Shown here: positions 1 through 64,000 of the stretch, in pieces
Numbering within the stretch: position 1 is the stretch's first letter
How the letters are laid out: the number at the start of each line of letters is the position of its first letter
Source: Anaeromyxobacter soli
Lineage (GTDB): Bacteria > Myxococcota > Myxococcia > Myxococcales > Anaeromyxobacteraceae
Length of the DNA: 64,000 nt
Direction of reading: 5' to 3'
Assembly: GCF_022808855.1 (NCBI RefSeq)
Contig: NZ_JAKZLF010000019.1
Location: 1-64,000, forward strand
Notes under the pieces: generated by a model
What the model was told of the DNA's origin: nothing
Seen by the model: the letters and a program-made list of their open reading frames with translations, nothing else
The model's database searches: none
Position numbers and translations under genes: made by a program

Positions 1-51
1 GACGGCTGACCGCCGTCGTCGGGGCCCTACCCCCGCTCGGCGGGGCCCGTG
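1..51. repeat. Dispersed GC-rich intergenic repeat, copy 1
   Basis: This stretch matches 27997-28046 over its whole length with a few substitutions. Both copies start GACGGCTG, share GTCGTCGGGG and end in CCCGTG. The copy may extend left beyond the window edge. Both copies are intergenic and each is followed by short hairpins with a TTC loop. I see no reading frame in it. It is likely a non-autonomous dispersed element or a structured intergenic repeat; its function is unknown. Confidence 0.6.
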
Positions 52-58
52 AACGGTC

Positions 59-218
59 GCGCCCGCTTCGCGGGTTCGCGACCGTTCCCCGCCGGGAGGG
101 ATTGCATACCAGGCCCCCCCGGGGGGCCGGGGGGCCCCCCCCCGCGCGGGGGGGGGCCCGGGACGGGCGGCGCCCGCTGCGCGGGTTCGCGACCGTTCCC
201 CGCCGGGAGGGATTGCAT
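59..218. repeat. Direct repeat pair flanking a G/C tract
   Basis: A 38-bp sequence is present identically at 70-107 and 181-218 (it begins GCGGGTTCGCGACC and ends GGGATTGCAT). The similarity extends about 10 bp further left with one mismatch. Each copy begins inside a hairpin of the form GGTCGCG..CGCGACC. The 63-bp spacer is almost entirely G and C. The arrangement suggests a tandem duplication of a structured intergenic unit. Confidence 0.8.
112..160. repeat. 49-nt pure G/C tract with 28-bp perfect palindrome
   Basis: No A or T occurs from 112 to 160. Positions 132-159 form a perfect palindrome: GGG, nine C, GCGC, nine G, CCC. Runs of 6-9 G or C on both strands would allow very stable hairpins and G-quadruplexes. 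Such a tract is prone to slippage, so its exact length may vary between cells or be misassembled. Confidence 0.85.
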
Positions 219-243
219 CCCTCCCCGTCGCTTCGCGACGGGG
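205..243. repeat. Two adjacent perfect hairpins
   Basis: 205-225 is GGGAGGGAT-TGC-ATCCCTCCC (9-bp arms). 223-243 is CCCCGTCGC-TTC-GCGACGGGG (9-bp arms). They overlap by three bases, so only one can form fully at a time. No U-tract follows either one, so they are not standard terminators. The rest of 244-403 is plain non-coding leader to the phospholipase D gene. Confidence 0.7.
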
Positions 244-403
244 CCCCTCCCTGCGAGCTGCGCCTGCGCTCGCGCGACCCACAGTGCGCGCCTCGAGCAC
301 CGCGTCGTCGGGGACCATCCTGATCTCTGCACCCGGTTTGGGGGCGTTCACCGCGGGCGCACACGTTCGGCCCCCGACCGTCCCTCGACCGCGGCGTCGA
401 AGG

Positions 404-1849
404 ATGCTTCCATCGACGATCGTGCTCGAGGAGCTGTGGACCATCACCGCGGCGGTGTTCACGCTCGTGATCGCGCTCGTCGCGAGCGGGCACGCCGTGC
501 TCCACAAGCGCGACGTGCGCGCCGCGCTCGGCTGGGTGGCGTTCATCTGGCTCGCGCCGGTGGTCGGCGGCGCCGCGTACCTCGTGTTCGGCGTGAACCG
601 GATCCGCCGCCGCGCCAAGGAGCTGCGGCTGCCCGAGCGCCGCGCGCGCGCGCCGGGGGACGAGGCCGCGCCCGCGGCGCCGCTCGCGCCGGAGGCGGCG
701 CACCTCGCCGGCCTGCACGCGCTCGGCGACGCGGTCGTGCGCCGGCCGCTCCTCGCCGGCAACTCCGTGGAGCTTTTGCCCGGCGGCGCGGTGGCCTATC
801 CGGCGATGATCGCCGCGATCGAGTCGGCGCGGCGCTCGGTCACCTTCTGCACCTACATCTTCGACCCAGGCGTCGCGGGCGAGGCCTTCGCGGAGGCGCT
901 CGCGCGGGCGCAGGCGCGGGGCGTCACCGTGCGCGTCCTCGTGGACGCCGTCGGGGCGCGCTACCGGTTCCCGCCCGTGCACACCCGCCTGCGCCGGCGC
1001 GGCATCCGCACCGAGCTCTTTCTCCCGCGGGTCACCCCCGCCTTCCTGCCCTTCGTGAACCTGCGCAACCACCGCAAGATCCTCGTCGTGGACGGGCGCG
1101 TCGGGTTCACCGGCGGGATGAACGTCCGCGACGACTTCCTCCCGCCGCCGGGCGGCGGACCGCCGTTCATGGATCTGCAGGTGAAGGTCGAGGGGCCCGT
1201 GGTCGCGCACCTGCAGGGCGCCTTCGCCGAGGACTGGCTCTTCACGACGGGGGAGTCGCTCGAGGGCGACGCGTTCTTCCCGCCCATCCGGCGCGCGGGG
1301 GAGGTGGTGGCCCGCGGCGTGGCGGACGGCCCCGACGAGGACTTCGAGGCGATCCGCTGGGTGCTCCTCGGCGCGCTCGCGACGGCGCGGCGGAGCGTGC
1401 GGATCGTGACGCCGTACTTCCTGCCCGACCCCGGGCTCATCACCGCGCTCTCGGTGGCGGCCATGCGCGGGGTGGCGGTGGACGTCGTGCTGCCGGAACG
1501 GGGAAACCTGCCGCTCGTGCAGTGGGCGCAGACGGCGCAGCTCTGGCAGGTCCTCGACCGCGGCTGCCGGGTGTGGATGACGCCGCCTCCGTTCGATCAC
1601 ACGAAGCTCATGGTGGTGGACTCCGTCTGGACGCTCGTGGGCTCGGCGAACTGGGACCCGCGCAGCCTGCGGCTCAACTTCGAGCTGGCGGTGGAGTGCT
1701 ACGACCCGAACCTCGCCGCCCGGACCGAGGCGCTCGCCGAGGAGCGCATCGCGCGCGCCCGCGAGGTGACGCTCGCCGACGTGGACGCCCGTACGCTGCC
1801 CGTGAAGCTGCGCGACGGCGTGGCCCGGCTCCTCTCGCCTTACCTGTGA
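404..1849 (+). CDS. Cardiolipin synthase-like phospholipase D protein
   Basis: A 481-residue membrane protein of the ClsA/ClsC type, expected to join or transfer phosphatidyl groups to make cardiolipin in the inner membrane. The N terminus has two hydrophobic segments (about residues 8-28 and 39-60) typical of the PLDc_N domain. Two HKD catalytic motifs follow: HRKILVVD with His at about residue 223, then a GG.N stretch, and HTKLMVVD with His at about residue 399 followed by GSANWD. The length matches ClsA (about 480). The ATG at 404 is preceded by GAAGG and sits just before the first hydrophobic segment; the frame is open further upstream, but that part looks non-coding. No cls partner genes are adjacent. 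Confidence 0.9.
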   Translation: MLPSTIVLEELWTITAAVFTLVIALVASGHAVLHKRDVRAALGWVAFIWLAPVVGGAAYLVFGVNRIRRRAKELRLPERRARAPGDEAAPAAPLAPEAAHLAGLHALGDAVVRRPLLAGNSVELLPGGAVAYPAMIAAIESARRSVTFCTYIFDPGVAGEAFAEALARAQARGVTVRVLVDAVGARYRFPPVHTRLRRRGIRTELFLPRVTPAFLPFVNLRNHRKILVVDGRVGFTGGMNVRDDFLPPPGGGPPFMDLQVKVEGPVVAHLQGAFAEDWLFTTGESLEGDAFFPPIRRAGEVVARGVADGPDEDFEAIRWVLLGALATARRSVRIVTPYFLPDPGLITALSVAAMRGVAVDVVLPERGNLPLVQWAQTAQLWQVLDRGCRVWMTPPPFDHTKLMVVDSVWTLVGSANWDPRSLRLNFELAVECYDPNLAARTEALAEERIARAREVTLADVDARTLPVKLRDGVARLLSPYL

Positions 1850-1928
1850 CCCGACGCCGCTCCCGCGCCGGGAGGTGCCCCGCGGAGGCGGAGCCGGCGA
1901 CCGGGGAGGGCCCTTATGCTCCGGGCGC

Positions 1929-3428
1929 ATGTCTCGAGCACGCGCCGCCGCGGCGGGCCTGGCGCTCCTCGCCGCCTGCGCCCACGCGCCCGGTCCCGGG
2001 GCGCGCTTCGTCTGCCCGGCGCGGGGCGGCCCGCCGTGGAGCGAGCTCACGACGGAGCACTTCGTCGTCTCCTCGGACGTCCGCCGGGGCGAGGCGGTCG
2101 AGCTCGCGCGCGAGCTCGAGGAGGTGCACGCGTGGGTCGTGGCGGCGCTCTTCCCCCGCGACGCGCCGAGGCTCGAAGGCCTCGTGCGCGTCGTCGCCTT
2201 CCGCACCCCGGAGGAGCTCGACGAGTTCGCGCCGCCCGGCCTGCGCGCGCTCTTCTCGCACAACGGCCTCGGCGAGCCGGTGATCGTCCTGCCCGGCGCG
2301 CTCGGCCCCGCGGCGCGGCTCCTCGTCGCCCACGAGCTCACGCACGTCGTGGCGTACCACGCCTACCCGCGCCAGCCGCGCTGGTTCGGAGAGGGGCTCG
2401 CCGGGCTCGCCGAGGCGGAGCGGGACGAGACGGGGCGGCCGGTGTTCGGGCCGCTGCCGGCGCACCGCGCGCGCGGGTTCCTCACGCACCCGGTGAGCGT
2501 GCCCGAGCTCTTCACCTGGGACGGACGCCCTCACGACGGGCGCTACCACGACACCGCCACCGTCCTCGTGCACTACCTCCTCGCGCGCGAGCCGGAGCGC
2601 CTCGCGGAGCTGCGCCGCCGCCTCGCGCGCGCCGAGGAGCCGGCCCGGGCCTGGCGGGAGGTGTTCCCGGCCTGGGATCCCGCCGGCGGCCACCCCGAGG
2701 CGCTCGATCCGGCGCTCCTGCAGCACGCGCGGGCGGCGCTCGCGCCCGGGGGCGAGCGCCCCCGCATCGCCGTCCCGGTCGACCCGGTGCGCGCCGCTCC
2801 GCGCGCGCGCACCCTCTCGCCCGGCGAGGTGCACGCCACGCGCCTCGCGCTCACGCGGTTCTCCCGCGGCGACGCGCGCGCCGGCGCGGCGGAGCGGGCG
2901 GAGATGGAGGAGGCGCTCGCCGAGGATCCCGATCACGTGCTGGGACTTCAAGTAAAGGCCGCGCTCGACGGGCTCGAGCCGCTCCCCCTCGCGCGGCGCG
3001 CCGTGGCGAGCCACCCGGAGGACGTGCGAGCCTGGCTCTGGCTCGCCGCGGCGGCGCGCCCCGCGGGCCTCGAGGCGGAGCGGTTCCACGCGCTCGAGCG
3101 GGCGGTGGAGGTCGCGCCCAAGAGCGCGATGGCGGCGAACAACCTCGCCTGGAACCTCCTCCTCCGCGGCGACGCGCGCGCGGCGCTGCCGCTCGCCGAG
3201 CGGGCGGCGGCGCTCTCTCCCGGCGACCCCATGATCCTCGACACGCGCGCGGGCGTGCTCGAGGCGCTCGGGCGCTGCCCCGAGGCGCTCGAGACCGCGG
3301 AGCGCGCGCTCGAGCTCGTGCCCGAGGACGCGTCCGACGTCGCGCGCGCGCCGTGGCTCGAGCGCGCGGAGCGGCTGCGCGGGCGCTGCGGCGCGGCGCC
3401 GGTGCCGGTCCAGAATCCCGCGCGCTGA
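1929..3428 (+). CDS. Lipoprotein with gluzincin (peptidase MA-like) and TPR domains
   Basis: A 499-residue predicted lipoprotein: a hydrophobic N terminus ends in the lipobox LAAC with Cys17. The zinc-protease motif HELTH (His135, Glu136, His139) is followed about 20 residues on by WFGEG, whose Glu is the usual third ligand of peptidase MA-like gluzincins. The C-terminal half (about 350-480) reads as TPR helices. It probably acts on envelope proteins or peptides outside the inner membrane; the substrate is unknown. The ATG at 1929 lies 8 nt after a TATGCT -10-like hexamer with no Shine-Dalgarno, so the message may be leaderless. A similar but non-lipidated enzyme lies at 33465-35075. Confidence 0.8.
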   Translation: MSRARAAAAGLALLAACAHAPGPGARFVCPARGGPPWSELTTEHFVVSSDVRRGEAVELARELEEVHAWVVAALFPRDAPRLEGLVRVVAFRTPEELDEFAPPGLRALFSHNGLGEPVIVLPGALGPAARLLVAHELTHVVAYHAYPRQPRWFGEGLAGLAEAERDETGRPVFGPLPAHRARGFLTHPVSVPELFTWDGRPHDGRYHDTATVLVHYLLAREPERLAELRRRLARAEEPARAWREVFPAWDPAGGHPEALDPALLQHARAALAPGGERPRIAVPVDPVRAAPRARTLSPGEVHATRLALTRFSRGDARAGAAERAEMEEALAEDPDHVLGLQVKAALDGLEPLPLARRAVASHPEDVRAWLWLAAAARPAGLEAERFHALERAVEVAPKSAMAANNLAWNLLLRGDARAALPLAERAAALSPGDPMILDTRAGVLEALGRCPEALETAERALELVPEDASDVARAPWLERAERLRGRCGAAPVPVQNPAR

Positions 3429-3524
3429 GGCGCGCGTGCGCGGCCGCGCGCAGGAAGCGGGCGTCGCCATCGCGCGCCGGGCCCGCTCCCGCGGTGGTAC
3501 GCTCGCCTCCGCGAAGGGGGCGCC

Positions 3525-4832
3525 ATGGAACGAACATCCCGGGGGTTCCGCGAAGGGCTGCGGCGGGAGCTCCCCGCCTGGCGCACGGAGGGGCTCGTCA
3601 GCGACGAGGCCGCCCGCGCGCTCGCAGCGCGCTACGACCTCGCCCGCGCGGAGCCGGGCGGGCCGAGCTTCCTCGCGGTGTACGTGCTCGGCGCGCTGCT
3701 CGTCGGCGCGGGCGTGGTGTCGCTCGTCGCCTGGCACTGGGAGGCGATGAGCGCCGCCGCGAAGCTCGCCACGCTCGGCGTCGCGATGGCTTCCGCGCAC
3801 GTCGCCGGCTTCTGGCTGTGGAAGAGCGGCCGCTCGGAGCGGCTCGGCCACGCCCTCACGGTGCTCGGCACGCTCGTGTTCGGCGCGAGCATCGGGCTCG
3901 TCGCCCAGATCTTCCAGGTCTCCGGCGCCTGGTGGGGCGCCTTCGGCGTTTTCACCGTGGGAGCGCTCGCGGCGGCGCTCCTCTACGATAGCGTCCCGCA
4001 GCTCCTCCTCGCCGCGGTGGGCGGGCTGTGGCTCTTCGGGCCCGGGCTCGCCAGCGATCACGGGCTCTTTGGGATCGCGCTCGGCCACGCCGGCGCCGCG
4101 GCGGCCGCGGGCCTCGCCTGGCGGGCGCGCTCGCGCGCGCTCCTCGTCGTCGGCGCGGTGGGCGTCGCGCTCACGCTCGCGAGCGCGCTCGACGCGCTCC
4201 ACGCCGACGCGGCCGTCCTCCCCATGATCGCCGCGCTCGGCGCCGCGCTGGCGGCGGCGGCCCTCGTCGTGCGCGATCCGGCGCGGCTCCCGCTCGGCGC
4301 GGCGGCCCGCCTCCTCGGGCGGCTCGCCTTCTATGGCGCGGCCTACCTCCTGTCGTTCCACGAGCTGGCGAGCCACCTGCGGCTCGAGCAGGGCGTGACG
4401 CGCGACCTCGCGCTCGGAGTCGTGCCGCTCCTCGCCGCCGCCGGCGCCGGGCTCGCGGCGGGGCTCCGGCGCGACGACGTGGACCCGCTCGCCCGGGGCG
4501 AGGCGATGCTGCTCGCCGCAACCGTGCTGGCGGTGGTGGCGGGGCTCTCGCTCGAGGCCGGCCGCGGGGCCACCCTCGTCGCGAACCTGGCCCTCGCGTT
4601 CCTCGCCATCGGCCGCATCGTGCGCGGGCTGTCCTGGCTCTCGCGCGGGCCGTTCTGGGAGGGCATGGCGGTGGCGGGCGTGCTCGTGGCGAGCCGCTTC
4701 CTCGAGATCGAGACGCGCCTGTGGCTGAAGGGCGCCGCGTTCATCGCCTGCGGCGTCCTGGTCCTCGTGGCCGGCGTCGCGTTCGAGCGGCGCCGCGCCC
4801 AGCGCGAGGAGGTGGACCATGCGCTCGCGTAG
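3525..4832 (+). CDS. DUF2157 polytopic membrane protein
   Basis: A 435-residue protein with a soluble N-terminal segment of about 45 residues and then a series of roughly ten to twelve transmembrane helices, typical of DUF2157. The function of the family is not known. It overlaps the next gene by 14 nt, and DUF2157 genes are usually followed by a GDYXXLXY-motif gene, as here, so the two products probably work together in the membrane. The ATG at 3525 has AAGGGGG about 6 nt upstream, and a TACGCT -10-like element lies at 3498-3503. Confidence 0.85.
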   Translation: MERTSRGFREGLRRELPAWRTEGLVSDEAARALAARYDLARAEPGGPSFLAVYVLGALLVGAGVVSLVAWHWEAMSAAAKLATLGVAMASAHVAGFWLWKSGRSERLGHALTVLGTLVFGASIGLVAQIFQVSGAWWGAFGVFTVGALAAALLYDSVPQLLLAAVGGLWLFGPGLASDHGLFGIALGHAGAAAAAGLAWRARSRALLVVGAVGVALTLASALDALHADAAVLPMIAALGAALAAAALVVRDPARLPLGAAARLLGRLAFYGAAYLLSFHELASHLRLEQGVTRDLALGVVPLLAAAGAGLAAGLRRDDVDPLARGEAMLLAATVLAVVAGLSLEAGRGATLVANLALAFLAIGRIVRGLSWLSRGPFWEGMAVAGVLVASRFLEIETRLWLKGAAFIACGVLVLVAGVAFERRRAQREEVDHALA

Positions 4833-5340
4833 CCCCCTGCGGCTCGCCGCCGTCCTCGCCCTGCAGGTCGCCATCCTGGCGGCGATCCCCCTCCGCCAGG
4901 TGCGCGCGCGCCTCGACGGCACGGTGGTGACGCTCGAGACCGTGCCGTTCGATCCCTTCGACGTCCTCTCCGGCTACTACGCCACCCTCCGTTACGCCGC
5001 GGAGTCGCCCCCCGGGCTCGTCGAGGCGAAGCTCGCCCCGGGTGACACGGCCTTCGTCGTGGTGGAGCACGCCGTGCCCGCCTGGCGCGCCGTGGGCGTC
5101 GCGCGCGAGCCGCCGCCCGCGAGCGCGAGCGGGCGCGTGGCGCTCCGCGCGGTGATGACGCGGCGCGGGCTCGAGATCGTCTCGGCGGGGCGCTTCTACG
5201 TCCCGGAGAGCCGCCGCGCCGCGGTGGACGAGGCCCTGCGCGCGCGCCGGGGGAAGGCCCTCGTCGACCTGCGGGTGGACGGGGCGGGGAACGTCGCGCT
5301 CCTCAGGCTGCGCGACGGCGAGCGCGTGCTCGCCGAGTGA
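4819..5340 (+). CDS. GDYXXLXY-domain protein
   Basis: A 173-residue protein with an N-terminal membrane anchor (about residues 7-25) and an extracytoplasmic domain. The signature appears as SGYYATLRY, a variant of GDYXXLXY in which the Asp is Tyr. It is the standard partner of DUF2157 proteins and is translationally coupled to the preceding gene by a 14-nt overlap. The role is unknown. The C terminus abuts the convergent histidine kinase gene with a 16-nt gap and no obvious terminator. Confidence 0.85.
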   Translation: MRSRSPLRLAAVLALQVAILAAIPLRQVRARLDGTVVTLETVPFDPFDVLSGYYATLRYAAESPPGLVEAKLAPGDTAFVVVEHAVPAWRAVGVAREPPPASASGRVALRAVMTRRGLEIVSAGRFYVPESRRAAVDEALRARRGKALVDLRVDGAGNVALLRLRDGERVLAE

Positions 5341-5356
5341 GCCGCAGCGAGGACGT

Positions 5357-6808
5357 TCAGCCGTGCGCCGCCCCGGCCCCGCGGTGGGCGCGGCCGGTGA
5401 GCGTCCGCGTAGCGGTGGGCTCCGCGGGGATCGCGAGCCGCGCCACCGTCCCGCCCCCCTCGCGCTCCTCGAGCGCGAGCGTCCCGCCGTGCGCGTCCGC
5501 GACCTTCTTCGCAAGCGCGAGCCCGAGGCCGGTGCCCTTCTCCTTCGTCGTGAAGAACGGCCGGAACAGGCTCGCCCGCGCGTCCGGGGCGAGCCCCGGC
5601 CCGCGATCGCGGATCTCGATCGTCGCCTCGCCGTCGGCGGCGCGGGCCACGAGCTCCACCTCGCTCGCAGCCGGCGCGGCCTCCACGGCGTTTCGCACGA
5701 GGTTCACCGCCGCGCGCCGGAGCTGCTCGCGGTCGGCCTTCGCCTCGCCCTCGCCGTCGAACGAGACCGACACCTGGCGCTGCGCCGCGAGCGGGGCGGC
5801 GAGGTCCGCCACCTCGGCCACGAGGAGGCGCAGGTCCACCGGCTCGCGCAGGGGCGGCCTGGCGCGCGCGTAGTCGAGGAACTCCTCGACCACCTTGGAG
5901 AGCGCGGCGAGCTCGCTCTGGATGCGCGAGACGTGCGGCGCCTGCGGGCCGCCCTGGAGCTCCTCGGCGAGGAGCCCGGCGAAGAGGTCGAGCGCGCCGA
6001 GCGGGTTCCGCACCTCGTGGGCGATCCCGGCGAGCAGGGTCTCGCGCTCCTCGTCGCGCGCGCGGAGCGCCCGCCGCATCTCCTCGAGCGTGTCGCGCAG
6101 CGTGCCGATCTCGTCGTGCCGCTCCCGTCGCCACAGCGGGGTCTCGAGGTCGCCGCGCGCGATGCGGCGGGCCGCCTCGGTGAGGCGCGTGAGCGGGCGG
6201 GTGACCGAGAGCGACGCGAGCGCGGCGACGAGCGCGCCGAGCACCGCGCCGGCGATGGCCACCGTGCCGAGGAGCCGGCGGAAGCGGCGCAGCGTCACGA
6301 AGGATGCGGCGTTGCCGTCCGCGCCCACCACCGCGAGGACGTTGCCCGCCTCGTCGGCGAGCGGGGCGTAGCCGGTCTTGTAGAGCCGCCCATCCGAGCC
6401 CTCGAACAGGATCTGGCTCGCCATCGCCCGCCCGGCGGCGGCCTCGGCGATCTCGAAGCGATCGCGCTCGAGCGCGGGGACGGGCTCGCCGATGGGGATC
6501 CGCCCCTCCGAGTCCACGAGCGCGGTCCGGTCCGGGCGAACCACGAACAGGCGCGTCCCGGTGGCGCGCGCCACGGGGAGGAGGCGCGCGCGGATGTGGC
6601 CGTACGTCCGGGTCGACTCCTGGCCGGCCTCGAGCCGGGCGACGCGGTCGGCGGGGAGCGCGGCGGCGGCGGCGCGGGCGGCCACCACGAGGCGCGCGGA
6701 GAGCTCGTCGTCGAGCGCGCGGCGGGCGAGCCGGTCGGCGACGAGCGCCATCACCGCGAGGGAGAGGAGCGCGGGCAGGAGCGCGGCGAGGGCGAAGCGG
6801 AGGCGCAC
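5357..6808 (-). CDS. Membrane sensor histidine kinase
   Basis: A 483-residue sensor kinase. The N-terminal helix (about 5-24) and a second helix (about 181-201) bracket an extracytoplasmic sensing region of about 155 residues. A HAMP domain (about 202-256) is followed by the phospho-acceptor motif AHEVRNP with His264, then an N box (VNLVRNAVEAA) and G boxes DRGPGL and GTGLGL. It autophosphorylates on His264 and should pass phosphate to a response regulator, but none is adjacent. It lies 10 nt downstream of the hydrolase gene at 6819-7910 and is probably cotranscribed with it. Start is GTG. Confidence 0.9.
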   Translation of the reverse strand: MRLRFALAALLPALLSLAVMALVADRLARRALDDELSARLVVAARAAAAALPADRVARLEAGQESTRTYGHIRARLLPVARATGTRLFVVRPDRTALVDSEGRIPIGEPVPALERDRFEIAEAAAGRAMASQILFEGSDGRLYKTGYAPLADEAGNVLAVVGADGNAASFVTLRRFRRLLGTVAIAGAVLGALVAALASLSVTRPLTRLTEAARRIARGDLETPLWRRERHDEIGTLRDTLEEMRRALRARDEERETLLAGIAHEVRNPLGALDLFAGLLAEELQGGPQAPHVSRIQSELAALSKVVEEFLDYARARPPLREPVDLRLLVAEVADLAAPLAAQRQVSVSFDGEGEAKADREQLRRAAVNLVRNAVEAAPAASEVELVARAADGEATIEIRDRGPGLAPDARASLFRPFFTTKEKGTGLGLALAKKVADAHGGTLALEEREGGGTVARLAIPAEPTATRTLTGRAHRGAGAAHG

Positions 6809-6818
6809 GGGGGCGATG

Positions 6819-7910
6819 CTACCCCGGCACGGGCGCGGCGGACGACCGCCCCGCCACGCCGCCCTCGGCGGGAAGCGCGCCGCTCTGCTCGAGGAGGAAG
6901 TCGCGCACCATCGGGAACACCACCTCCGGCGCGTTCCGTCCGAGGAGCACGTCGCCGTGGCCGTAGTCCCGGCCGCAGCTCCAGTAGCGCTTCGGCCCGG
7001 CCCAGCGCCGGAAGGCGGCCTCGACCACGGCGGGCGGCGCGAGGCCGTCCTTCTCGGCGGAGACGAAGAGCGCGGGCTGGCGAGCGCTCGCGAGCAGCGC
7101 GCGGTAGTCGCGACTGCCGTCCATGGAGCGGAACGAGTCCTCCCGCACGAAGGCGGCGAACTGGGCGAGCACGCCGGGCTGCAGGTTCTCGATCGCGTTC
7201 GCGAGCATGCGCCGGTAGACGGGCCGCTCGACGTTCCGCATGTTGATGGCGAGATCTGCCGCGGCGGGGTGCCAGTAGCCGGAGAACGGCGCGAGCAGCC
7301 GCGAGCCGAGCCGCAGGAACCCGCCGAGCGGCAGGTGGCGGAGCTTCACCACCGCGCGGAGCCGCTCCTGGACGTCGAAGTGGGCGGGCGCGGCGAGCGC
7401 CACGAGCGCGGCGACCCGCTCCGGGTAGAGCGCGCAGGCGGCCATCCCGAGGAGCGCGCCCTGGCTGTGGCCGACGAACAGGACCTGCGCCTCGCCGGTG
7501 GCGTCGCGGATCGCGTCCAGGGCGGCGGGCACGTCCTCGCGCAGGTAGGTGTCGAGGTCCCAGCGCCGGGTCGGCCCCCGGCGCGAGCCGCCGTGGCCGC
7601 GGAGGTCGAGGGCGAAGCAGTCGAAGCCGGCGCGGGAGAGGAACGCGGAGAGCGAGTAGCGCTCCACGCCGAAGTCGAGCGCCTGCCGGTTCATGGCGAT
7701 GCCGTGGACGAGCAGCACCGGCGGGCGCCGCGCCGGGCCGCGCGGGCGGCGCCGGCCGAGCGCGAGCGTCCAGCCGTCGCCGGTGCGCGCGGGGACGACC
7801 TCGTCCTCGCCCGTCGGTGCGGCGAGACGCCACTGCCAGAACGCGTAGTGGAGGGCGGTGAGGACCGCGAGCGCGGCGACGGCGAGCAGCGCGAGGAGAG
7901 GGCCGGACAT
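6819..7910 (-). CDS. Membrane-anchored alpha/beta hydrolase (lipase-like)
   Basis: A 363-residue hydrolase with an N-terminal membrane helix (about 3-25). It has the nucleophile elbow GHSQG, an oxyanion region LLVHGIAMN, and the late motif YGHGDV carrying the probable catalytic His. The arrangement resembles acid-lipase-type alpha/beta hydrolases acting on lipid esters; the substrate is unknown. The frame is open far upstream, but the ATG at 7910 is chosen because it begins the membrane helix and the upstream translation is not protein-like. It is the first gene of a two-gene unit with the histidine kinase. Confidence 0.85.
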   Translation of the reverse strand: MSGPLLALLAVAALAVLTALHYAFWQWRLAAPTGEDEVVPARTGDGWTLALGRRRPRGPARRPPVLLVHGIAMNRQALDFGVERYSLSAFLSRAGFDCFALDLRGHGGSRRGPTRRWDLDTYLREDVPAALDAIRDATGEAQVLFVGHSQGALLGMAACALYPERVAALVALAAPAHFDVQERLRAVVKLRHLPLGGFLRLGSRLLAPFSGYWHPAAADLAINMRNVERPVYRRMLANAIENLQPGVLAQFAAFVREDSFRSMDGSRDYRALLASARQPALFVSAEKDGLAPPAVVEAAFRRWAGPKRYWSCGRDYGHGDVLLGRNAPEVVFPMVRDFLLEQSGALPAEGGVAGRSSAAPVPG

Positions 7911-8144
7911 CGGGCGCGGATTGTAGCCGGGAGCGCGGCGGGGCGTGGCCTGACGGTTGCAGCCCAGGCTCCCGTGGCCCTCGCTCGAACGGTCGAAGCT
8001 CTGCACTCGGCCGTCTCTGCGTGGGACGCGCGAGGAAGCGAAGCCGGTGAGAAGATTGCTGTCTGGTTCTCGTGCAGCAGCCTGCTCGAATTCCAGGCAG
8101 CACGCCCGCAGGGTGAGCAGGCGGGAGCCGTTCCGTCGGGCGCG

Positions 8145-8546
<402 letters not shown>

Positions 8547-8554
8547 GCGGGAGC

Positions 8555-9610
8555 TTGTCCCGGAACGGCAAGGCTCCCCCGCTGCCGGCGGCGCTCGCCC
8601 GCGCCGCGGTGGACTCGATCGCCGACGCGGTGGTGATCGTGGGCGCCGACGGCGGGGTGGTGCACCTCAACCCCGCCGCGGAGGAGCTCTTCGGCCGCAG
8701 CCGCGAGCGCGCCGTCGACCTGCCGGTGCGCGCGCTCCCCGGCGGCGCGCAACTCGCGATCCTCTCCGAGCGCGTGCGCATCTCGCAGGAGAGCCAGTCG
8801 ATCGACTACCCGAGCCCGCAGGACCCGGGCATCGCGGTGTCGGTCGAGGCGGGCCCGCTCCTCGACGGCCCCGCCTGCGTGGGGACGGTGATCGTGCTGC
8901 GCGTGCCGCGCGCCTCCGAGCGCGCGCTCGACTTCGAGGCGCTCGCCGCCGGCCTCGCGCACGAGATCCGCAACCCCCTCGCCGGCCTGCAGGGCTCGGC
9001 CGAGCTCCTCGCCCGCGAGGCGGAGGGCCCGGCGCGCGAGTACGCGGCGGTGATCGCGCGGGAGGCGAAGCGCGTCGACGGGCTCGTGCGCGAGCTGCTC
9101 GACCTCGCCCGCCCGGCGGCGCTGCAGACCGGGCCGGTCGACCTCCACGACGTGGTGGGGGACGTCCTCGTGCTCGCTCGCGGCATCCCGGGCGCCGAGA
9201 AGGTCACGTTCGTCGAGCGCTACGACCCGTCGCTGCCCAAGCTGCACGGCGACGCCGAGAAGCTCACGCAGGTGATGCTGAACCTCGTCCGCAACGCGCT
9301 CGACGCGGTGGCCGGCCGGGCGGGCGCCCAGGTGGTGCTCGAGACCGCGGCCTCCTCGCTCCGGCTGCGCGCCGCGAGCGGGCGCACCCGGCCGCTCGCG
9401 CGCATCTCCGTCCAGGACAACGGCCCGGGCATCGCCGAGGCGATGCTACCCCGGCTCTTCACGCCGTTCGCCACCTCGAAGCCGCACGGCACCGGGCTCG
9501 GCCTCGCCGTGTCGCGCCGCATCGTCGAGGCGCACGGCGGCCGCATCGAGGTGAAGAACCGCGCCGCCGGAGGCGCCGAGGCGAACGTCTACGTGCCGCT
9601 CGACGTCTGA
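8555..9610 (+). CDS. ntrB: NtrB-type nitrogen sensor kinase
   Basis: A soluble histidine kinase of about 351 residues with no membrane helix. A PAS-like domain (about 15-115) contains [11 protein letters not shown]. The kinase core has [11 protein letters not shown] with the phospho-acceptor His at about 136, an N box [13 protein letters not shown], and G boxes DNGPGI and GTGLGL. It is predicted to phosphorylate or dephosphorylate the next gene's product under P-II control. The start is uncertain: TTG at 8555 has a GGGAG too close to it, and GTG at 8609 is an alternative that still keeps the PAS domain. The gene order glnB-ntrB-ntrC-glnA supports the call. Confidence 0.88.
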
Positions 9611-9700
9611 GGGCGCGCGAGGGGGCGGCGGCCGCCCGGCGCGTGGCGCGCTGGCCCCGTCCTTGCTTAAGCCAGGCGGCAGATCCTGACCGGAGGCGTG

Positions 9701-11155
9701 GTGCGCAAGGTCCTCATCGTCGACGACGAACCCTCCGTGAGGTTCGTGCTCGCGCGCACGTGCGAGCGCGCGGGCGTGCCGTTCGAGGAGGCGGGCAGCG
9801 CCGAGGAGGCCCGCGACAAGCTCCGCGCGCTCGGCGGCGGCCGCAACGGCGTCGGCCTCGTGCTCCTCGACGTGCGGCTGCCCGGGGACGATGGGTTCAA
9901 GCTGCTCGGCGAGATCGGCGGGCGCTCCGACTCCCCTTTCATCGTGGTGATGACCGCCGAGGACACGATGCGCTCGGCGGTCGAGGCCATGAAGCGCGGC
10001 GCCGCGGACTACCTCGGCAAGCCCTTCGACCTCGCCCGCGTCGAGAAGCTCGTGCGCGACCTCGCGGCGGCCGAGCCGGAGGGCGCGAACGGCCACGAGG
10101 TGGCCGAGCCCGGCGGGCTCGAGCGCCACCTCGACGCGAACGCGGAGCCGCGCCGCTACAGCGAGATCGCGCTGCCGGAGACCCTCATCGGCCGCTCGGC
10201 GGCGATGATCGAGGTCTACAAGGAGATCGGGCGCGTCGCGCGCACCGAGATGACCGTCCTGCTCATGGGCGAGTCGGGCACCGGCAAGGAGCTCGTCGCC
10301 CGCGCCGTCCACGCGAACTCGACCCGCTCGCGCGGGCCCTTCATCACGGTCAACATGGCCGCGATCCCGAAGGACCTCATCGAGAGCGAGCTGTACGGCC
10401 ACGAGAAGGGCTCCTTCACGGGCGCGGTGGAGCGTCGGCCCGGCAAGTTCGAGCTCGCGAGCGGCGGCACGCTCTTCCTCGACGAGATCGGCGAGATGCC
10501 GATCGAGCTGCAGGCGAAGCTCCTGCGCGTGCTGCAGGAGCGCGAGGTGGATCGCGTCGGCGGCACCCGCCCCCTCGCGGTGGACGTGCGGATCGTCGCC
10601 GCCACGAACGCCGATCTCGCGCGCTCCGTCGAGGAGGGCCGCTTCCGGCGCGACCTCTACTACCGGCTCGCGGTGGTGCCGATCCGGCTCCCGCCGCTCC
10701 GCGAGCGCGAGGGCGACGTCATCCTCCTCGCCCGCCACTTCGTCGCGAAGTACGGCGAGCAGCTGAAGGGGCGCCCGGTGGCGCTGGGGCGCGACGCGGA
10801 GCCGCTCCTCGCGGGCCACCCCTGGCCTGGCAACGTGCGCGAGCTGCAGAACGTCGTCCAGCGCGCGCTCCTCAAGCTCGCCGGTCCGCGCCTCGGCGCG
10901 AAGGACCTCGCCGGCCTCTTGCCCGCCGCGGCGGGCCAGGAGCGCGGCCTGAACGGCCTCGTGGAGACGATCCTCGACGCGCCCGCGCCGGAGGGCGGCC
11001 GCTACCACGCCGCCCTCGCCACGCTCGAGGCGCCGCTCCTCGCCGCCGCACTGGCGCGCACGAACGGCAACCAGCTCCGCGCCGCGGAGCTCCTCGGCAT
11101 GAACCGGAACACCCTGCGCGAGCGCATGCGCGCGCTGGGGATGAAGGCGAAGTAG
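9701..11155 (+). CDS. ntrC: NtrC-family sigma54-dependent response regulator
   Basis: A 484-residue activator: a receiver domain (residues 1-120, VDDE at 7-10, phospho-acceptor Asp57), an AAA+ domain with Walker A GESGTGKE, the sigma54-contact loop as GSFTGA (family consensus GAFTGA), Walker [10 protein letters not shown], and a C-terminal Fis-type helix-turn-helix (about 445-480, ending [14 protein letters not shown]). It remodels sigma54 holoenzyme at nitrogen-regulated promoters. Two in-frame GTGs adjoin (9698, 9701); the GGAGG at 9692-9696 is better spaced for 9701. A sigma54 site and an NtrC-like dyad in front of glnA just downstream are the likely local target. Confidence 0.92.
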
Positions 11156-11259
11156 CCGTCCGCCCGCCTGCCCGGACTCGCCGAGGGCGGCCCCGGGGAA
11201 GGCGCCCGCCCGCCGGGCCCTCGTGGAACGGCGCCCGGGAACGGGGCAGACTGCGGCCC

Positions 11260-11280
11260 GCTGCCCGAGATCCGGGCAGC
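11260..11280. promoter_or_regulatory. NtrC-like upstream activator dyad
   Basis: A perfect inverted repeat GCTGCCCG-AGATC-CGGGCAGC. Its inner 17 bp (11262-11278) have the TGC-N11-GCA geometry of NtrC boxes. The centre lies about 107 nt upstream of the expected sigma54 start site, a typical enhancer distance. A weaker dyad TGCCC-N3-GGGCA follows at 11285-11297. Confidence 0.6.
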
Positions 11281-11351
11281 ACGCTGCCCAGCGGGCACGC
11301 AGGAGGAGGCGGGCCCCGCCTGGATCAGGGCTGCCTTCGCGATCCGGGGCG

Positions 11352-11367
11352 TGGCATGCAGCGTGCT
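11352..11367 (+). promoter_or_regulatory. Sigma54 (-24/-12) promoter of glnA
   Basis: TGGCATGCAGCGTGCT matches the sigma54 consensus TGGCACR-N4-TTGCW at all but two positions, with the invariant GG and GC at correct 10-nt spacing. Transcription should start near 11377, giving a leader of about 36 nt before the glnA ATG. Confidence 0.82.
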
Positions 11368-11412
11368 ATCCCCCCGCCCGTTCCCCCCACCGACTCACGG
11401 AGAGAAGACCCG

Positions 11413-12830
<1,418 letters not shown>

Positions 12831-12837
<7 letters not shown>

Positions 12838-12865
12838 TGCGCGCGCTGCGCGCGCGCGTCAGATG
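12831..12865. repeat. Imperfect palindrome over the glnA stop
   Basis: CATCTGA at 12831-12837 pairs with TCAGATG at 12859-12865 around a GC-alternating core. It includes the glnA stop codon. It may act as an mRNA 3' stem together with the hairpins downstream. Confidence 0.5.
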
Positions 12866-12888
12866 TCTCAGACTTCGACGGTGTCTAC

Positions 12889-12911
12889 GTAGGGGGGCGT
12901 TGCCCCCCTAC
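12889..12911 (+). terminator. GC hairpin downstream of glnA
   Basis: A perfect 10-bp stem GTAGGGGGGC-GTT-GCCCCCCTAC with no U-tract. It could be a transcript-end stem or an intergenic repeat; the real terminator is the next hairpin. Confidence 0.45.
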
Positions 12912-12926
12912 ACCCCCCGGCAAGTC

Positions 12927-12957
12927 ACGGCCGCCCGCGAGGGCGGCCGTTCTCTTT
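12927..12957 (+). terminator. Intrinsic terminator of glnA
   Basis: A perfect 10-bp stem ACGGCCGCCC / GGGCGGCCGT with a GCGA loop (GNRA type), followed by TCTCTTTT at 12951-12958. It is the clearest Rho-independent terminator in the window. Confidence 0.88.
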
Positions 12958-12974
12958 TGCGGGCCGCACGCGGG

Positions 12975-13003
12975 GTGACGGTGTGGCCTCCCTCTGCTAC
13001 ACC
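12975..13003 (+). promoter_or_regulatory. Candidate promoter of the MFS gene
   Basis: GTGACG at 12975-12980 and TACACC at 12998-13003 are 17 nt apart. The TTG at 13011 follows 7 nt later with no Shine-Dalgarno, a leaderless geometry shared with other genes here. Confidence 0.4.
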
Positions 13004-13010
13004 TCGCGCC

Positions 13011-14261
13011 TTGGCCTCCCTCCGGAACAGGCTCTCCCACGCGCTCGGCGGCCTCCCGGCGACGTTCTGGATGCTCTTCACCGGCATGCTCGTGAACCGG
13101 CTCGCGAGCTTCGTCGGGATCTTCCTGGCGCTGTACCTCGTGCGCGAGCGCGGCCTCTCCCCGAGCGCGGCGGGGCGGATCGTCTCGCTCTTCGGCGTGG
13201 GCGTGCTCGTCGCCGGCCCCCTCGGCGGAACGCTCGCGGACGCGATCGGCCGGCGCGCGACCATGCTCCTCTCGCTGGGCCTCGGGGCGCTCGCGGTGGG
13301 CTCGATCGGCTTCTTGCGCGCGCCCTGGCTCCTCGGGCTGTTCGCGTTCCTCGCGGCGGCCACGAGCGAGCTCTACCGGCCGGCGATGAACGCGGCGATC
13401 GCCGACCTCGTGCCGCCCGAGGACCGCACCCGTGCGTACGGGCTCGTCTACTGGGCGGTGAACCTCGGCTGGAGCATCAGCCTCGCCTTCGCCGGCCTCG
13501 TCGCCGAGCGGAGCTTCCTCCTGCTCTTCCTCGCCGACGCCACGACCTGCCTCGCCTTCGCCGCCCTCGTCTTCCTGCGCGTCCCGGAGACCCGGCCGGC
13601 GGGGGCGCAGGCGCACTCGCCGCTCGCGGGCCTCTCCATCGCGTTCCGCGACGGGCAGCTCGTCACGTTCCTCTTGCTCCACCTGCTCGGCCTCGTGGTG
13701 TTCCTCCAGTTCCAGCTCGCCGCGCCGCTCGACATGGCGGCCCACGGGATCGGCCCGAAGGGCTTCTCCCTGCTCATGGCGATGAACGGGTTCGGGGTGG
13801 TGCTGCTCCAGCCGCTCCTCGGGCCCGCGCTCCAGCGGCGGGACGGCGCCAACCTCCTCGCCCTCTCCGCGCTCCTCTTCGGCCTCGGCTTCGGGGTGAA
13901 CGCCGCGGTCGGTACGGCCCTCGGCCAGGTGGTGGGTCCACTCCTCGTGTATGGTTCCGGCGTCCTCTTCTGGACGGTGGGCGAGGTGGTGGGGTTCCCG
14001 ACCGCGAACGCGCTCGTCGCGAACCTCGCGCCCGCCGCGCTGCGTGGTCGCTACCAGGGCGCGTTCTCGATGGCGTGGGGCGTCGCCTTCACGCTCTCGC
14101 CGCTCGTCGGCGGCGAGGTGCTGACGCGCTTCGGCGCGCGGGCGCTCTGGCTCCTGTGCCTCGCGCTCGGGTCGCTCGTGGCGGCCCTGCACCTCGCCGC
14201 GGCGGGCCCGCGCCGCCGCCGCCTCGCCGCCCTCCGGGCGCACGCACCGCCGCCCGGCTGA
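13011..14261 (+). CDS. MFS transporter
   Basis: A 416-residue twelve-helix major facilitator. The loop 2-3 signature reads GTLADAIGRR, and the helices fill the sequence from about residue 12 to 400. It is drug/sugar-efflux-like in appearance, but the substrate cannot be told. The reading frame is open far upstream through glnA, so the start is a judgement: TTG at 13011 sits just before helix 1; GTG at 12981 or 12975 would add 10-12 residues. It stands alone after the glnA terminator, followed by the DUF2332 gene 85 nt later. Confidence 0.82.
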   Translation: MASLRNRLSHALGGLPATFWMLFTGMLVNRLASFVGIFLALYLVRERGLSPSAAGRIVSLFGVGVLVAGPLGGTLADAIGRRATMLLSLGLGALAVGSIGFLRAPWLLGLFAFLAAATSELYRPAMNAAIADLVPPEDRTRAYGLVYWAVNLGWSISLAFAGLVAERSFLLLFLADATTCLAFAALVFLRVPETRPAGAQAHSPLAGLSIAFRDGQLVTFLLLHLLGLVVFLQFQLAAPLDMAAHGIGPKGFSLLMAMNGFGVVLLQPLLGPALQRRDGANLLALSALLFGLGFGVNAAVGTALGQVVGPLLVYGSGVLFWTVGEVVGFPTANALVANLAPAALRGRYQGAFSMAWGVAFTLSPLVGGEVLTRFGARALWLLCLALGSLVAALHLAAAGPRRRRLAALRAHAPPPG

Positions 14262-14346
14262 GTGGCTGCTGTCGCCCGTGCTCCCCCTCCACCGGGGAGG
14301 CGACATCGGCCGACCGTCCGCAGCATGGGGATCGGAGGAGGCCGGC

Positions 14347-15465
14347 ATGGGCGCGCGACGGACCGGGATCGACGGGCTGTTCGAGGAGCTCGAGCGCGTA
14401 CGCGGGAGCGCGGTGAAGCGGTGCGCTCCGTACGTCCGGGCGCTCGAGCTGTTGCCCGAGGCGCTCGCCGGTCCTGCGGCCCGGTTCCTGGCCGCCGCCT
14501 GGGAGCGGCGCACGTTCCACGTCTACTGGGAGCGGCCGCTCCTGCTCCTCGCCGCGCTACGCCACGATGCGATGAAGGAGGGCGAGGGCCACCCCCTGTT
14601 CACCGCCTTCGCCGCGCCCGCGCCGCGCGCCGCCGCGGTCACCATCGACGCGCTGCGCGCCGCCCTCGACGGCACGCGCGAGCGGCTGTTCGACACCCTC
14701 GCGGAGCGGAGCCTCCAGACGAACGACACCTCGCGGGCGGTCGCGTGGCTGTGGCCCGCGGCGCTCGCGGGGCTCTCGAACGGCGCGCGCCCCTTGGCGC
14801 TCGTGGACGTCGGCGCGAGCGCGGGCCTGAACCTCGTCGCCGACGCGCTGCCCGCGATCTGGACGGACGAGGCGGGCGCTCCGCTCGAGGTCGCGAAGGG
14901 GGTCGCCGCGGTGACGCGCCTCGGGCTCGATCCCGCGCCGCTCGACGCGACGAGGCCGGAGGACGCGGAGTGGATCCGCGCGTGCATCTGGCCCACCGAC
15001 GCCGAGCGGCTCGCCCGGCTCGAGCTGGCGCTCGGGGCCTACCGGCTCGCGCTCCGACGCCCGGACGCGCCCGTGCTCGCCCCAGTGGCGGCCACGGCGG
15101 TGCCGGCGCGGCTCGACGTCCTCTCCGCCGCCGAGCGCGGCGCGCTCGTGCTCGCCTACCAGACGGTGATGCGCGACTACCTTCCGCCGCAGGAGCGCGC
15201 CGAGTACGCGGCGGGGATGCGGGCCTGGCTCTCGGCCCAGCCGCCCGGCCAGGCCCTGTGGGTGGAGCTCGAGGCGGCCGGGCCGGAGGCCGGCCCCGAG
15301 GAGCCGGCCGCGATCATCGCGCACGTCCGGTCCCCGGCCGGCGCCGTGAAAGACCTCGTCCTCGCCGGCTGCGGCTTCCACCCGACCCGCATCGCGCGGC
15401 GCACCGGGGCGGTCGCCGAGCTCGCGGCACTCCTCGCGCGCGAGCCCGCCGCCGCGCACCCTTGA
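14347..15465 (+). CDS. DUF2332 family protein
   Basis: A 372-residue cytoplasmic protein of the DUF2332 family. The central motif LVDVGASAGLNL (about residue 155) resembles a glycine-rich SAM- or nucleotide-binding loop, so a methyltransferase-like fold is possible; the activity is unproven. ATG at 14347 follows GGAGGA with good spacing, which decides the start. The stop overlaps the TTG of the next gene (TTGA), so the two are coupled, though their products look unrelated. Confidence 0.8.
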   Translation: MGARRTGIDGLFEELERVRGSAVKRCAPYVRALELLPEALAGPAARFLAAAWERRTFHVYWERPLLLLAALRHDAMKEGEGHPLFTAFAAPAPRAAAVTIDALRAALDGTRERLFDTLAERSLQTNDTSRAVAWLWPAALAGLSNGARPLALVDVGASAGLNLVADALPAIWTDEAGAPLEVAKGVAAVTRLGLDPAPLDATRPEDAEWIRACIWPTDAERLARLELALGAYRLALRRPDAPVLAPVAATAVPARLDVLSAAERGALVLAYQTVMRDYLPPQERAEYAAGMRAWLSAQPPGQALWVELEAAGPEAGPEEPAAIIAHVRSPAGAVKDLVLAGCGFHPTRIARRTGAVAELAALLAREPAAAHP

Positions 15466-16121
15466 CCGGGCGCGCAGAGCTCCTCCTCGCCGCCGCCCTC
15501 CTCGCGACCGCGGAGCCTGCCGCCGGCGCGGAGTGGGGCGTGCAGCTCCTCGTCGGCGGGCCGCTGAACCTGCGGACGCCGCTCACGATCCGTCAGCGCG
15601 GCGAGCCCGATCTGCACCTGCGCGCCCGCTGGGCGACGCGGCCGTTCGAGAACCCGATCTATTACGGCATCGGCGGCTTCCGCCGCGAGGGCGGGCGCGA
15701 GATCTCGCTCGAGTTCCTGCACCACAAGATCTACCTGCAGAACCCGCCGCCCGAGGTGCAGGACTTCTCCGTCTCCCACGGCTTCAACCTGCTCGTCGGG
15801 TCCTACGGGATCGAGGTCGCTCGTGGCGTCTGGACGCGCCTCGGCGGCGGCCTCGTCCTCGCGCACCCGGAGAGCACCGTCCGCGGGCAGGCGCTCGACG
15901 AGGGGCGAGGTCTCTTCGGCCTCGGGTTGCACCTCGCCGGGCCGGCGCTGGCCGCCGGGATCGAGGGGCGGCTGCCGCTCGGCACCGATCGGCTCCGGCT
16001 CACGGTCGGCGGACGCGTCGTCGGCGCCTACGTCGGCGTCCCGATCGCGAACGGGAGCGCGCGCGTCCCGAACGTCGCCTTCCACGCCACCGCGGGCGTG
16101 GACGGGGTGCTCGCGCGATGA
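15462..16121 (+). CDS. Secreted protein of unknown function
   Basis: A 219-residue protein starting at a TTG that overlaps the previous stop by 4 nt. The first 22 residues are a signal peptide ending ATAEPAAGA before EWG. The rest alternates polar and hydrophobic residues in short strands and ends with an aromatic-poor tail; an outer-membrane beta-barrel or periplasmic beta protein is plausible. I do not recognise the family. Confidence 0.65.
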   Translation: MTGRAELLLAAALLATAEPAAGAEWGVQLLVGGPLNLRTPLTIRQRGEPDLHLRARWATRPFENPIYYGIGGFRREGGREISLEFLHHKIYLQNPPPEVQDFSVSHGFNLLVGSYGIEVARGVWTRLGGGLVLAHPESTVRGQALDEGRGLFGLGLHLAGPALAAGIEGRLPLGTDRLRLTVGGRVVGAYVGVPIANGSARVPNVAFHATAGVDGVLAR

Positions 16122-16167
16122 GCGCGCCGGAGGCGGCGCCGTCGCGCCGCCCCCGTTCTCGCGTTAG

Positions 16168-17439
16168 CTAGAAGATGTAGATGAGGCGGAGCCGCACCTC
16201 GTCCGTGTTGGTGTTCGTCGCGGCCCCTTCGTTCAGGCGGTGGCGGTACTCGAGGATGCCCTGGGCGCCGTTGAGCGCCGCGACGTTGACGGCGCCCACC
16301 ACCGCCTGCTGCTCGTTCGACGAGCTCTTGTTCGAGGGGTCGAACCAGTCGTAGCGCACGGCCGCGCCCACCATCGGCGTCACGGAGGCGAACACCTCCC
16401 CGAACGCGCCGTTCGAGCGCGACTTGCCGCCCGTCGCGCCTCCGGCGAAGCCCGTGTCCCAGCCCGCCACGTAGCCTCCGAGGAGCGAGAGCGGAGGCAC
16501 GCGAGCCCCCCCGAACCGCGGCAGCGGCAGCGTGCCGTACACGGTCAGGCGGTCGAACTTGTCGGTGAACTCCGGGCCGGGCGCCGCCACCGTGCCCGTC
16601 GGCACGGTGAGCTTGCCGTGGTAGTAGTGCGCGCTCAGCGCCGCGTCGCCGAAGAACTGGTTCGCGAATACCTGGTAGTCCTTCGAGTTGTAGTTCGGAT
16701 CGTCGTTCGCGCGAGACAGCGCGCCGCCCTGGAAGGGATCGGCGATGAACCGTCCCTCCTCCTCCCGGACGACGAGGCCGTTCAGCACGCTCGCTGCGAT
16801 GTTGAAGCCCGCGAACGTGTAGCCGAGCTCGATGCCCGCCTGATCGAACCCCCACAGCGTGAAGAAGGTGTTCCCGGCCCCGGCGCCGTAGCGCGCCGGC
16901 ACGCGCTGGAACAGGGGGCGGTTGATGGTGATCGGCCGATCGCTCGCGCCGTAGCCCTCCCACGGGTGGAACACGCCGACCCGCGCGTTGAAGCGGCTCG
17001 CCGCGCTCCCGAACGTCGCGCGCACGTAGGCGTTCTCGACCTCGAACCCCTCGCCCGGCGCGAAGGAGAGCTCGCCCTCCGACGACCACCAGCGGCCGAA
17101 CGAGCCGACGAGCGGATACAGCGTGGTCTCGAAGTACGAGATCTGGCCGCGGTTGGTGGTGGTCCCGCCCGTGCGGGTCCGCACGAAGCTCGGCTCGGTC
17201 TGCAGCCGGGCGGCGAACATCGTGCCGAAGTCCGGCAGGTCCTTCTGCTTCCGATCACCGATGGTGTCCGGCGTGCGGAAGCCCGAGTTCCGGTACTCGT
17301 AGCCGAAGCGGTTCAGGCGCGGGATGGTGGTGTGACACGTGGTGCAGTCGAAGCCCTCTCGGCGCGAGAAGTTCGGCATCGCGCGAGCCGAGCCACCGGC
17401 GAGAAACACTACGAGCGCTACTGCGAGGCGCTTTCGCAT
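16168..17439 (-). CDS. Monoheme c-type cytochrome fused to outer-membrane beta-barrel (Cyc2-like layout)
   Basis: A 423-residue exported protein. A signal peptide ends near residue 20 (GGSARA). One CXXCH motif (Cys32, Cys35, His36) is followed by PRLNRFG. The remaining 370 residues are strand-like, rich in Gly and aromatic residues, and end in Phe (LIYIF), the outer-membrane barrel signature. This cytochrome-then-porin order is that of the Cyc2 iron oxidase family. The predicted role is to pass electrons through the outer membrane; Cyc2 homology itself is inference. The upstream frame is open to 17631, but the ATG at 17439 begins the signal peptide. It stands alone between the DUF2332 unit and the dehydrogenase. 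Confidence 0.8.
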   Translation of the reverse strand: MRKRLAVALVVFLAGGSARAMPNFSRREGFDCTTCHTTIPRLNRFGYEYRNSGFRTPDTIGDRKQKDLPDFGTMFAARLQTEPSFVRTRTGGTTTNRGQISYFETTLYPLVGSFGRWWSSEGELSFAPGEGFEVENAYVRATFGSAASRFNARVGVFHPWEGYGASDRPITINRPLFQRVPARYGAGAGNTFFTLWGFDQAGIELGYTFAGFNIAASVLNGLVVREEEGRFIADPFQGGALSRANDDPNYNSKDYQVFANQFFGDAALSAHYYHGKLTVPTGTVAAPGPEFTDKFDRLTVYGTLPLPRFGGARVPPLSLLGGYVAGWDTGFAGGATGGKSRSNGAFGEVFASVTPMVGAAVRYDWFDPSNKSSSNEQQAVVGAVNVAALNGAQGILEYRHRLNEGAATNTNTDEVRLRLIYIF

Positions 17440-17576
17440 TTGACCCTCCGTGCCACGCAGGCTAGCGCGGCGGAGGGGCCGGGCGCGCACCCCATGCTCC
17501 CGGCTCCTTTCGAGCGTTCGGACCACCGGGCCAGTGCCTGGCCGCTGGCGGTGCGAGGGCGCGTCGGTCCGGCGGT

Positions 17577-18323
17577 TCACATGGCGAGGCCGCCGTCCAC
17601 GTCCACGCACCGTCCGTCGAAGTAGTCGCACTCGACGATGAAGCGGAGCGCCCTCCAGATGTCCTCGGGCGTGCCGATGCGGCCGACCGGGATCGCCGCG
17701 ACGAGCGCGTCGCGGGCCTTCGCGTTCATGCCCTGCGTCATCGGCGTCTCGATCATGCCCGGCGCGATCGCGCCGACACGGATGCCGAACGGCGCGAGCT
17801 CGCGCGCCCAGGTGACGGTGTTCGCCGCGAGGGCGGCCTTGGCCGCGACGTAGTTCGACTGGCCACGGTTCCCGTGGCGCGCCACGGACGACATGTTCAC
17901 GACGACCCCCGGGCGCGTGCCGGCCCTGGCCAGCGTCGCGGCGACCTCGCGCGCCATCAGCGTCGCGCCGGTGAGGTTCACGCCGATGACGGCGTCCCAG
18001 TCCGCCCGCGGGAGTGTGGTGATCTCGCCGGTGGCGCGATCCCGCTTCACGAGCAGCCCGTCACGGATGATTCCGGCGTTGTTCACGAGCGCGTTGAGGC
18101 CCCCCATCGCCTGCGCCGCCCACGCCACGAACGCCTTCACGTCCTCCTCGTCGGAGACGTCCAGGCGGCGGCGGTGGACGGCCGCGGGGAGCTCGGAGAG
18201 CTTCGCCTCGTTCACGTCGCCCGCCGCGACCACCGCGCCCGCCTCGGCGAGCCGGTGGACGAAGTGGGCGCCCATCCCCTGCGCACCACCGGTGACGATC
18301 ACCTTCAGCTCTCTCAGCTCCAT
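17577..18323 (-). CDS. Short-chain dehydrogenase/reductase
   Basis: A 248-residue classical SDR. The cofactor motif TGGAQGMG is at residues 11-18, NNAG near 90, catalytic Ser in NMSS, and YVAAK as the Tyr-Lys pair. It ends with GRCVDVDGGLAM, as in FabG-like 3-oxoacyl reductases, and probably uses NAD(P)H; the substrate is unknown. The ATG at 18323 follows GGGAGA. The next gene upstream is the divergent MFS transporter at 18480. Confidence 0.88.
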   Translation of the reverse strand: MELRELKVIVTGGAQGMGAHFVHRLAEAGAVVAAGDVNEAKLSELPAAVHRRRLDVSDEEDVKAFVAWAAQAMGGLNALVNNAGIIRDGLLVKRDRATGEITTLPRADWDAVIGVNLTGATLMAREVAATLARAGTRPGVVVNMSSVARHGNRGQSNYVAAKAALAANTVTWARELAPFGIRVGAIAPGMIETPMTQGMNAKARDALVAAIPVGRIGTPEDIWRALRFIVECDYFDGRCVDVDGGLAM

Positions 18324-18439
18324 CGGCGCGTTCTCCCATCGTTGACGTCGTTCAGCCGCTCCCGCCGTCCCCGCCCACCGCGGCGCGTCCCCACCGGCGA
18401 CGTCGTACGCTCCGTCGACGCGGCGGCGCACGCAGGCGT

Positions 18440-18469
18440 TTGACGCCGGCCCGCCTCTCCGGTTATGCG
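18440..18469 (+). promoter_or_regulatory. Promoter of MFS transporter, leaderless geometry
   Basis: TTGACG at 18440-18445 and TATGCG at 18464-18469 (18-nt spacer). ATG at 18480 is 10 nt beyond the -10, so the transcript would begin at or within a few bases of the start codon. This favours 18480 over the ATG at 18465, which lies inside the -10. Confidence 0.6.
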
Positions 18470-18479
18470 CCTTGGCCCC

Positions 18480-19784
18480 ATGGCCACGCACCCCAGGCTC
18501 GCAGCGCCAGCCCTCCCGGAGCCAGCGCACAGGAGGGGCCCTCCGGGCCGAGGCGCCTGGTGGCGAGAGCCGACCCGCCCGCAGTGGCTCTCGTTCCTCG
18601 CCGCCTGGCTCGGCTGGGTGCTCGACGGCTTCGACTTCACGATCTTCCTCCTCGCCATGCGCGACATCGCGAAGGAGTTCGGCGTCACCTACGTCGCGAC
18701 CGCGGGGAGCATCACCCTCACCCTGCTCGTGCGGCTCGCGGGCGGGCTCGCGGCCGGCGCGCTCGCCGACCGGGTCGGGCGGAAGCTCCCGCTCATGATC
18801 TCGATCGCGTGGTTCGCGCTGTGCGACGGCGCGGTCGCCTTCGCGCCGTCGTTCGGCTGGGTGCTCGTCTTCCGCACGCTGTTCGGGTTCGGGATGGGCG
18901 CGGAGTGGACGGCCGGCGCCGCGCTCGCGATGGAGAGCTGGCCTGTGCGGAGCCGCGGGATCGCGTCGGGCCTGCTCCAGGGGAGCTGGGGGGTTGGCTT
19001 CATCCTCGCGGGCGTCGCACACGCGTGGGTGGTGCCGGCCTTCGGCTGGCGCCCGCTGTTCCTCCTGGCCGCGCTTCCCGCGCTGCTCGTCATCCCGATC
19101 CGGCTCCTCGTGCAGGAGAGCGCGGAGTGGCGCCGCGCGGCGCGGGAGCGCCCGCGGACCTCGCTCGCGGAGCTCGCGCGCGAGGGGGTGCTCCTGCGGA
19201 TCGCCTGGGCGAGCGCTCTCCTCGGGATGAGCTTCTCCGTCTACTACGGCCTCACCGGGCTGTGGCCTGCGCTCCTGCAGGGCGAGCTCGGCCGGCCTCC
19301 CGGCGACGTCGCCGGGCTGGTCACGCTGTTCAACGTGGGGATGATGGTGGGCGCGGTGGGCTGCGGCTGGCTCGCGAGCCGCGCCGGCGTGGTCCCCGCC
19401 CTCGCAATTCCGCTCGTCCTGCTCCTGCCGGCGCTGCCGCTCCACGTCGGCCTCGCGCCCGGCCTCCTGTGGGCGGGTGCGCTCCTCGCCGGCGTGCTCG
19501 GGGCGGGCACCTCCGGCGTGACGCCCATGCTCTTCACGCTGCTCTTCCCCCCGCACGTGCGCGCCCGCTCGATGGGCGTCGCCTACCACGTGGGCGCGCT
19601 CGTCGCCGCGGTCACGCCGACCCTCGTGGCCGCACTGCACGAGGACGCGGGGGTCCCGCTCTCCCGCGCCATCGCCGGCGTGGTCGCCGCCGCGGCCGCG
19701 CTCACGCTGGCGGTGCTCTTCCTGCGCCCGCGCGGTGCGCTGCCGGACGGCGGGGCGCCGCTCCCAGACGACACCGCGCGCTGA
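18480..19784 (+). CDS. MFS transporter, aromatic acid/sialic acid symporter type
   Basis: A 434-residue twelve-helix major facilitator with a longer, Pro-rich N terminus of about 38 residues. The first helix contains the acidic GWVLDGFDF motif of the AHS/NanT/lactate branch, and loop 2-3 reads GALADRVGRK. Likely a proton symporter for a carboxylate. ATG at 18465 would add five residues but overlaps the predicted -10. It ends 3 nt before the convergent lipoprotein stop. Confidence 0.85.
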   Translation: MATHPRLAAPALPEPAHRRGPPGRGAWWREPTRPQWLSFLAAWLGWVLDGFDFTIFLLAMRDIAKEFGVTYVATAGSITLTLLVRLAGGLAAGALADRVGRKLPLMISIAWFALCDGAVAFAPSFGWVLVFRTLFGFGMGAEWTAGAALAMESWPVRSRGIASGLLQGSWGVGFILAGVAHAWVVPAFGWRPLFLLAALPALLVIPIRLLVQESAEWRRAARERPRTSLAELAREGVLLRIAWASALLGMSFSVYYGLTGLWPALLQGELGRPPGDVAGLVTLFNVGMMVGAVGCGWLASRAGVVPALAIPLVLLLPALPLHVGLAPGLLWAGALLAGVLGAGTSGVTPMLFTLLFPPHVRARSMGVAYHVGALVAAVTPTLVAALHEDAGVPLSRAIAGVVAAAAALTLAVLFLRPRGALPDGGAPLPDDTAR

Positions 19785-19787
19785 CGT

Positions 19788-21074
19788 TCAGCGCAGCGCC
19801 GCGGGCCAGAAGCGCCAGGTGCACGCGGCCTCGCTCTCGAGCGTGCCGGCCACCTCCTGCACGAGGGTGCCGTCCGGGCCGATCCACGGCGCGGGCGGCG
19901 CGCGCCAGGGGAAGCGCTCGCAGGCGGCCGCGCCCGGGAGGGCGAGCGTGCCGCACACCTCGCCGTCCGGCGCGACGATCTCGAGCGTCTGCGCGCAGGC
20001 GCCGCTCCCGTCGGGCGCGCTCCGCGCGAGCGCGTAGGCGCGACCCCCGAGCACCCGGTGCAGCGCGGCGCCGCCCGCCGCGGCGAGCCACGCGGGGACG
20101 GGGCCGCCGGCGAGCTTTCCCGCCTCGAAGCGCCGCACGAACGCGCCCGCGCCGTCCTGCAGGGCGAGGCTCCCGTCGAGGAGCGCGACGAGCGTCCCCG
20201 GCGCGGCGACGCCCGCGTCGAACGGCGGCCCGAGCGGCGCGCCGTCCGCATCGAACCAGCGCGCGGCGACCGCGCCCGGCGCGCACGGCGTGACGCCCGA
20301 CCAGAGGACGAGGATGTGCCCGGCCGGATCGGCCCCGACGGCGAGGGCGGCGGAGGAGCGGAGCACCGGCGCGTCCGCCTCGCGGCGCGAGACCTCGACC
20401 GTGAAGAACGCGCGCAGCGCGCCGGGGGCGTCGAAGCGCGCCGCGTAGATCCCGTTCTCACCCTCCGCGTCCCCCGGCCCGGCGGAGACGACGAGCGCGC
20501 CGCCCGCGCCGTCCGGCGCGACCGCGTAGGGCCCCGAATAGCCCGCACGCTGCTGCAGGAGCGTGAAGCCGGACGGCCATGGATCCGCCGAGACCGGCGT
20601 CGTCCGTCCGTCGGCGGTGAAGGTCGCCGCGCCCGAGGCGTGGCGGTAGGCGAGGAAGCCGGACGGCCCGCCGAACACCTCGGCGCCCCCGAAGAGCTTC
20701 GCGGGGTCCGCCGCGTACCAGGCCTGAGCGCCGTCGGCCCTCCAGACCGCGAATGCGCCCGTGGCGTAGGTCGGCCCGTAGAGCAGGCCCGCCGCGACCG
20801 CGCCCGTGCCATCGGTGGTGGCCGCCGTGCACACCGCACCCGCGCCGAAGGCGGGAAGGCTCGCGGTGATCGCGGGGGGAAGCGCCGGGACGGTGATCCC
20901 GGCGCACGACCCGCCGGTGGGAGCCGGGGCGGGTAGCTCGGGAGCCCTCACGCAGGTGAGGCGGGTCACGTCCGCGTCCGAGAGGCGGCTGCTGCCGGTC
21001 CCGACGCCGTCCTTCGCGCCTGGATTCCCGCACGCCGACAGAACGACCACCGCCAGGAGCACGTTCGCCCGCAT
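19788..21074 (-). CDS. Secreted lipoprotein of unknown function
   Basis: A 428-residue predicted lipoprotein: MRANVLLAVVVLSACG gives lipobox LSAC. The mature part is rich in Gly, Ala and Pro and has repeated short blocks such as DGTGAV, DGAGGA and GPDG, consistent with a beta-propeller or repeated beta-sheet protein. Many myxobacterial surface lipoproteins look like this; I recognise no catalytic motif. The start ATG 21074 has GGAGGT upstream. It is divergent from the CotH gene, with a 229-nt shared upstream region. Confidence 0.75.
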   Translation of the reverse strand: MRANVLLAVVVLSACGNPGAKDGVGTGSSRLSDADVTRLTCVRAPELPAPAPTGGSCAGITVPALPPAITASLPAFGAGAVCTAATTDGTGAVAAGLLYGPTYATGAFAVWRADGAQAWYAADPAKLFGGAEVFGGPSGFLAYRHASGAATFTADGRTTPVSADPWPSGFTLLQQRAGYSGPYAVAPDGAGGALVVSAGPGDAEGENGIYAARFDAPGALRAFFTVEVSRREADAPVLRSSAALAVGADPAGHILVLWSGVTPCAPGAVAARWFDADGAPLGPPFDAGVAAPGTLVALLDGSLALQDGAGAFVRRFEAGKLAGGPVPAWLAAAGGAALHRVLGGRAYALARSAPDGSGACAQTLEIVAPDGEVCGTLALPGAAACERFPWRAPPAPWIGPDGTLVQEVAGTLESEAACTWRFWPAALR

Positions 21075-21303
21075 CGGGACCTCCGCGGCGAAACCTACGT
21101 GCGGTGGGTCGGCCAGGCGACGCCCGTCCGGCGCGCCCCTCGGGAGGCTGGGCGGGATACCGACGCTGCTCGCGCGGGCGGCTTGGTGCATCGGGAGGGC
21201 CGTGATTCAGAAAGTACGGCGGTCCGGATGAGGCTCGGCCCGGGCGAGGAGGTCCACACCCTCACACAAGCAACTACCTGTCCGCTCGGAGGCTGTACGA
21301 GCG

Positions 21304-22878
21304 ATGACCCGAGCGCCGCGTTCCACCCCGCCCATGCTGGTGCTGATCGCCGTCGCCTCGGCCGTCCTCGCGTGCTCGCGGGAAGCGCCGGAAGCGGGGA
21401 TCGATCCGGTCGTTCCACCCATGCCCGCTCCGCCCCCGGCTCCGCCGGAGTGCCAGATCACGCTCGCGGGCCCCGCCTGGATCGTGGAGGGGGAGCGGCT
21501 GCAGCTCTCCGTGGGGTGCGCGAACGGCGCTGCTCTGCCGGCTGACCTCGTGCTGGAGGGGCTCCCCGCGGCGGCCCGGCTCGATCCGCGCGCCGGAGAG
21601 GTCGTCTGGCAGACCGGGCTCGCCGACGCGGGGGTGTATCTCGCCACCGTGCGCATGCCGGGCAAGGCCGGGGCGCAGCTCCGGGTCGGGATCGTGGACC
21701 GCTGGGATGCGACCGGGAACACCCCGCCGGACCCGGCCCGATACACCGAGGAGTACGGGCTCCCCGTGTTCCACCTGCGGGTGGACGCGGAGATCACGGA
21801 CTTGGACTACGTCCCTGCAAATCTCACGTACCGCGGAACCACCTATTCGCTGAGGGTGAAATATAGAGGCGCCAGCTCGCTGAACTTCCCGAAGAAGAGC
21901 TTCACGCTCTCATTTCCGGATGAAGCCCAATTCTCGGACCCCGTCCTCGGGTTCCCACCGCGCAAGAAGATCCTGCTCGTCACGACCTTCGACGATCAGA
22001 CGCTCATCCGAAACCGTCTCACCCTCGGGCTTTGGTCGCTCGTCGCCGACCACCCCATCGACGTGCGCACCGCGAGTGCCGTCCTGTACCTCAACGGCGA
22101 GTTCCGCGGCGTCTACATGATGAGCGAGAAGATCGCGGGCCAGGTGCTCAAGGAGCACGGCCTCGACGGCGACGGGAACCTGTACTTCGCGATGTCCTGG
22201 TTCGCGAACTTCCGCGAGACCGGCCCGGACGGCCAGCCGAAGGTCACCTGGCACGACGGGTACGAGAAGGACGAGGGCACGCCGCTCGAGGGGGAGCCCG
22301 GCGCCTTCGACGATCTCGACGCCTTCGTGCAACTCGTCGCGACGGCCGACGATGCGACCTTCGCCGCGGCGCTGCCCGAGACGGTAAGCGTCGACGAGTT
22401 CCGCGACTGGTGGGTGCTCGCGATGCTGTCCTACTCGACCGATAGCGTGGGCAAGAACACGTTCCTGTATCACGATCCGCAGGCGGGCCCCTGGCGAGCG
22501 ACCGTGTGGGATCACGCGGGAAGCCTCGGCCAGAACTATCAGATGCTCCGAACGAGCCCGCAGAGCTCGGCGGAGTTCATCGACAGGAACCACCTCTTCG
22601 AGCGCCTCCTCGCACCTCCCTTCGGAGACCTGACGCGGGCGCGACTGGGAACCGCACTCCGGGAGCGCGTGCCCAGCGACGCCGTGCTCTCCGAGTACGA
22701 CCGCCTCGTCGCAGAGACCGCGGCGACCGCGTGGCGCGACGACGCGCGCTGGGGGAGCGAGCAGCGAGCCTACTTCGAGGCCATTGGGCGCACGGACTGG
22801 CACTCGTACGAGGATGAGGTCGCCTACGCGCGCGAGTGGATCGCAGCCCGCTGGGCCTACCTCGCAGAGCGCTACTAG
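21304..22878 (+). CDS. CotH-family kinase lipoprotein
   Basis: A 524-residue lipoprotein (lipobox VLACS near residue 24). A Pro-rich linker (about 37-48) and an Ig-like region lead into a CotH domain from about residue 150: KYRGASSLNFPKKSF is the family hallmark, followed by YLNGEFRGVYMMSE and, near residue 390, KNTFLYHD and TVWDHAGSLG, matching the metal/catalytic Asp region. CotH proteins are atypical protein kinases of spore coats and are also found in non-sporulating bacteria, where they may phosphorylate secreted proteins. ATG 21304 follows GGAGG. Composition dips in GC at 21810-21930. Confidence 0.85.
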   Translation: MTRAPRSTPPMLVLIAVASAVLACSREAPEAGIDPVVPPMPAPPPAPPECQITLAGPAWIVEGERLQLSVGCANGAALPADLVLEGLPAAARLDPRAGEVVWQTGLADAGVYLATVRMPGKAGAQLRVGIVDRWDATGNTPPDPARYTEEYGLPVFHLRVDAEITDLDYVPANLTYRGTTYSLRVKYRGASSLNFPKKSFTLSFPDEAQFSDPVLGFPPRKKILLVTTFDDQTLIRNRLTLGLWSLVADHPIDVRTASAVLYLNGEFRGVYMMSEKIAGQVLKEHGLDGDGNLYFAMSWFANFRETGPDGQPKVTWHDGYEKDEGTPLEGEPGAFDDLDAFVQLVATADDATFAAALPETVSVDEFRDWWVLAMLSYSTDSVGKNTFLYHDPQAGPWRATVWDHAGSLGQNYQMLRTSPQSSAEFIDRNHLFERLLAPPFGDLTRARLGTALRERVPSDAVLSEYDRLVAETAATAWRDDARWGSEQRAYFEAIGRTDWHSYEDEVAYAREWIAARWAYLAERY

Positions 22879-22939
22879 CAGCCTGCGGCATTCCCCACTC
22901 CTCTGCTGAAAGGCCCGCCAGGCGCACGCCCTCGGGACC

Positions 22940-22955
22940 GTCCGCTTGACCGGAC
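22940..22955. promoter_or_regulatory. Operator-like dyad 1 (GTCCG-N6-CGGAC)
   Basis: GTCCG CTTGAC CGGAC; the arms extend to CCGTCCG/CGGACGG at 22938-22957. It covers the -35 hexamer of the sulfate-binding protein promoter. It has the same half-sites and spacing as dyad 2. Confidence 0.65.
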
Positions 22956-22975
22956 GGCCCGCCGTTATCTAGGAT
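22946..22975 (+). promoter_or_regulatory. Promoter of the sulfate-binding protein gene
   Basis: TTGACC at 22946-22951 and TAGGAT at 22970-22975 with an 18-nt spacer. Dyad 1 overlaps the -35 and dyad 2 begins immediately after the -10, so a bound regulator would block RNA polymerase. Confidence 0.6.
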
Positions 22976-22991
22976 GTCCGTTATAACGGAC
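22976..22991. promoter_or_regulatory. Operator-like dyad 2 (GTCCG-N6-CGGAC)
   Basis: A perfect 16-bp palindrome GTCCGTTATAACGGAC at the expected transcription start. Its centre is 36 bp from that of dyad 1. A further short palindrome CGGACGTCCG overlaps its right arm (22987-22996). Confidence 0.7.
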
Positions 22992-23030
22992 GTCCGGCCG
23001 TTCGGTCGTCGCGCAACCCAGGGGAGTGTC

Positions 23031-24068
23031 ATGACGAGAGGGGAATCGAAGCTGTGGAGGAACGCCGCCGCGGCCGCGCTCATAGCAGTCGCGCTCGGCG
23101 CGGCGCCGGCACGGGCCACGGAATCGGCGGGGGGCGAGGCGAAGCTGCTCAACGTCTCGTACGACCCGACCCGCGAGCTGTACGACGCGGTCAACAGGGC
23201 GTTCGCCGCCAGGTGGAAGGCAAAGACCGGCCAGGACCTCAGCGTGCGGCAGTCGCACGGCGGCTCCGGCAAGCAGGCGCGCGCCGTCATCGACGGGCTC
23301 GAGGCCGACGTGGTCACCCTCGCCCTCGCCTACGACGTGGACGCGATCGCCGCGCGGGGGCTCCTCCCCGTCGACTGGCAGAAGCGCCTGCCGGAGCGCG
23401 CGTCGCCGTACACCTCGACCATCGTCTTCCTCGTGCGCAAGGGGAACCCCAAGGGCCTGCGCGACTGGGACGACCTCGTGAAGCCCGGCGTCCAGGTGAT
23501 CACCCCGAACCCGAAGACCTCGGGCGGCGCGCGCTGGAACTACCTCGCCGCCTGGGCGCACGCGGTGAAGAAGAGCGGCGGCGACGAGGCGAAGGCGCGC
23601 GAGTTCGTGAGGTCCCTGTACCGGAACGTGCCGGTGCTCGACTCGGGCGCCCGCGGCTCCACCATCACGTTCGTGGAGCGCGGGCTCGGCGACGTGCTCC
23701 TCGCCTGGGAGAACGAGGCGTTCCTCGCCGTGGAGCAGCTCGGGAAGGGGAAGTTCGAGATCGTGGTGCCGCGCTCGAGCATCCTCGCGGAGCCGCCGGT
23801 CGCGGTGGTGGAGCGGAACGCCGACCGGCACGGGACCCGCGCGCTCGCGCAGGCGTACCTCGAGTTCCTCTACACGCCCGAGGGCCAGGAGCTCGCCGCG
23901 AGGAACTACTACCGGCCCCGCGATCCGGCGGTCGCGGCGCGCCACGCGGCCCGCTTCCCCAGGCTCGAGCTCGTCACCATCGACGCCTTCGGCGGCTGGC
24001 AGAAGGCGCAGGCCGCGCACTTCGCCGACGGCGGCGTCTTCGACCAGATCTACACGCCCGGCCAGTGA
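23031..24068 (+). CDS. sbp: Periplasmic sulfate/thiosulfate-binding protein
   Basis: A 345-residue secreted solute-binding protein. A signal peptide of about 30 residues ends GAAPARA. The mature protein has family landmarks [29 protein letters not shown] and [16 protein letters not shown], which form the anion site of Sbp/CysP proteins. It delivers sulfate or thiosulfate to a CysTWA-type permease, but no permease genes lie nearby; a porin follows instead. ATG 23031 follows AGGGGAG. Two dyads overlap its promoter, so it is likely controlled by sulfur supply. Confidence 0.93.
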
Positions 24069-24102
24069 ACGGCGTTCCCTAAAGACCTCCCGGAGAAGAC
24101 CC

Positions 24103-25188
24103 ATGAGCTTCCGCCTCTCGCTCGCCGCGCTCGCGGCCGTCGCCACCCTGCTCGCCCCGCCCGCCCGCGCGCAGGAGAAGACCTCCCCCGTGTTCTACGG
24201 CGTGCTCAACGTCCAGGCCTCGCGCCTCGACGCGCCCACCCCCGGCGCGACCACCTCGACCGTGGAGCTTCGGCGCGCCCGCATCGGCGCGCGCGGCGAG
24301 GTGACGCCGCACGTCGCCTACTCCTTCCTCTTCGACGCCGCCGACGCCTCGGTGAAGGACGCCTACGCGGCGCTCCAGGGCTTCTCGCTCTTGCCCGGGC
24401 TCGAGCTGCGTGCCGGCCAGTGGAAGACGCCCTTCGGCTACGAGCAGCCGGAGAGCGACACGAAGCTCCTGTGGGTGACGAGCTCGTACGTGGTGGCGGC
24501 GCTCGCGCGCTCCACCACGACCTCGAGCCTCACGGCGAGCTCCGACGCGCGCGACCTCGGCCTCGGGGTGGTGGGGCGGTGGAGCATCGCCGGCGGGCTC
24601 GGCGCGGACCTCGCCGCCTCGGTGGTGAACGGCGCGGGCCCCAGCCGACGCGACGATCTCGACGAGAAGAACGTGTGGGGCCGAGCCGGGCTCTCGTTCG
24701 CGGCCGGCAGGACGACCGTCCGCGCGGGAGGGTCGTACGGCTACGGGCGTCAGCTCGCCGGCCTCGGCGCGAACGGCCGCTTCGACGGCGTCGGCGCCGC
24801 GGTGGACGACACCTCGTTCTACTTCCTGACCTACGGCGCGGACGCGACGCTCGACACCCCGTATCTCTTCGCGGCGGCCGAGCTCATCCAGTCGGAGCGC
24901 GACGTCTTCACCGCCGCAACGGGCGCGCGCTCGGACGCGCTCGCGCGCGGCTGGTACGCGGGGCTGTACGGGAAGACCCCCTGGAACGTGGGCCCGGTCT
25001 TCCGGGCGGAGCGCTTCGACCGCAACCGCACGACCGCCGGCGATCGCAACGAGCGCTACACGGTGGGCGCCTACGTGGACCTCCTGCCCATCAAGGCGCG
25101 GCTCATCGCCAACTACGAGCTCGATCAATCGCAGAAGGCGGTGCGGACCGGAGATCGGGCGGTCCTCTTCGGGCAGGTCATCTTCTAG
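24103..25188 (+). CDS. Outer-membrane porin (phosphate/sulfate-selective porin-like)
   Basis: A 361-residue outer-membrane barrel. A signal peptide ends PPARAQ. Landmarks include VELRRARIGARGEVTPHVAY and the following AGQWKTPFGYE, typical of the OprO/OprP-like porins, and the C terminus ends QVIF with a final Phe. Probably carries anions across the outer membrane for the sulfate-binding protein encoded 34 nt upstream, with which it should be cotranscribed. ATG 24103 follows GGAGAAG. Confidence 0.85.
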   Translation: MSFRLSLAALAAVATLLAPPARAQEKTSPVFYGVLNVQASRLDAPTPGATTSTVELRRARIGARGEVTPHVAYSFLFDAADASVKDAYAALQGFSLLPGLELRAGQWKTPFGYEQPESDTKLLWVTSSYVVAALARSTTTSSLTASSDARDLGLGVVGRWSIAGGLGADLAASVVNGAGPSRRDDLDEKNVWGRAGLSFAAGRTTVRAGGSYGYGRQLAGLGANGRFDGVGAAVDDTSFYFLTYGADATLDTPYLFAAAELIQSERDVFTAATGARSDALARGWYAGLYGKTPWNVGPVFRAERFDRNRTTAGDRNERYTVGAYVDLLPIKARLIANYELDQSQKAVRTGDRAVLFGQVIF

Positions 25189-25323
25189 GGCGGGGCGGGG
25201 CCCGGGCCCCGGCGGTCGGATCGACGCCGGGGCCAACTCTCCTTCGCTGCGAGCGCGGCGCGTGCCCCGCCTCCGGAGCGAGCGATGCGGCCGGTAGGCC
25301 GCGCGGCCACACCGGCGCACGCG

Positions 25324-25352
25324 TTGATCCGATGTGCCCCCACCGGTATCGT
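25324..25352 (+). promoter_or_regulatory. Promoter of response regulator gene, leaderless geometry
   Basis: TTGATC at 25324-25329, a 17-nt spacer, TATCGT at 25347-25352. The GTG start is at 25362, 9 nt beyond the -10, with no Shine-Dalgarno between. Confidence 0.6.
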
Positions 25353-25361
25353 GCCGGGACC

Positions 25362-26678
25362 GTGCGGCCGAAGATCCTCCTCGTCGACGACAACGCCGAG
25401 CTGCTCTCCCTGCTGGCCCGCCTGATGGAGGCCGAGGGGTGGACCCCCATCGCCGTCGGCAAGGGCCACACCGCCATCTCCAAGGTCGCGACCGAGAAGC
25501 CCGCCGCCGCGGTGGTGGACGTCCTCTTGCCGGACATGATGGGCTACGACGTCGCCCACGCGCTCCGGAACGCGAGGGTGCCGTTCGTCTTCATGACGGG
25601 CGTGTTCAAGGGCGGCCGCGCCGCCACGGACGCGCGCACCCAGCACGGCGCGGCCGAGTACTTCGAGAAGCCGTTCGAGGCGCACAAGCTCGTGCTGGCG
25701 CTGCGCGCGCTCCTGCCGGCGACGACGCCCGCGCCCACGCGCACCCCGGCGCCTCCGCCGCTCCACGGGAACGACTTCGACGTGGAGGTCGCGGTCGAGG
25801 CGGACGAGCCCCTCGAGCCGATGGAGCTCACCGGCAAGGTGGTCCTCACCGAGGACGGCAAGGTCTCGGCGGTGCTCCGCGGCGAGACGGTGACGGCCGC
25901 GTCGGTGGGGAGCCCCGCGCGTCCGCCGCCCCGCCCCGCCCCGCCGCGCCCGCCTCCGAGCCGCCCCGGGCCCGACCTGTCCCGCACCGAGGGACGGCTC
26001 GAGGACAACGTCCCCGAGCTCATCACCGCCTTCCACCTCGCGCAGCAGACCGGCGAGCTGACCCTGCAGAAGGGCAAGGTCAAGAAGACGATCTACTTCG
26101 AGAAGGGGCGGCCCTGCTTCGCCATCTCGAACCTCGTCACCGACCGCTTCGGCCCGTTCCTCGTGCGCGTGGGCAAGATCACCACCGCCCAGCTCGAGGA
26201 GTGCCAGGCCGCCGCCGATCGCTCCGGCCGGCGCACCGGCGACATCCTGGTGGAGATGAAGCTCCTCAAGGACACCGAGAAGATCTACTACCTCGCCCAG
26301 CAGGTGAAGGCGATCGTCTACTCCGTGTTCGGCTGGGAGGAGGGCGAGTACCGGATGCACTTCACCGACCGGGCCGCCCAGGAGGCGATCAAGATCGACC
26401 TCCACCCGGCGAACCTCATCGTCCGCGGCGTGAAGAAGCTCTACAAGCCGGAGCGGCTCTTCCGCCTGCTCAGCCCGGAGGACCGGCTCATCCCGAGCCC
26501 GCAGCCGGCGTACGGGCTGCACGAGGTCGAGCTCGAGCGCTGGGAGGCGGAGACGCTGCCCAGGGTGGACGGCACGCGCACGGTCTCCGAGATCGTCCAC
26601 CACGCCCAGCGCCCCGAGCACGCGGTGTACGGCTTCCTGGTCGGGATGTTCGCGCTCAAGATCCTCGACCGGAGCTGA
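25362..26678 (+). CDS. Response regulator with C-terminal DUF4388 (PATAN) domain
   Basis: A 438-residue cytoplasmic regulator. A receiver domain (1-125) has VDDN at 8-11 and phospho-acceptor Asp53 in VVDVLLPDMMG. A flexible Pro-rich linker follows (about 125-150 and 180-210). From about 215 a DUF4388/PATAN-type domain reads ITAFHLAQQTGELTL, then FEKGRPCFA, and an all-helical C-terminal region. Such proteins adapt two-component signals to polar growth, motility or gene control in myxobacteria, mostly uncharacterised. GTG 25362 fits the receiver start; ATG 25332 would lie in the promoter. Confidence 0.85.
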   Translation: MRPKILLVDDNAELLSLLARLMEAEGWTPIAVGKGHTAISKVATEKPAAAVVDVLLPDMMGYDVAHALRNARVPFVFMTGVFKGGRAATDARTQHGAAEYFEKPFEAHKLVLALRALLPATTPAPTRTPAPPPLHGNDFDVEVAVEADEPLEPMELTGKVVLTEDGKVSAVLRGETVTAASVGSPARPPPRPAPPRPPPSRPGPDLSRTEGRLEDNVPELITAFHLAQQTGELTLQKGKVKKTIYFEKGRPCFAISNLVTDRFGPFLVRVGKITTAQLEECQAAADRSGRRTGDILVEMKLLKDTEKIYYLAQQVKAIVYSVFGWEEGEYRMHFTDRAAQEAIKIDLHPANLIVRGVKKLYKPERLFRLLSPEDRLIPSPQPAYGLHEVELERWEAETLPRVDGTRTVSEIVHHAQRPEHAVYGFLVGMFALKILDRS

Positions 26679-26846
26679 GGCCCGGGGCTCGCTCCCGCGG
26701 TTCGCCCCACCGCTCGCCCGCTCGCTCCGCGCCGTCCCGGCTCGGGTCTCCCACGATTACAGCTCGCCGCGATCGACCGCTCGCCCCGCCGCCCGTGGGG
26801 GCGCGCGTCGGCGCGCTCCGCACTATCGTTTTTGCTGAGCGCGACC

Positions 26847-27968
26847 ATGCATCTCTTGGATCTCATCTTCGGCGTTGCGATCCGGGGCCACCGTTTCTTC
26901 GAGGATGGCTGGGGAGATCGCGCGCTCTGCGCGGCCGCCGATCCGGAGCTGCTGCTCCGGCGCAGGGCGCGCCCCATCGACGTTCGCCTCACTGCGGGCA
27001 AGCGCGCGCACGGCGGGATCGTCCGCGACGGGACGTTCGAGAGCCCGGAGGAGCGGCTGCCTCCCTGCGCGTGCACGGCGCGAGTGAAGCTCCTCCTCCC
27101 GGAGGGCGAGCTGCGCGGCGTGTTCGTGCACCTCGCCGCCTCGGGCGACCAGGGCTTCGGGATGCGGCTGCGCTTCGCCGAGCCGCTGCTGGCGCAGGGC
27201 GTCGGCGCGGCCGTGCTCGAGAACGCGTACTACGGCGCCCGCCGTCCTGACGCGCAGCTCCGCCACGCGGTCCGCTCCGTCGCCGACATGCACCTCATGG
27301 CGGCCGCGACCTTCCTCGAGGGTCGAGCGCTCCTGCGCTGGCTGCGCGACGCGCTCGGCGCCGAGCGGGTCGGCGTGACGGGCTACAGCATGGGCGGCCA
27401 GCTCGCAGCGATGGTCGGCGCCGCGGCGCCTTTCCCGGTGGCGGTGGTGCCGGTGGCGCCGGCCTGCTCGCCGGACTCGGTCCTGCGCGCGGGGGTGCTC
27501 CGGCACGTGCCTTCCTGGCCGAAGCTCGCGGCCGAGGGCGAGACCGAGGAGTCCGTGCGCGAGTCGCTGCTCGCCATGGCCGCGCAGTTCTCGGTGACCT
27601 GCCTGCCGGCGCCCGTCTACCCCGAGGCGGCCATCGTGGTCGGCACCGCCTCCGACGGCTTCGTGCCGCCGTCGGACATGCGGCGCATCGCCGAGCACTG
27701 GGGCGCCGAGCTGCGCTGGTTGCCCGCCGGCCACGTGAGCGCCATCCTCCGCCACCAGGGCGCGATGCGGCAGGCGATGCTCGACGCGCTCGAGCGGCTC
27801 GACGCGGCCCCGCTACCGCGGCGCCGCCCGCGCCGCGAGGCGCTGCGCGACGACGCGGTGAAGACGGCGCCGCCCGCGATCGCGGCCCGCCCCGGCCGCC
27901 GCGACCGGCCGCGCGGCGCTGCGCTGCGCCAGCGGCGGCCCGCGACGCGCAGGCCCCCTCGGGCATGA
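26847..27968 (+). CDS. ABHD18-like alpha/beta hydrolase
   Basis: A 373-residue hydrolase of the DUF2048/ABHD18 type. It has the nucleophile motif GYSMGGQ near residue 182, a likely acid in TASDGFVPPSD, and a His in GHVSAILRH. The substrate is unknown. Residues after about 325 are an Arg/Pro/Ala-rich tail without fold-like character that runs into an intergenic repeat region, perhaps because an ancestral stop was lost. TATCGT at 26824-26829 is a candidate -10. ATG 26847 is used; the TTG at 26832 is in frame and possible. Confidence 0.75.
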   Translation: MHLLDLIFGVAIRGHRFFEDGWGDRALCAAADPELLLRRRARPIDVRLTAGKRAHGGIVRDGTFESPEERLPPCACTARVKLLLPEGELRGVFVHLAASGDQGFGMRLRFAEPLLAQGVGAAVLENAYYGARRPDAQLRHAVRSVADMHLMAAATFLEGRALLRWLRDALGAERVGVTGYSMGGQLAAMVGAAAPFPVAVVPVAPACSPDSVLRAGVLRHVPSWPKLAAEGETEESVRESLLAMAAQFSVTCLPAPVYPEAAIVVGTASDGFVPPSDMRRIAEHWGAELRWLPAGHVSAILRHQGAMRQAMLDALERLDAAPLPRRRPRREALRDDAVKTAPPAIAARPGRRDRPRGAALRQRRPATRRPPRA

Positions 27969-27971
27969 TCC

Positions 27972-28080
27972 ACGGGGGCTGCGCCCCCGCCCCGCCGACG
28001 GCTGGCACCCGTCGTCGGGGGCCCACCCCTCTCGCCGGGTCCCGTGCGCCGCCGCGAGCGGCTTCGCCGCTTCCGCGGCG
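27972..28080. repeat. Intergenic repeat region with hairpins; dispersed repeat copy 2
   Basis: 27973-27988 is a CGGGGGC-TGC-GCCCCCG-type hairpin. 27997-28046 matches the repeat at 1-51. 28052-28080 is an imperfect hairpin of GCCGCG/CGCGGC arms around a TTC loop. The whole 197-nt gap between the convergent hydrolase and NagZ genes is taken up by such structure; I see no gene. Confidence 0.6.
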
Positions 28081-28165
28081 TCGCCCGGCGGGCTCGCTTC
28101 GCTCGCCTGTTCGCGAATCATGATCGGCCGTTCATCGCCGGCAGACCGCCGCGAGGGGATCCCGT

Positions 28166-29260
28166 TCAGACGTGCGTCGGGTCGTGGCCCGTCGCGAGCC
28201 GCGGGATGCGCGTGGCGACGGCGAGGTGCTCCCGGGTGCGGAGCCGGGCGAGGACGCCGCGCGGGTCGGGCGCGGGGCCGGCGAAGGCGAGGAGCCGCTC
28301 GACGCGCGCGCGCGCCTCGGCGAGCCGGGCGCGCGGGATGCGCCCGCCCTCGACCGCGGCGCGGACGAGCTCGATCGCGCGGTGCTGCACGCCCGCGGTG
28401 TGGCAGACGAGGAGGGCGTCCACCCCCGCCGCGACCGCGCCCGGCGCGGCCTCCTCGAGCGGGAAGTGCTCGGCGACCGCCTTCATCTCGAGGTCATCCG
28501 AGATCGCGCAGCCCTGGAAGCCGACCCGCTCGCGCAGGAGCCGCATCACCTCCGGCGAGAGCGTGGCCGGCCGGTGCGGGTCGAGCGCCTCGAAGACGAC
28601 GTGCGCGGTCATCACGGAGGCGACGCCCGCGCGCGCGAGCGCCCGGAACGGCGCCAGCTCCACCTCCTCGAGCCGCGCGAGCGGGTGCGGGAGGCGCGGC
28701 AGGTCCTTGTGCGAGTCCTGGCTCGTGTCGCCGTGGCCGGGGAAGTGCTTCGCGCACGCGGCGACGCCGGCCGACTGGAGCCCCTCCGCGAGCGCCACGC
28801 CGAGCCGCGCGACGGCGGCGGGATCGCGCGAGAACGCGCGATCCCCGATGACGGGGTTCGCAGGGTTCGTGTCCACGTCCACGACCGGCGCGTAGTCCTG
28901 GTCGATGCCCACGGCGCGCAGCTCCCGGCCGAGGAGCGCGCCCACCTCGCGCGCGAGCGCCGCGTCGCCCGCGTCGCCCAGCGCGCGCATCGGCGGGACC
29001 TCCGTGAAGCCCTGCGGCTCGCGCAGGCGGGCGACCCGGCCTCCCTCCTGGTCGATCGAGACGAGGAGCGGCCGGCCCGCGGCGGCCTTGAGCGCGTGGA
29101 CGAGCTCCGCCACCTGCTCGGCCCCGTCCACGTTACGGCCGAAGAGGACGACCCCGTACACCCCGCGCCGGACGAGCTCCAGCACCTCGGGCGACGGGGT
29201 CTTGCCGTGGAAGCCGACGCAGAAGAGGCCGGCGACGTCGCGATCGAGCGTGGAGATCAC
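28166..29260 (-). CDS. nagZ: Beta-N-acetylhexosaminidase
   Basis: A 364-residue family 3 glycoside hydrolase that removes N-acetylglucosamine from muropeptides in peptidoglycan recycling. Signatures: LVSIDQEGGRVARL, AKHFPGHGDTSQDSH (the His-Asp catalytic loop), and SDDLEM with the Asp nucleophile. It is cytoplasmic, with no signal peptide. GTG at 29260 lies 6 nt after a TAGGAT -10 element, so it has its own promoter although it follows the Bat-type operon on the same strand by 90 nt. Confidence 0.93.
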   Translation of the reverse strand: MISTLDRDVAGLFCVGFHGKTPSPEVLELVRRGVYGVVLFGRNVDGAEQVAELVHALKAAAGRPLLVSIDQEGGRVARLREPQGFTEVPPMRALGDAGDAALAREVGALLGRELRAVGIDQDYAPVVDVDTNPANPVIGDRAFSRDPAAVARLGVALAEGLQSAGVAACAKHFPGHGDTSQDSHKDLPRLPHPLARLEEVELAPFRALARAGVASVMTAHVVFEALDPHRPATLSPEVMRLLRERVGFQGCAISDDLEMKAVAEHFPLEEAAPGAVAAGVDALLVCHTAGVQHRAIELVRAAVEGGRIPRARLAEARARVERLLAFAGPAPDPRGVLARLRTREHLAVATRIPRLATGHDPTHV

Positions 29261-29266
29261 CGCGCC

Positions 29267-29294
29267 ATCCTAGCCACGGCCGGGCGGCGGGCAA
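29267..29294 (-). promoter_or_regulatory. Promoter of nagZ, leaderless geometry
   Basis: Read on the minus strand: TTGCCC, a 16-nt spacer, TAGGAT (29272-29267), then 6 nt to the GTG. There is no Shine-Dalgarno. Confidence 0.5.
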
Positions 29295-29350
29295 GGTGCC
29301 CGCCGGGCGGAGCTTTCGTGCCGATCGGGCCGGGGGCCCGGACGCACGCT

Positions 29351-31504
29351 TCAGCTGATGAGCAGCCCCTCGAGGAAGAAGGCCGCGAGCGCGAGGACGA
29401 GGAGGACGGACCAGAGGGGGATCGTGCGGCCCGCTCCCGCCGCCTGCGCGTCGCCCTCGACCTTCGCGTGCGTCTCGCCGCCGAAGTAGGCGGTGAGCTC
29501 CTTCGGCTCGAGCCGCCGCGTGTCGGACTCGCGCGGATCGGGCGAGACGGCGAACGCGAGGCGCGGCTCGAGCCGCTCGCCCTTGCCCTGCGCCGTCACC
29601 TTCACCTGCCAGAGGCCCGGCTCGCGCGGCGTGATGACGAGCCCGCCGCGCTCTCCCTCGCGCAGCCCCATCCGCTCGAGCTCCGCCGGCCCGCGCTCCC
29701 GCCCACCCGGATCGACGAGCCCGGCGAGCCGCTCGCCCGGCTCGAGCCGGATCGTCCGCTGCGCGCCCACCACGAGCGCCGGCTCGCGCCGCTCCTCGAG
29801 CCCGCCCGCCAGGAAGCCGGCGAAGCGCTGCATCGCCGGGAGGAAGCTCGTGCGGATCGGCCAGTCGGTCCAGTCGCGGTCGGCGCTCGAGGTGAAGAGC
29901 AGCACCCGGCCGCGGCCGCGCCGCGCCTCGACGAGCGCCGGCGCGCCGTCGTCGAAGCTCGCGAGCACCGTCGCCGGGGCGCCCTTCGGGCCGGGCTTCG
30001 CGAGGACGTAGCGGTAGGTGCGCGTGCCGAGGAGCCCCTCGCGCGCCTCGCCCACGAAGATGGACAGCGCCGGGTGATCCCAGGCCACGTCCGCGAAGCG
30101 CGCCGCCCGCGCCGCGCCGTCGGCGGGCGAGGCGGCGGTCTTCACGACGTGGAGCGGCATCGGCAGGAGCTTGCCGAGCTCGCGGTCGTACGCCTCGGGA
30201 TCGACCTCGTCGCCGAGCGAGAGGAAGAGCCCGCCGCCGTTCTCCACGAAGCGCTCGAGCTCCCCCGCCTTCGCCCCGACGCTGCGCACGTTGAGGAGGA
30301 GCACGACGTCGTACCTGGAGAGGTCCTCGCCGGGGAAGGCGTCCGCATCCACGAGCTTCGGCCGCACCGGCGACGCGGCCGAGGCGAGCGCGGACTCCAC
30401 GAAGTAGGCCTCGTCCCGGTAGCGCACCGGCGAGGGCGCGCCGTCCACCACGAGCGCCCTCACCTCGCGCGGCACGACGAGCGCGACCGCGCGGGCGTCG
30501 TCCATCGGGAGCGCGTCCTCCGGGAGCGCAACCTGCAGCACGGCCGGGCCGCCCTGAGGGAACGCATAGGAGAGCGTCTTGCGCACGGTGCCGCCGGAGG
30601 GGAGATCCACGAACGCGCGGATCGCGGTCTTCGCGCCGGGGCCGGCCCCGGCGGAGAGCCCGAGCGGAACGTCCTTCCGCGCCTCACCGCCCGCGCTCGA
30701 CACGGCCGCAGTGACGCGGTAGCCGCGGGGGCCCGCGGCGGGATCCGGCTCGGCGTCGAGACCGACCACCGCCAGGTTCGGGAGCGGCGCGCCGCGCGCG
30801 GCGTCCTGGACGGTCACCTCGGGGAGGATCTTCCCCTCCGGCCCCTCGATCACCGGCGGAGGCACGTCGAGCCGCCAGGCGCTCGCGGCGAGGTCGGTCG
30901 CGACGACGACGCGCTTGCCGAGACGCGCCTGCGCGGCGGGGCTCGCGAGCGCGCGCACCGCCGCGCCGACGCAGGCGGTGAGGTCCGCGTGGCCCGCCCA
31001 CGCCTCGGCCTGCTCGAGCAGCCGGCGCACCGCGGCGCGGTCGAAGCCCGGCGGCTCGGCGGCGGGCGTCTCGGCGCCGCACACGACCGCGGTGGCGGGC
31101 TCGTCGGGACCGAGCGCGGCGAGGGCGCCGAGCGCGTCGGCGCGGGCGCGCTCGAACAGGGCCCGCCCGCCGAGCCGGTAGCGCATGGAGCCGGAGGCGT
31201 CGAGCACGATGGCCGTGGCCTTCGGCCCCTCTACGACCGCGGCGGCCGCCTCACCCGGCCGCTCCGCGCGCGGCCGCGCGATCGCGAGCGCCGCGGCGGC
31301 GAGCAGGAGGGTGCGCGCGGTGAAGAGCAGCACCTTGCGGATGCGCAGGCGCCGCTGCGTCTCGCGCCGGGCGCGGAGGATGAAGTCGATCGCCGGGAAG
31401 GGCGTCGGCCGCGGGCGGCGGCGGAAGAAGAGGTGGATCGCGAGCGGGATGGCCGCGGCGAGGAGGCCCCAGAGGAGCGCGGGGTTCAGGAAGCCGATGC
31501 TCAT
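29351..31504 (-). CDS. BatA-like von Willebrand factor A membrane protein
   Basis: A 717-residue membrane protein. The N terminus has the BatA leader FLNPALLWGLLAAAIPLAIH and a second helix near 62-80. A VWA domain carries the metal site DASGS (about 100). A later GATase-like region (around LLLNVRSVGAKAGELERFV) and an Ig-like C-terminal part precede a final helix (about 695-715). It is expected to work outside or at the inner membrane with the MoxR/DUF58 pair. Its ATG overlaps the DUF58 stop by 4 nt, so translation is coupled. Confidence 0.85.
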   Translation of the reverse strand: MSIGFLNPALLWGLLAAAIPLAIHLFFRRRPRPTPFPAIDFILRARRETQRRLRIRKVLLFTARTLLLAAAALAIARPRAERPGEAAAAVVEGPKATAIVLDASGSMRYRLGGRALFERARADALGALAALGPDEPATAVVCGAETPAAEPPGFDRAAVRRLLEQAEAWAGHADLTACVGAAVRALASPAAQARLGKRVVVATDLAASAWRLDVPPPVIEGPEGKILPEVTVQDAARGAPLPNLAVVGLDAEPDPAAGPRGYRVTAAVSSAGGEARKDVPLGLSAGAGPGAKTAIRAFVDLPSGGTVRKTLSYAFPQGGPAVLQVALPEDALPMDDARAVALVVPREVRALVVDGAPSPVRYRDEAYFVESALASAASPVRPKLVDADAFPGEDLSRYDVVLLLNVRSVGAKAGELERFVENGGGLFLSLGDEVDPEAYDRELGKLLPMPLHVVKTAASPADGAARAARFADVAWDHPALSIFVGEAREGLLGTRTYRYVLAKPGPKGAPATVLASFDDGAPALVEARRGRGRVLLFTSSADRDWTDWPIRTSFLPAMQRFAGFLAGGLEERREPALVVGAQRTIRLEPGERLAGLVDPGGRERGPAELERMGLREGERGGLVITPREPGLWQVKVTAQGKGERLEPRLAFAVSPDPRESDTRRLEPKELTAYFGGETHAKVEGDAQAAGAGRTIPLWSVLLVLALAAFFLEGLLIS

Positions 31505-32406
31505 GCGGCGCTGCGCTCGCGGCGGGCGAGGAACGGGACGAGCACCTCGTCGAGCGGGCGGTCGGTGCGGCAGAGCGCGTAGTCCACGTCGGCCTCGGCG
31601 GCGGTCCGCTTCGTCTCCTCGAGCCAGCGCCCGAGCACCTCGAGGTAACCCTTCCGCACGTCGCGACCGTGCGCCTCCACCTGGCGCGCGTCCTCCATGG
31701 AGAGGAACAGGGTCGGATCGTCGAACGGGAACTCGAGCTCCGCGGGATCGAGCACGTGGAAGATCGTGACCTCGTGCTTGCGCCGGCCGAGCTGGGCGAG
31801 CTTCTTCACGATGCGCTCGTCCGGGTCGAGCAGGTCCGAGAAGACCACGACCGAGGCGCGGCGCGGCGCGTTCTCGATGATCCAGTCCACGGCCGCGTCG
31901 AGCCGCGTCTCGCCCTGCGGCCTCGCAGCCTCGAGCGCCTCGACGACCGGCGTCAGGTGGCTCGCCGACGCGCGGGGGGGGATGGCGCCCGCGACGTGGC
32001 CCTGCACGAGCACGAGCCCGGCCGCGTCCTGCTGCCGTACGAGCAGGTAGCCGAGGGACGCGGCGAGCGCGCTCGCGTACTCGAGCTTCGAGAGCCGGTC
32101 CGGATCGCCGCGGTAGCCCATCGAGCCAGAGGCGTCCACGACGAGGTAGGCGCGGAGGTTCGTCTCCTGCTCGAAGCGCTTCACGTAGTACTTGTCGAAC
32201 TTCCCGTAGGCCTTCCAGTCGATGTGGCGGATCTCGTCGCCGGGGGCGTACTCCTTGTGCTCGGCGAACTCGACCGACTGGCCGTGGTGCGGCGACTTGT
32301 GGAGCCCGGAGAGCACGCCCTCCGTCACCGCGCGCACCCGGAGCTTCAGGGTGCCGAGCTTCGCGAGGACGGCGGGGTCGAGGAGGGGGCGCTTCGCGTC
32401 GGCCAT
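31501..32406 (-). CDS. DUF58 family protein
   Basis: A 301-residue protein with the DUF58 signature GDEIRHIDWKAYGKFDKYY followed by a VWA-like fold with the metal site DASGSM. It usually pairs with MoxR AAA+ ATPases and is thought to be their adaptor or substrate. It lies 7 nt downstream of moxR and overlaps the BatA-like gene. Confidence 0.9.
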   Translation of the reverse strand: MADAKRPLLDPAVLAKLGTLKLRVRAVTEGVLSGLHKSPHHGQSVEFAEHKEYAPGDEIRHIDWKAYGKFDKYYVKRFEQETNLRAYLVVDASGSMGYRGDPDRLSKLEYASALAASLGYLLVRQQDAAGLVLVQGHVAGAIPPRASASHLTPVVEALEAARPQGETRLDAAVDWIIENAPRRASVVVFSDLLDPDERIVKKLAQLGRRKHEVTIFHVLDPAELEFPFDDPTLFLSMEDARQVEAHGRDVRKGYLEVLGRWLEETKRTAAEADVDYALCRTDRPLDEVLVPFLARRERSAA

Positions 32407-32413
32407 CGCGCTG

Positions 32414-33442
32414 CTAGCCCTTCACCTTCTCGAGCAGCCGGCCCACGATCTCGGCGCTCGTCACGCCCTCGCTCTCGGCGCGGAAGTTCGCGATCACGCG
32501 GTGCACGAGGACGTTCCTCGCGAGCGCGCGCACGTCCTCCACGCTCGCCGCCATGCGGCCGTCGAGGATGGCGCGGCTCTTCGCGCCGAGCACGAGGTAC
32601 TGGCTCGCGCGCGGGCCGGCGCCCCAGGAGACGTTCTCCTTCACGAAGTCGGGCGCGTCCGGCTCCTTGGGGCGCGTCGCGCGCACGAGATCCACCGCGT
32701 ACTTGATGACGTGGTCGGCGGCGGGGACGCGCAGGACGAGGTCCTGCAGCTCGCGGATCTTGTGGGGCGAGAGGATGCGCTTGAGCGGTGGGCGCGACGC
32801 GATGGTGGTGGAGCGGACGATCTCCTGCTCCTCCTGCGCGGTGGGGTAGCTCACCGTCACGTAGAACATGAACCGGTCGAGCTGCGCCTCGGGGAGCGGG
32901 TAGGTGCCCTCCTGCTCGATGGGGTTCTGCGTGGCGAACACCAGGAACGGCAGGTCGAGCGGGTAGGTCTCGCCGCCCGCCGTCACGCGGTACTCCTGCA
33001 TCGCCTGGAGCAGCGCGGCCTGGGTCTTCGGCGGCGTGCGGTTGATCTCGTCGGCGAGCAGGAGGTTCGCGAAGATCGGGCCGGCGACGAAGCGGAAGGC
33101 GCGGCGCCCGGTGGTGTGGTCCTCCTCGAGCACGTCGGTGCCCGTGATGTCGGAGGGCATGAGGTCCGGCGTGAACTGGATGCGGTTGAAGGAGAGGTCG
33201 AGGACGTCGGCGACGGTGGAGATGAGGAGCGTCTTGGCGAGCCCCGGGACGCCGACGAACAGGCAGTGCCCGCGCGCGAAGAGCGCGACGAGGAGCGAGT
33301 CCACGACCTCCTTCTGGCCGACGATGCGCTTCTCGATCTCGGTGAGGAGGAGCCGCCGCGCCTCGTGCAGCTCGCGGACGGCCTGGAGGTCGGCCTCGGG
33401 GTTGGGCGATGCGCTCGTGTCGAGGGTCGTGGTGGTGGACAT
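32414..33442 (-). CDS. MoxR-family AAA+ ATPase
   Basis: A 342-residue cytoplasmic AAA+ chaperone. Walker A is GVPGLAKT, Walker B LLLADEINR, and sensor 1 ATQNP; the lid domain ends with the conserved LLEKVKG. MoxR proteins mature or assemble enzyme and envelope complexes together with VWA partners. The ATG at 33442 gives a start MSTTTT; the frame is open 16 codons further without protein-like sequence. A 22-nt gap separates it from the peptidase gene upstream. Confidence 0.92.
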   Translation of the reverse strand: MSTTTTLDTSASPNPEADLQAVRELHEARRLLLTEIEKRIVGQKEVVDSLLVALFARGHCLFVGVPGLAKTLLISTVADVLDLSFNRIQFTPDLMPSDITGTDVLEEDHTTGRRAFRFVAGPIFANLLLADEINRTPPKTQAALLQAMQEYRVTAGGETYPLDLPFLVFATQNPIEQEGTYPLPEAQLDRFMFYVTVSYPTAQEEQEIVRSTTIASRPPLKRILSPHKIRELQDLVLRVPAADHVIKYAVDLVRATRPKEPDAPDFVKENVSWGAGPRASQYLVLGAKSRAILDGRMAASVEDVRALARNVLVHRVIANFRAESEGVTSAEIVGRLLEKVKG

Positions 33443-33464
33443 GGCCTGTTCCGCTCCGTGCCGG

Positions 33465-35075
33465 CTAGTGGTCCGCGAGTATCCGCGCAAAGCCCGCTTC
33501 CCGCGAGGCGCCGCCCGGGTCCCCGCTCGCCTCGAGCGCCTTGGCGAGGCCGGCGTGGATGTCCGGGTCGAACGGGTCCTGGCGGTTCGCGACGAGGAGG
33601 TGCTCCTTCGCGCCCGCGAAGTCCTTGCGGGCGAGCAGGATGCGGGCGAGCCGCACGTGGAGCGCGGCGTAGTCGGGGCTCCAGCCGAGCGCCTCGCGGA
33701 GCACCCGCTCGGCCTCGCCGTCCGCGCCGGACATCATCGCGGCGAGCGCGTACTGGTTCGAGAGGATGGGCACCCGGGCGCCCACCCGCTGCACGGCCTT
33801 GCCGTACTCGATGCGCGCGGCGGTCCACTTGCCGCGCGTGCGCATGATCTCGCCCAGCCGCGCGAAGCCGCGCGCGCGCTCGTCCGGGATCTCCGCCCAC
33901 TCGGCCCACTGGCCCGCCTGCTTCGGGTCGTCCTTGAAGCGGAGCTTGGCGAGCGCGTGCTCGCCGCCGCGCGGCAGCGCCCGGCTCCCCATGTGGCGGC
34001 GCCACTCGCCGAGGAAGCGCGGGAACGGCACGCCGAGGGCCTCCGACACCGCCGCCTCGGTCGGCTCGCCGCGCGCGAGCGCGTCGAGGACGCGCGGCAG
34101 CACCGGCGGGCCCCGCTGCTGCACGAGGTACTCGATGGCGAGGGCGACCTGGGCGTAGGCGAGCGCGGCGCGCTCCTGCGAGGGCAGCTTCGCGAGCGAG
34201 GGGTGCATCTCCTCGAAGGAGACGAGGTCGTTCTTCTGCACCGCCTCGCGCACGAGCGCGGCCGACACGGGCGAGATCGGCTCGCCCCCCCCGCGCCAGT
34301 CGTCCTCGAACCACTTCGCGAGCCCCTCCTGCAGCCAGATGGGCGCGCGGTTCCGCGACTTCAGCGTGAGGACGTGGTGCGTGTACTCGTGCGCCGCGGT
34401 GTCGAGCCAGTCGTAGCCCTTGAGGAGCGCCTTGGGCGAGAGGAGCATCAGCTTGTTGAACTTGCACACCGCCACCGTGCCGGAGGTGCGGATCTCCTGC
34501 TCGGTGAGCGTCGAGACCTTGGCGAGCTCCTTCACGTCGTTCACGATCTCGACCGTCAGCCGCGCGTCCGGCGTGAAGGCGAGGCTCTTCGCGAGCGCGG
34601 CGCGCTGCCGCTCGAGCGCGTCCACGAGGTACGGCACGAGCACCTCGTCCTTGCCCTTCGGATACGCGACGACGAAGTGCTCGCTCTCGAAGTGGGCGTC
34701 GTCCTTCGTGACCTCGAGCGCGGCCTTCGCGAGGGCGAGGTAGCCGGCGGGATCGCCGAGCCCGGACGACTCGACGAGCGGCACCGCCTCCGCGTAGCGC
34801 TGCTCGTAGAAGCGCAGGAGCCCGGCGGCGAGGCGGACCGCCGGCTCGTCGGGGCTCGCCGCGAAGAGCGGCTCGATCACGGCGCGGGCGCTCGCGACGT
34901 CCTCGTCGGCGAGCGTGCGCAGCGCGCCGGAGATCCGCTCCGGGAGCGCGAGCTTCGGGCGCGGGGGGCGCGCGGGCGAGGCGTGGGGGGTGACGTTCTT
35001 CGCGGGCGGCGCCGCGGAGGCGGGGGCCGAGCCGGCGACGAGCGCCGCGACGAGGGCGAGCGCGAGGGCCCTCAC
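33465..35075 (-). CDS. Secreted gluzincin (peptidase MA-like) with TPR repeats
   Basis: A 536-residue exported protein with a signal peptide ending APASA. The zinc motif HEYTHH (His229, Glu230, His233) is followed by WLQEGLAKWFED with Glu250 as the probable third ligand, as in peptidase MA-like families. TPR-type helices fill about 50-120 and 385-530. The GTG start overlaps the DUF4175 stop (GTGA), so the two are coupled. It probably cleaves or senses envelope proteins within the MoxR-DUF58-VWA system; the substrate is unknown. Confidence 0.85.
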   Translation of the reverse strand: MRALALALVAALVAGSAPASAAPPAKNVTPHASPARPPRPKLALPERISGALRTLADEDVASARAVIEPLFAASPDEPAVRLAAGLLRFYEQRYAEAVPLVESSGLGDPAGYLALAKAALEVTKDDAHFESEHFVVAYPKGKDEVLVPYLVDALERQRAALAKSLAFTPDARLTVEIVNDVKELAKVSTLTEQEIRTSGTVAVCKFNKLMLLSPKALLKGYDWLDTAAHEYTHHVLTLKSRNRAPIWLQEGLAKWFEDDWRGGGEPISPVSAALVREAVQKNDLVSFEEMHPSLAKLPSQERAALAYAQVALAIEYLVQQRGPPVLPRVLDALARGEPTEAAVSEALGVPFPRFLGEWRRHMGSRALPRGGEHALAKLRFKDDPKQAGQWAEWAEIPDERARGFARLGEIMRTRGKWTAARIEYGKAVQRVGARVPILSNQYALAAMMSGADGEAERVLREALGWSPDYAALHVRLARILLARKDFAGAKEHLLVANRQDPFDPDIHAGLAKALEASGDPGGASREAGFARILADH

Positions 35076-38000
35076 TTGACGAGCTCCTCGTAGTAGCGCT
35101 GCACCTCGCCCTTGTAGCGCTCCGGGGCGCCCTGCCTCATCGCGTCGAGCAGGTCCTTGCGGAACTCCTCCGGCACCTTGTAGGCCTCCGCGCCCGGGAT
35201 CTTCACCTTCTCCCGCGACGCCTCGCGGCCGTCGCCCGACTCCTCGCCGCCGCCCTGCTCGCCGCCGAACGGGAACGGGAAGCCCATCCCGCCCCCGCCG
35301 CCCTGGCCCTGGCGCTTCGCGGCCTCCTCGAGCCCCTTCTGGAAGCGCGCGAGCGCGTCGAGCGCGAGCGCCTGCTCGCCGTGGCCGCGCTGCGGGTTGC
35401 GGTTGCCGAGCTCCGCGGCGGCCTCGCCCATGTGGCCGCGCGACTCGCCGAGCTGCGCCTGCGCCTCCTGCGGGAAGATCGGCGCCTGCTGCATGAGCTC
35501 CCCGAGCTTCTGCTGGAGGCCCTGCGCCTTCTGCTCGAGCGCGCCCTGCTTCTTCGCGAGCTCGCCGAGCCGCTTCTGCGCCTCGGGCGGCAGGACCGAG
35601 CGCGGATCGGGGAACATCTTCGAGAGGGCGTCGCGGATCTCGCGCGCCTTCGGCACCGCCGCGTCCACCGCGCGGTGCGCGTCGGCGATGGACTCGCGGG
35701 GCGTGCCGAGCGCCGGCTGCCGCGACAGCTCGGCGTCCTCCTCGAGGTAGCGCGAGAGCCGCTCCACCGACGGCGCCGCGCGCTGCGCGGTCTCCCAGGC
35801 GGCCCCCATCTCCTTCATGCCGAGCGCGCGCTCGAGATCGGAGAGCGCCTCGCGCGACTGCTCGTACTCCATCTCCGAGCGGTAGGAGATCCCCGGCGCC
35901 GCGCGCTCCACGTCCTTGCGCGCCTCGCCGGCGAGCTCCGCGAGGCGCTTCACCTCCTGCTCGGAGGCCTTCACCCGCTCCTGCAGCTTCTTGCGGTACT
36001 CCGCGCGGACCTGGTCCGTCTCGCCGGCGGTGGCCTCCTGCTCGGCCTTCACCTTCTCGAGCTGCTCCTTGAAGGCGAGCATCTCCTTCATGAGCGCCTG
36101 GGCCTTCTCGTCCGGCCGCCCCGCGGTGCGCTGGAGCCCGGCGAGCATCTGGTCCATGGAGGAGGCCATCGCGTCGAGCGCCTTCATCGCCGCCTCGACG
36201 TCGCCCTTCGAGAGCAGCTTCTCCACCTCGTCGAGCCCGCCCACGAGGTCCTTCGAGCGCGCGAGCTCGGCGAGCGCCTCGGCGTTCATGTGCTCGTCGT
36301 TGAAGCCCTTCGAGAGCTCGGCCATCTGCGCGAGCAGATCCTTCACGCGCTCCTTCATCCGGCCGATCTCGGCGAGCAGCTCCTTCTTCGCCGCCTCGCT
36401 CGGCGAAGCGCGGTACCTCTCCATGAGCGAGGCGAGCTCGCGGCGGCGGCTCGCGAGGTCCTTCGCGAGCCGGACGAGGTCCTCGGCGCGGCGCTTGTCG
36501 AGGAGCTGCTCGAGGTAGAGGGCGCCCTTCTCCAGCTCCTGATCGAGCAGCCCGTCGAGCGCGGCCATGCCGCGGAGGAGCGAGGCGTCGGGGCGGATGC
36601 GCACGCGGATCGCCTGCGCGACCGAGCCGCGCGGGCCGGCGACGCGCCCCGCGGCGGAGCGGATCGCCCCCGCGACGTTCGTGAGCGCGTCGGCGACCTC
36701 CCGCGGGCCGGCGCGGTCGCGGCGGATCTCGCGCGCCGCGTCGCTCATCCGCTCGTGCAGGTGGCGCGTGCGGACGTCGAGCGCCTGCACCGGCGCGAGC
36801 CGCTCCGCGGTCGTCACCGGCCCGGCCGCGAGCGTCTCCAGCCGGTCGCCCAGGACCCCCACGAGCTCCTCGAACAAGGCGCGCGCGTTCTCGAGCACCT
36901 GCCGGCGGTGCTCGGCCTCGGAGTAGATCTTGAGCGTGTGCGTCTCGGTGCGGGTCTTCTTCGGGCCGGAGACCGTGTCCGTGTCGAGCGCCTCGAGCCA
37001 GTAGTCGAGCCGCTCCCCCTCGCCGAGCTTCTCCGCGACGAGGTCGAGCTCGTACACGCCGCCGTCGCGGCGCAGCCCCTGCTGCCGGCGCAGCACCCGC
37101 CGCTCCTCCGCGCCGCCCGCGCGCTTCAGGACGAGCGCGGCCTCGGAGAGCCCCACGTCGTCCTCGGCCTGCCACTCGATCGCCACGCGCGCGTTCGCGT
37201 CCACCTCCAGCTCGCGCTCCGGCGCGGTGATGCGCACCTCCGGGAACGCGTCCGGCTCCACGACGATCGGGATGGGCGGCCCCTCGGCGACGACCGCCTT
37301 CCCGTCGAGGTAGCGGAAGCGATAGCTTCCGCCGTCGGTCACGAGCAGCCGGCCGCGCAGGTCGCGCTTGCCGCCGACGGACAGGGCGAAGCGCTTCACC
37401 GGCGCTGCCCCCGGCTCCGCTCGTGGCTCGCCTGGCTCGCCGCGAGCGGGCTCTTTCGCGCCACCTCGGGGTTGCCCCTCCTCACCGGCGCTGACGCCGG
37501 CCCGCTGCGCACCCTCGGCAGGGCCCCGAGCGGCGGGGTCGAGGTCGAACGCGATGACGAGCTCGGCCTGCTTCACGTCGCGGTCGGCGCGCGTCTCGAG
37601 CGTGACCTCGGTACCCTTCGGCGCGCGGATCTCGCCCCCGGTGCCGGAGAGCGTGCGCGGCTCGCGCTTCATGTACGCGGGGTACTTGAAGGTGAGCTGG
37701 ATATCGCCCGTGATCGGGTCGGCGGCGGGGGCGGGCGTGCCGGGCGGATCGCCGAGCAGCACGCGGCCGTAGGCGTGCGCGAGGGGGCTGCCGCCGAGGA
37801 GGAAGGCGGCCGCGTGGGCGGCGAGCGCCAGGACGAGCGTGAGCCCTCCCCGCCGCGCCCAGAGATCCGGCACGGCGCGCGCGAGGTCCACCTCCTGCGC
37901 CGCCTCCGCGGTCCGCGCGAGGTGGGCGTCCACGAGCGCGACCGAGTAACGCCCGCTCGCCTGGATGGCCTCGCGCTCGCGCGCGAGCTCGACCGAGGAC

Positions 38001-38308
38001 AGGAGGTCGGAGCGGAGCGCCGGCGCGTCGCGCGCGACGGTGCGGGCGGCGGCCTCGGCGCTCCAGGCGGTGCGGAGGAGCGCGCGGATCGCGAGCGCGG
38101 CGGCGGCGACGATCACCGTGGCCGCCGCGGCGAGCGTCAGGGATCGCACGCCGATGCGGGCGCCGAGGTAGAGCGCCACCGCCCCCGCGAGCAGCACGGC
38201 GAGCCCGGCCGCGAGCCCGAAGCCGAGCGCGGCGAGCAGGACGACGCGGAGCTGTCGGCGCCGCGCCCCGTCGAGGACGCGCGCGATGTCACCGTACGCG
38301 ACGGTCAT
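35072..38308 (-). CDS. DUF4175 membrane protein with long coiled-coil
   Basis: A 1078-residue protein. Three membrane helices (about 22-46, 56-78, 153-171) are followed by beta-rich domains to about 420 and then a long Glu/Lys/Ala-rich helical region (about 450-960) with strong coiled-coil character. The tail (about 990-1045) is Gly-rich. Residues about 258-304 are an Ala/Gly/Glu/Pro-rich insert whose DNA contains a palindromic repeat (37417-37449). DUF4175 proteins accompany MoxR/DUF58/VWA operons; their role is unknown. First gene of the operon; ATG 38308 is followed by a polytopic start. Confidence 0.85.
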   Translation of the reverse strand: MTVAYGDIARVLDGARRRQLRVVLLAALGFGLAAGLAVLLAGAVALYLGARIGVRSLTLAAAATVIVAAAALAIRALLRTAWSAEAAARTVARDAPALRSDLLSSVELAREREAIQASGRYSVALVDAHLARTAEAAQEVDLARAVPDLWARRGGLTLVLALAAHAAAFLLGGSPLAHAYGRVLLGDPPGTPAPAADPITGDIQLTFKYPAYMKREPRTLSGTGGEIRAPKGTEVTLETRADRDVKQAELVIAFDLDPAARGPAEGAQRAGVSAGEEGQPRGGAKEPARGEPGEPRAEPGAAPVKRFALSVGGKRDLRGRLLVTDGGSYRFRYLDGKAVVAEGPPIPIVVEPDAFPEVRITAPERELEVDANARVAIEWQAEDDVGLSEAALVLKRAGGAEERRVLRRQQGLRRDGGVYELDLVAEKLGEGERLDYWLEALDTDTVSGPKKTRTETHTLKIYSEAEHRRQVLENARALFEELVGVLGDRLETLAAGPVTTAERLAPVQALDVRTRHLHERMSDAAREIRRDRAGPREVADALTNVAGAIRSAAGRVAGPRGSVAQAIRVRIRPDASLLRGMAALDGLLDQELEKGALYLEQLLDKRRAEDLVRLAKDLASRRRELASLMERYRASPSEAAKKELLAEIGRMKERVKDLLAQMAELSKGFNDEHMNAEALAELARSKDLVGGLDEVEKLLSKGDVEAAMKALDAMASSMDQMLAGLQRTAGRPDEKAQALMKEMLAFKEQLEKVKAEQEATAGETDQVRAEYRKKLQERVKASEQEVKRLAELAGEARKDVERAAPGISYRSEMEYEQSREALSDLERALGMKEMGAAWETAQRAAPSVERLSRYLEEDAELSRQPALGTPRESIADAHRAVDAAVPKAREIRDALSKMFPDPRSVLPPEAQKRLGELAKKQGALEQKAQGLQQKLGELMQQAPIFPQEAQAQLGESRGHMGEAAAELGNRNPQRGHGEQALALDALARFQKGLEEAAKRQGQGGGGGMGFPFPFGGEQGGGEESGDGREASREKVKIPGAEAYKVPEEFRKDLLDAMRQGAPERYKGEVQRYYEELVK
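37417..37449. repeat. Palindromic repeat inside the DUF4175 gene (family B, copy 1)
   Basis: Arms CCGCTCG and CGAGCGG flank a core with two GGCTCG(C) blocks. It resembles the intergenic elements at 39598-39625 and 43731-43760: all three begin CGCTCG, hold GCTC in the core and end with a GAG-containing arm. It lies in frame within a low-complexity protein segment. Confidence 0.5.
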
Positions 38309-38501
38309 CGGCCCTTTCGTAGAGAAGCCCCCGCCCTCGGCCCGGCGGGTTCAGGGAGGATAACGCGGGGAGGTCCGGGGTGCCCCCGCGGTGTTACGCA
38401 CGGGGCAGGTGTGCGGCGCACCTCTCTGGGAGCGCGCCGTCCAGGGTGTGCTAGTTTTCGCCCTCCGCTTGAATTTACACCCCGGAGCAGCCGTCCGACC
38501 G

Positions 38502-39113
38502 ATGGAAGCTGACGACCTCGCGCTGGTCTCGAAGGCCCAGGCAGGCGATCCCGCCGCCTTTCGCGCGCTCGTCGTCCGCTACCAGAGGAAGGTCTACGCC
38601 GTGGCGCTCGGCATCGTGAAAGACTCGGACCTCGCCTGGGACGTCGCCCAGGAGGCGTTCGTGCGGGTCCACGGGCACCTGGGCGCGTTCGAGGGCAAGT
38701 CCTCGTTCTCGACCTGGCTCTTCCGCATCGCGACGCACCTGTCCATCGACGCCGTCCGGCGCGAGCGCGTCTCGCAGAAGGAGGACGTGGACGAGGTGCG
38801 CGAGAGCGACCTGACCGGCGGCGGCGAGGGCATCCTCGCGACGACGCTCGGGGACGATCCCGCCGAGAACGTGCTCCGCCGCGAGATGGCGGAGAAGATC
38901 CAGGACGCCCTCGCGACCCTGCCCGAGAAGCACCGGACCATCCTCGTGCTGCGCGAGGTGGAGGGGCTCTCCTACGAGGAGCTCGCCGAGCGGCTGGGGA
39001 TCCACAAGGGCACGGTGATGAGCCGGCTCTTCCATGCGCGGAAGAAGATGCAGACCGCGCTGCGCGGCTACGCGGAGCGCAGCGCAGGGGACGACGAGGA
39101 GTCGGCGCCATGA
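38502..39113 (+). CDS. ECF RNA polymerase sigma factor
   Basis: A 203-residue RpoE-type sigma factor. Region 2 covers about 20-90 (WDVAQEAFVRVH and FSTWLFRIATHLSIDAVRRE), and region 4 about 140-190 (LPEKHRTILVLREVEGLSYEE, then a helix-turn-helix with HKGTVMSRLFHARK). It overlaps the anti-sigma gene by 4 nt. ATG 38502 is used; the frame is open back to 38391, but that part is not sigma-like. Divergent from the DUF4175 operon, whose stress signal it may share. Confidence 0.93.
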   Translation: MEADDLALVSKAQAGDPAAFRALVVRYQRKVYAVALGIVKDSDLAWDVAQEAFVRVHGHLGAFEGKSSFSTWLFRIATHLSIDAVRRERVSQKEDVDEVRESDLTGGGEGILATTLGDDPAENVLRREMAEKIQDALATLPEKHRTILVLREVEGLSYEELAERLGIHKGTVMSRLFHARKKMQTALRGYAERSAGDDEESAP

Positions 39114-39586
39114 AGGACTGCGTCCGCTACGCCCCGATGCTCGGCGCGCGCCCGGGAGAGCTCACGGACGAGGAGCGGCGCGCGCTCGACCTCCACCTCC
39201 AGGGCTGCGCCGGCTGCAGCGCCACCGCGGCGGAGCTGGCCGCGCTCGACGGCCTCGTGGGCGAGTCGCTCCTCGCCCGCGCGAACGCCCGGGACTTCGC
39301 GCCGTTCGTGGACCAGGTGATGGCGCGGGTGGGCGCCGCGCCGGGGCTCGCGCCCGCGCGCGGCCGGCGTGGCTTCCTCGGGTGGTTCCGGGCGCACCCG
39401 CGGGCGGCGCTCGCCTCGCTCGTGCCGGTTCTGGCGGCGGTCGCGCTCGTCGTGTACGTTCGCCTCGAAGGCGGCCAGCTCGGCCAGGTGGCCTCCCTCG
39501 AGCTCTCGACCGAGGGCGAGGTGACGATGGTGCTGCAGACGTCGGACGGCCCGGTGGTGCTGCTCGACGACGGGGAGCACTCGTGA
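39110..39586 (+). CDS. Anti-sigma factor with zinc-finger motif
   Basis: A 158-residue membrane anti-sigma factor. The cytoplasmic N terminus has the zinc-binding HLQGCAGC (His29, Cys33, Cys36) plus Cys4. A single helix (about 103-124) leads to a short extracytoplasmic tail of about 35 residues. It should hold the sigma factor encoded just upstream, with which it is coupled through an ATGA overlap. Confidence 0.88.
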   Translation: MKDCVRYAPMLGARPGELTDEERRALDLHLQGCAGCSATAAELAALDGLVGESLLARANARDFAPFVDQVMARVGAAPGLAPARGRRGFLGWFRAHPRAALASLVPVLAAVALVVYVRLEGGQLGQVASLELSTEGEVTMVLQTSDGPVVLLDDGEHS

Positions 39587-39597
39587 CTCGATGCCGC

Positions 39598-39625
39598 CGC
39601 TCGTGCTTCGACAGGCTCACGAGCG
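39598..39625. repeat. Palindromic intergenic repeat (family B, copy 2)
   Basis: Perfect 8-bp arms CGCTCGTG / CACGAGCG around CTTCGACAGGCT. It fills the gap between the anti-sigma gene and the next gene. The core resembles dispersed elements seen in other GC-rich genomes. Confidence 0.6.
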
Positions 39626-39650
39626 GGCCTGCGAAGCTTCAGGAGACCCG

Positions 39651-40091
39651 GTGACCCGCACGCTCTTCGCCGCGACCCTCGGCGCCCTCCTCGCGATCGG
39701 CGCCGCCCTGCCCACGGCCGCCCACGCCGAAGTGCCGGTCAGGGTTCGCGTCATCAAGGGCTCGCGGCAGGGACCGGCCAAGGTCGATCCCCGCCTCGAG
39801 GACCTGCGCCGCCAGCTCTCGCCGCTCGCCTACGTCCGCTGGGATCAGGTGAGCGAGCACCGGATGGAGCTCGACCGCGGCCGGACGCAGTTCGTCGAGC
39901 TGCCGGGCGGCGAGACCGCCGCGCTCACGCTGCAGGAGCGGCACGGCGACACGGTGACGTTCGAGGTGGCGCTCACCTCGCGGAACACCCAGTCCCGCCT
40001 GACCGTGCAGAAGGGCCAGCGCATCGTGCACCAGGTCACCGGCGAGAAGAAGGGCGAGGCCCTCTTCCTCACCGTGAATGCCTGGCCGTAG
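39651..40091 (+). CDS. Secreted protein, third gene of the ECF sigma operon
   Basis: A 146-residue protein with a signal peptide of about 28 residues ending AAHAE. The mature 118 residues are beta-rich and have no Cys. I do not recognise the family. GTG 39651 follows GGAGA. Its position 64 nt after the anti-sigma gene on the same strand suggests it is part of, or controlled by, the sigma factor unit. Confidence 0.75.
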   Translation: MTRTLFAATLGALLAIGAALPTAAHAEVPVRVRVIKGSRQGPAKVDPRLEDLRRQLSPLAYVRWDQVSEHRMELDRGRTQFVELPGGETAALTLQERHGDTVTFEVALTSRNTQSRLTVQKGQRIVHQVTGEKKGEALFLTVNAWP

Positions 40092-40212
40092 GGGGGGGGT
40101 CGGGCCTTGAGCCACCTGGCTCGAGCGTCATGACGACCGCGTACGAGCTCCAATCGGCACGGCGCGGGCGCGACTCGAAATCGAGCGCTTTTGCGTAGCG
40201 ACGCTCTTCGCG

Positions 40213-41340
40213 TCAGTTCCCCTGGAGCACGTTCTGGCCGCGGTTGGCGAGATCGACGCTCTGCCAGATGCCCTGGATGGTCGGGAGGATCTGCGTCACC
40301 ACGCGGTTCCAGTTGGTGAGGCCGTACGGCGCCACGTAGACGACGTCGAGCGGCTCGAGCTGGAACTGGGTGGCGAGCAGCATGGCGTCGGCGCTCGAGG
40401 CGTTCAGACGGTACACGCGCGGCGCGTCGTAGCGGCCCCGAAAGACGTACACCTCGCCCGGGTTCGAGGACACCGCCGAGAAGCCCTCGGAGTCGCCGAT
40501 CGCCTCGGCGAGCGTCATCCTGCCGCGCGCCATGAGCTTCGACGACTGGCGCATCACCTCGCCGAGCACGAAGACCTTGTTCTCCTCGCGCGAGGGCACG
40601 TGCAGCACGTCGCCGTCCTTGAGGAGCCAGTTCTGCGAGCGATCGCCCTCGTCGTAGAAGGCCTGCAGGTCGAGCCGGTAGGTTCGGCCTTCGCGGGTGA
40701 GCGCGACGCCCCGCGTCCAGGCGCCGGGGGCGAGCCCGCGGCAGGCGGCGATGGCGTCCTGCACGCGCAGCGGCACGTCGCTGATCGGCAGCGTGGTGGG
40801 CTGCACCACCTCGCCCGTCACCTCCACGCGCTGCCCGCGAAACGCGGCGATGCGCACGTCGAGCTGCGGGTTCTCGATGTACTTGCGCAGCCGCTCGGCG
40901 ATGAGGACGCGGACCTCGGGGAGGGTCTTGCCGCCGACCTCGATCACCCCGACGTGCGGGTAGAACATCGTCCCGTCTGCCTGCACCGCGTTGCCGAAGG
41001 TCTCCGCCGCACGGAACTCGCCGGCCGGGATGGTGAGCTCCGGGTGATCCCACACGATGACGGACAGCACGTCGTACGGCGCGATGCGGTACTGCCAGCT
41101 CGCGGCCTCGTCGGCGAGCGGGTCCTTCGGGCGTGCGCTCGCGGCGCGGACGCGCGCCTCGGCCTGCTCGACGAGCACCTTGGACGAGATGGGGACGATG
41201 GCGATGGGCTGCTCGGCGGTGCCGCGCGCCTCGAGCTTGTCCGGCTTGAACTGGAGGCCGGGAGAGATCGAGCGGCAGCCCGTGGCGAGCAGCGCGAGCG
41301 CGGCGAGGCCGAGGACGGTCGGGCGAGCGAGCGCGTTCAA
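40213..41340 (-). CDS. OPX polysaccharide export lipoprotein (Wza-like), first copy
   Basis: A 375-residue lipoprotein: LLATGCRS gives the lipobox. The export domain begins with YRIAPYDVLSVIVWDHPELT, then SLBB-like blocks VEVTGEVVQPTTLPI and VFVLGEVMRQSSKLM. A C-terminal amphipathic segment (about 335-365) could form the outer-membrane helix barrel, as in Wza. The TTG start overlaps the phosphatase stop by 4 nt. Its job is to export the polysaccharide made by this locus through the outer membrane; a second OPX protein is at 61142-62779. Confidence 0.88.
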   Translation of the reverse strand: MNALARPTVLGLAALALLATGCRSISPGLQFKPDKLEARGTAEQPIAIVPISSKVLVEQAEARVRAASARPKDPLADEAASWQYRIAPYDVLSVIVWDHPELTIPAGEFRAAETFGNAVQADGTMFYPHVGVIEVGGKTLPEVRVLIAERLRKYIENPQLDVRIAAFRGQRVEVTGEVVQPTTLPISDVPLRVQDAIAACRGLAPGAWTRGVALTREGRTYRLDLQAFYDEGDRSQNWLLKDGDVLHVPSREENKVFVLGEVMRQSSKLMARGRMTLAEAIGDSEGFSAVSSNPGEVYVFRGRYDAPRVYRLNASSADAMLLATQFQLEPLDVVYVAPYGLTNWNRVVTQILPTIQGIWQSVDLANRGQNVLQGN

Positions 41341-41783
41341 GGCACCCTCCAGAACGCGCGGTCGAAGTCCTCGAGGCCGCGCTCGATGAGCGCCAGGGCC
41401 GACTCGAAGGAAGCACGGGGCAGGTGGTACGGATCCGGCACGTCGAACCCTCCGAACTTTCCGATGCGGTGCACGCGGCCGCGCGCAGAGGGCGCCATGG
41501 CCTCGATCTGCCGCTGGTGGGCCGACTCCATCACGAGCACGAGGTCCGCCGCCGCAAGCATCTCGGGGGTGAGCTGCCGCGCCCGGTGGGGCGTGAGGTC
41601 GATCCCGCGCTCCGCCAGGAGGGCCACCGCGATCGGGTCGGCGCCCCGTCCCTCGAGCGCGCCCAGCCCCGCCGACTCCACACGGCCACGCCCCCGCGCC
41701 GCGAACCGCGCGCGCAGGAGGGCCTCCGCCATGGGGCTCCGGCAGATGTTGCCGACGCACACGATCAGAACCCGGTCGAGCAT
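41337..41783 (-). CDS. Low-molecular-weight protein tyrosine phosphatase
   Basis: A 148-residue Wzb/Etp-type phosphatase. The P-loop CVGNICRSP has nucleophile Cys9 and Arg15, and the catalytic Asp is in DVPDPYHLP near residue 120. It dephosphorylates the BY-kinase of capsule export systems. No kinase domain is present in the chain-length protein of this locus, so its partner must be elsewhere. It is coupled to the OPX gene. ATG 41783. Confidence 0.93.
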   Translation of the reverse strand: MLDRVLIVCVGNICRSPMAEALLRARFAARGRGRVESAGLGALEGRGADPIAVALLAERGIDLTPHRARQLTPEMLAAADLVLVMESAHQRQIEAMAPSARGRVHRIGKFGGFDVPDPYHLPRASFESALALIERGLEDFDRAFWRVP

Positions 41784-41936
41784 GGCGTGCGCTGAAGGAG
41801 AGTTCCGTGGTGGCTTACTCGCCTCTCTGGGACTCGAGCGTGCTTGGCTGCCTGCCTCCCCTGCGCGAAGGTCGATGTCCGCCGTGCCAATGTCACCGCC
41901 CGTTCGGAGTGCCACCTCCAAATGGTGCGCGCGAGG

Positions 41937-43682
41937 CTAACCAGCGCGCAGCTGACGCTCGACGAGCCGCTGGTACAGGCCGCCACGCGCCACGAGCTCG
42001 CGATGGGGGCCAGACTCCACAATCAAGCCACCCTCGATCACCACCACGCGATCGGCGCTCGCGACCGTCGAGAGCCGGTGGGCGATGATCACGGTGGTGC
42101 GGCCGGTCATGAGACGCGCGAGCGCGTCCTTCACGAGCGCCTCGGATTCCGCATCGAGGGCGCTCGTCGCCTCGTCCAGGAGGAGGATGCGCGGGTCCTT
42201 GAGGACGGCGCGAGCGATGGCGAGCCGCTGGCGCTGGCCGCCGGAGAGCTGCTGACCGCGCTCGCCCACCCGCGTCGCGTAGCCCTCCGGGAACCCGCGC
42301 ACGAAGGCGTCCGCGTGGGCTGCGCGGCAGGCTGCCACGACCTCCTCGTGCGTCGCGTCCGGCCGGCCGTAGCGCACGTTCTCCTCCACCGAGGCCGAGA
42401 AGAGCGTGGGCTCCTGCGGGACGACGCCGAACTGCGCCCGCAGCCAGGTGGGGTCGAGGGAGCGTAGGTCATGGCCGTCGAGCGTGAGCCGCCCGGCGAG
42501 CGGGTCGTAGAGCCGGCCGAGGAGCGCCGCGACGGTGGACTTGCCTGAGCCGGAGGGGCCGACGAGCGCGACCACCTCGCCCGGAGCGATGTGGAGGTCG
42601 ATCCCGCCCAGCACCTCGACGTCGGGGCGGCTCGGGTAGGAGAAGCGCACGCCCTCGAGCGCGATCCGCCCGTCGCAGCGCGCCGGCTGGAGGCCGCCGG
42701 CGACGGGCATCTCCGGCACGCGATCCATGAGCGCGAACACCCGCTCCGCCGCGCCGATGCCCTTCATCGCCTCGGCCCACAGGTCGGCGAGGCCGCCGAG
42801 GCTCATGGCGATGAGGAGCGTGTAGACGAGGAACGCGGTGAGGGCACCAGGCGTGAGGTCACCGCGCGCGACGAGCTGGCCGCCGTAGCCGAGCACCGCG
42901 GCGATGGCGAGGTAGACGCCCGCCGAGGCCCCGCCCATGAAGAGCGAGCCCGCCCGCGCCCGGCGTCGTGCGGCGTCGTAGGAGGAGGCGATGGCGGCGT
43001 CGTAGCGGCCGCGCTCGGCGGGCTCGGCGTTGAAGGCCCGCACCGTGCGCATCGCGGAGAGCGACTCCTCCGCGACGTGGGAGGCGTCGGCGAGCGCGTC
43101 CTGGTAGCGGCGCGCGAGCGCACGGACCTTGCGACCGTAGAACACCGAACCGACCGCGATGGGCGGCACGACGAGCAGCATCACCACGGTGAGTCGCGGG
43201 GAGGTGACGAAGAGGAGCCCGATGCCGCCGAGCGCGGTGATGGCGTGGCGGAAGACCATCGACACGTTCGCCGCGACGAGGCTCTGGATGGTGGCGGAGT
43301 CGGTGCCCAGGCGCGAGATGAGCTCGCCGGTGCGGGAGGCGTCGAAGAAGCCGATCTCCTGATCGAGGAGGCTCCTGTAGAGCCGCTCGCGCACGCGCCG
43401 CACGCCACGCTCGCCCGCGAGCGAGAAGAGGAGGTGCCGCCCCGCTATCGCGAGACCCTGGACGACGGCGATGACCGCGAGCACGCCCGCCGCCCGGGTG
43501 ACCGCGCGCGGATCCTTCCCCGCGATGGCGCCGTCCACGATGAGCCGGATGCCCTGCGGGTACACGAGCGAGAGCGCCGCACCAGCGACCAGCAGGACGG
43601 TGCCGAGCGAGAGCGCCGGCAGCTCCTCGCGCAGGAGGCCGCCCAGGCGGCGGAGGACGGAGGTGGGCGGGCGGGCGGGCAT
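41937..43682 (-). CDS. ABC exporter, fused membrane and ATPase domains
   Basis: A 581-residue half-transporter of the MsbA/lipid-exporter type. Six helices fill about 1-310; the ATPase domain has Walker A GPSGSGKST, the Q loop, signature LSGGQRQR, Walker B ILLLDEATS and a switch His in AHRLST. It probably flips a lipid or lipid-linked sugar; position between the export lipoprotein and sugar genes suggests a role in the envelope polymer. Start ATG 43682 lies about 10 nt after a TTATGA -10-like element. Confidence 0.9.
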   Translation of the reverse strand: MPARPPTSVLRRLGGLLREELPALSLGTVLLVAGAALSLVYPQGIRLIVDGAIAGKDPRAVTRAAGVLAVIAVVQGLAIAGRHLLFSLAGERGVRRVRERLYRSLLDQEIGFFDASRTGELISRLGTDSATIQSLVAANVSMVFRHAITALGGIGLLFVTSPRLTVVMLLVVPPIAVGSVFYGRKVRALARRYQDALADASHVAEESLSAMRTVRAFNAEPAERGRYDAAIASSYDAARRRARAGSLFMGGASAGVYLAIAAVLGYGGQLVARGDLTPGALTAFLVYTLLIAMSLGGLADLWAEAMKGIGAAERVFALMDRVPEMPVAGGLQPARCDGRIALEGVRFSYPSRPDVEVLGGIDLHIAPGEVVALVGPSGSGKSTVAALLGRLYDPLAGRLTLDGHDLRSLDPTWLRAQFGVVPQEPTLFSASVEENVRYGRPDATHEEVVAACRAAHADAFVRGFPEGYATRVGERGQQLSGGQRQRLAIARAVLKDPRILLLDEATSALDAESEALVKDALARLMTGRTTVIIAHRLSTVASADRVVVIEGGLIVESGPHRELVARGGLYQRLVERQLRAG

Positions 43683-43730
43683 CGGGCGGGAGTCATAACG
43701 CGGGAAAACTCCGCTCGCCCTCACCAGCCC

Positions 43731-43760
43731 CGCTCGCGGTTCGGCAAGCTCGCCGCGAGT
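43731..43760. repeat. Palindromic intergenic repeat (family B, copy 3)
   Basis: Arms CTCGCGG (43733-43739) and CCGCGAG (43753-43759) flank TTCGGCAAGCTCG. The core matches copy 2 at most positions (TTCGACAGGCTCA). It lies in the 134-nt gap between the dehydratase stop and the ABC exporter start. Confidence 0.5.
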
Positions 43761-43816
43761 GTTACGCGAATTCCGAACGCGAGCCGAAGCTGGTAGGCCT
43801 CTCGACTCGCGAACCG

Positions 43817-45805
43817 TCAGCGAGTGGCGATGACCTTGAGCGGCGGGTCCCACGCGAGCGGCGGAAGGGACTCCCCCGGCTGCAGCCGATTGTTTGCCGG
43901 TCGGGGATCGCTCGGCAGCGGGGTGTCGCACGGCAGCGTTGGGCGGAACTCCGGCACGATCTCCGCGAACTTGCGGCGAATGTCGTCGGGCGCGGCGTCG
44001 GAGAGCGCCCCGAGCTCACTAACGTGCCGCAACAGCGGCTCCCACGCGTGCGGGCGGAAGCGGCCGACGAAGATCTTGGGGTGCCGCGTCTTGGCGGCGT
44101 TCTCGGAGTGCACCGACAGCTCCTCGAACAGCTTCTCGCCGGGGCGCACGCCGGTGTACTCGATCTCGATGTCCACCCCAGGCTCGTAGCCGCAGAGGGA
44201 GATGAGATCGCGGGCGAGATCCGAGATCTTCACGGGCTCGCCCATGTCGAGGATGAAGATCTCGCCGCCTGCCCCCATGGACCCGGCCTGGAGCACGAGC
44301 TGGCTCGCCTCCGGGATGGTCATGAAGTAGCGCTGCATCTCCGGGTGCGTGACGGTCACCGGGCCGCCGGCCGCGATCTGCTCCTTGAAGATCGGGATGA
44401 CGCTCCCGGTGGAGCCGAGCACGTTCCCGAACCGGACGGTCACGAACCGCGTCCGCGATCGCTGCGAGAGTCCCTGGACGTAGATCTCGGCCACGCGCTT
44501 CGAGACGCCCATCACGGAGGTCGGGTTCACCGCCTTGTCCGTGGAGATCATGACGAAGCGATCGACCCCGTACTGATCCGAGAGGTCGGCGAGCGTCTTC
44601 GTCCCGAAGACGTTGTTCTTCACGGCCTCGCCTGGGTTCCACTCCATCATCGGCACGTGCTTGTGCGCGGCCGCGTGCAGCACCACGTCCGGCCGGTGCT
44701 CCGCGAACACCTTGTGCATCCGGACCTCGTCGCCGACGTCCGCGATGCACGCCACGAGCGAGAGGTCGGGAAAGCGCTCCTGGAGCTCCCGGTGGATCTG
44801 GAAGAGGTTGTTCTCGCCGTGCTCGACCAGCACGAGGCGCTCGGGCCCGAACCGACAGACCTGGCGGCAAAGCTCCGATCCGATGGAACCTCCCGCGCCC
44901 GAGACCATCACCACCCGGCCCGCCATGACCTCGGAGATGGCAGCCATGTCGAGCTGGACGGGATCGCGGCCGAGGAGGTCCTCGATGGCGACCTCGCGGA
45001 GCTGGCTCACCGTGACGCGGCCGTCGATGAGATCACCGATCCCCGGGATCGTCCGGAAACGGACGCCGGCGGCCTTGCAGGCCGCGACCATGCGCCGCAT
45101 TTGCGCGCCGGTCGCCGAGGGCACCGCGATGAGCACCTCGTCCACCGCAAAGTCGGCGGCGACCGTGGGGAGATCCTCGATCGTGCCGACCACGCGCACG
45201 CCGTGGATCTGCGCCCCCCGCTTGTGCGGGCTGTCGTCGAGGACACCCACCGCGTCCCAGCGCTCCTGACGCGCGTGGATCTCGCGGAGCAACGTCTCGC
45301 CGGCATCGCCGGCGCCGATGACGAGAACGCGCTGCCGCCGCTCCTGGCCTGCGGTGTGGAGACGCCGTCTCAGCGCCCGCGTCGCGAACCGCAGACCTCC
45401 GACGAGCGTGATCGCGGTCAACCACTCGATCGCCGGGACCGAACGGGGGAACCCCTCGAACCCGGCGAACAGGAAGACCGAGAAGAGCAGGGTCCCGACC
45501 GTCGTCGCCTGTACGAGTGCGACGAGATCCGGCGCGCCCGTGTATCGCCACAGGCCACGGAAGAGCCCGAGCGCGTGGAAGCTCGCGACGCGGGCGGCGA
45601 GAAGCACTGGGAGCCAGACCGCGAGGTCGATGGCCTGATCCGCGGGGATCCTGAAGTCGAACCGAAGGTTTAGCGCGATGAGGAGCGCCGACGTCCACAA
45701 CGCCATGTGGGCGCCGATGACGGCCACACGACGTGCAGCGACCCTAAGTGCGACCCCCCGGTCAGTCACGGCGGAATGTGTACCAGAAGAAGCTCGGTCA
45801 CGCAT
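43817..45805 (-). CDS. Membrane nucleotide-sugar 4,6-dehydratase (CapD/WbpM type)
   Basis: A 662-residue protein. Four N-terminal helices (about 24-130) are followed by a Rossmann-like domain (VLVIGAGDAGETLLRE) and the catalytic SDR domain (VMVSGAGGSIGSELC) with MISTDKAVNPTSVMGVSK, which has the Met/Lys pair of the WbpM family instead of Tyr-x-x-x-Lys. It should turn UDP-GlcNAc into a 4-keto-6-deoxy sugar for the DegT aminotransferase encoded 48 nt upstream in the same operon. C terminus ends about residue 640 in a flexible tail. ATG 45805. Confidence 0.92.
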   Translation of the reverse strand: MRDRASSGTHSAVTDRGVALRVAARRVAVIGAHMALWTSALLIALNLRFDFRIPADQAIDLAVWLPVLLAARVASFHALGLFRGLWRYTGAPDLVALVQATTVGTLLFSVFLFAGFEGFPRSVPAIEWLTAITLVGGLRFATRALRRRLHTAGQERRQRVLVIGAGDAGETLLREIHARQERWDAVGVLDDSPHKRGAQIHGVRVVGTIEDLPTVAADFAVDEVLIAVPSATGAQMRRMVAACKAAGVRFRTIPGIGDLIDGRVTVSQLREVAIEDLLGRDPVQLDMAAISEVMAGRVVMVSGAGGSIGSELCRQVCRFGPERLVLVEHGENNLFQIHRELQERFPDLSLVACIADVGDEVRMHKVFAEHRPDVVLHAAAHKHVPMMEWNPGEAVKNNVFGTKTLADLSDQYGVDRFVMISTDKAVNPTSVMGVSKRVAEIYVQGLSQRSRTRFVTVRFGNVLGSTGSVIPIFKEQIAAGGPVTVTHPEMQRYFMTIPEASQLVLQAGSMGAGGEIFILDMGEPVKISDLARDLISLCGYEPGVDIEIEYTGVRPGEKLFEELSVHSENAAKTRHPKIFVGRFRPHAWEPLLRHVSELGALSDAAPDDIRRKFAEIVPEFRPTLPCDTPLPSDPRPANNRLQPGESLPPLAWDPPLKVIATR

Positions 45806-45853
45806 AGTGGCAGCCGCGTCGCCCGAGCACAGGACGCGGCCGCAGCCTCGCCG

Positions 45854-47047
45854 TCAGGCCGCCTCGAACCGGTGCCTTCCCCCGGAGCGCCGGTGCTTGC
45901 TGGCGATGTCGGTGACCGCCTCCACGACGCGTGCGACGTCGCCGTCCGTCATCTTGGAGTATATGGGCAGCGAGACGCTTCGGCGGTAGACGTCGAGCGC
46001 CACGGGGAGCTGCTCGGGCGCGTAACCGTAAGTGTCTCGATAGTACGGATGGACGTGGAGCGGGATGAAGTGTACCGAGGCGCCAATCCCGCGCTCCTTG
46101 AGCTCCACGATGAAGCGATCCCGGTCGATTCCGAGCGCTCCTGGGCGAAGCTTCAGGACGTACAAATGGTGCGTGTGGTCACGATCCGTCGACCACGACA
46201 TCAGCTCGAAGGCCCGATGGTCGATGAAGGCGCGGTCGTAGGTCACCGCGATCTCGCGGCGCCGCTCGAGCATCTCGTCGGCCCGCTCCAGCTGGCCCAG
46301 GCCGATCGCCGACGCGATGTCGGTCAGGTTGTACTTGTAGCCCGGCGCGATGATCTCGTAGTACCAGCTGCCCTCGGCCGAGTACCGCTTCCACGCGTCC
46401 CGCGAGATCCCGTGGAGCGACATGAACCGCATCCGGTCCGCCCACTCCGCGTTGGCGGTCACCGCCGCGCCGCCTTCACCCGTCGTGATCGTCTTCGTCG
46501 CATAGAACGAGAAGCAGGAGATGTCGGCGAGAGTCCCGACCTTTCGCCCGCGATAGCGACCCGGGAAGCAGTGGGCGGCGTCGTCGATCACGAAGATGCC
46601 GCGCGGCCTCGCCAGCGCGACGATTTCGTCCATGTCCGCGGGCACGCCCGCGAAGTGCACGGGCATGATCGCCCGCGTGCGCGGCGTGATCGCCCGCTCG
46701 ATGGCGGCGGGGTCCACGTTGTGGTCGGACCCGCGCACGTCCACGAGCACGGGGGTCGCGCCGAGGTACCTGACCACTTCGGCGGTGGCCGCGAACGTCA
46801 AGGTGGGGACGATCACCTCGTCGCCGGCCTTCACGCCGACCGCCTCGAGGGCGAGGTGAAGCGCAGCCGTACAGGAGTTCACCATCACGGCGTGCGGCGC
46901 GCCCGTCGCGGCGCCGAACCGGCGCTCGAATTCCTTCGTCTTCGGGCCGGTCGTGATCCAGCCGGAGCGGAGGGTCTCGACGACGGACTCGACCTCCGCC
47001 TCCGAGATGTCGGGTAACGCGAACGGCAGGAAGTTGGCGGCGCGCAT
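45854..47047 (-). CDS. DegT/DnrJ-type sugar aminotransferase
   Basis: A 397-residue PLP enzyme. The PLP-binding Lys185 is in FYATKTITTGEGG, with DDAAHCF for the cofactor Asp. It likely aminates the 4-keto product of the CapD/WbpM-type dehydratase next to it, giving a 4-amino-4,6-dideoxy sugar (PglE-like); alternative substrates cannot be excluded. First gene of a two-gene operon. ATG 47047 has GGGAGCG upstream. Confidence 0.88.
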   Translation of the reverse strand: MRAANFLPFALPDISEAEVESVVETLRSGWITTGPKTKEFERRFGAATGAPHAVMVNSCTAALHLALEAVGVKAGDEVIVPTLTFAATAEVVRYLGATPVLVDVRGSDHNVDPAAIERAITPRTRAIMPVHFAGVPADMDEIVALARPRGIFVIDDAAHCFPGRYRGRKVGTLADISCFSFYATKTITTGEGGAAVTANAEWADRMRFMSLHGISRDAWKRYSAEGSWYYEIIAPGYKYNLTDIASAIGLGQLERADEMLERRREIAVTYDRAFIDHRAFELMSWSTDRDHTHHLYVLKLRPGALGIDRDRFIVELKERGIGASVHFIPLHVHPYYRDTYGYAPEQLPVALDVYRRSVSLPIYSKMTDGDVARVVEAVTDIASKHRRSGGRHRFEAA

Positions 47048-47328
47048 CGCTCCCTGTTTACCACGGATGGTGCGGTCTCATGAATGGCCCTCGGACGTGG
47101 AAGGTACGAGAAGTTGGAGTGCCCCGCTGGACCTGTGTCGCCACTGCGCGTGCGCACGCGACTCCGCCTCGCCGCCTGGCGCTTACGCGCTTTCCTCGTC
47201 AGCGGCGCGACCCGCAGCATCTCGGTGATCGGACGACCGTCCCACCGCTCCCATTCCGACTCCGTTGCGGCGCCAGCGCGGGGCTTTTCCGTCCGCCGGT
47301 TTACGCGTAGAGTCCCACCTCCTCCGGT
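47048..47328. other. Divergent 281-nt intergenic region
   Basis: It lies between the minus-strand aminotransferase and the plus-strand wbpA-like gene, so it must hold both promoters. It is lower in GC near 47048-47120. I see no strong -35/-10 pair and no gene. Confidence 0.5.
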
Positions 47329-48654
47329 ATGGACATGCAGAAACTCTTCGACGGCATCCAGAATCGCTCCGCGCGGATCGGCATCATCGGGCAGGGCTAC
47401 GTGGGGTTGCCCCTCGGCCTCGTCTTCTGCAGCGCCGGCTTTCACGTCACGGGCTTCGACATCGACGCGAAGAAGGTCGCCACGCTCTCCAGGGGCGAGT
47501 CCTACATTCGCCACATCGGCCCGGAACGCGTCGCCGCGGCCGTCGAGAGCGGGCGGTACGTGGCGACCGACGACTTCGATCGGCTCGCCGAATGCGACGC
47601 GGTCTTGATCTGCGTCCCCACTCCGCTCGGCAAGCACCGGGAGCCCGACAACTCCTTCATCCACTCGACCGCTCGGGAGATCGCGAAGCGGCTGCGGCCT
47701 GGACAGCTCGTCGTCCTCGAGTCCACCACGTACCCGGGAACCACCGACGAGGAGGTGAAGCCCATCCTCGAGTCGAGCGGGCTCGAGTGCCCGAAGGACT
47801 TCTTGCTCGCGTTCTCCCCTGAGCGCGAAGACCCCGGCAACGAGCGGTTCTCGACGCGCTCCATCCCGAAGGTGGTCGGGGGCGTCAACGCCCCTTCGAC
47901 GGAGGCGGCGGTCCAGCTCTACCGCGCCGCGCTCGACACCGTGGTCCCCGTCTCGAGCTCCCGCGTCGCAGAGTCGGGGAAGCTCCTCGAGAACATCTTC
48001 CGCTCGGTCAACATCGCGCTCGTGAACGAGCTAAAGGTCATCTTCGACCGGATGGACATCGACGTCTGGGAGGTCATCGAGGCCGCGAAGACCAAGCCGT
48101 TCGGGTTCATGCCGTTCTATCCCGGCCCCGGGCTCGGCGGGCACTGCATCCCGCTCGACCCCTTCTACCTCTCCTGGAAGGCTGCCGAGTTCGGCTCCTG
48201 GGCGCGGTTCATCGAGCTCGCGGGTGAGGTGAACACCCGCATGCCGGGCTATGTTGTCGAGAAGACCGTCCGCGCGCTGAACGACGACGGGAAGGCGCTG
48301 CGCGGCTCGCGCGTCCTCGTGCTCGGTCTGTCCTACAAGGCGAACATCGACGACGATCGGGAGTCCCCGTCGTACGAGCTCATCGAGCTCTTCCAGCACG
48401 GGGGGGCGCAGGTGGACTACTGCGATCCCTACTTTCCGGTCTCGCACCCGACACGGAAGCACGACCTCGCGATGCGCTCGGTGCCGTGCACGCCGAAGAC
48501 GCTCGCGACCTACGACGTCGTCGTTCTCTCGACGGCGCACGACGAGTTCAAGCGCCCCGAGATCTACGAAAACGTGCCGCTCGTCGTCGACACGCGCAAC
48601 GTCGTCGCCTCGCTGCGAGGCGGCGGTGGGCCGCGGAGGCTCGTGAAGGCATGA
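47329..48654 (+). CDS. wbpA: UDP-N-acetylglucosamine 6-dehydrogenase (WbpA-like)
   Basis: A 441-residue nucleotide-sugar dehydrogenase. Rossmann motif GQGYVGLPLG near residue 22, SYIRHI near 65 (typical of WbpA rather than UDP-glucose dehydrogenase), and the catalytic Cys273 in GLGGHCIPLDPFY. It oxidises C6 to a carboxylate with two NAD+. The following wbpB, wbpD and wbpE homologues support UDP-GlcNAc as the substrate. First gene of the diacetamido-uronate set. A GC hairpin (48665-48683) follows without a U-tract. Confidence 0.9.
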   Translation: MDMQKLFDGIQNRSARIGIIGQGYVGLPLGLVFCSAGFHVTGFDIDAKKVATLSRGESYIRHIGPERVAAAVESGRYVATDDFDRLAECDAVLICVPTPLGKHREPDNSFIHSTAREIAKRLRPGQLVVLESTTYPGTTDEEVKPILESSGLECPKDFLLAFSPEREDPGNERFSTRSIPKVVGGVNAPSTEAAVQLYRAALDTVVPVSSSRVAESGKLLENIFRSVNIALVNELKVIFDRMDIDVWEVIEAAKTKPFGFMPFYPGPGLGGHCIPLDPFYLSWKAAEFGSWARFIELAGEVNTRMPGYVVEKTVRALNDDGKALRGSRVLVLGLSYKANIDDDRESPSYELIELFQHGGAQVDYCDPYFPVSHPTRKHDLAMRSVPCTPKTLATYDVVVLSTAHDEFKRPEIYENVPLVVDTRNVVASLRGGGGPRRLVKA

Positions 48655-48769
48655 ACTGACGGCGGCGCACCCGCGGGGTGCGCGCCACGCGGCGGGTGAC
48701 GGCCGATCGGGTGTACGTCCGTCGCGAAGGGGCGGTGGCGCAGGGCCCTCCACCGCGCCAGGGGGCATC

Positions 48770-49723
48770 ATGAAGAACTTTGCGATGACGGGCGTCGGCG
48801 GGTACATCGCGCCGCGCCACCTGCAGGCGATCAAGGATACTGGCAACCGCCTCGTGGCGGCACTGGACCCGCACGACGCAGTCGGCATCCTCGACCGCTA
48901 CTTCGACGACGTCGCGTACTTCCGGGAGTTCGAGCGGTTCGATCGTCACGTCGAGAAGCTGCGGCGCCGCGGCGACGACGAGCGCATCCACTACGTCTCG
49001 ATCTGCACGCCGAACTACCTGCACGACGCGCACATGCGCTTCGCCCTGCGCGTCGGAGCCGACGCGATCTGCGAGAAGCCGCTCGTGCTGAACCCGTGGA
49101 ACCTCGACGCGCTGCAAGAGCTGGAGGCAGAGACGGGGCGGCGGGTGTTCAACATCCTGCAGCTGCGGCTGCACCCGACCATCGTGGCGCTGAAGGAGCG
49201 CATCGCCGCGGAGCCACCCGGCAAGATCCACGACATCGACCTCACGTACATCACCTCGCGCGGGCGCTGGTACGGCGTGTCCTGGAAAGGCGACGTCGAG
49301 AAGTCCGGCGGGATCGCGACCAACATCGGGATCCACTTCTTCGACATGCTCTCCTGGATCTTCGGGAGCGTGCAGGAGATGCAGGTCCACGTGTCCGAGG
49401 CCACGCGCGCGGCAGGCATGCTGCGCCTGGAGCGCGCGGTAGTGCGCTGGTTCCTCTCGCTCGCGAAAAGCGACGTGCCCCAGGCCGCGCGCGACCAGGG
49501 GAAGACCACCTTCCGCTCGCTGACGGTGGACGGTCAGGAGATCGAGTTCTCGGACGGGTTCACCGAGCTCCACACGGCCGTGTACCGGGAGATCCTGGCG
49601 GGGCGCGGCTTCGGACTCGAGGCCGCCCGTCCATCGGTGACCCTCGCGCACGACATCCGCGTCGCCCCAGCCGTGCGGACCTCTCCCCAGCTGATGCATC
49701 CGTTCGTCACCCGAGCGTCTTGA
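48770..49723 (+). CDS. wbpB: UDP-GlcNAcA 3-dehydrogenase (WbpB/WlbA-like)
   Basis: A 317-residue Gfo/Idh/MocA oxidoreductase. N-terminal NAD fold ([14 protein letters not shown]), the family motif ICEKPLVLN near residue 102, and a C-terminal sheet domain with [14 protein letters not shown]. It oxidises C3 of UDP-N-acetylglucosaminuronate. It is 7 nt upstream of wbpD. ATG 48770. Confidence 0.9.
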
Positions 49724-49730
49724 GGAGCCC

Positions 49731-50378
49731 ATGGACTATTTCGTTCACGAGTCTTCGTACGTCGATGATGGAGCTCAGGTCGGCAAGGGCACGAAGCTCT
49801 GGCACTTCTGCCACGTGCTCTCGGGCGCGGTGATCGGCGAACGCTGCAGCTTCGGTCAGAACTGCTCGATCGCCGGCGGCACGACCATCGGCAACAACGT
49901 CAAGGTCCAGAACAACGTCTCCATCTACGAGGGCACCGTCATCGAGGACGACGTCTTCCTCGGCCCGTCCTGCGTGCTCACGAACGTGACGAACCCGCGC
50001 TCCCAGGTGGTGCGCCGCGCGCTCTACGAGAAGACGCTCCTTCGCCGCGGCGCCTCCATCGGCGCGAACGCCACCGTCGTCTGCGGGGTCACGATCGGCC
50101 GTTACGCCTTCGTCGCGGCCGGCGCGGTGGTCGCGAAGGACGTGCCCGACTACGCGCTCGTGGTCGGGGTGCCCGGCCGCTTTGCGGGGTGGATGAGCCG
50201 GCACGGGCATCGGCTTCCCAAACCTGACGGCGAGGGCATCATGCGCTGCCCGGAGAGCGGGCTCCGCTACAGGGAGGTCGAGCCAGGCGTGGTGCGCTGC
50301 CTGGATGTCGACGAGGAAGCACCGCTCCCGCCCGAGCTGGCGGTGGGCAAGGTGGCGTACGACACCTTCAAGAAGTGA
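49731..50378 (+). CDS. wbpD: UDP-GlcNAc3NA N-acetyltransferase (WbpD/WlbB-like)
   Basis: A 215-residue left-handed beta-helix acetyltransferase with hexapeptide repeats through about 15-150 ([28 protein letters not shown]). It acetylates the 3-amino group using acetyl-CoA. The C-terminal extension (about 175-215) with MRCPESG and GVVRCL could be a zinc-ribbon-like tail, which is common in this family. It overlaps wbpE by 4 nt if the first GTG is used. Confidence 0.9.
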
Positions 50379-51502
50379 GAGCGCGCGTGGCTGAGCATTC
50401 CAGGATCCCCGTTCTCGACCTCGCACCGGAGCTGGACGAGGTCGGGCCTGCGCTCGAGGCGGCGTTCCGTCGCGTCATGGCCTCGGGCCACTTCATCCTC
50501 GGGCCCGAGGTCGATGCGTTCGAGCGCGAGGTCGCCGAGTACCTGGGCGTTCGGTACGCGATCGGCGTGAACTCGGGGACCGACGCGCTCGTCATCGCGC
50601 TCCGGGCCCTCGGCATCGGGCCAGGCGACGAGGTCGTGACTTCACCGTTCACGTTCTTCGCCACGCCAGAGTCCGTCAGCGTGGTCGGGGCGACGCCGGT
50701 CTTCGTCGACGTCGATCCCGAGACCTTCAACCTCCGGCCCGAGCTCGTCGCGCGCGCGATCACGCCCCGCACGAAGGCCATTCTTCCCGTCCACCTCTTC
50801 GGCCATGCCGCGGATCTCGAGGCGCTGCAGTCGCTCGCCCGTGCGAAGGGACTCCGAATCGTGGAGGACGTCGCGCAGGCTTTCGGTGGGTCGCTGAACG
50901 GCCGGAAGCTCGGGACCTTCGGCGACGCAGGGGCCTTCTCGTTCTTCCCCTCGAAGAACCTCGGCTGCCTGGGAGATGGCGGGCTCGTCGCGACGAACGA
51001 CGCGGAGGTCGCGGACGCCGCCCGCATGCTGCGCGCGCACGGATCCCGGAAGAAGTACGAGAACGAGCAGATCGGCTACAACTCGCGGCTCGATGCGCTC
51101 CAGGCGGCGTTCCTCCGCGCGAAGCTGCCGCACGTCGACGCGTGGAACGCGGGTCGGCGTGAGGCGGCGATCCGGTATCGCGAGCTGCTCGCCGGAGTGC
51201 CTGGCATCGTGCTCCCCTCGGAGCGCCAGGGGGTGCGGCACGTCTATCATCAGTTCACGATTCGCGTTCTCGACGGGCGCCGCGATGCGCTGAAGGCAGC
51301 GCTCGCCGACGCCGGCGTCGACACGATGGTGTACTACCCGAAGGCGGCTCATCGACTGCCGGTCTACGAGGGGTTCGGAGAGTTCCCGCAAGCCGATGCG
51401 GCGAGCGGCGAGGTGTTGTCGTTGCCGATGTGGCCGCGGATACCTGTCGCCGTTCAGGAACGGGTCGCGAGAGCGCTCCGCGAAGCGAAGGCTCGTGGAT
51501 GA
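50375..51502 (+). CDS. wbpE: UDP-3-keto-GlcNAcA 3-aminotransferase (WbpE-like)
   Basis: A 375-residue DegT-type PLP enzyme. PLP Lys194 is in [14 protein letters not shown], with IVEDVAQ for the cofactor Asp. It transfers the amino group of glutamate to C3, the step between WbpB and WbpD. GTG 50375 overlaps the previous stop (GTGA); GTG 50387 is an alternative. No WbpI-type 2-epimerase follows. Confidence 0.9.
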
Positions 51503-51521
51503 CATCGGAGCGCAGAGCTGG

Positions 51522-52739
51522 ATGAAGCTGGCCTACATGACGGCGTCCTTCCCGTACGGAACGGGCGAGACGTTCCTGATCTCGGAGATCGCCGCGCTGA
51601 AGAGCTTGGGGGTGGAGCTGTACGTGATCCCCCTTTATCCCCGGGGTAGTCGCAGGCCGGACTGGGACCCTGACACCGAGGGGGTCCACTTGCTCGACGA
51701 GGGACTCTGTTCGATCCGCGTTCTCCTGGGCGCAGCCAGCGCTTGTTCAAGGGAGCCTCTCGCCTCGGCGCGCGCCGTCTTCAAGTTACTGAGTGCATCA
51801 ACACGGCACGCGGCGAAGAACCTCGCCGTCGTCCCGAAGGCGCTCTGGGCTTTCCGGGAACTCGAGCGAAGGGGCTGTGAGCATCTCCACGTGCACTGGG
51901 CTGCGACCACGGCGTCCGCCGGCATGGTGGCCGCGCAGTTGGCCGGAATCCCCTGGTCCATGTCATGCCATCGGTGGGATATCCACGAGAACAATCTGCT
52001 CGCTGCAAAGGTGCACTCCGCGGCGTTCACTCGGTTCATTTCCCGTGGGGGCCAGCGCGATGCGGGGCAGCTCGGCGCCGCCGCGGGCCGTACGCATGTG
52101 ATCCCCATGGGAACCTGGGTGCCGCCGTTCGTTCCGCCCCTGCTATGGCCGAGCGGCACTCCCTTCAGAGTCCTGTGTCCAGCGAATCTTCTTCCGGTCA
52201 AAGGTCACTCATACCTGCTGGCGGCGTGTGCGGAGCTCATCGCTGAAGGTCGCGACGTAGAGCTTGCACTGGCTGGCGATGGGCCGCTTCGCGGAGAACT
52301 AGCTGCGCAAGCAAGGCGCGCCGGAATCGCTGGGCGTGTCACGTTTCTGGGGCACCTTCCGCGGCCGGAGCTCCTCAGGCTGTACGAAGACCGCCGGGTC
52401 AACGCAGTCGTGCTTCCCAGCCTGGACCTCGGCGGAGGGGAGCATGAGGGCGTGCCGGTCTCGCTGATGGAGGCGATGGCCTTTGGCGTTCCGGTGCTCT
52501 CGACGCGGACGGGATCCATTCCGGAGCTGCTTCCGGACGACCTCGGTCTCACGGTGCCGCAACGAAACGCATCCGCACTTGCGGAGCGTCTGCGCCTCCT
52601 CATTTGCGACGAGCAGCACTATCGCTCGGTCGGCGCGATGTGCAGGACTCGCGTTCGCGAGGGCTGCTCAGTGGACAGCTCTGCCGCGCGCCTGCTGGCG
52701 TTGATTCGCCGCGACGCACATGAGCCCTGCCGACTCTAA
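51522..52739 (+). CDS. GT4 glycosyltransferase
   Basis: A 405-residue GT-B enzyme. The N-terminal start MKLAYMTASFPYGTGETF is followed by a C-terminal nucleotide-sugar domain: LALAGDGPLRGEL, FLGHLPRPELL and EGVPVSLMEAMAFG (the E-x7-E pair). Adds a sugar to the lipid-linked repeat unit. Base composition is less GC-rich than flanking genes. The stop overlaps the opposite-strand epimerase stop by 4 nt (CTAA). GTG 51495 is a possible earlier start. Confidence 0.9.
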   Translation: MKLAYMTASFPYGTGETFLISEIAALKSLGVELYVIPLYPRGSRRPDWDPDTEGVHLLDEGLCSIRVLLGAASACSREPLASARAVFKLLSASTRHAAKNLAVVPKALWAFRELERRGCEHLHVHWAATTASAGMVAAQLAGIPWSMSCHRWDIHENNLLAAKVHSAAFTRFISRGGQRDAGQLGAAAGRTHVIPMGTWVPPFVPPLLWPSGTPFRVLCPANLLPVKGHSYLLAACAELIAEGRDVELALAGDGPLRGELAAQARRAGIAGRVTFLGHLPRPELLRLYEDRRVNAVVLPSLDLGGGEHEGVPVSLMEAMAFGVPVLSTRTGSIPELLPDDLGLTVPQRNASALAERLRLLICDEQHYRSVGAMCRTRVREGCSVDSSAARLLALIRRDAHEPCRL

Positions 52740-53809
52740 CGAAGGATGCCGGGAGGGGGCTGCCTGAGCTTCTGAACGGCCTTCGTGATCAGCGCACGCA
52801 ACGATTGGCCTCGAGATGCGGCCTGCCTCTCGAAGCGCGCCCGGGCATTCGCAAAATGAACGGCGCGCTCGGGAAATGTCATCTCGAGCGCGGAGAGCTG
52901 TGCGATGTGAAGGCGATGATAGAAGGGGCTCGCCAACGTTCCTTGCGTGTCGTAATTGGACCAATACGGCCCGCAATAACGGGGAAGCCAGCGGCAGAGC
53001 GCGGCCAGCGTGCGGTCGAGGGCGACCGCAACCGCGTCGTCGGGTCGCACCAGAAGGAAGTCGTGCAATCCAAATAGCGAGAAGATCCACCCATTCAAGA
53101 CGGCGTTCTCACGCTGCGACGCAACTTCTTCCAGCACCAGCCCCTCGGGGACATCGCGCGCAACCCCACCGCGATCCACTGGCAGCAGCATGAGCGCAAG
53201 GGCGCGGCGCGCTGCCTCGAGAAACACCTCGTTGCGCGTCACGTCATACGCACGGACGAGCAGTGACGTGCCCTCGCCTTGCGTCATGGACGAATACTCT
53301 GACCGATCCTGGGCACCCAGGAGCGACCACACGGGCCACCCACCCAGCCGGTCCTGGTGCTCGAGGGCCCATTGGGCTCCTGCCAAGAATACATCGCGAT
53401 GCGCAGGCACGCTCCGGCCAGTCGCAAGCCACAGATCCCAGTGCCCCAGGGCTTGCTGGAAGACTGCGGTCGGGTACTGTACCGGGCTTCCGTCAGCAAG
53501 CTGATTGAGAATCAGTCCATTCTCGTCGACTGGGCCCTGCCAGCGAGCTTTCCCGGTTAGATCATTGAAATACCCGGCCAGTTTTCCGGCAACGAACTGT
53601 GAGCCGAGCCCTTGAGGGGCATGCCAGTACCCCCGCCCGCTCAGCATGCCACCCCAATGCCGAAACATCTGAATATAGAGCCGGACACGACTTCCAACGC
53701 GAGAACGCGTCTGGACCCTGCCGGTGGGCGCTGTGTCAGTCACTGAGCTCTCGAGTACCCAAGAAGAAGATCTCGCATTGCACGATGGTCCTTCGCAAAT
53801 ATCAGGCAT
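52736..53809 (-). CDS. D-glucuronyl C5-epimerase-family protein
   Basis: A 357-residue protein whose core matches the C-terminal catalytic domain of glucuronyl C5-epimerases (GLCE_C): YSSMTQGEGTSLLVRAY, ENAVLNGWIFSLFGLHDF and WSNYDTQGTLASPFYHRLHI align with the conserved blocks of the animal heparan sulfate enzyme. No signal peptide or clear membrane helix, so it probably acts in the cytoplasm or on lipid-linked sugars. It would invert C5 of a uronic acid residue. ATG 53809 has GGAG upstream, which decides the start. It is 16 nt after the GT4 gene on the same strand. Confidence 0.82.
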   Translation of the reverse strand: MPDICEGPSCNARSSSWVLESSVTDTAPTGRVQTRSRVGSRVRLYIQMFRHWGGMLSGRGYWHAPQGLGSQFVAGKLAGYFNDLTGKARWQGPVDENGLILNQLADGSPVQYPTAVFQQALGHWDLWLATGRSVPAHRDVFLAGAQWALEHQDRLGGWPVWSLLGAQDRSEYSSMTQGEGTSLLVRAYDVTRNEVFLEAARRALALMLLPVDRGGVARDVPEGLVLEEVASQRENAVLNGWIFSLFGLHDFLLVRPDDAVAVALDRTLAALCRWLPRYCGPYWSNYDTQGTLASPFYHRLHIAQLSALEMTFPERAVHFANARARFERQAASRGQSLRALITKAVQKLRQPPPGILR

Positions 53810-53825
53810 CGCTCCACAGCCGCGC

Positions 53826-54959
53826 CTAGGTTTGCCGGTCGATAGCGCGTCCTGAAAGCCTGCAGTAGAGGTTCTCATACGCCGACGCCATCACGCGTAC
53901 ATCAAGCGCTTCGCTGGCGAGTCGCGACGCAGCGAGTCCCATGGCGCGTCGGAGTGTGGCGTCGGATCCGAGCTCGAGCATTGCGTCGCCAAGGGAACGG
54001 GCGTCCTTCGGACGCGCGAGACGACCCGTCGTGCCCGAACGTACGAGCTCCGGGACGCCGCCCACGGCAGTAGCTGCGACCGGGAGGCCAGCCGCCATTG
54101 CCTCCATGATCGAGACCGGAGTTCCCTCCCAGTCCGAGGACAAGACAAACACGTCGGACGCTCCCAGGAGCGAGGGCATGTCGCGGCGCTCGCCGAGAAA
54201 CCGGACACGATCTCGGATTCCAAGGGCGCCAGCCTGATTCTGGACGCTTGTCAGCAGCGGCCCGTCACCTGCGAGCAGGAGTATCGCCGTGGGGAGCGCC
54301 ACGGTCGTACGGGCAAACGCGTCTATCAGAAGATGCAGGTTCTTCTGCGGAGCGAACCGTGCGACGCACACGAACACCACCGCATCGTCCGGCACCCCCT
54401 CGGACGCGCGCCAGGCTCTGCGGTCCATCGATGGGCTCGCCATGGCTGCCAGGGGAATGCCGATCGGGATGAGCGCCGCCGGTGGGCGGCGATAGAGGAG
54501 TTCGAAGGAACGAGCTACCTCGGCGCTGATCGCAACCGGCGCCACTCCCAAGCGAAATGCAAACCGGTACGCGACGCGATGAAGGGCCGGGACCTCTTGC
54601 CGGGCGATGTTATGGACTGTGTGAACGCACGCAATTTCACGCTTCACCAGCGACGGAAGCACGTACGACAGCGCGAACCGATGAGTGTGCACCACGTCTG
54701 GCCGGAGTTCGCGGAGTGTTCGCCAGACTGCGATGGCGCATGAAGGGTCCGGGCCGGGTCGCTTCGAGAGATAGTATGACCGGACCCCGCCCCGGTGGAG
54801 TTCCGATTCGATGATCGACCCTGCTGCCGGGTAGAGACTCAAGACGGAGGCATCGACCCGCCGGGGATCGAGCGCGCAAAGGAGATTGAGCAGCATGCGC
54901 TCGGCACCGCCGGTGCCCAGATTGGGAATCACATGCACCAAGCGAAGACGGTCAGTCAT
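53826..54959 (-). CDS. GT4 glycosyltransferase
   Basis: A 377-residue GT-B enzyme with VIPNLGTGGAERMLLNLL at the N terminus, LLAGDGPLLTSV and EGTPVSIMEAMAAG (E-x7-E). Transfers a sugar from a nucleotide donor to a lipid-linked intermediate. Strong Shine-Dalgarno GGAGGA before ATG 54959. Composition is lower in GC than the outer parts of the locus. Upstream is Wzx (36-nt gap), downstream the epimerase. Confidence 0.92.
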   Translation of the reverse strand: MTDRLRLVHVIPNLGTGGAERMLLNLLCALDPRRVDASVLSLYPAAGSIIESELHRGGVRSYYLSKRPGPDPSCAIAVWRTLRELRPDVVHTHRFALSYVLPSLVKREIACVHTVHNIARQEVPALHRVAYRFAFRLGVAPVAISAEVARSFELLYRRPPAALIPIGIPLAAMASPSMDRRAWRASEGVPDDAVVFVCVARFAPQKNLHLLIDAFARTTVALPTAILLLAGDGPLLTSVQNQAGALGIRDRVRFLGERRDMPSLLGASDVFVLSSDWEGTPVSIMEAMAAGLPVAATAVGGVPELVRSGTTGRLARPKDARSLGDAMLELGSDATLRRAMGLAASRLASEALDVRVMASAYENLYCRLSGRAIDRQT

Positions 54960-54995
54960 GCATCCTCCTCGCCTGGAAGACGTCATTTGACGGGC

Positions 54996-56291
54996 TCATG
55001 AAGGATCGATGCTCGCGGACGAACGCTGCCCACCCGAGGTCGGCTCCTCCGGCGGGAGGCTCTGAGCTCGGGTGAGCGAGCGCTCGGCGCTTCGCAAGAC
55101 TGCGGCGCTGCCCAGGATCTGTGCCACTGACCCGATGCCCGCACCCAGCGCGGCGCCATGCAGGCCGAGAACCGGTACCGCGAGAGCGCACCCGCCCCAC
55201 GTCACCGCCGCGGCGAAAAGGAAGAGGATTACCTGGATGCGGAGACGCCGCGCCATGGTCATGGAGTATCCAAGGAACGAAGCCCCGTAGGACAGGCCAG
55301 CGGCGATGCTCAAGGAGACGAGTACGCTGGCACCCTGGGCATAGTCGGGTGTGTACACGATCGAGAGAATCTGACGTCCCGCCAGGAAGCTGAGGGCGGC
55401 GCCCGCCAAGCCGATCCCGAGTCCCAGACCGAAAAGCCGCCACGTGATCCGGCGGAAGTCCGCCACCTCTCCGGACGAGAAGGCCCGCGCGATGCGCCTG
55501 ACCGTAGCGGTGGCGATGCTGCTGACCAGGTTCGCTCCGACGTTCGTGAGCTGGCTCGCGGCTGCGAAGATCCCGAGCGCGCTGATGCCAAGGTGTCGGT
55601 CCACGAACAATCGAGGAAGGTTGGTCTGAACAGCGACGAGTCCCATCACCACCCCGAGCGGGAGGCCGAGCGTAGCGAGGGCGATGACCCCGCGGAGACC
55701 AGAGCCCTTCGCGGACCACCGCGGCTCTCCGGCATTCCAGCGCGACACGACGACGAGCGCGGCGAGCGGGCCGAGCCCGCTCGCGAGTGCCGCGATCGAG
55801 GCATGCCGCCACACGCTCATGGCAGCCGCAGCGGCGCCGAGCGCCATTGCCCCGTTCACGAACAGTGCCTTCGCGACCCGATCCATGCGCTCCTGGCGCT
55901 GGAGCCATCCGAGGTGGATGTCGACGAGAGAGTCCAGTGCCTTCGCGACGCCGACGGCAACCATGACTGCCAGCCTCTCGCCTCGATAGCCGAGCGCGAG
56001 CACGATGAGGATGGTCGCAACGAGCGCCCCGGTCGTGAGCAGGCGGCGCGCCGTCAGATAGTCGCGAAACGACACTTCGTCGTCGCTCGCGGACACGAGC
56101 AGTTGCCGAAGCTGAAGGGTCGAAAAGACGAATACGGGGGTCGTCACCGCCCACGCGAGAGCGAGTTCTCCGACCATGCCCTCATGGCCGAGCTTCGCGA
56201 CTGCGATGGTGATGCCCCACTGCGAAAAGCCGAACGCGACGTTGCCCGCCAGCGTCCATCCGACGAGCCGGTAGAGGGACGAGGACCGCAT
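54996..56291 (-). CDS. Wzx-type lipid-linked sugar flippase
   Basis: A 431-residue polytopic protein with about 12 helices, of the MATE-like polysaccharide flippase superfamily. It moves the undecaprenyl-linked repeat unit across the inner membrane. The ATG at 56291 is immediately preceded by a GTG (56294); the pair overlaps the polymerase stop, so translation is coupled. Assignment rests on topology and position rather than a catalytic motif. Confidence 0.82.
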   Translation of the reverse strand: MRSSSLYRLVGWTLAGNVAFGFSQWGITIAVAKLGHEGMVGELALAWAVTTPVFVFSTLQLRQLLVSASDDEVSFRDYLTARRLLTTGALVATILIVLALGYRGERLAVMVAVGVAKALDSLVDIHLGWLQRQERMDRVAKALFVNGAMALGAAAAAMSVWRHASIAALASGLGPLAALVVVSRWNAGEPRWSAKGSGLRGVIALATLGLPLGVVMGLVAVQTNLPRLFVDRHLGISALGIFAAASQLTNVGANLVSSIATATVRRIARAFSSGEVADFRRITWRLFGLGLGIGLAGAALSFLAGRQILSIVYTPDYAQGASVLVSLSIAAGLSYGASFLGYSMTMARRLRIQVILFLFAAAVTWGGCALAVPVLGLHGAALGAGIGSVAQILGSAAVLRSAERSLTRAQSLPPEEPTSGGQRSSASIDPS

Positions 56292-57613
56292 CACGGGAGC
56301 TCGGGCGCGGAGACGGGTGAATCGGAACTCTTGGTCGAGAGCGCGTCATCGCGACCCACGGCCAGCTCCGGAGCTGCCAGAGCGACCCCCATGACCACGA
56401 AGAACAACTCCTGCACACGCTCCCCGAAGAAGGACGGGACGGACAGGCCATTGACCAGCCACCCCAGGGTCGTCGCCGAGCACGCCATGCCCAGAACCCT
56501 TGCACCCGGGCTCTCGAGACTCCGAAGCAGTCTCAGAAAGCGTAGGCACGCAAACGCGAACACGATCGTACCCGCGAGGCCATGGACCAAGAGCAAACCA
56601 AGGTAAAGATTGTCGAGAGGAGCAGAGTCCGCCGAGCGGAGTCCAAAAAGCGGATTCTGAGTGAATAGCTCCCAGTTCGTCTGCCAGAAAGGCAAGCGGC
56701 TTTCGAAGATGGACTCTCCGGACCCATCCCCTCGGGCCTCCATGAGCTGCATGAGCCGCTCGAGCGGGACCTCCGGCAACACCGAGTACAATCCAACCAG
56801 GACCACAGTGCCCGCCACCACAAATCCCAACAATCGACGGCGACCCGCCCTCCACAGGAGGTACATGAGCACCGTGAGCGCGCCCGCGTATGCACCTCGC
56901 GACCAGCTAATCGCGATGAGCCACGTTGCCGCGAACGTCGCTCCCGCGAGCAGGAGCCGCGCTCGAGAACGGTCGGCCTCCACCAGGAGTGACCCTATCA
57001 CGGCGACGCCCAGAACCCCGAACGAGCCGAGGACGTTCGGCTGCCCGTCGAAGGTCCCATACGCACGACCAAGATCGAGCGCTTCGAGCACGAGGTCGAA
57101 GTCAGCCTTGCGAGTGTAGTTGGCCGAGAGGAACCCGTATATCGGTTCCCACTTGAAGAGTTGCGCCGTCGCGACTCCGGCCATCAGGACGGTCAGGAAA
57201 GCCAGGAACCAGGAGAAGGAGCGGCGCTGCGTGTCGGTTACACGAGCGCCGGCCGTCAGCCCGAGCAGCATGACGAAGGGCAGGCGGAACGTCCCCCACG
57301 CGCCGGCGAGCGCGCCGCCGACCGAAAGCCCCGGGGCAAAGATCAGCGACCAGAGAGCGGAGACGAGTGAGAAGCCAGCGAACCACCATAGGGGACGCAT
57401 GGCCGGGTTCGACACCGCCACACTTGCCGCATCCGGATCGCGACGCACCGTCAGGTAGACCAGTGGCAAGAGAAGCACCTGGTCCAGCTTGACCCCGCGG
57501 CTCGCAAACTCGAAGTCGATCGGCAAAGGTGGCGCGAACACGACAATCGCGCAGAAGGCGGCCAGGAACGCCAAAGCCCACCGTCCGCCGATGCCAGGGA
57601 CTTCGGCGGTCAC
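56291..57613 (-). CDS. Wzy-type O-antigen polymerase/ligase
   Basis: A 440-residue membrane protein with about 11-12 helices and a large loop in the second half (about 300-350, with GESIFESRLPFWQTNWELF before a NPLFGLR motif) typical of O-antigen polymerase/ligase proteins. It polymerises repeat units in the periplasm. GTG 57613 follows GAGGAGC. Overlaps the Wzx start by 1-4 nt. Confidence 0.82.
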   Translation of the reverse strand: MTAEVPGIGGRWALAFLAAFCAIVVFAPPLPIDFEFASRGVKLDQVLLLPLVYLTVRRDPDAASVAVSNPAMRPLWWFAGFSLVSALWSLIFAPGLSVGGALAGAWGTFRLPFVMLLGLTAGARVTDTQRRSFSWFLAFLTVLMAGVATAQLFKWEPIYGFLSANYTRKADFDLVLEALDLGRAYGTFDGQPNVLGSFGVLGVAVIGSLLVEADRSRARLLLAGATFAATWLIAISWSRGAYAGALTVLMYLLWRAGRRRLLGFVVAGTVVLVGLYSVLPEVPLERLMQLMEARGDGSGESIFESRLPFWQTNWELFTQNPLFGLRSADSAPLDNLYLGLLLVHGLAGTIVFAFACLRFLRLLRSLESPGARVLGMACSATTLGWLVNGLSVPSFFGERVQELFFVVMGVALAAPELAVGRDDALSTKSSDSPVSAPELP

Positions 57614-57848
57614 TCGAACGCTCCTCGATCCAGCAAGCCACGTACCTCTGAAGCCACCGCACGGCGTCGAAGACGCCGTACTGCGCCGCGAGGGGTACGA
57701 GCCGACCGTTGGCCGACGCAAGCGTCACCGGGCTCCCGTGCATCCTCGCGCGTCCAAACGCGTCCGAGCAGGCTCCCCCTCACGTCCTGATTACTCGCAT
57801 TCTCACGGTCGAAGTCGTAGCAGAGCATGCCGCCACTCGGGTTGCATC
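57614..57848. other. Intergenic, possible gene remnant
   Basis: A 235-nt gap between two minus-strand genes. The minus strand has a short ATG frame starting at 57743 (MHGSPVTLASANGRLV, then QYGVFDAVRWLQRYV), with coding-like codon use for about 43 codons before it enters the polymerase gene out of frame. Another frame starting at 57828 (MLCYDFDRENASNQ) looks equally protein-like. A frameshifted remnant of a small gene is possible; I cannot name it. Confidence 0.3.
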
Positions 57849-59078
57849 TCAGCCTCCAAGCGCCGCCAGGAAGCGCCGCGAGAGAACGTCGTAGGTGTGG
57901 TGCTCGAGGATGAACTTCCGGCCTCGCGCGCCCATCTCCGCGCGCTCCCCCGCGCTCGTCGCCATCAATCGATGAACCCCGTCCGCGATCGCGCCAGGGT
58001 CTTCGGGGGCCACGGATATGCCGCAGCGAGCCTCGGCCACCAGGTCGTTCCCGGCCTCGATCGCGTGGAGCACCGGCTTCGCCGCCATCATGTAGTCCAT
58101 GAGCTTGTTCGGACTCACGCCGAACCGGTAGAGCGGGCTGCGGTGCCAGCCGATGAACAGGGCGTCCATCGCGGCGAGCAACGCGGGGATCGTGCGCTTC
58201 TTCACCGGATCCAGGAAGATCAGGTTCTCGAGCCCGAGCCTCGCCGCCCGGGCACGCAGCGCCTCCTTCTCGGGACCGTGTCCGACGAGCACGAACCCCA
58301 CCGGCGTCTGGACGACGCGCGCTGCCGCCTCAACCAGCACCTCCAGGGCGTTCGCGACGCCATGCGCGCCAGCGTAGCCGATCAGAAAGGGGCATCGCCT
58401 CCGAAAGGCCTGGAGGGCGGAGGCGGCCTCCGTGGGGAGGGGCTGGTCGCTCGCTTCCCATTCCGCGACGTCGATTCCGTTCGCCACGTAGACGAACTTG
58501 CCGGGCGCGAGCCCGTGGGCGCGCATGTGAGCCTCCGCTCGCGGCAGCATCGAGACGACGCGATCGGCGCGGCGATAGGCGAAGTCCTCCGCCACCTGCA
58601 TCGTCGCGATGAAGGGATGCCATCGCGACATGTTACCGAGCTCCATCGGCGACAGCGGCCAGAGGTCGTGGACCTCGTGGACGAAACGCGCGCCGTAGCG
58701 GCGCGCAATCCTGTGCGCCGGGAATGCATCCAGCGGGTAGGTCGAGGACGACACCACCGCATCGGGCCGGAACTCCGCCGTCACGAACCGTTCGTGCCGA
58801 TAAAGCCCCGACAGGAACGCGAGCATGTTCCGGATCCGACCCACGCCATTGCCGTGGTACTCCCCACCAGGCAGCCAGCAATACTCGACGCCGTCGAGCA
58901 TCTCATGACGAGGCACGGTCGAGGGCTCCGGCTGGGCAGCCCGGAGGTGCGAGAACGACGAGGCCACGACGCGCGTCCGGTGACCAAGGCGGTTCCAGGC
59001 GCGTGCCATGTAGAACGGACGGTACTCCATGCCGTGCTGCGTGGAGCCCGCGTAATGATTGATGAGAAGTATGTTCAT
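57849..59078 (-). CDS. GT4 glycosyltransferase (WbuB-like)
   Basis: A 409-residue GT-B enzyme starting MNILLINHYAGS and containing VHEVHDLWPLSP, a C-terminal FVLVGHGPEKEALR, and SPNKLMDYMMAAKPVLHA, the layout of WbuB-type transferases for N-acetyl-6-deoxy sugars. Divergent from the phosphoglycosyl transferase gene, with a 190-nt shared upstream region. Confidence 0.9.
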   Translation of the reverse strand: MNILLINHYAGSTQHGMEYRPFYMARAWNRLGHRTRVVASSFSHLRAAQPEPSTVPRHEMLDGVEYCWLPGGEYHGNGVGRIRNMLAFLSGLYRHERFVTAEFRPDAVVSSSTYPLDAFPAHRIARRYGARFVHEVHDLWPLSPMELGNMSRWHPFIATMQVAEDFAYRRADRVVSMLPRAEAHMRAHGLAPGKFVYVANGIDVAEWEASDQPLPTEAASALQAFRRRCPFLIGYAGAHGVANALEVLVEAAARVVQTPVGFVLVGHGPEKEALRARAARLGLENLIFLDPVKKRTIPALLAAMDALFIGWHRSPLYRFGVSPNKLMDYMMAAKPVLHAIEAGNDLVAEARCGISVAPEDPGAIADGVHRLMATSAGERAEMGARGRKFILEHHTYDVLSRRFLAALGG

Positions 59079-59268
59079 CGAAAGTTCATCGCCTCGACGT
59101 CCGCCGGAGGCGCCCGCCCCCTGTCGCCGAGAAGAACAGTTGGTGGCACGGTCCGTTGCCCCCGTGGTAATGGCTCTCGCGTACTGGGCGCCGGTCCTCA
59201 GGGACCATCAACCTCCGTGCGATGAGAGTCGCCGGAACGCGATAAGCTGATCGTGCGGAGTATCTCTA

Positions 59269-59868
59269 GTGACACCATATGTGGTCACCAAGCGAGCCGT
59301 CGACGTGTCGGCGTCGCTGATCGGTCTTGCGCTGCTCTCGCCGCTTCTCGTCGCCGTAGCGGTGGCCGTCAAGCTGGACAGCCCCGGCCCTGCTTTGTTC
59401 CGGCACGAGCGCATCGGCCGCGGCAGACGGAAGTTTCTCCTTCTCAAGTTCCGCTCCATGACGCACGGCGCAAGCGGTCGAGACGTGACGGTAGCAGGCG
59501 ACGCTCGTGTCACACGCGTCGGGCGCCTGCTGCGGCGAACGAAGATCGATGAGCTCCCACAGCTCTGGAACGTGCTCGTGGGCGACATGAGCCTCGTGGG
59601 CCCACGCCCCGAGGTCGACCGTTACGTCCGAATGTTTGCGAGCGACTACGACGACATCCTCCAAGTCAGACCCGGCATCACCGATCTCGCGGCGATCGAG
59701 TACCGCGACGAGGAGCGGATCCTGGCAGCGAGCCGCGATCCGGACGCGGAGTACTGCCGGATCGTGCTGCCAGCGAAGATCGCGCTCTACCGCAGATACC
59801 TCGCCGAGCGGTCGCTCCGAACGGATTTCGTCATCCTCGCCAGAACGTTCGCAGCCATTCTGCGTTAG
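59269..59868 (+). CDS. Small phosphoglycosyl transferase (PglC-like initiating enzyme)
   Basis: A 199-residue monotopic sugar transferase. A re-entrant hydrophobic helix (about 12-35, ending SPLLVAVAVAV) is followed by SPGPALFRHERIGR, LLKFRSM and the catalytic Asp-Glu of KIDELPQLWNVL. The size is that of PglC rather than long WcaJ/WbaP enzymes. It puts the first sugar phosphate on undecaprenyl phosphate. GTG 59269 follows CGGAG. Its likely donor is the sugar made by the CapD-type/DegT pair at 43.8-47.0 kb. Confidence 0.92.
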   Translation: MTPYVVTKRAVDVSASLIGLALLSPLLVAVAVAVKLDSPGPALFRHERIGRGRRKFLLLKFRSMTHGASGRDVTVAGDARVTRVGRLLRRTKIDELPQLWNVLVGDMSLVGPRPEVDRYVRMFASDYDDILQVRPGITDLAAIEYRDEERILAASRDPDAEYCRIVLPAKIALYRRYLAERSLRTDFVILARTFAAILR

Positions 59869-59924
59869 GCGAGCGCCCTTCGAAAGGCGCTCGATGGCGG
59901 CAGCGGGGATCGCCTGGGAGACGG

Positions 59925-61133
59925 TCACGCAGTTCGTGACGTACCATCGCGACTCGAACGAGCCGAACGCGCCGCTGGGCCAATTCCGAGAAGTTCGGCC
60001 ACCCCACCTCGACGCGCCCACTCCCAGGCGATTGACGCAGCGATCCCCAGGAGAGTCGCCATCGCGACGATGCGCAGCCGTTGTGGCCTCGCCTTGCGTG
60101 TGGGTAACGTGGGCATGTCGAGCACCTGGAAGGTGGAAACCTCGCGGGCCTCGTTCGCCTTGGCGGCCTCGAGCCGCTCCAGCGCGAATATCAGCGTCGC
60201 CTCGCTCACCTTGCGATCGCGGAAGATCGCCTCGAACTCCGCACGCAGTTTCGGGACGTCGAGTGCAGCCGGAAACACACCAGCGCGCGACGTCTTGCCT
60301 CGCGATTTTGCGTTCGCCGGCGTAGCGGAGACCTCGGTCGCGGGCTGCTCGAGGTCGCGAAGCTTCTCGTTCACGACCGCGATCTGCGACCGAAGCTGCT
60401 GAAGTGTCGCCTCGTCACCGGCCGAGAACGTCCGCGCGTAGTCGAGCTCCAGCTCCTTGTTGATGCGTTGCGTCTGCAGCGTCGCCAGCGCCGACACGAC
60501 CGCCTTCGTCTGCGTCTCTATATCCACGATCTGGTACTTCTCCTGGAATTCACGCATCCGTGTGGCCGTACCGTCTGCCTGCTGACGTAGCTCAGCGACT
60601 CTCTTCTCGAGGAAGTTCACCTCCTCCGAGGCCGAGCTGACATTCACGCGGCGAAACACCTGGTTCGCGAAATTCAGAAGGTAGGCGAGCATCTCCTGGA
60701 CGAAGCGGGGGTCCTTGTCCTCGCACGACACCTGGACGAGGTTCGGCTTCGGCAGCGCCTTGACGTCGCAGTGCTCCCACAGGGCGTCGCGTGCGTTCTC
60801 CTGATACCTCTTCCCATACCGGTCGCGCAGATTGAACTTTTCCACGACTGCATCGGTCACCGAAACGCTCTGCAACACCGCTGCGATTCGTGGCACATCC
60901 GCGCCCCCGCCGGCAGAGTCGAATCCCGCCGCGAGGCTTGCCACCTCTGCGCCGAGCATGCTGGAGATTCCCTGCCGTTGACCCCTGGCCGGGACGACCG
61001 TGGCAACGGACCGATACCATTTCGGTGCGAGGACCGCGTAGATCACGCCGCCCAACGCAAAAGCGAGGGTGAACGCCGCCAGACGCTTCTGCACGGCGCG
61101 ATCTCTGAGGAACGAAAGGTCCAGCGGTGACAT
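59925..61133 (-). CDS. Chain-length determinant protein (Wzz-like)
   Basis: A 402-residue polysaccharide co-polymerase. Helix 1 (about 17-35) is followed by VVPARGQRQGISSMLG, a periplasmic domain with long coiled-coil helices (about 165-290), then the Pro-rich segment DMPTLPTRKARPQR before helix 2 (about 352-372). No kinase domain. It sets polymer length together with Wzy and the OPX protein. GTG 61145 overlaps the OPX stop and could be the start; ATG 61133 is used. Confidence 0.88.
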   Translation of the reverse strand: MSPLDLSFLRDRAVQKRLAAFTLAFALGGVIYAVLAPKWYRSVATVVPARGQRQGISSMLGAEVASLAAGFDSAGGGADVPRIAAVLQSVSVTDAVVEKFNLRDRYGKRYQENARDALWEHCDVKALPKPNLVQVSCEDKDPRFVQEMLAYLLNFANQVFRRVNVSSASEEVNFLEKRVAELRQQADGTATRMREFQEKYQIVDIETQTKAVVSALATLQTQRINKELELDYARTFSAGDEATLQQLRSQIAVVNEKLRDLEQPATEVSATPANAKSRGKTSRAGVFPAALDVPKLRAEFEAIFRDRKVSEATLIFALERLEAAKANEAREVSTFQVLDMPTLPTRKARPQRLRIVAMATLLGIAASIAWEWARRGGVAELLGIGPAARSARSSRDGTSRTA

Positions 61134-61141
61134 GGCCCAGC

Positions 61142-62779
61142 TCACTTCCTTGCGGAGATGACTACGGCAACACCGCTCAAGACAATTCCGGCGGCACCGA
61201 GGAAGATCTGAACGACCTCCGACCGCGAGAAGTTGCGCTCCGGTACGATCACCGATGAGCCCGGCTCCACGTTCAGGTCCGATGCGTACTTCTTCGTCTC
61301 ACCGTTCGGCGTCACGACGCGTACGCTGGAAAGGCCCTGCGCGAACCGATTCCGGCCGCCCGCGAGCGACAGGTACTGCTGGATCCCGAAGTTCGGGTTG
61401 TACGGGTACTCGCCGGCCTTGAACACAGCACCCTCCACGAGGATGCTCCGCCTCTTGAATGGCACCACGAGCGAGTCGCCCAGCTCGACGGGACGGTCCG
61501 CGCTCAGATCGCGGACCATCACGAGCTGGTAGAGGTTGACGGGCAGTGACGTCCCGTTGCGCAGCACGTAGGCGCCGGTGAGATCCGCGAGGGGTCCGAC
61601 ACCGCCAACGCGATCGAGGAGCGTCCGGACCGAATCGCCCTGGACGAACGGCAGGCGCCGCGTCGCTGTAGCATCGTTCGGCGCGGTAGCGCCGGCGATC
61701 GCGCCGATAATCATGACGGACCGCTGAAGGTCCGCGAACGCCGGAATCCTGACGCTGTCTTCGTGCTGAATGGTGGCGGTCGGGAGGGACCCGTCCGCCC
61801 CGAAGGGAAGCAGCGTCTGGTCCTGGCGGTCCTCCTTCGATCGTCGTACTAGGCTGATCGGCAGGCGCTGGGTCGCGGTCGGCGCGAGTCCACCGGCGAG
61901 CTCGACGAGCTCTGCGAGGTCACGCTTTCCCGTCAGCTCGTAGCGCCCTGGGCGATTGACCGCGCCGTCGACCGTCGCAGCAAGCTCCTCGAACGGCACG
62001 CGCACCACGTCGCCGTCGAGGAGATACGGGTTCTGCGCCACGTCGCCGGTGAGCGAGTAGACCAGCAAGTCGGCGCGGAGCTCCTTGCCGTCTCGCCGCC
62101 GGATCTCGATGCGGCGCCTCGAGGCGTTCGGCCCGAAGCCACCCGCGCGTGCGATGAGGCTTGCGACGCGATCGAGCGCGCGAGCAGGGTATGAACCCGG
62201 TCGCTTCACGTCGTCGACAACCTGCACGAGGAACGTCCGCGGCTCGGCGAGCGTAACGTCGAAGCTTAGCCGCGGGTAGAAGCGCGCCACGGAGTCACGC
62301 ATGATCCGCCGCGCCTGAGACAGGGTCTTCCCGCCGAGATCGAGAAAGCCTGTCTTAGGGACGAACGCGCGGCCTTCCAGATCCACGGTCACGCGCAGCT
62401 TGAAGTTCTGGACGCCCCAGAAGTTCAGCTCGAGGATGTCCCCGGGGCCGCACACGTACGCGTCGGGATCCAACGGCGCGTCGATCGCAGGAACCCTGGC
62501 GGCGAGCGAGCGGTCGATGCCCGAGACCCCCATCCCTGTCTGGTCCCGTGGGGCAACCATTTCGGATCCGTCGCGGGTGTGATCCCGCTCGCGATCCAGG
62601 TCAGGAACCGTGAACGGCGGCTGATACGGGGACGCGCTTCCGGGCGCGGTTTCGCCGGGCGTCGTGGGGAACGTTCCGGGTGACTGCAACGTCTGCGCGA
62701 GCGCGACGTTGCTCATCCAAAAGACGGGCTGGCAGCAGAGCAGCACAGCCACCGCGCGACCGAAAGTCGTACGAAGCAT
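61142..62779 (-). CDS. OPX polysaccharide export protein with SLBB repeats, second copy
   Basis: A 545-residue exported protein. Signal peptide about 1-29 (VALAQ). The export domain starts YVCGPGDILELNFWGVQNFK, and at least three SLBB-type blocks follow (VQVVDDVKRPGSY, ATVDGAVNRPGRYEL, ILVEGAVFKAGEYP). It ends with a membrane helix (about 520-540), unlike classical lipidated Wza. It lies just upstream of, and is coupled with, the Wzz gene. ATG 62779. Confidence 0.9.
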   Translation of the reverse strand: MLRTTFGRAVAVLLCCQPVFWMSNVALAQTLQSPGTFPTTPGETAPGSASPYQPPFTVPDLDRERDHTRDGSEMVAPRDQTGMGVSGIDRSLAARVPAIDAPLDPDAYVCGPGDILELNFWGVQNFKLRVTVDLEGRAFVPKTGFLDLGGKTLSQARRIMRDSVARFYPRLSFDVTLAEPRTFLVQVVDDVKRPGSYPARALDRVASLIARAGGFGPNASRRRIEIRRRDGKELRADLLVYSLTGDVAQNPYLLDGDVVRVPFEELAATVDGAVNRPGRYELTGKRDLAELVELAGGLAPTATQRLPISLVRRSKEDRQDQTLLPFGADGSLPTATIQHEDSVRIPAFADLQRSVMIIGAIAGATAPNDATATRRLPFVQGDSVRTLLDRVGGVGPLADLTGAYVLRNGTSLPVNLYQLVMVRDLSADRPVELGDSLVVPFKRRSILVEGAVFKAGEYPYNPNFGIQQYLSLAGGRNRFAQGLSSVRVVTPNGETKKYASDLNVEPGSSVIVPERNFSRSEVVQIFLGAAGIVLSGVAVVISARK

Positions 62780-63056
62780 TTCACGTCCGAGGTGAGCCCG
62801 CGCGGCGGAGCCCCGTGGGCACGTGCGCGAGTGGGTCAAGATCGCGCCTTGTGGGCACGAGCCGAGCAGAGAACGTTAGGGGCATTCCGGGTCCCGGCTC
62901 GGACGGCCAGTGCACGATGGACGTTACCTCACTGGGTCCCTCCGGTCCAGACTGCGAGCACGACCGAACCTTTGGCTCGACAGCCATGAACTGGTGGCGG
63001 CGCGGTCTCCGATCCACCTGCAACTCGCCCGCGCGCTGACCAGTTGCACGTGACCG

Positions 63057-63956
63057 TCAAGCGCCGCGCCGCTGCCACTCCGCGCGGAACCGGCGGAGCG
63101 CCTCATCGATTGGCAGGGGCTTCGTCCGGAGCAGCGCCGCCGCGCGCTCCGTGCGCAGGCCCCCGCGCAAGGGACGTGGGGCGAGGAGCTTCACGTCCGC
63201 GGTCCTGACCGGAACGATCTCGCCCGAAAGACCGAACTCGGTCGCCACCCTCCGCGCGAACTCCACGCGATCGAGCACGGTGGCGTCGCTCGTGTGCAGG
63301 ACGCCCCGGTAGGTCGTCTCGAGCAGCAGCTCGAGGCACATCGCCGCGCCGTTCGCGGCGAGCGTGGTCGAGACGAGCTGGTCCGAGAACGCGTGGACCT
63401 TTTCTCCGCGCGAGAGCTTCTCCACCACCTGCGTCGCAAAGGTGGCCTTCGCCCCCTGCCGACCGCTGTACACGACTGCGACGCGCCCCACGGCGCAGTC
63501 CGGCACGAGCACGAGCGCCGCCTCCTCGCCGCAGCGCTTCGTGCGCGCGTAGACGCCGCGCGGGTTCGGCACGTCGTCCTCGGAGTACGGGCCGGCGGTG
63601 CCGTCGAAGACGTAGTCGGTAGAGACCGCCACGAGCCGCGCGCCCAGGGCGCGGCAGGCGCGGGCCACCTGCTCGCTGCCGCCGACGTTCACGCGCCAGG
63701 CGAGCTCCGGGTCGCGCTCACAGGCGTCCACGTCGGTCGCGGCTCCCGCGTGAAGTACCGCCTCGGCACCGAACTCGCGGAGGACCCGCTCGACCGACGC
63801 GCCGTCGCCGAGGTCGGCCTCGGCCCAGCGGTACGCGCCAGGCGGCAGCCGACATGGCCCGCGGCCGATGGCGAGCACCTCGTGACCGCTCGCAGCGAGC
63901 GCTGCCACGGCCTCGCCGCCGAGCAGCCCGTTCGCCCCGGTGACCGCGACGCGCAC
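63057..63956 (-). CDS. rmlD: dTDP-4-dehydrorhamnose reductase
   Basis: A 299-residue extended SDR. VTGANGLLG at the N terminus binds NAD(P)H, STDYVFDG is the family hallmark, and YARTK holds the catalytic Tyr-Lys. It makes dTDP-L-rhamnose. GTG 63956 overlaps the stop of the upstream gene (TAGTG). A 277-nt gap with no gene separates it from the OPX gene. Confidence 0.92.
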   Translation of the reverse strand: MRVAVTGANGLLGGEAVAALAASGHEVLAIGRGPCRLPPGAYRWAEADLGDGASVERVLREFGAEAVLHAGAATDVDACERDPELAWRVNVGGSEQVARACRALGARLVAVSTDYVFDGTAGPYSEDDVPNPRGVYARTKRCGEEAALVLVPDCAVGRVAVVYSGRQGAKATFATQVVEKLSRGEKVHAFSDQLVSTTLAANGAAMCLELLLETTYRGVLHTSDATVLDRVEFARRVATEFGLSGEIVPVRTADVKLLAPRPLRGGLRTERAAALLRTKPLPIDEALRRFRAEWQRRGA

Positions 63957-64000
63957 TACCGGCCTCCGTACTGCTTCTCGTAGTACTTCAGGTATTCGCC
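63956..64000 (-). CDS. rmlB: C-terminal end of a dTDP-glucose 4,6-dehydratase-like gene (partial)
   Basis: Only the last 14 codons are in the window: GEYLKYYEKQYGGR then TAG. The GEYLKYYEKQYG ending is typical of RmlB in related bacteria, and rmlB commonly precedes rmlD. The stop overlaps the rmlD start by one base. Call rests on this short tail and on context. Confidence 0.6.
   Translation of the reverse strand, partial: GEYLKYYEKQYGGR

Follow-up and report, generated by a model that had tools for sequence, protein, structure and literature searches.

The window analysed here, a stretch of 64,000 nucleotides of Anaeromyxobacter soli (contig NZ_JAKZLF010000019.1), contains a gene whose product resembles the animal heparan-sulfate epimerase and which lies in a bacterial polysaccharide locus. 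This raises the question of which sugar such a protein may act on, and at which stage of polysaccharide synthesis. The gene lies in an open frame from 52736 to 53878 on the minus strand, within which the start codon is uncertain (GTG 53743, or alternatively ATG 53809 or ATG 53878). A purine-rich stretch was found before both ATG 53809 and GTG 53743. The start at ATG 53809 given in the original prediction is plausible, and so is GTG 53743, from which a product of 335 amino acids is counted; similarity to the relatives sets in near 53680.

The membership of the window protein in the heparan-sulfate glucuronyl C5-epimerase family (GLCE, PF06662) is firm. The frame matched the Pfam family PF06662 (C5-epim_C) with 112.5 bits (E 2.2e-32, cut-off 23.3), and in a profile search it was the sole match in the 5.3 Mb genome. 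In the phmmer search against PDB sequences, human and zebrafish GLCE were the only matches up to E 1, the best being 2e-15. The protein contained the motifs MTQGEGTSLLVRAY, VLNGWIFSLFGLHD, and NYD..SPFYHRLHIAQL, in agreement with the GLCE-type conserved blocks first claimed for it.

The AlphaFold2 model of nucleotides 52739–53743 was built from an alignment of 34 sequences (the window and homologous loci; plasmid and phage rows were left out). Its mean pLDDT was 82, values exceeded 90 over most of the core, and it was almost all-helical. The eight best Foldseek matches were all GLCE entries (E 3e-10 to 1e-9). In VIA-align, GLCE entries filled the five top rows with Z 28.8–29.6, against 16.3 for the next family, and human GLCE was aligned with the model at Z 29.6 and an rmsd of 2.6 A over 265 residues. 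The key residues of GLCE are listed as E499, Y500, N510, Y560, and Y578, and the roles used in our comparison were taken from the same source (PMC13308652); the equivalences to human GLCE come from sequence alignment, not from side-chain superposition. Four of these five catalytic residues were kept in the window protein, where the five places are occupied by Glu, Val, Asn, Tyr, and Tyr, respectively. Numbered from GTG 53743, E206 corresponds to human E499 and Y275 to human Y578. The catalytic Glu and Tyr on which the original prediction had staked its case were thus present together with N510, Y560, and the GLCE fold, and the active-site comparison that it proposed departed from GLCE at Y500. 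This place contained Val in the window, Ala in the nearest relative (locus L070), Cys in the actinobacterial pairs, and Tyr in a sister relative (L007) and most other homologues, and several forms paired with glycosyltransferases have lost Y500. Since Y500 varies in other members of PF06662 too, its loss limits a claim of identical catalysis more than one of family membership. Human R563 was replaced by Gln. The beta-hairpin and beta-sandwich domains of animal GLCE were not present in the window protein, and they appear to be missing from other short bacterial homologues as well.

No signal peptide or membrane helix was seen by hydropathy in the N-terminus for either start (maximum 0.28), which bears out the absence of a signal peptide noted earlier. 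The homologues were sorted by a simple hydropathy threshold into soluble forms and forms with a signal or membrane segment, and the soluble state was found to be common to a clade of them; most homologues outside the soluble group have signal peptides or membrane anchors. A maximum-likelihood tree was computed for 45 proteins. Of its 20 soluble rows adjacent to glycosyltransferase genes, 19 shared one clade with a support of 90/84, which is moderate and below the starred level of the tool. The clade included one further row (L035), adjoining an aminotransferase gene, and L018, whose N-terminus is borderline in hydropathy, fell outside it. The soluble/anchored label changed 3 times on the tree versus about 15 times in shuffles, a kind of test that near-copies inflate. 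The window protein and that of L070 formed a pair at 100/99, joined by L007 at 99/96.

The epimerase gene was found between two GT4 glycosyltransferase genes, as had been stated, and the true start of the convergent one is probably about 51522. A GT4 gene directly upstream of the epimerase was present in the window, L070, L007, L018, and the Micromonospora and Streptomycetaceae loci, and the ends of the two genes often overlap. The neighbour of the epimerase was a GT9 gene in L071 and L072 and a GT4 gene in L073, and in L074 a GT4 homologue lay directly downstream. The GT4 scan of loci with anchored or secreted forms, which is blind to other glycosyltransferase families, found no such neighbour. 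Because an export signal is missing and the branch is tied to glycosyltransferase genes, action in the cytoplasm before export of the repeat unit is probable. The window protein likely represents a soluble cytoplasmic branch of the GLCE family that works at the lipid-linked stage; the conserved pairing strengthens the earlier proposal of a reaction on cytoplasmic lipid-linked units.

The genes of the locus are listed in Table 1. The minus-strand run begins with the distal GT4 gene, continues through the Wzy-like gene, the Wzx gene, and the proximal GT4 gene, and ends with the epimerase; it converges with a plus-strand run of wbpA-wbpB-wbpD-wbpE-GT4. The initiating phosphoglycosyltransferase (PGT), glycosyltransferase, flippase, polymerase, chain-length, and export genes occur together as in a Wzx/Wzy locus. 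The Wzx/Wzy assignment made earlier thus held for the gene set and for Wzx, whose score is just over the cut-off, and was marginal for Wzy, whose score falls just below it. The diacetamido-uronic acid genes that had been read in the locus were confirmed: WbpA, WbpB, WbpE, and WbpD occur together, which is the set of the UDP-GlcNAc3NAcA (Wbp) pathway, the WbpE assignment leaning partly on gene order. These enzymes lead to UDP-GlcNAc3NAcA, which WbpI turns into UDP-ManNAc3NAcA (PMC10622841). No wbpI was found in the window. The genome contained two Epimerase_2 genes elsewhere, and the one on contig C3 fits WbpI (323 bits) about as well as UDP-GlcNAc 2-epimerase (316 bits).

Table 1. Genes of the polysaccharide locus and catalytic codons of the epimerase gene, in window positions.
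Feature	Position	Strand	Basis
WbpA-type UDP-sugar 6-dehydrogenase, not UDP-glucose type	47329..48654	+	sequence comparison
WbpB 3-dehydrogenase	48770..49723	+	PDB 3o9z WbpB, 368 bits
WbpD-type N-acetyltransferase	49731..50378	+	PDB 3mqg, 226 bits
WbpE-type aminotransferase	50375..51502	+	PDB 3nyu WbpE, 295 bits; other aminotransferases higher (2oga, 347 bits)
GT4 glycosyltransferase converging on epimerase	51396..52739	+	Pfam; 44% homologue adjoins epimerase in L070
C5-epimerase gene, GLCE family, compact alpha-domain form	52736..53743	-	PF06662, GLCE fold match, start sites
Tyr codon = human GLCE Y578, FYHRLHI motif	52919..52921	-	sequence alignment
Tyr codon = human GLCE Y560	52952..52954	-	sequence alignment
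Asn codon = human GLCE N510, VLNG motif	53093..53095	-	sequence alignment
Val codon at human GLCE Y500 place	53123..53125	-	sequence alignment
Glu codon = human GLCE E499	53126..53128	-	sequence alignment
GT4 glycosyltransferase directly upstream of epimerase	53826..54986	-	Pfam; same place held by homologues, 43% in L070, 30% in L007
Wzx-type flippase	54996..56294	-	PF01943, 28.9 bits, just over cut-off 28.2
Wzy-like polymerase/ligase	56291..57721	-	PF04932, 29.9 bits, just under cut-off 31.7
GT4 glycosyltransferase	57849..59078	-	Pfam
Initiating phosphoglycosyltransferase (Bac_transf)	59269..59868	+	PF02397, 188 bits

Further genes were observed around this set. A FlaA1/CapD-like dehydratase, a DegT aminotransferase, a GT4 glycosyltransferase, and the PGT (window 43817–47047 and 57849–59868) recur, in part or whole, in the GLCE loci L025, L027, and L071 with about 38–55% identity, which suggests that the repeat begins with a bacillosamine-type sugar. 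Two Wza-like export genes were present at the ends of the locus (40213–41760 and 61142–62839), the former adjoining a low-molecular-weight tyrosine phosphatase gene (41337–41921). The rmlD/B/C/A genes were located at the window end and immediately beyond it (L050:58–3541), and rhamnose is a possible sugar. The G+C content of the locus was about 64–70%, versus 70–78% over most of the remaining window, and among eight genomes of the same genus none contained a PF06662 or WbpB match at the thresholds used. The absence from these genomes and the lower G+C fit horizontal acquisition of the epimerase locus.

Single-protein scans of genome and viral contigs found no relative, and a three-sequence profile search yielded 37 loci. 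The nearest relative, L070, belongs to the phylum of L007, which is other than that of the window, and its epimerase was 53% identical to that of the window. Its cassette contained wbpA (49% identity to the window), wbpB (54%), wbpD (52%), and wbpE (67%), together with a Wzy gene, the two GT4 genes adjoining the epimerase (43 and 44%), a further GT4 gene (36%), a PGT gene (38%), and an Epimerase_2 gene. The product of the latter looks like a WbpI orthologue by sequence, since it scored 687 bits to the solved UDP-2,3-diacetamido-glucuronate 2-epimerase (acting on UDP-GlcNAc3NAcA) and 340 to the next family. L018, a metagenome-assembled genome (MAG) of Oscillibacter, contained wbpD-wbpA-wbpI-GT4-epimerase, all in one direction; its wbpA was the only full-length UDP-sugar dehydrogenase gene found in that genome, which may be incomplete. 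In L074 and L025, wbpB/D/E and a 2-epimerase gene were present near the GLCE gene. In L007, wbp genes were not found near the epimerase, nor was WbpB found in the genome.

GLCE-family proteins were also observed in other settings. Bradyrhizobium phage ppBeUSDA76-1 (OP596613.1; L006:4428–5585) encodes one with a signal-peptide-like N-terminus, annotated as hypothetical and 29% identical to the window protein (E 3e-5). A short frame, possibly a remnant, lies between transposase genes on a plasmid of Deinococcus radiophilus (L005:14941–15720). Two genomes of the phylum of the window (L002 and L003) encode proteins of about 740 amino acids with an N-terminal hydrophobic stretch and a GLCE-like domain, beyond which the chain continues for about 450 residues. 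In Lagierella (L021:8613–10840), the gene immediately upstream of an anchored GLCE gene encodes a 2-epimerase that is 46% identical to the WbpI of L070.

The linkage of GLCE loci to sugar pathway genes was compared with a background of 60 glycan loci around PGT genes, hand-chosen from two phyla only, one per genome; GLCE loci were counted whether inside glycan clusters or not. wbpB was present in 4 of 45 GLCE loci and in none of the 60 background loci (p=0.03), and a 2-epimerase gene in 13 of 45 and 7 of 60, respectively (p=0.04), these p values being nominal as five comparisons were made over related loci. For wbpA, wbpD, and UDP-glucose dehydrogenase (Ugd), no difference was found between the 45 and the 60 loci. 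Among 395 genomes of the L007 phylum, WbpB was found in 7 of 15 GLCE genomes and in 69 of 380 others (p=0.013), only 2 of the cases lying within 10 kb. With these two cases and a nominal difference from the background, a general GLCE-Wbp linkage is not claimed. As the statistical linkage of GLCE loci to wbp genes is suggestive only, the case for the substrate rests mostly on the gene orders of L070 and L018.

The explanation that we prefer, with a little more confidence than doubt, is a soluble cytoplasmic uronosyl C5-epimerase that acts on an undecaprenyl-linked repeat and whose preferred substrate is a 2,3-diacetamido-2,3-dideoxy-D-uronate. It has to be weighed against the unlikely though substantial alternative that the cytoplasmic enzyme converts ordinary D-glucuronate in the lipid-linked repeat to L-iduronate, the wbp genes supplying another residue. 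Epimerases of glucuronate define the family, L007 has a paired GT4 gene and yet no WbpB in its genome, and glucuronate is available, as the source genome has a UDP-glucose dehydrogenase gene at C11:77237. This gene, however, lies about 13 kb beyond the window end, outside the cluster read; moreover, the closest relative, L070, keeps the wbp set, and the one full-length dehydrogenase found in L018 belongs to the WbpA type. A Ugd-type gene was found near none of the GLCE loci read, but the background loci rarely have one either (2 of 60), and this argument was dropped. Excluding glucuronate through a missing Ugd also fails, as the genomes of the window and of L070 each have such a gene; it holds for the L018 MAG alone.

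The other explanations differ in the place or the nature of the reaction. The enzyme might work on completed polymer, either periplasmically or extracellularly, as AlgG-type enzymes do, by an unrecognised export route; many GLCE homologues have signal peptides or membrane anchors and GLCE itself uses polymer, but an export signal is missing for every plausible start and the soluble homologues cluster and are paired with cytoplasmic glycosyltransferase genes, which makes this improbable. Action on a nucleotide sugar (UDP-uronate) instead of a glycan would agree with the missing export signal and with a gene sitting among nucleotide-sugar genes. Its probability is equally low, as GLCE, DS-epimerase, and Agl32 require the uronate to be in glycosidic linkage and flanked by other sugars (PMC13308652) and the conserved pairing is mainly with glycosyltransferase genes. 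Replacement of Y500 in the window/L070 pair and in the actinobacterial pairs would suit a GLCE-fold protein that has lost epimerase activity and assists the GT4 enzyme by binding glycan or as a scaffold, or performs other chemistry, e.g., that of a lyase. The C5-flanking Glu/Tyr pair, N510, and Y560 are kept across most soluble forms examined, however, and we regard this as the most improbable of the explanations.

In comparison with known systems, animal GLCE (PDB 6HZZ, 4PXQ) shares with the window protein the catalytic alpha-helical fold, PF06662, and E499/N510/Y560/Y578, whereas the window protein lacks the signal peptide and the beta-hairpin (dimerisation) and beta-sandwich domains, has Val for Y500 and Gln for R563, and is encoded in a bacterial Wzx/Wzy locus. 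The mannuronan C5-epimerases AlgG/AlgE also perform uronate C5 epimerisation in bacterial polysaccharide; they have a fold other than that of GLCE, are periplasmic or extracellular, and were absent from the matches found for the window protein. The four enzymes leading to UDP-GlcNAc3NAcA are encoded 1–6 kb from the window epimerase, and L070 has all five genes of the pathway with WbpI; unlike this arrangement, the known Wbp pathway has no C5-epimerase, and WbpI is not in the window. The characterised bacterial GLCE-family epimerase, RED65_08024 of Bermanella marisrubri, is described as turning GlcA of desulfated heparan sulfate into IdoA (PMC4432689, PMC13308652, citing Raedts 2013), and it is likened to the window protein by description. 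In Halobacterium salinarum, Agl32 inverts C5 of a uronate while the glycan is still linked to its lipid and has yet to be translocated, and it requires a sugar on either side of that residue (PMC13308652). By analogy, it is a precedent for such a reaction, sharing with the proposed window enzyme the lipid-linked glycan stage and a single alpha-helical domain. Agl32 reportedly has none of the GLCE catalytic residues, and its fold is described as nearer to that of AGE (PMC13308652), whereas the window protein keeps four of the five and has GLCE as its best fold match; the window enzyme is therefore closer to GLCE than Agl32 is.

For the preferred cytoplasmic diacetamido-uronate epimerase, we infer the following activity, timing, substrate, and product. 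The epimerase, in which the catalytic alpha-helical domain would be all that is left of GLCE, would depend on the Wbp enzymes for UDP-GlcNAc3NAcA. The PGT would start the undecaprenyl-linked repeat, and one or both adjacent GT4 enzymes would add the uronic acid. After this transfer and before flipping by Wzx, the Glu/Tyr pair of E206 and Y275 would take H5 and re-protonate C5 from the other face, whereby the uronic residue would change from the D to the L form. This would yield 2,3-diacetamido-L-iduronate or, where a 2-epimerase has acted beforehand, as the relatives containing WbpI suggest, the L-guluronate. Wzx would then flip the unit and Wzy would polymerise it. The diacetamido-uronate substrate is favoured but unproven; Val at the Y500 place, a UDP-glucose dehydrogenase in the genome, L007 without wbp genes near its epimerase and without WbpB in its genome, the weak wbp linkage, and the lack of wbpI in the window count against it.

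Our broader proposal, which we advance tentatively and as somewhat less than an even chance, is that, while the undecaprenyl-linked repeat is still inside the cell, a GLCE-family enzyme inverts C5 of its GlcNAc3NAcA or ManNAc3NAcA residue and so supplies 2,3-diacetamido-L-iduronate or L-guluronate; this fold is not known to act on such a class of substrates. Gulo-type diacetamido-uronic acids have been reported in bacterial antigens (PMC3210612), and no C5-epimerase for diacetamido-uronic acids was named in the literature searched. The cytoplasmic GLCE branch with its GT4 and wbp genes provides a definite enzyme candidate together with an organism for testing it. If the proposal is true, the Wbp pathway would have a C5-epimerase to complement it, and the fold of the animal heparan-sulfate epimerase would work on bacterial lipid-linked oligosaccharides, which would be useful for the enzymatic synthesis of L-uronic glycans.
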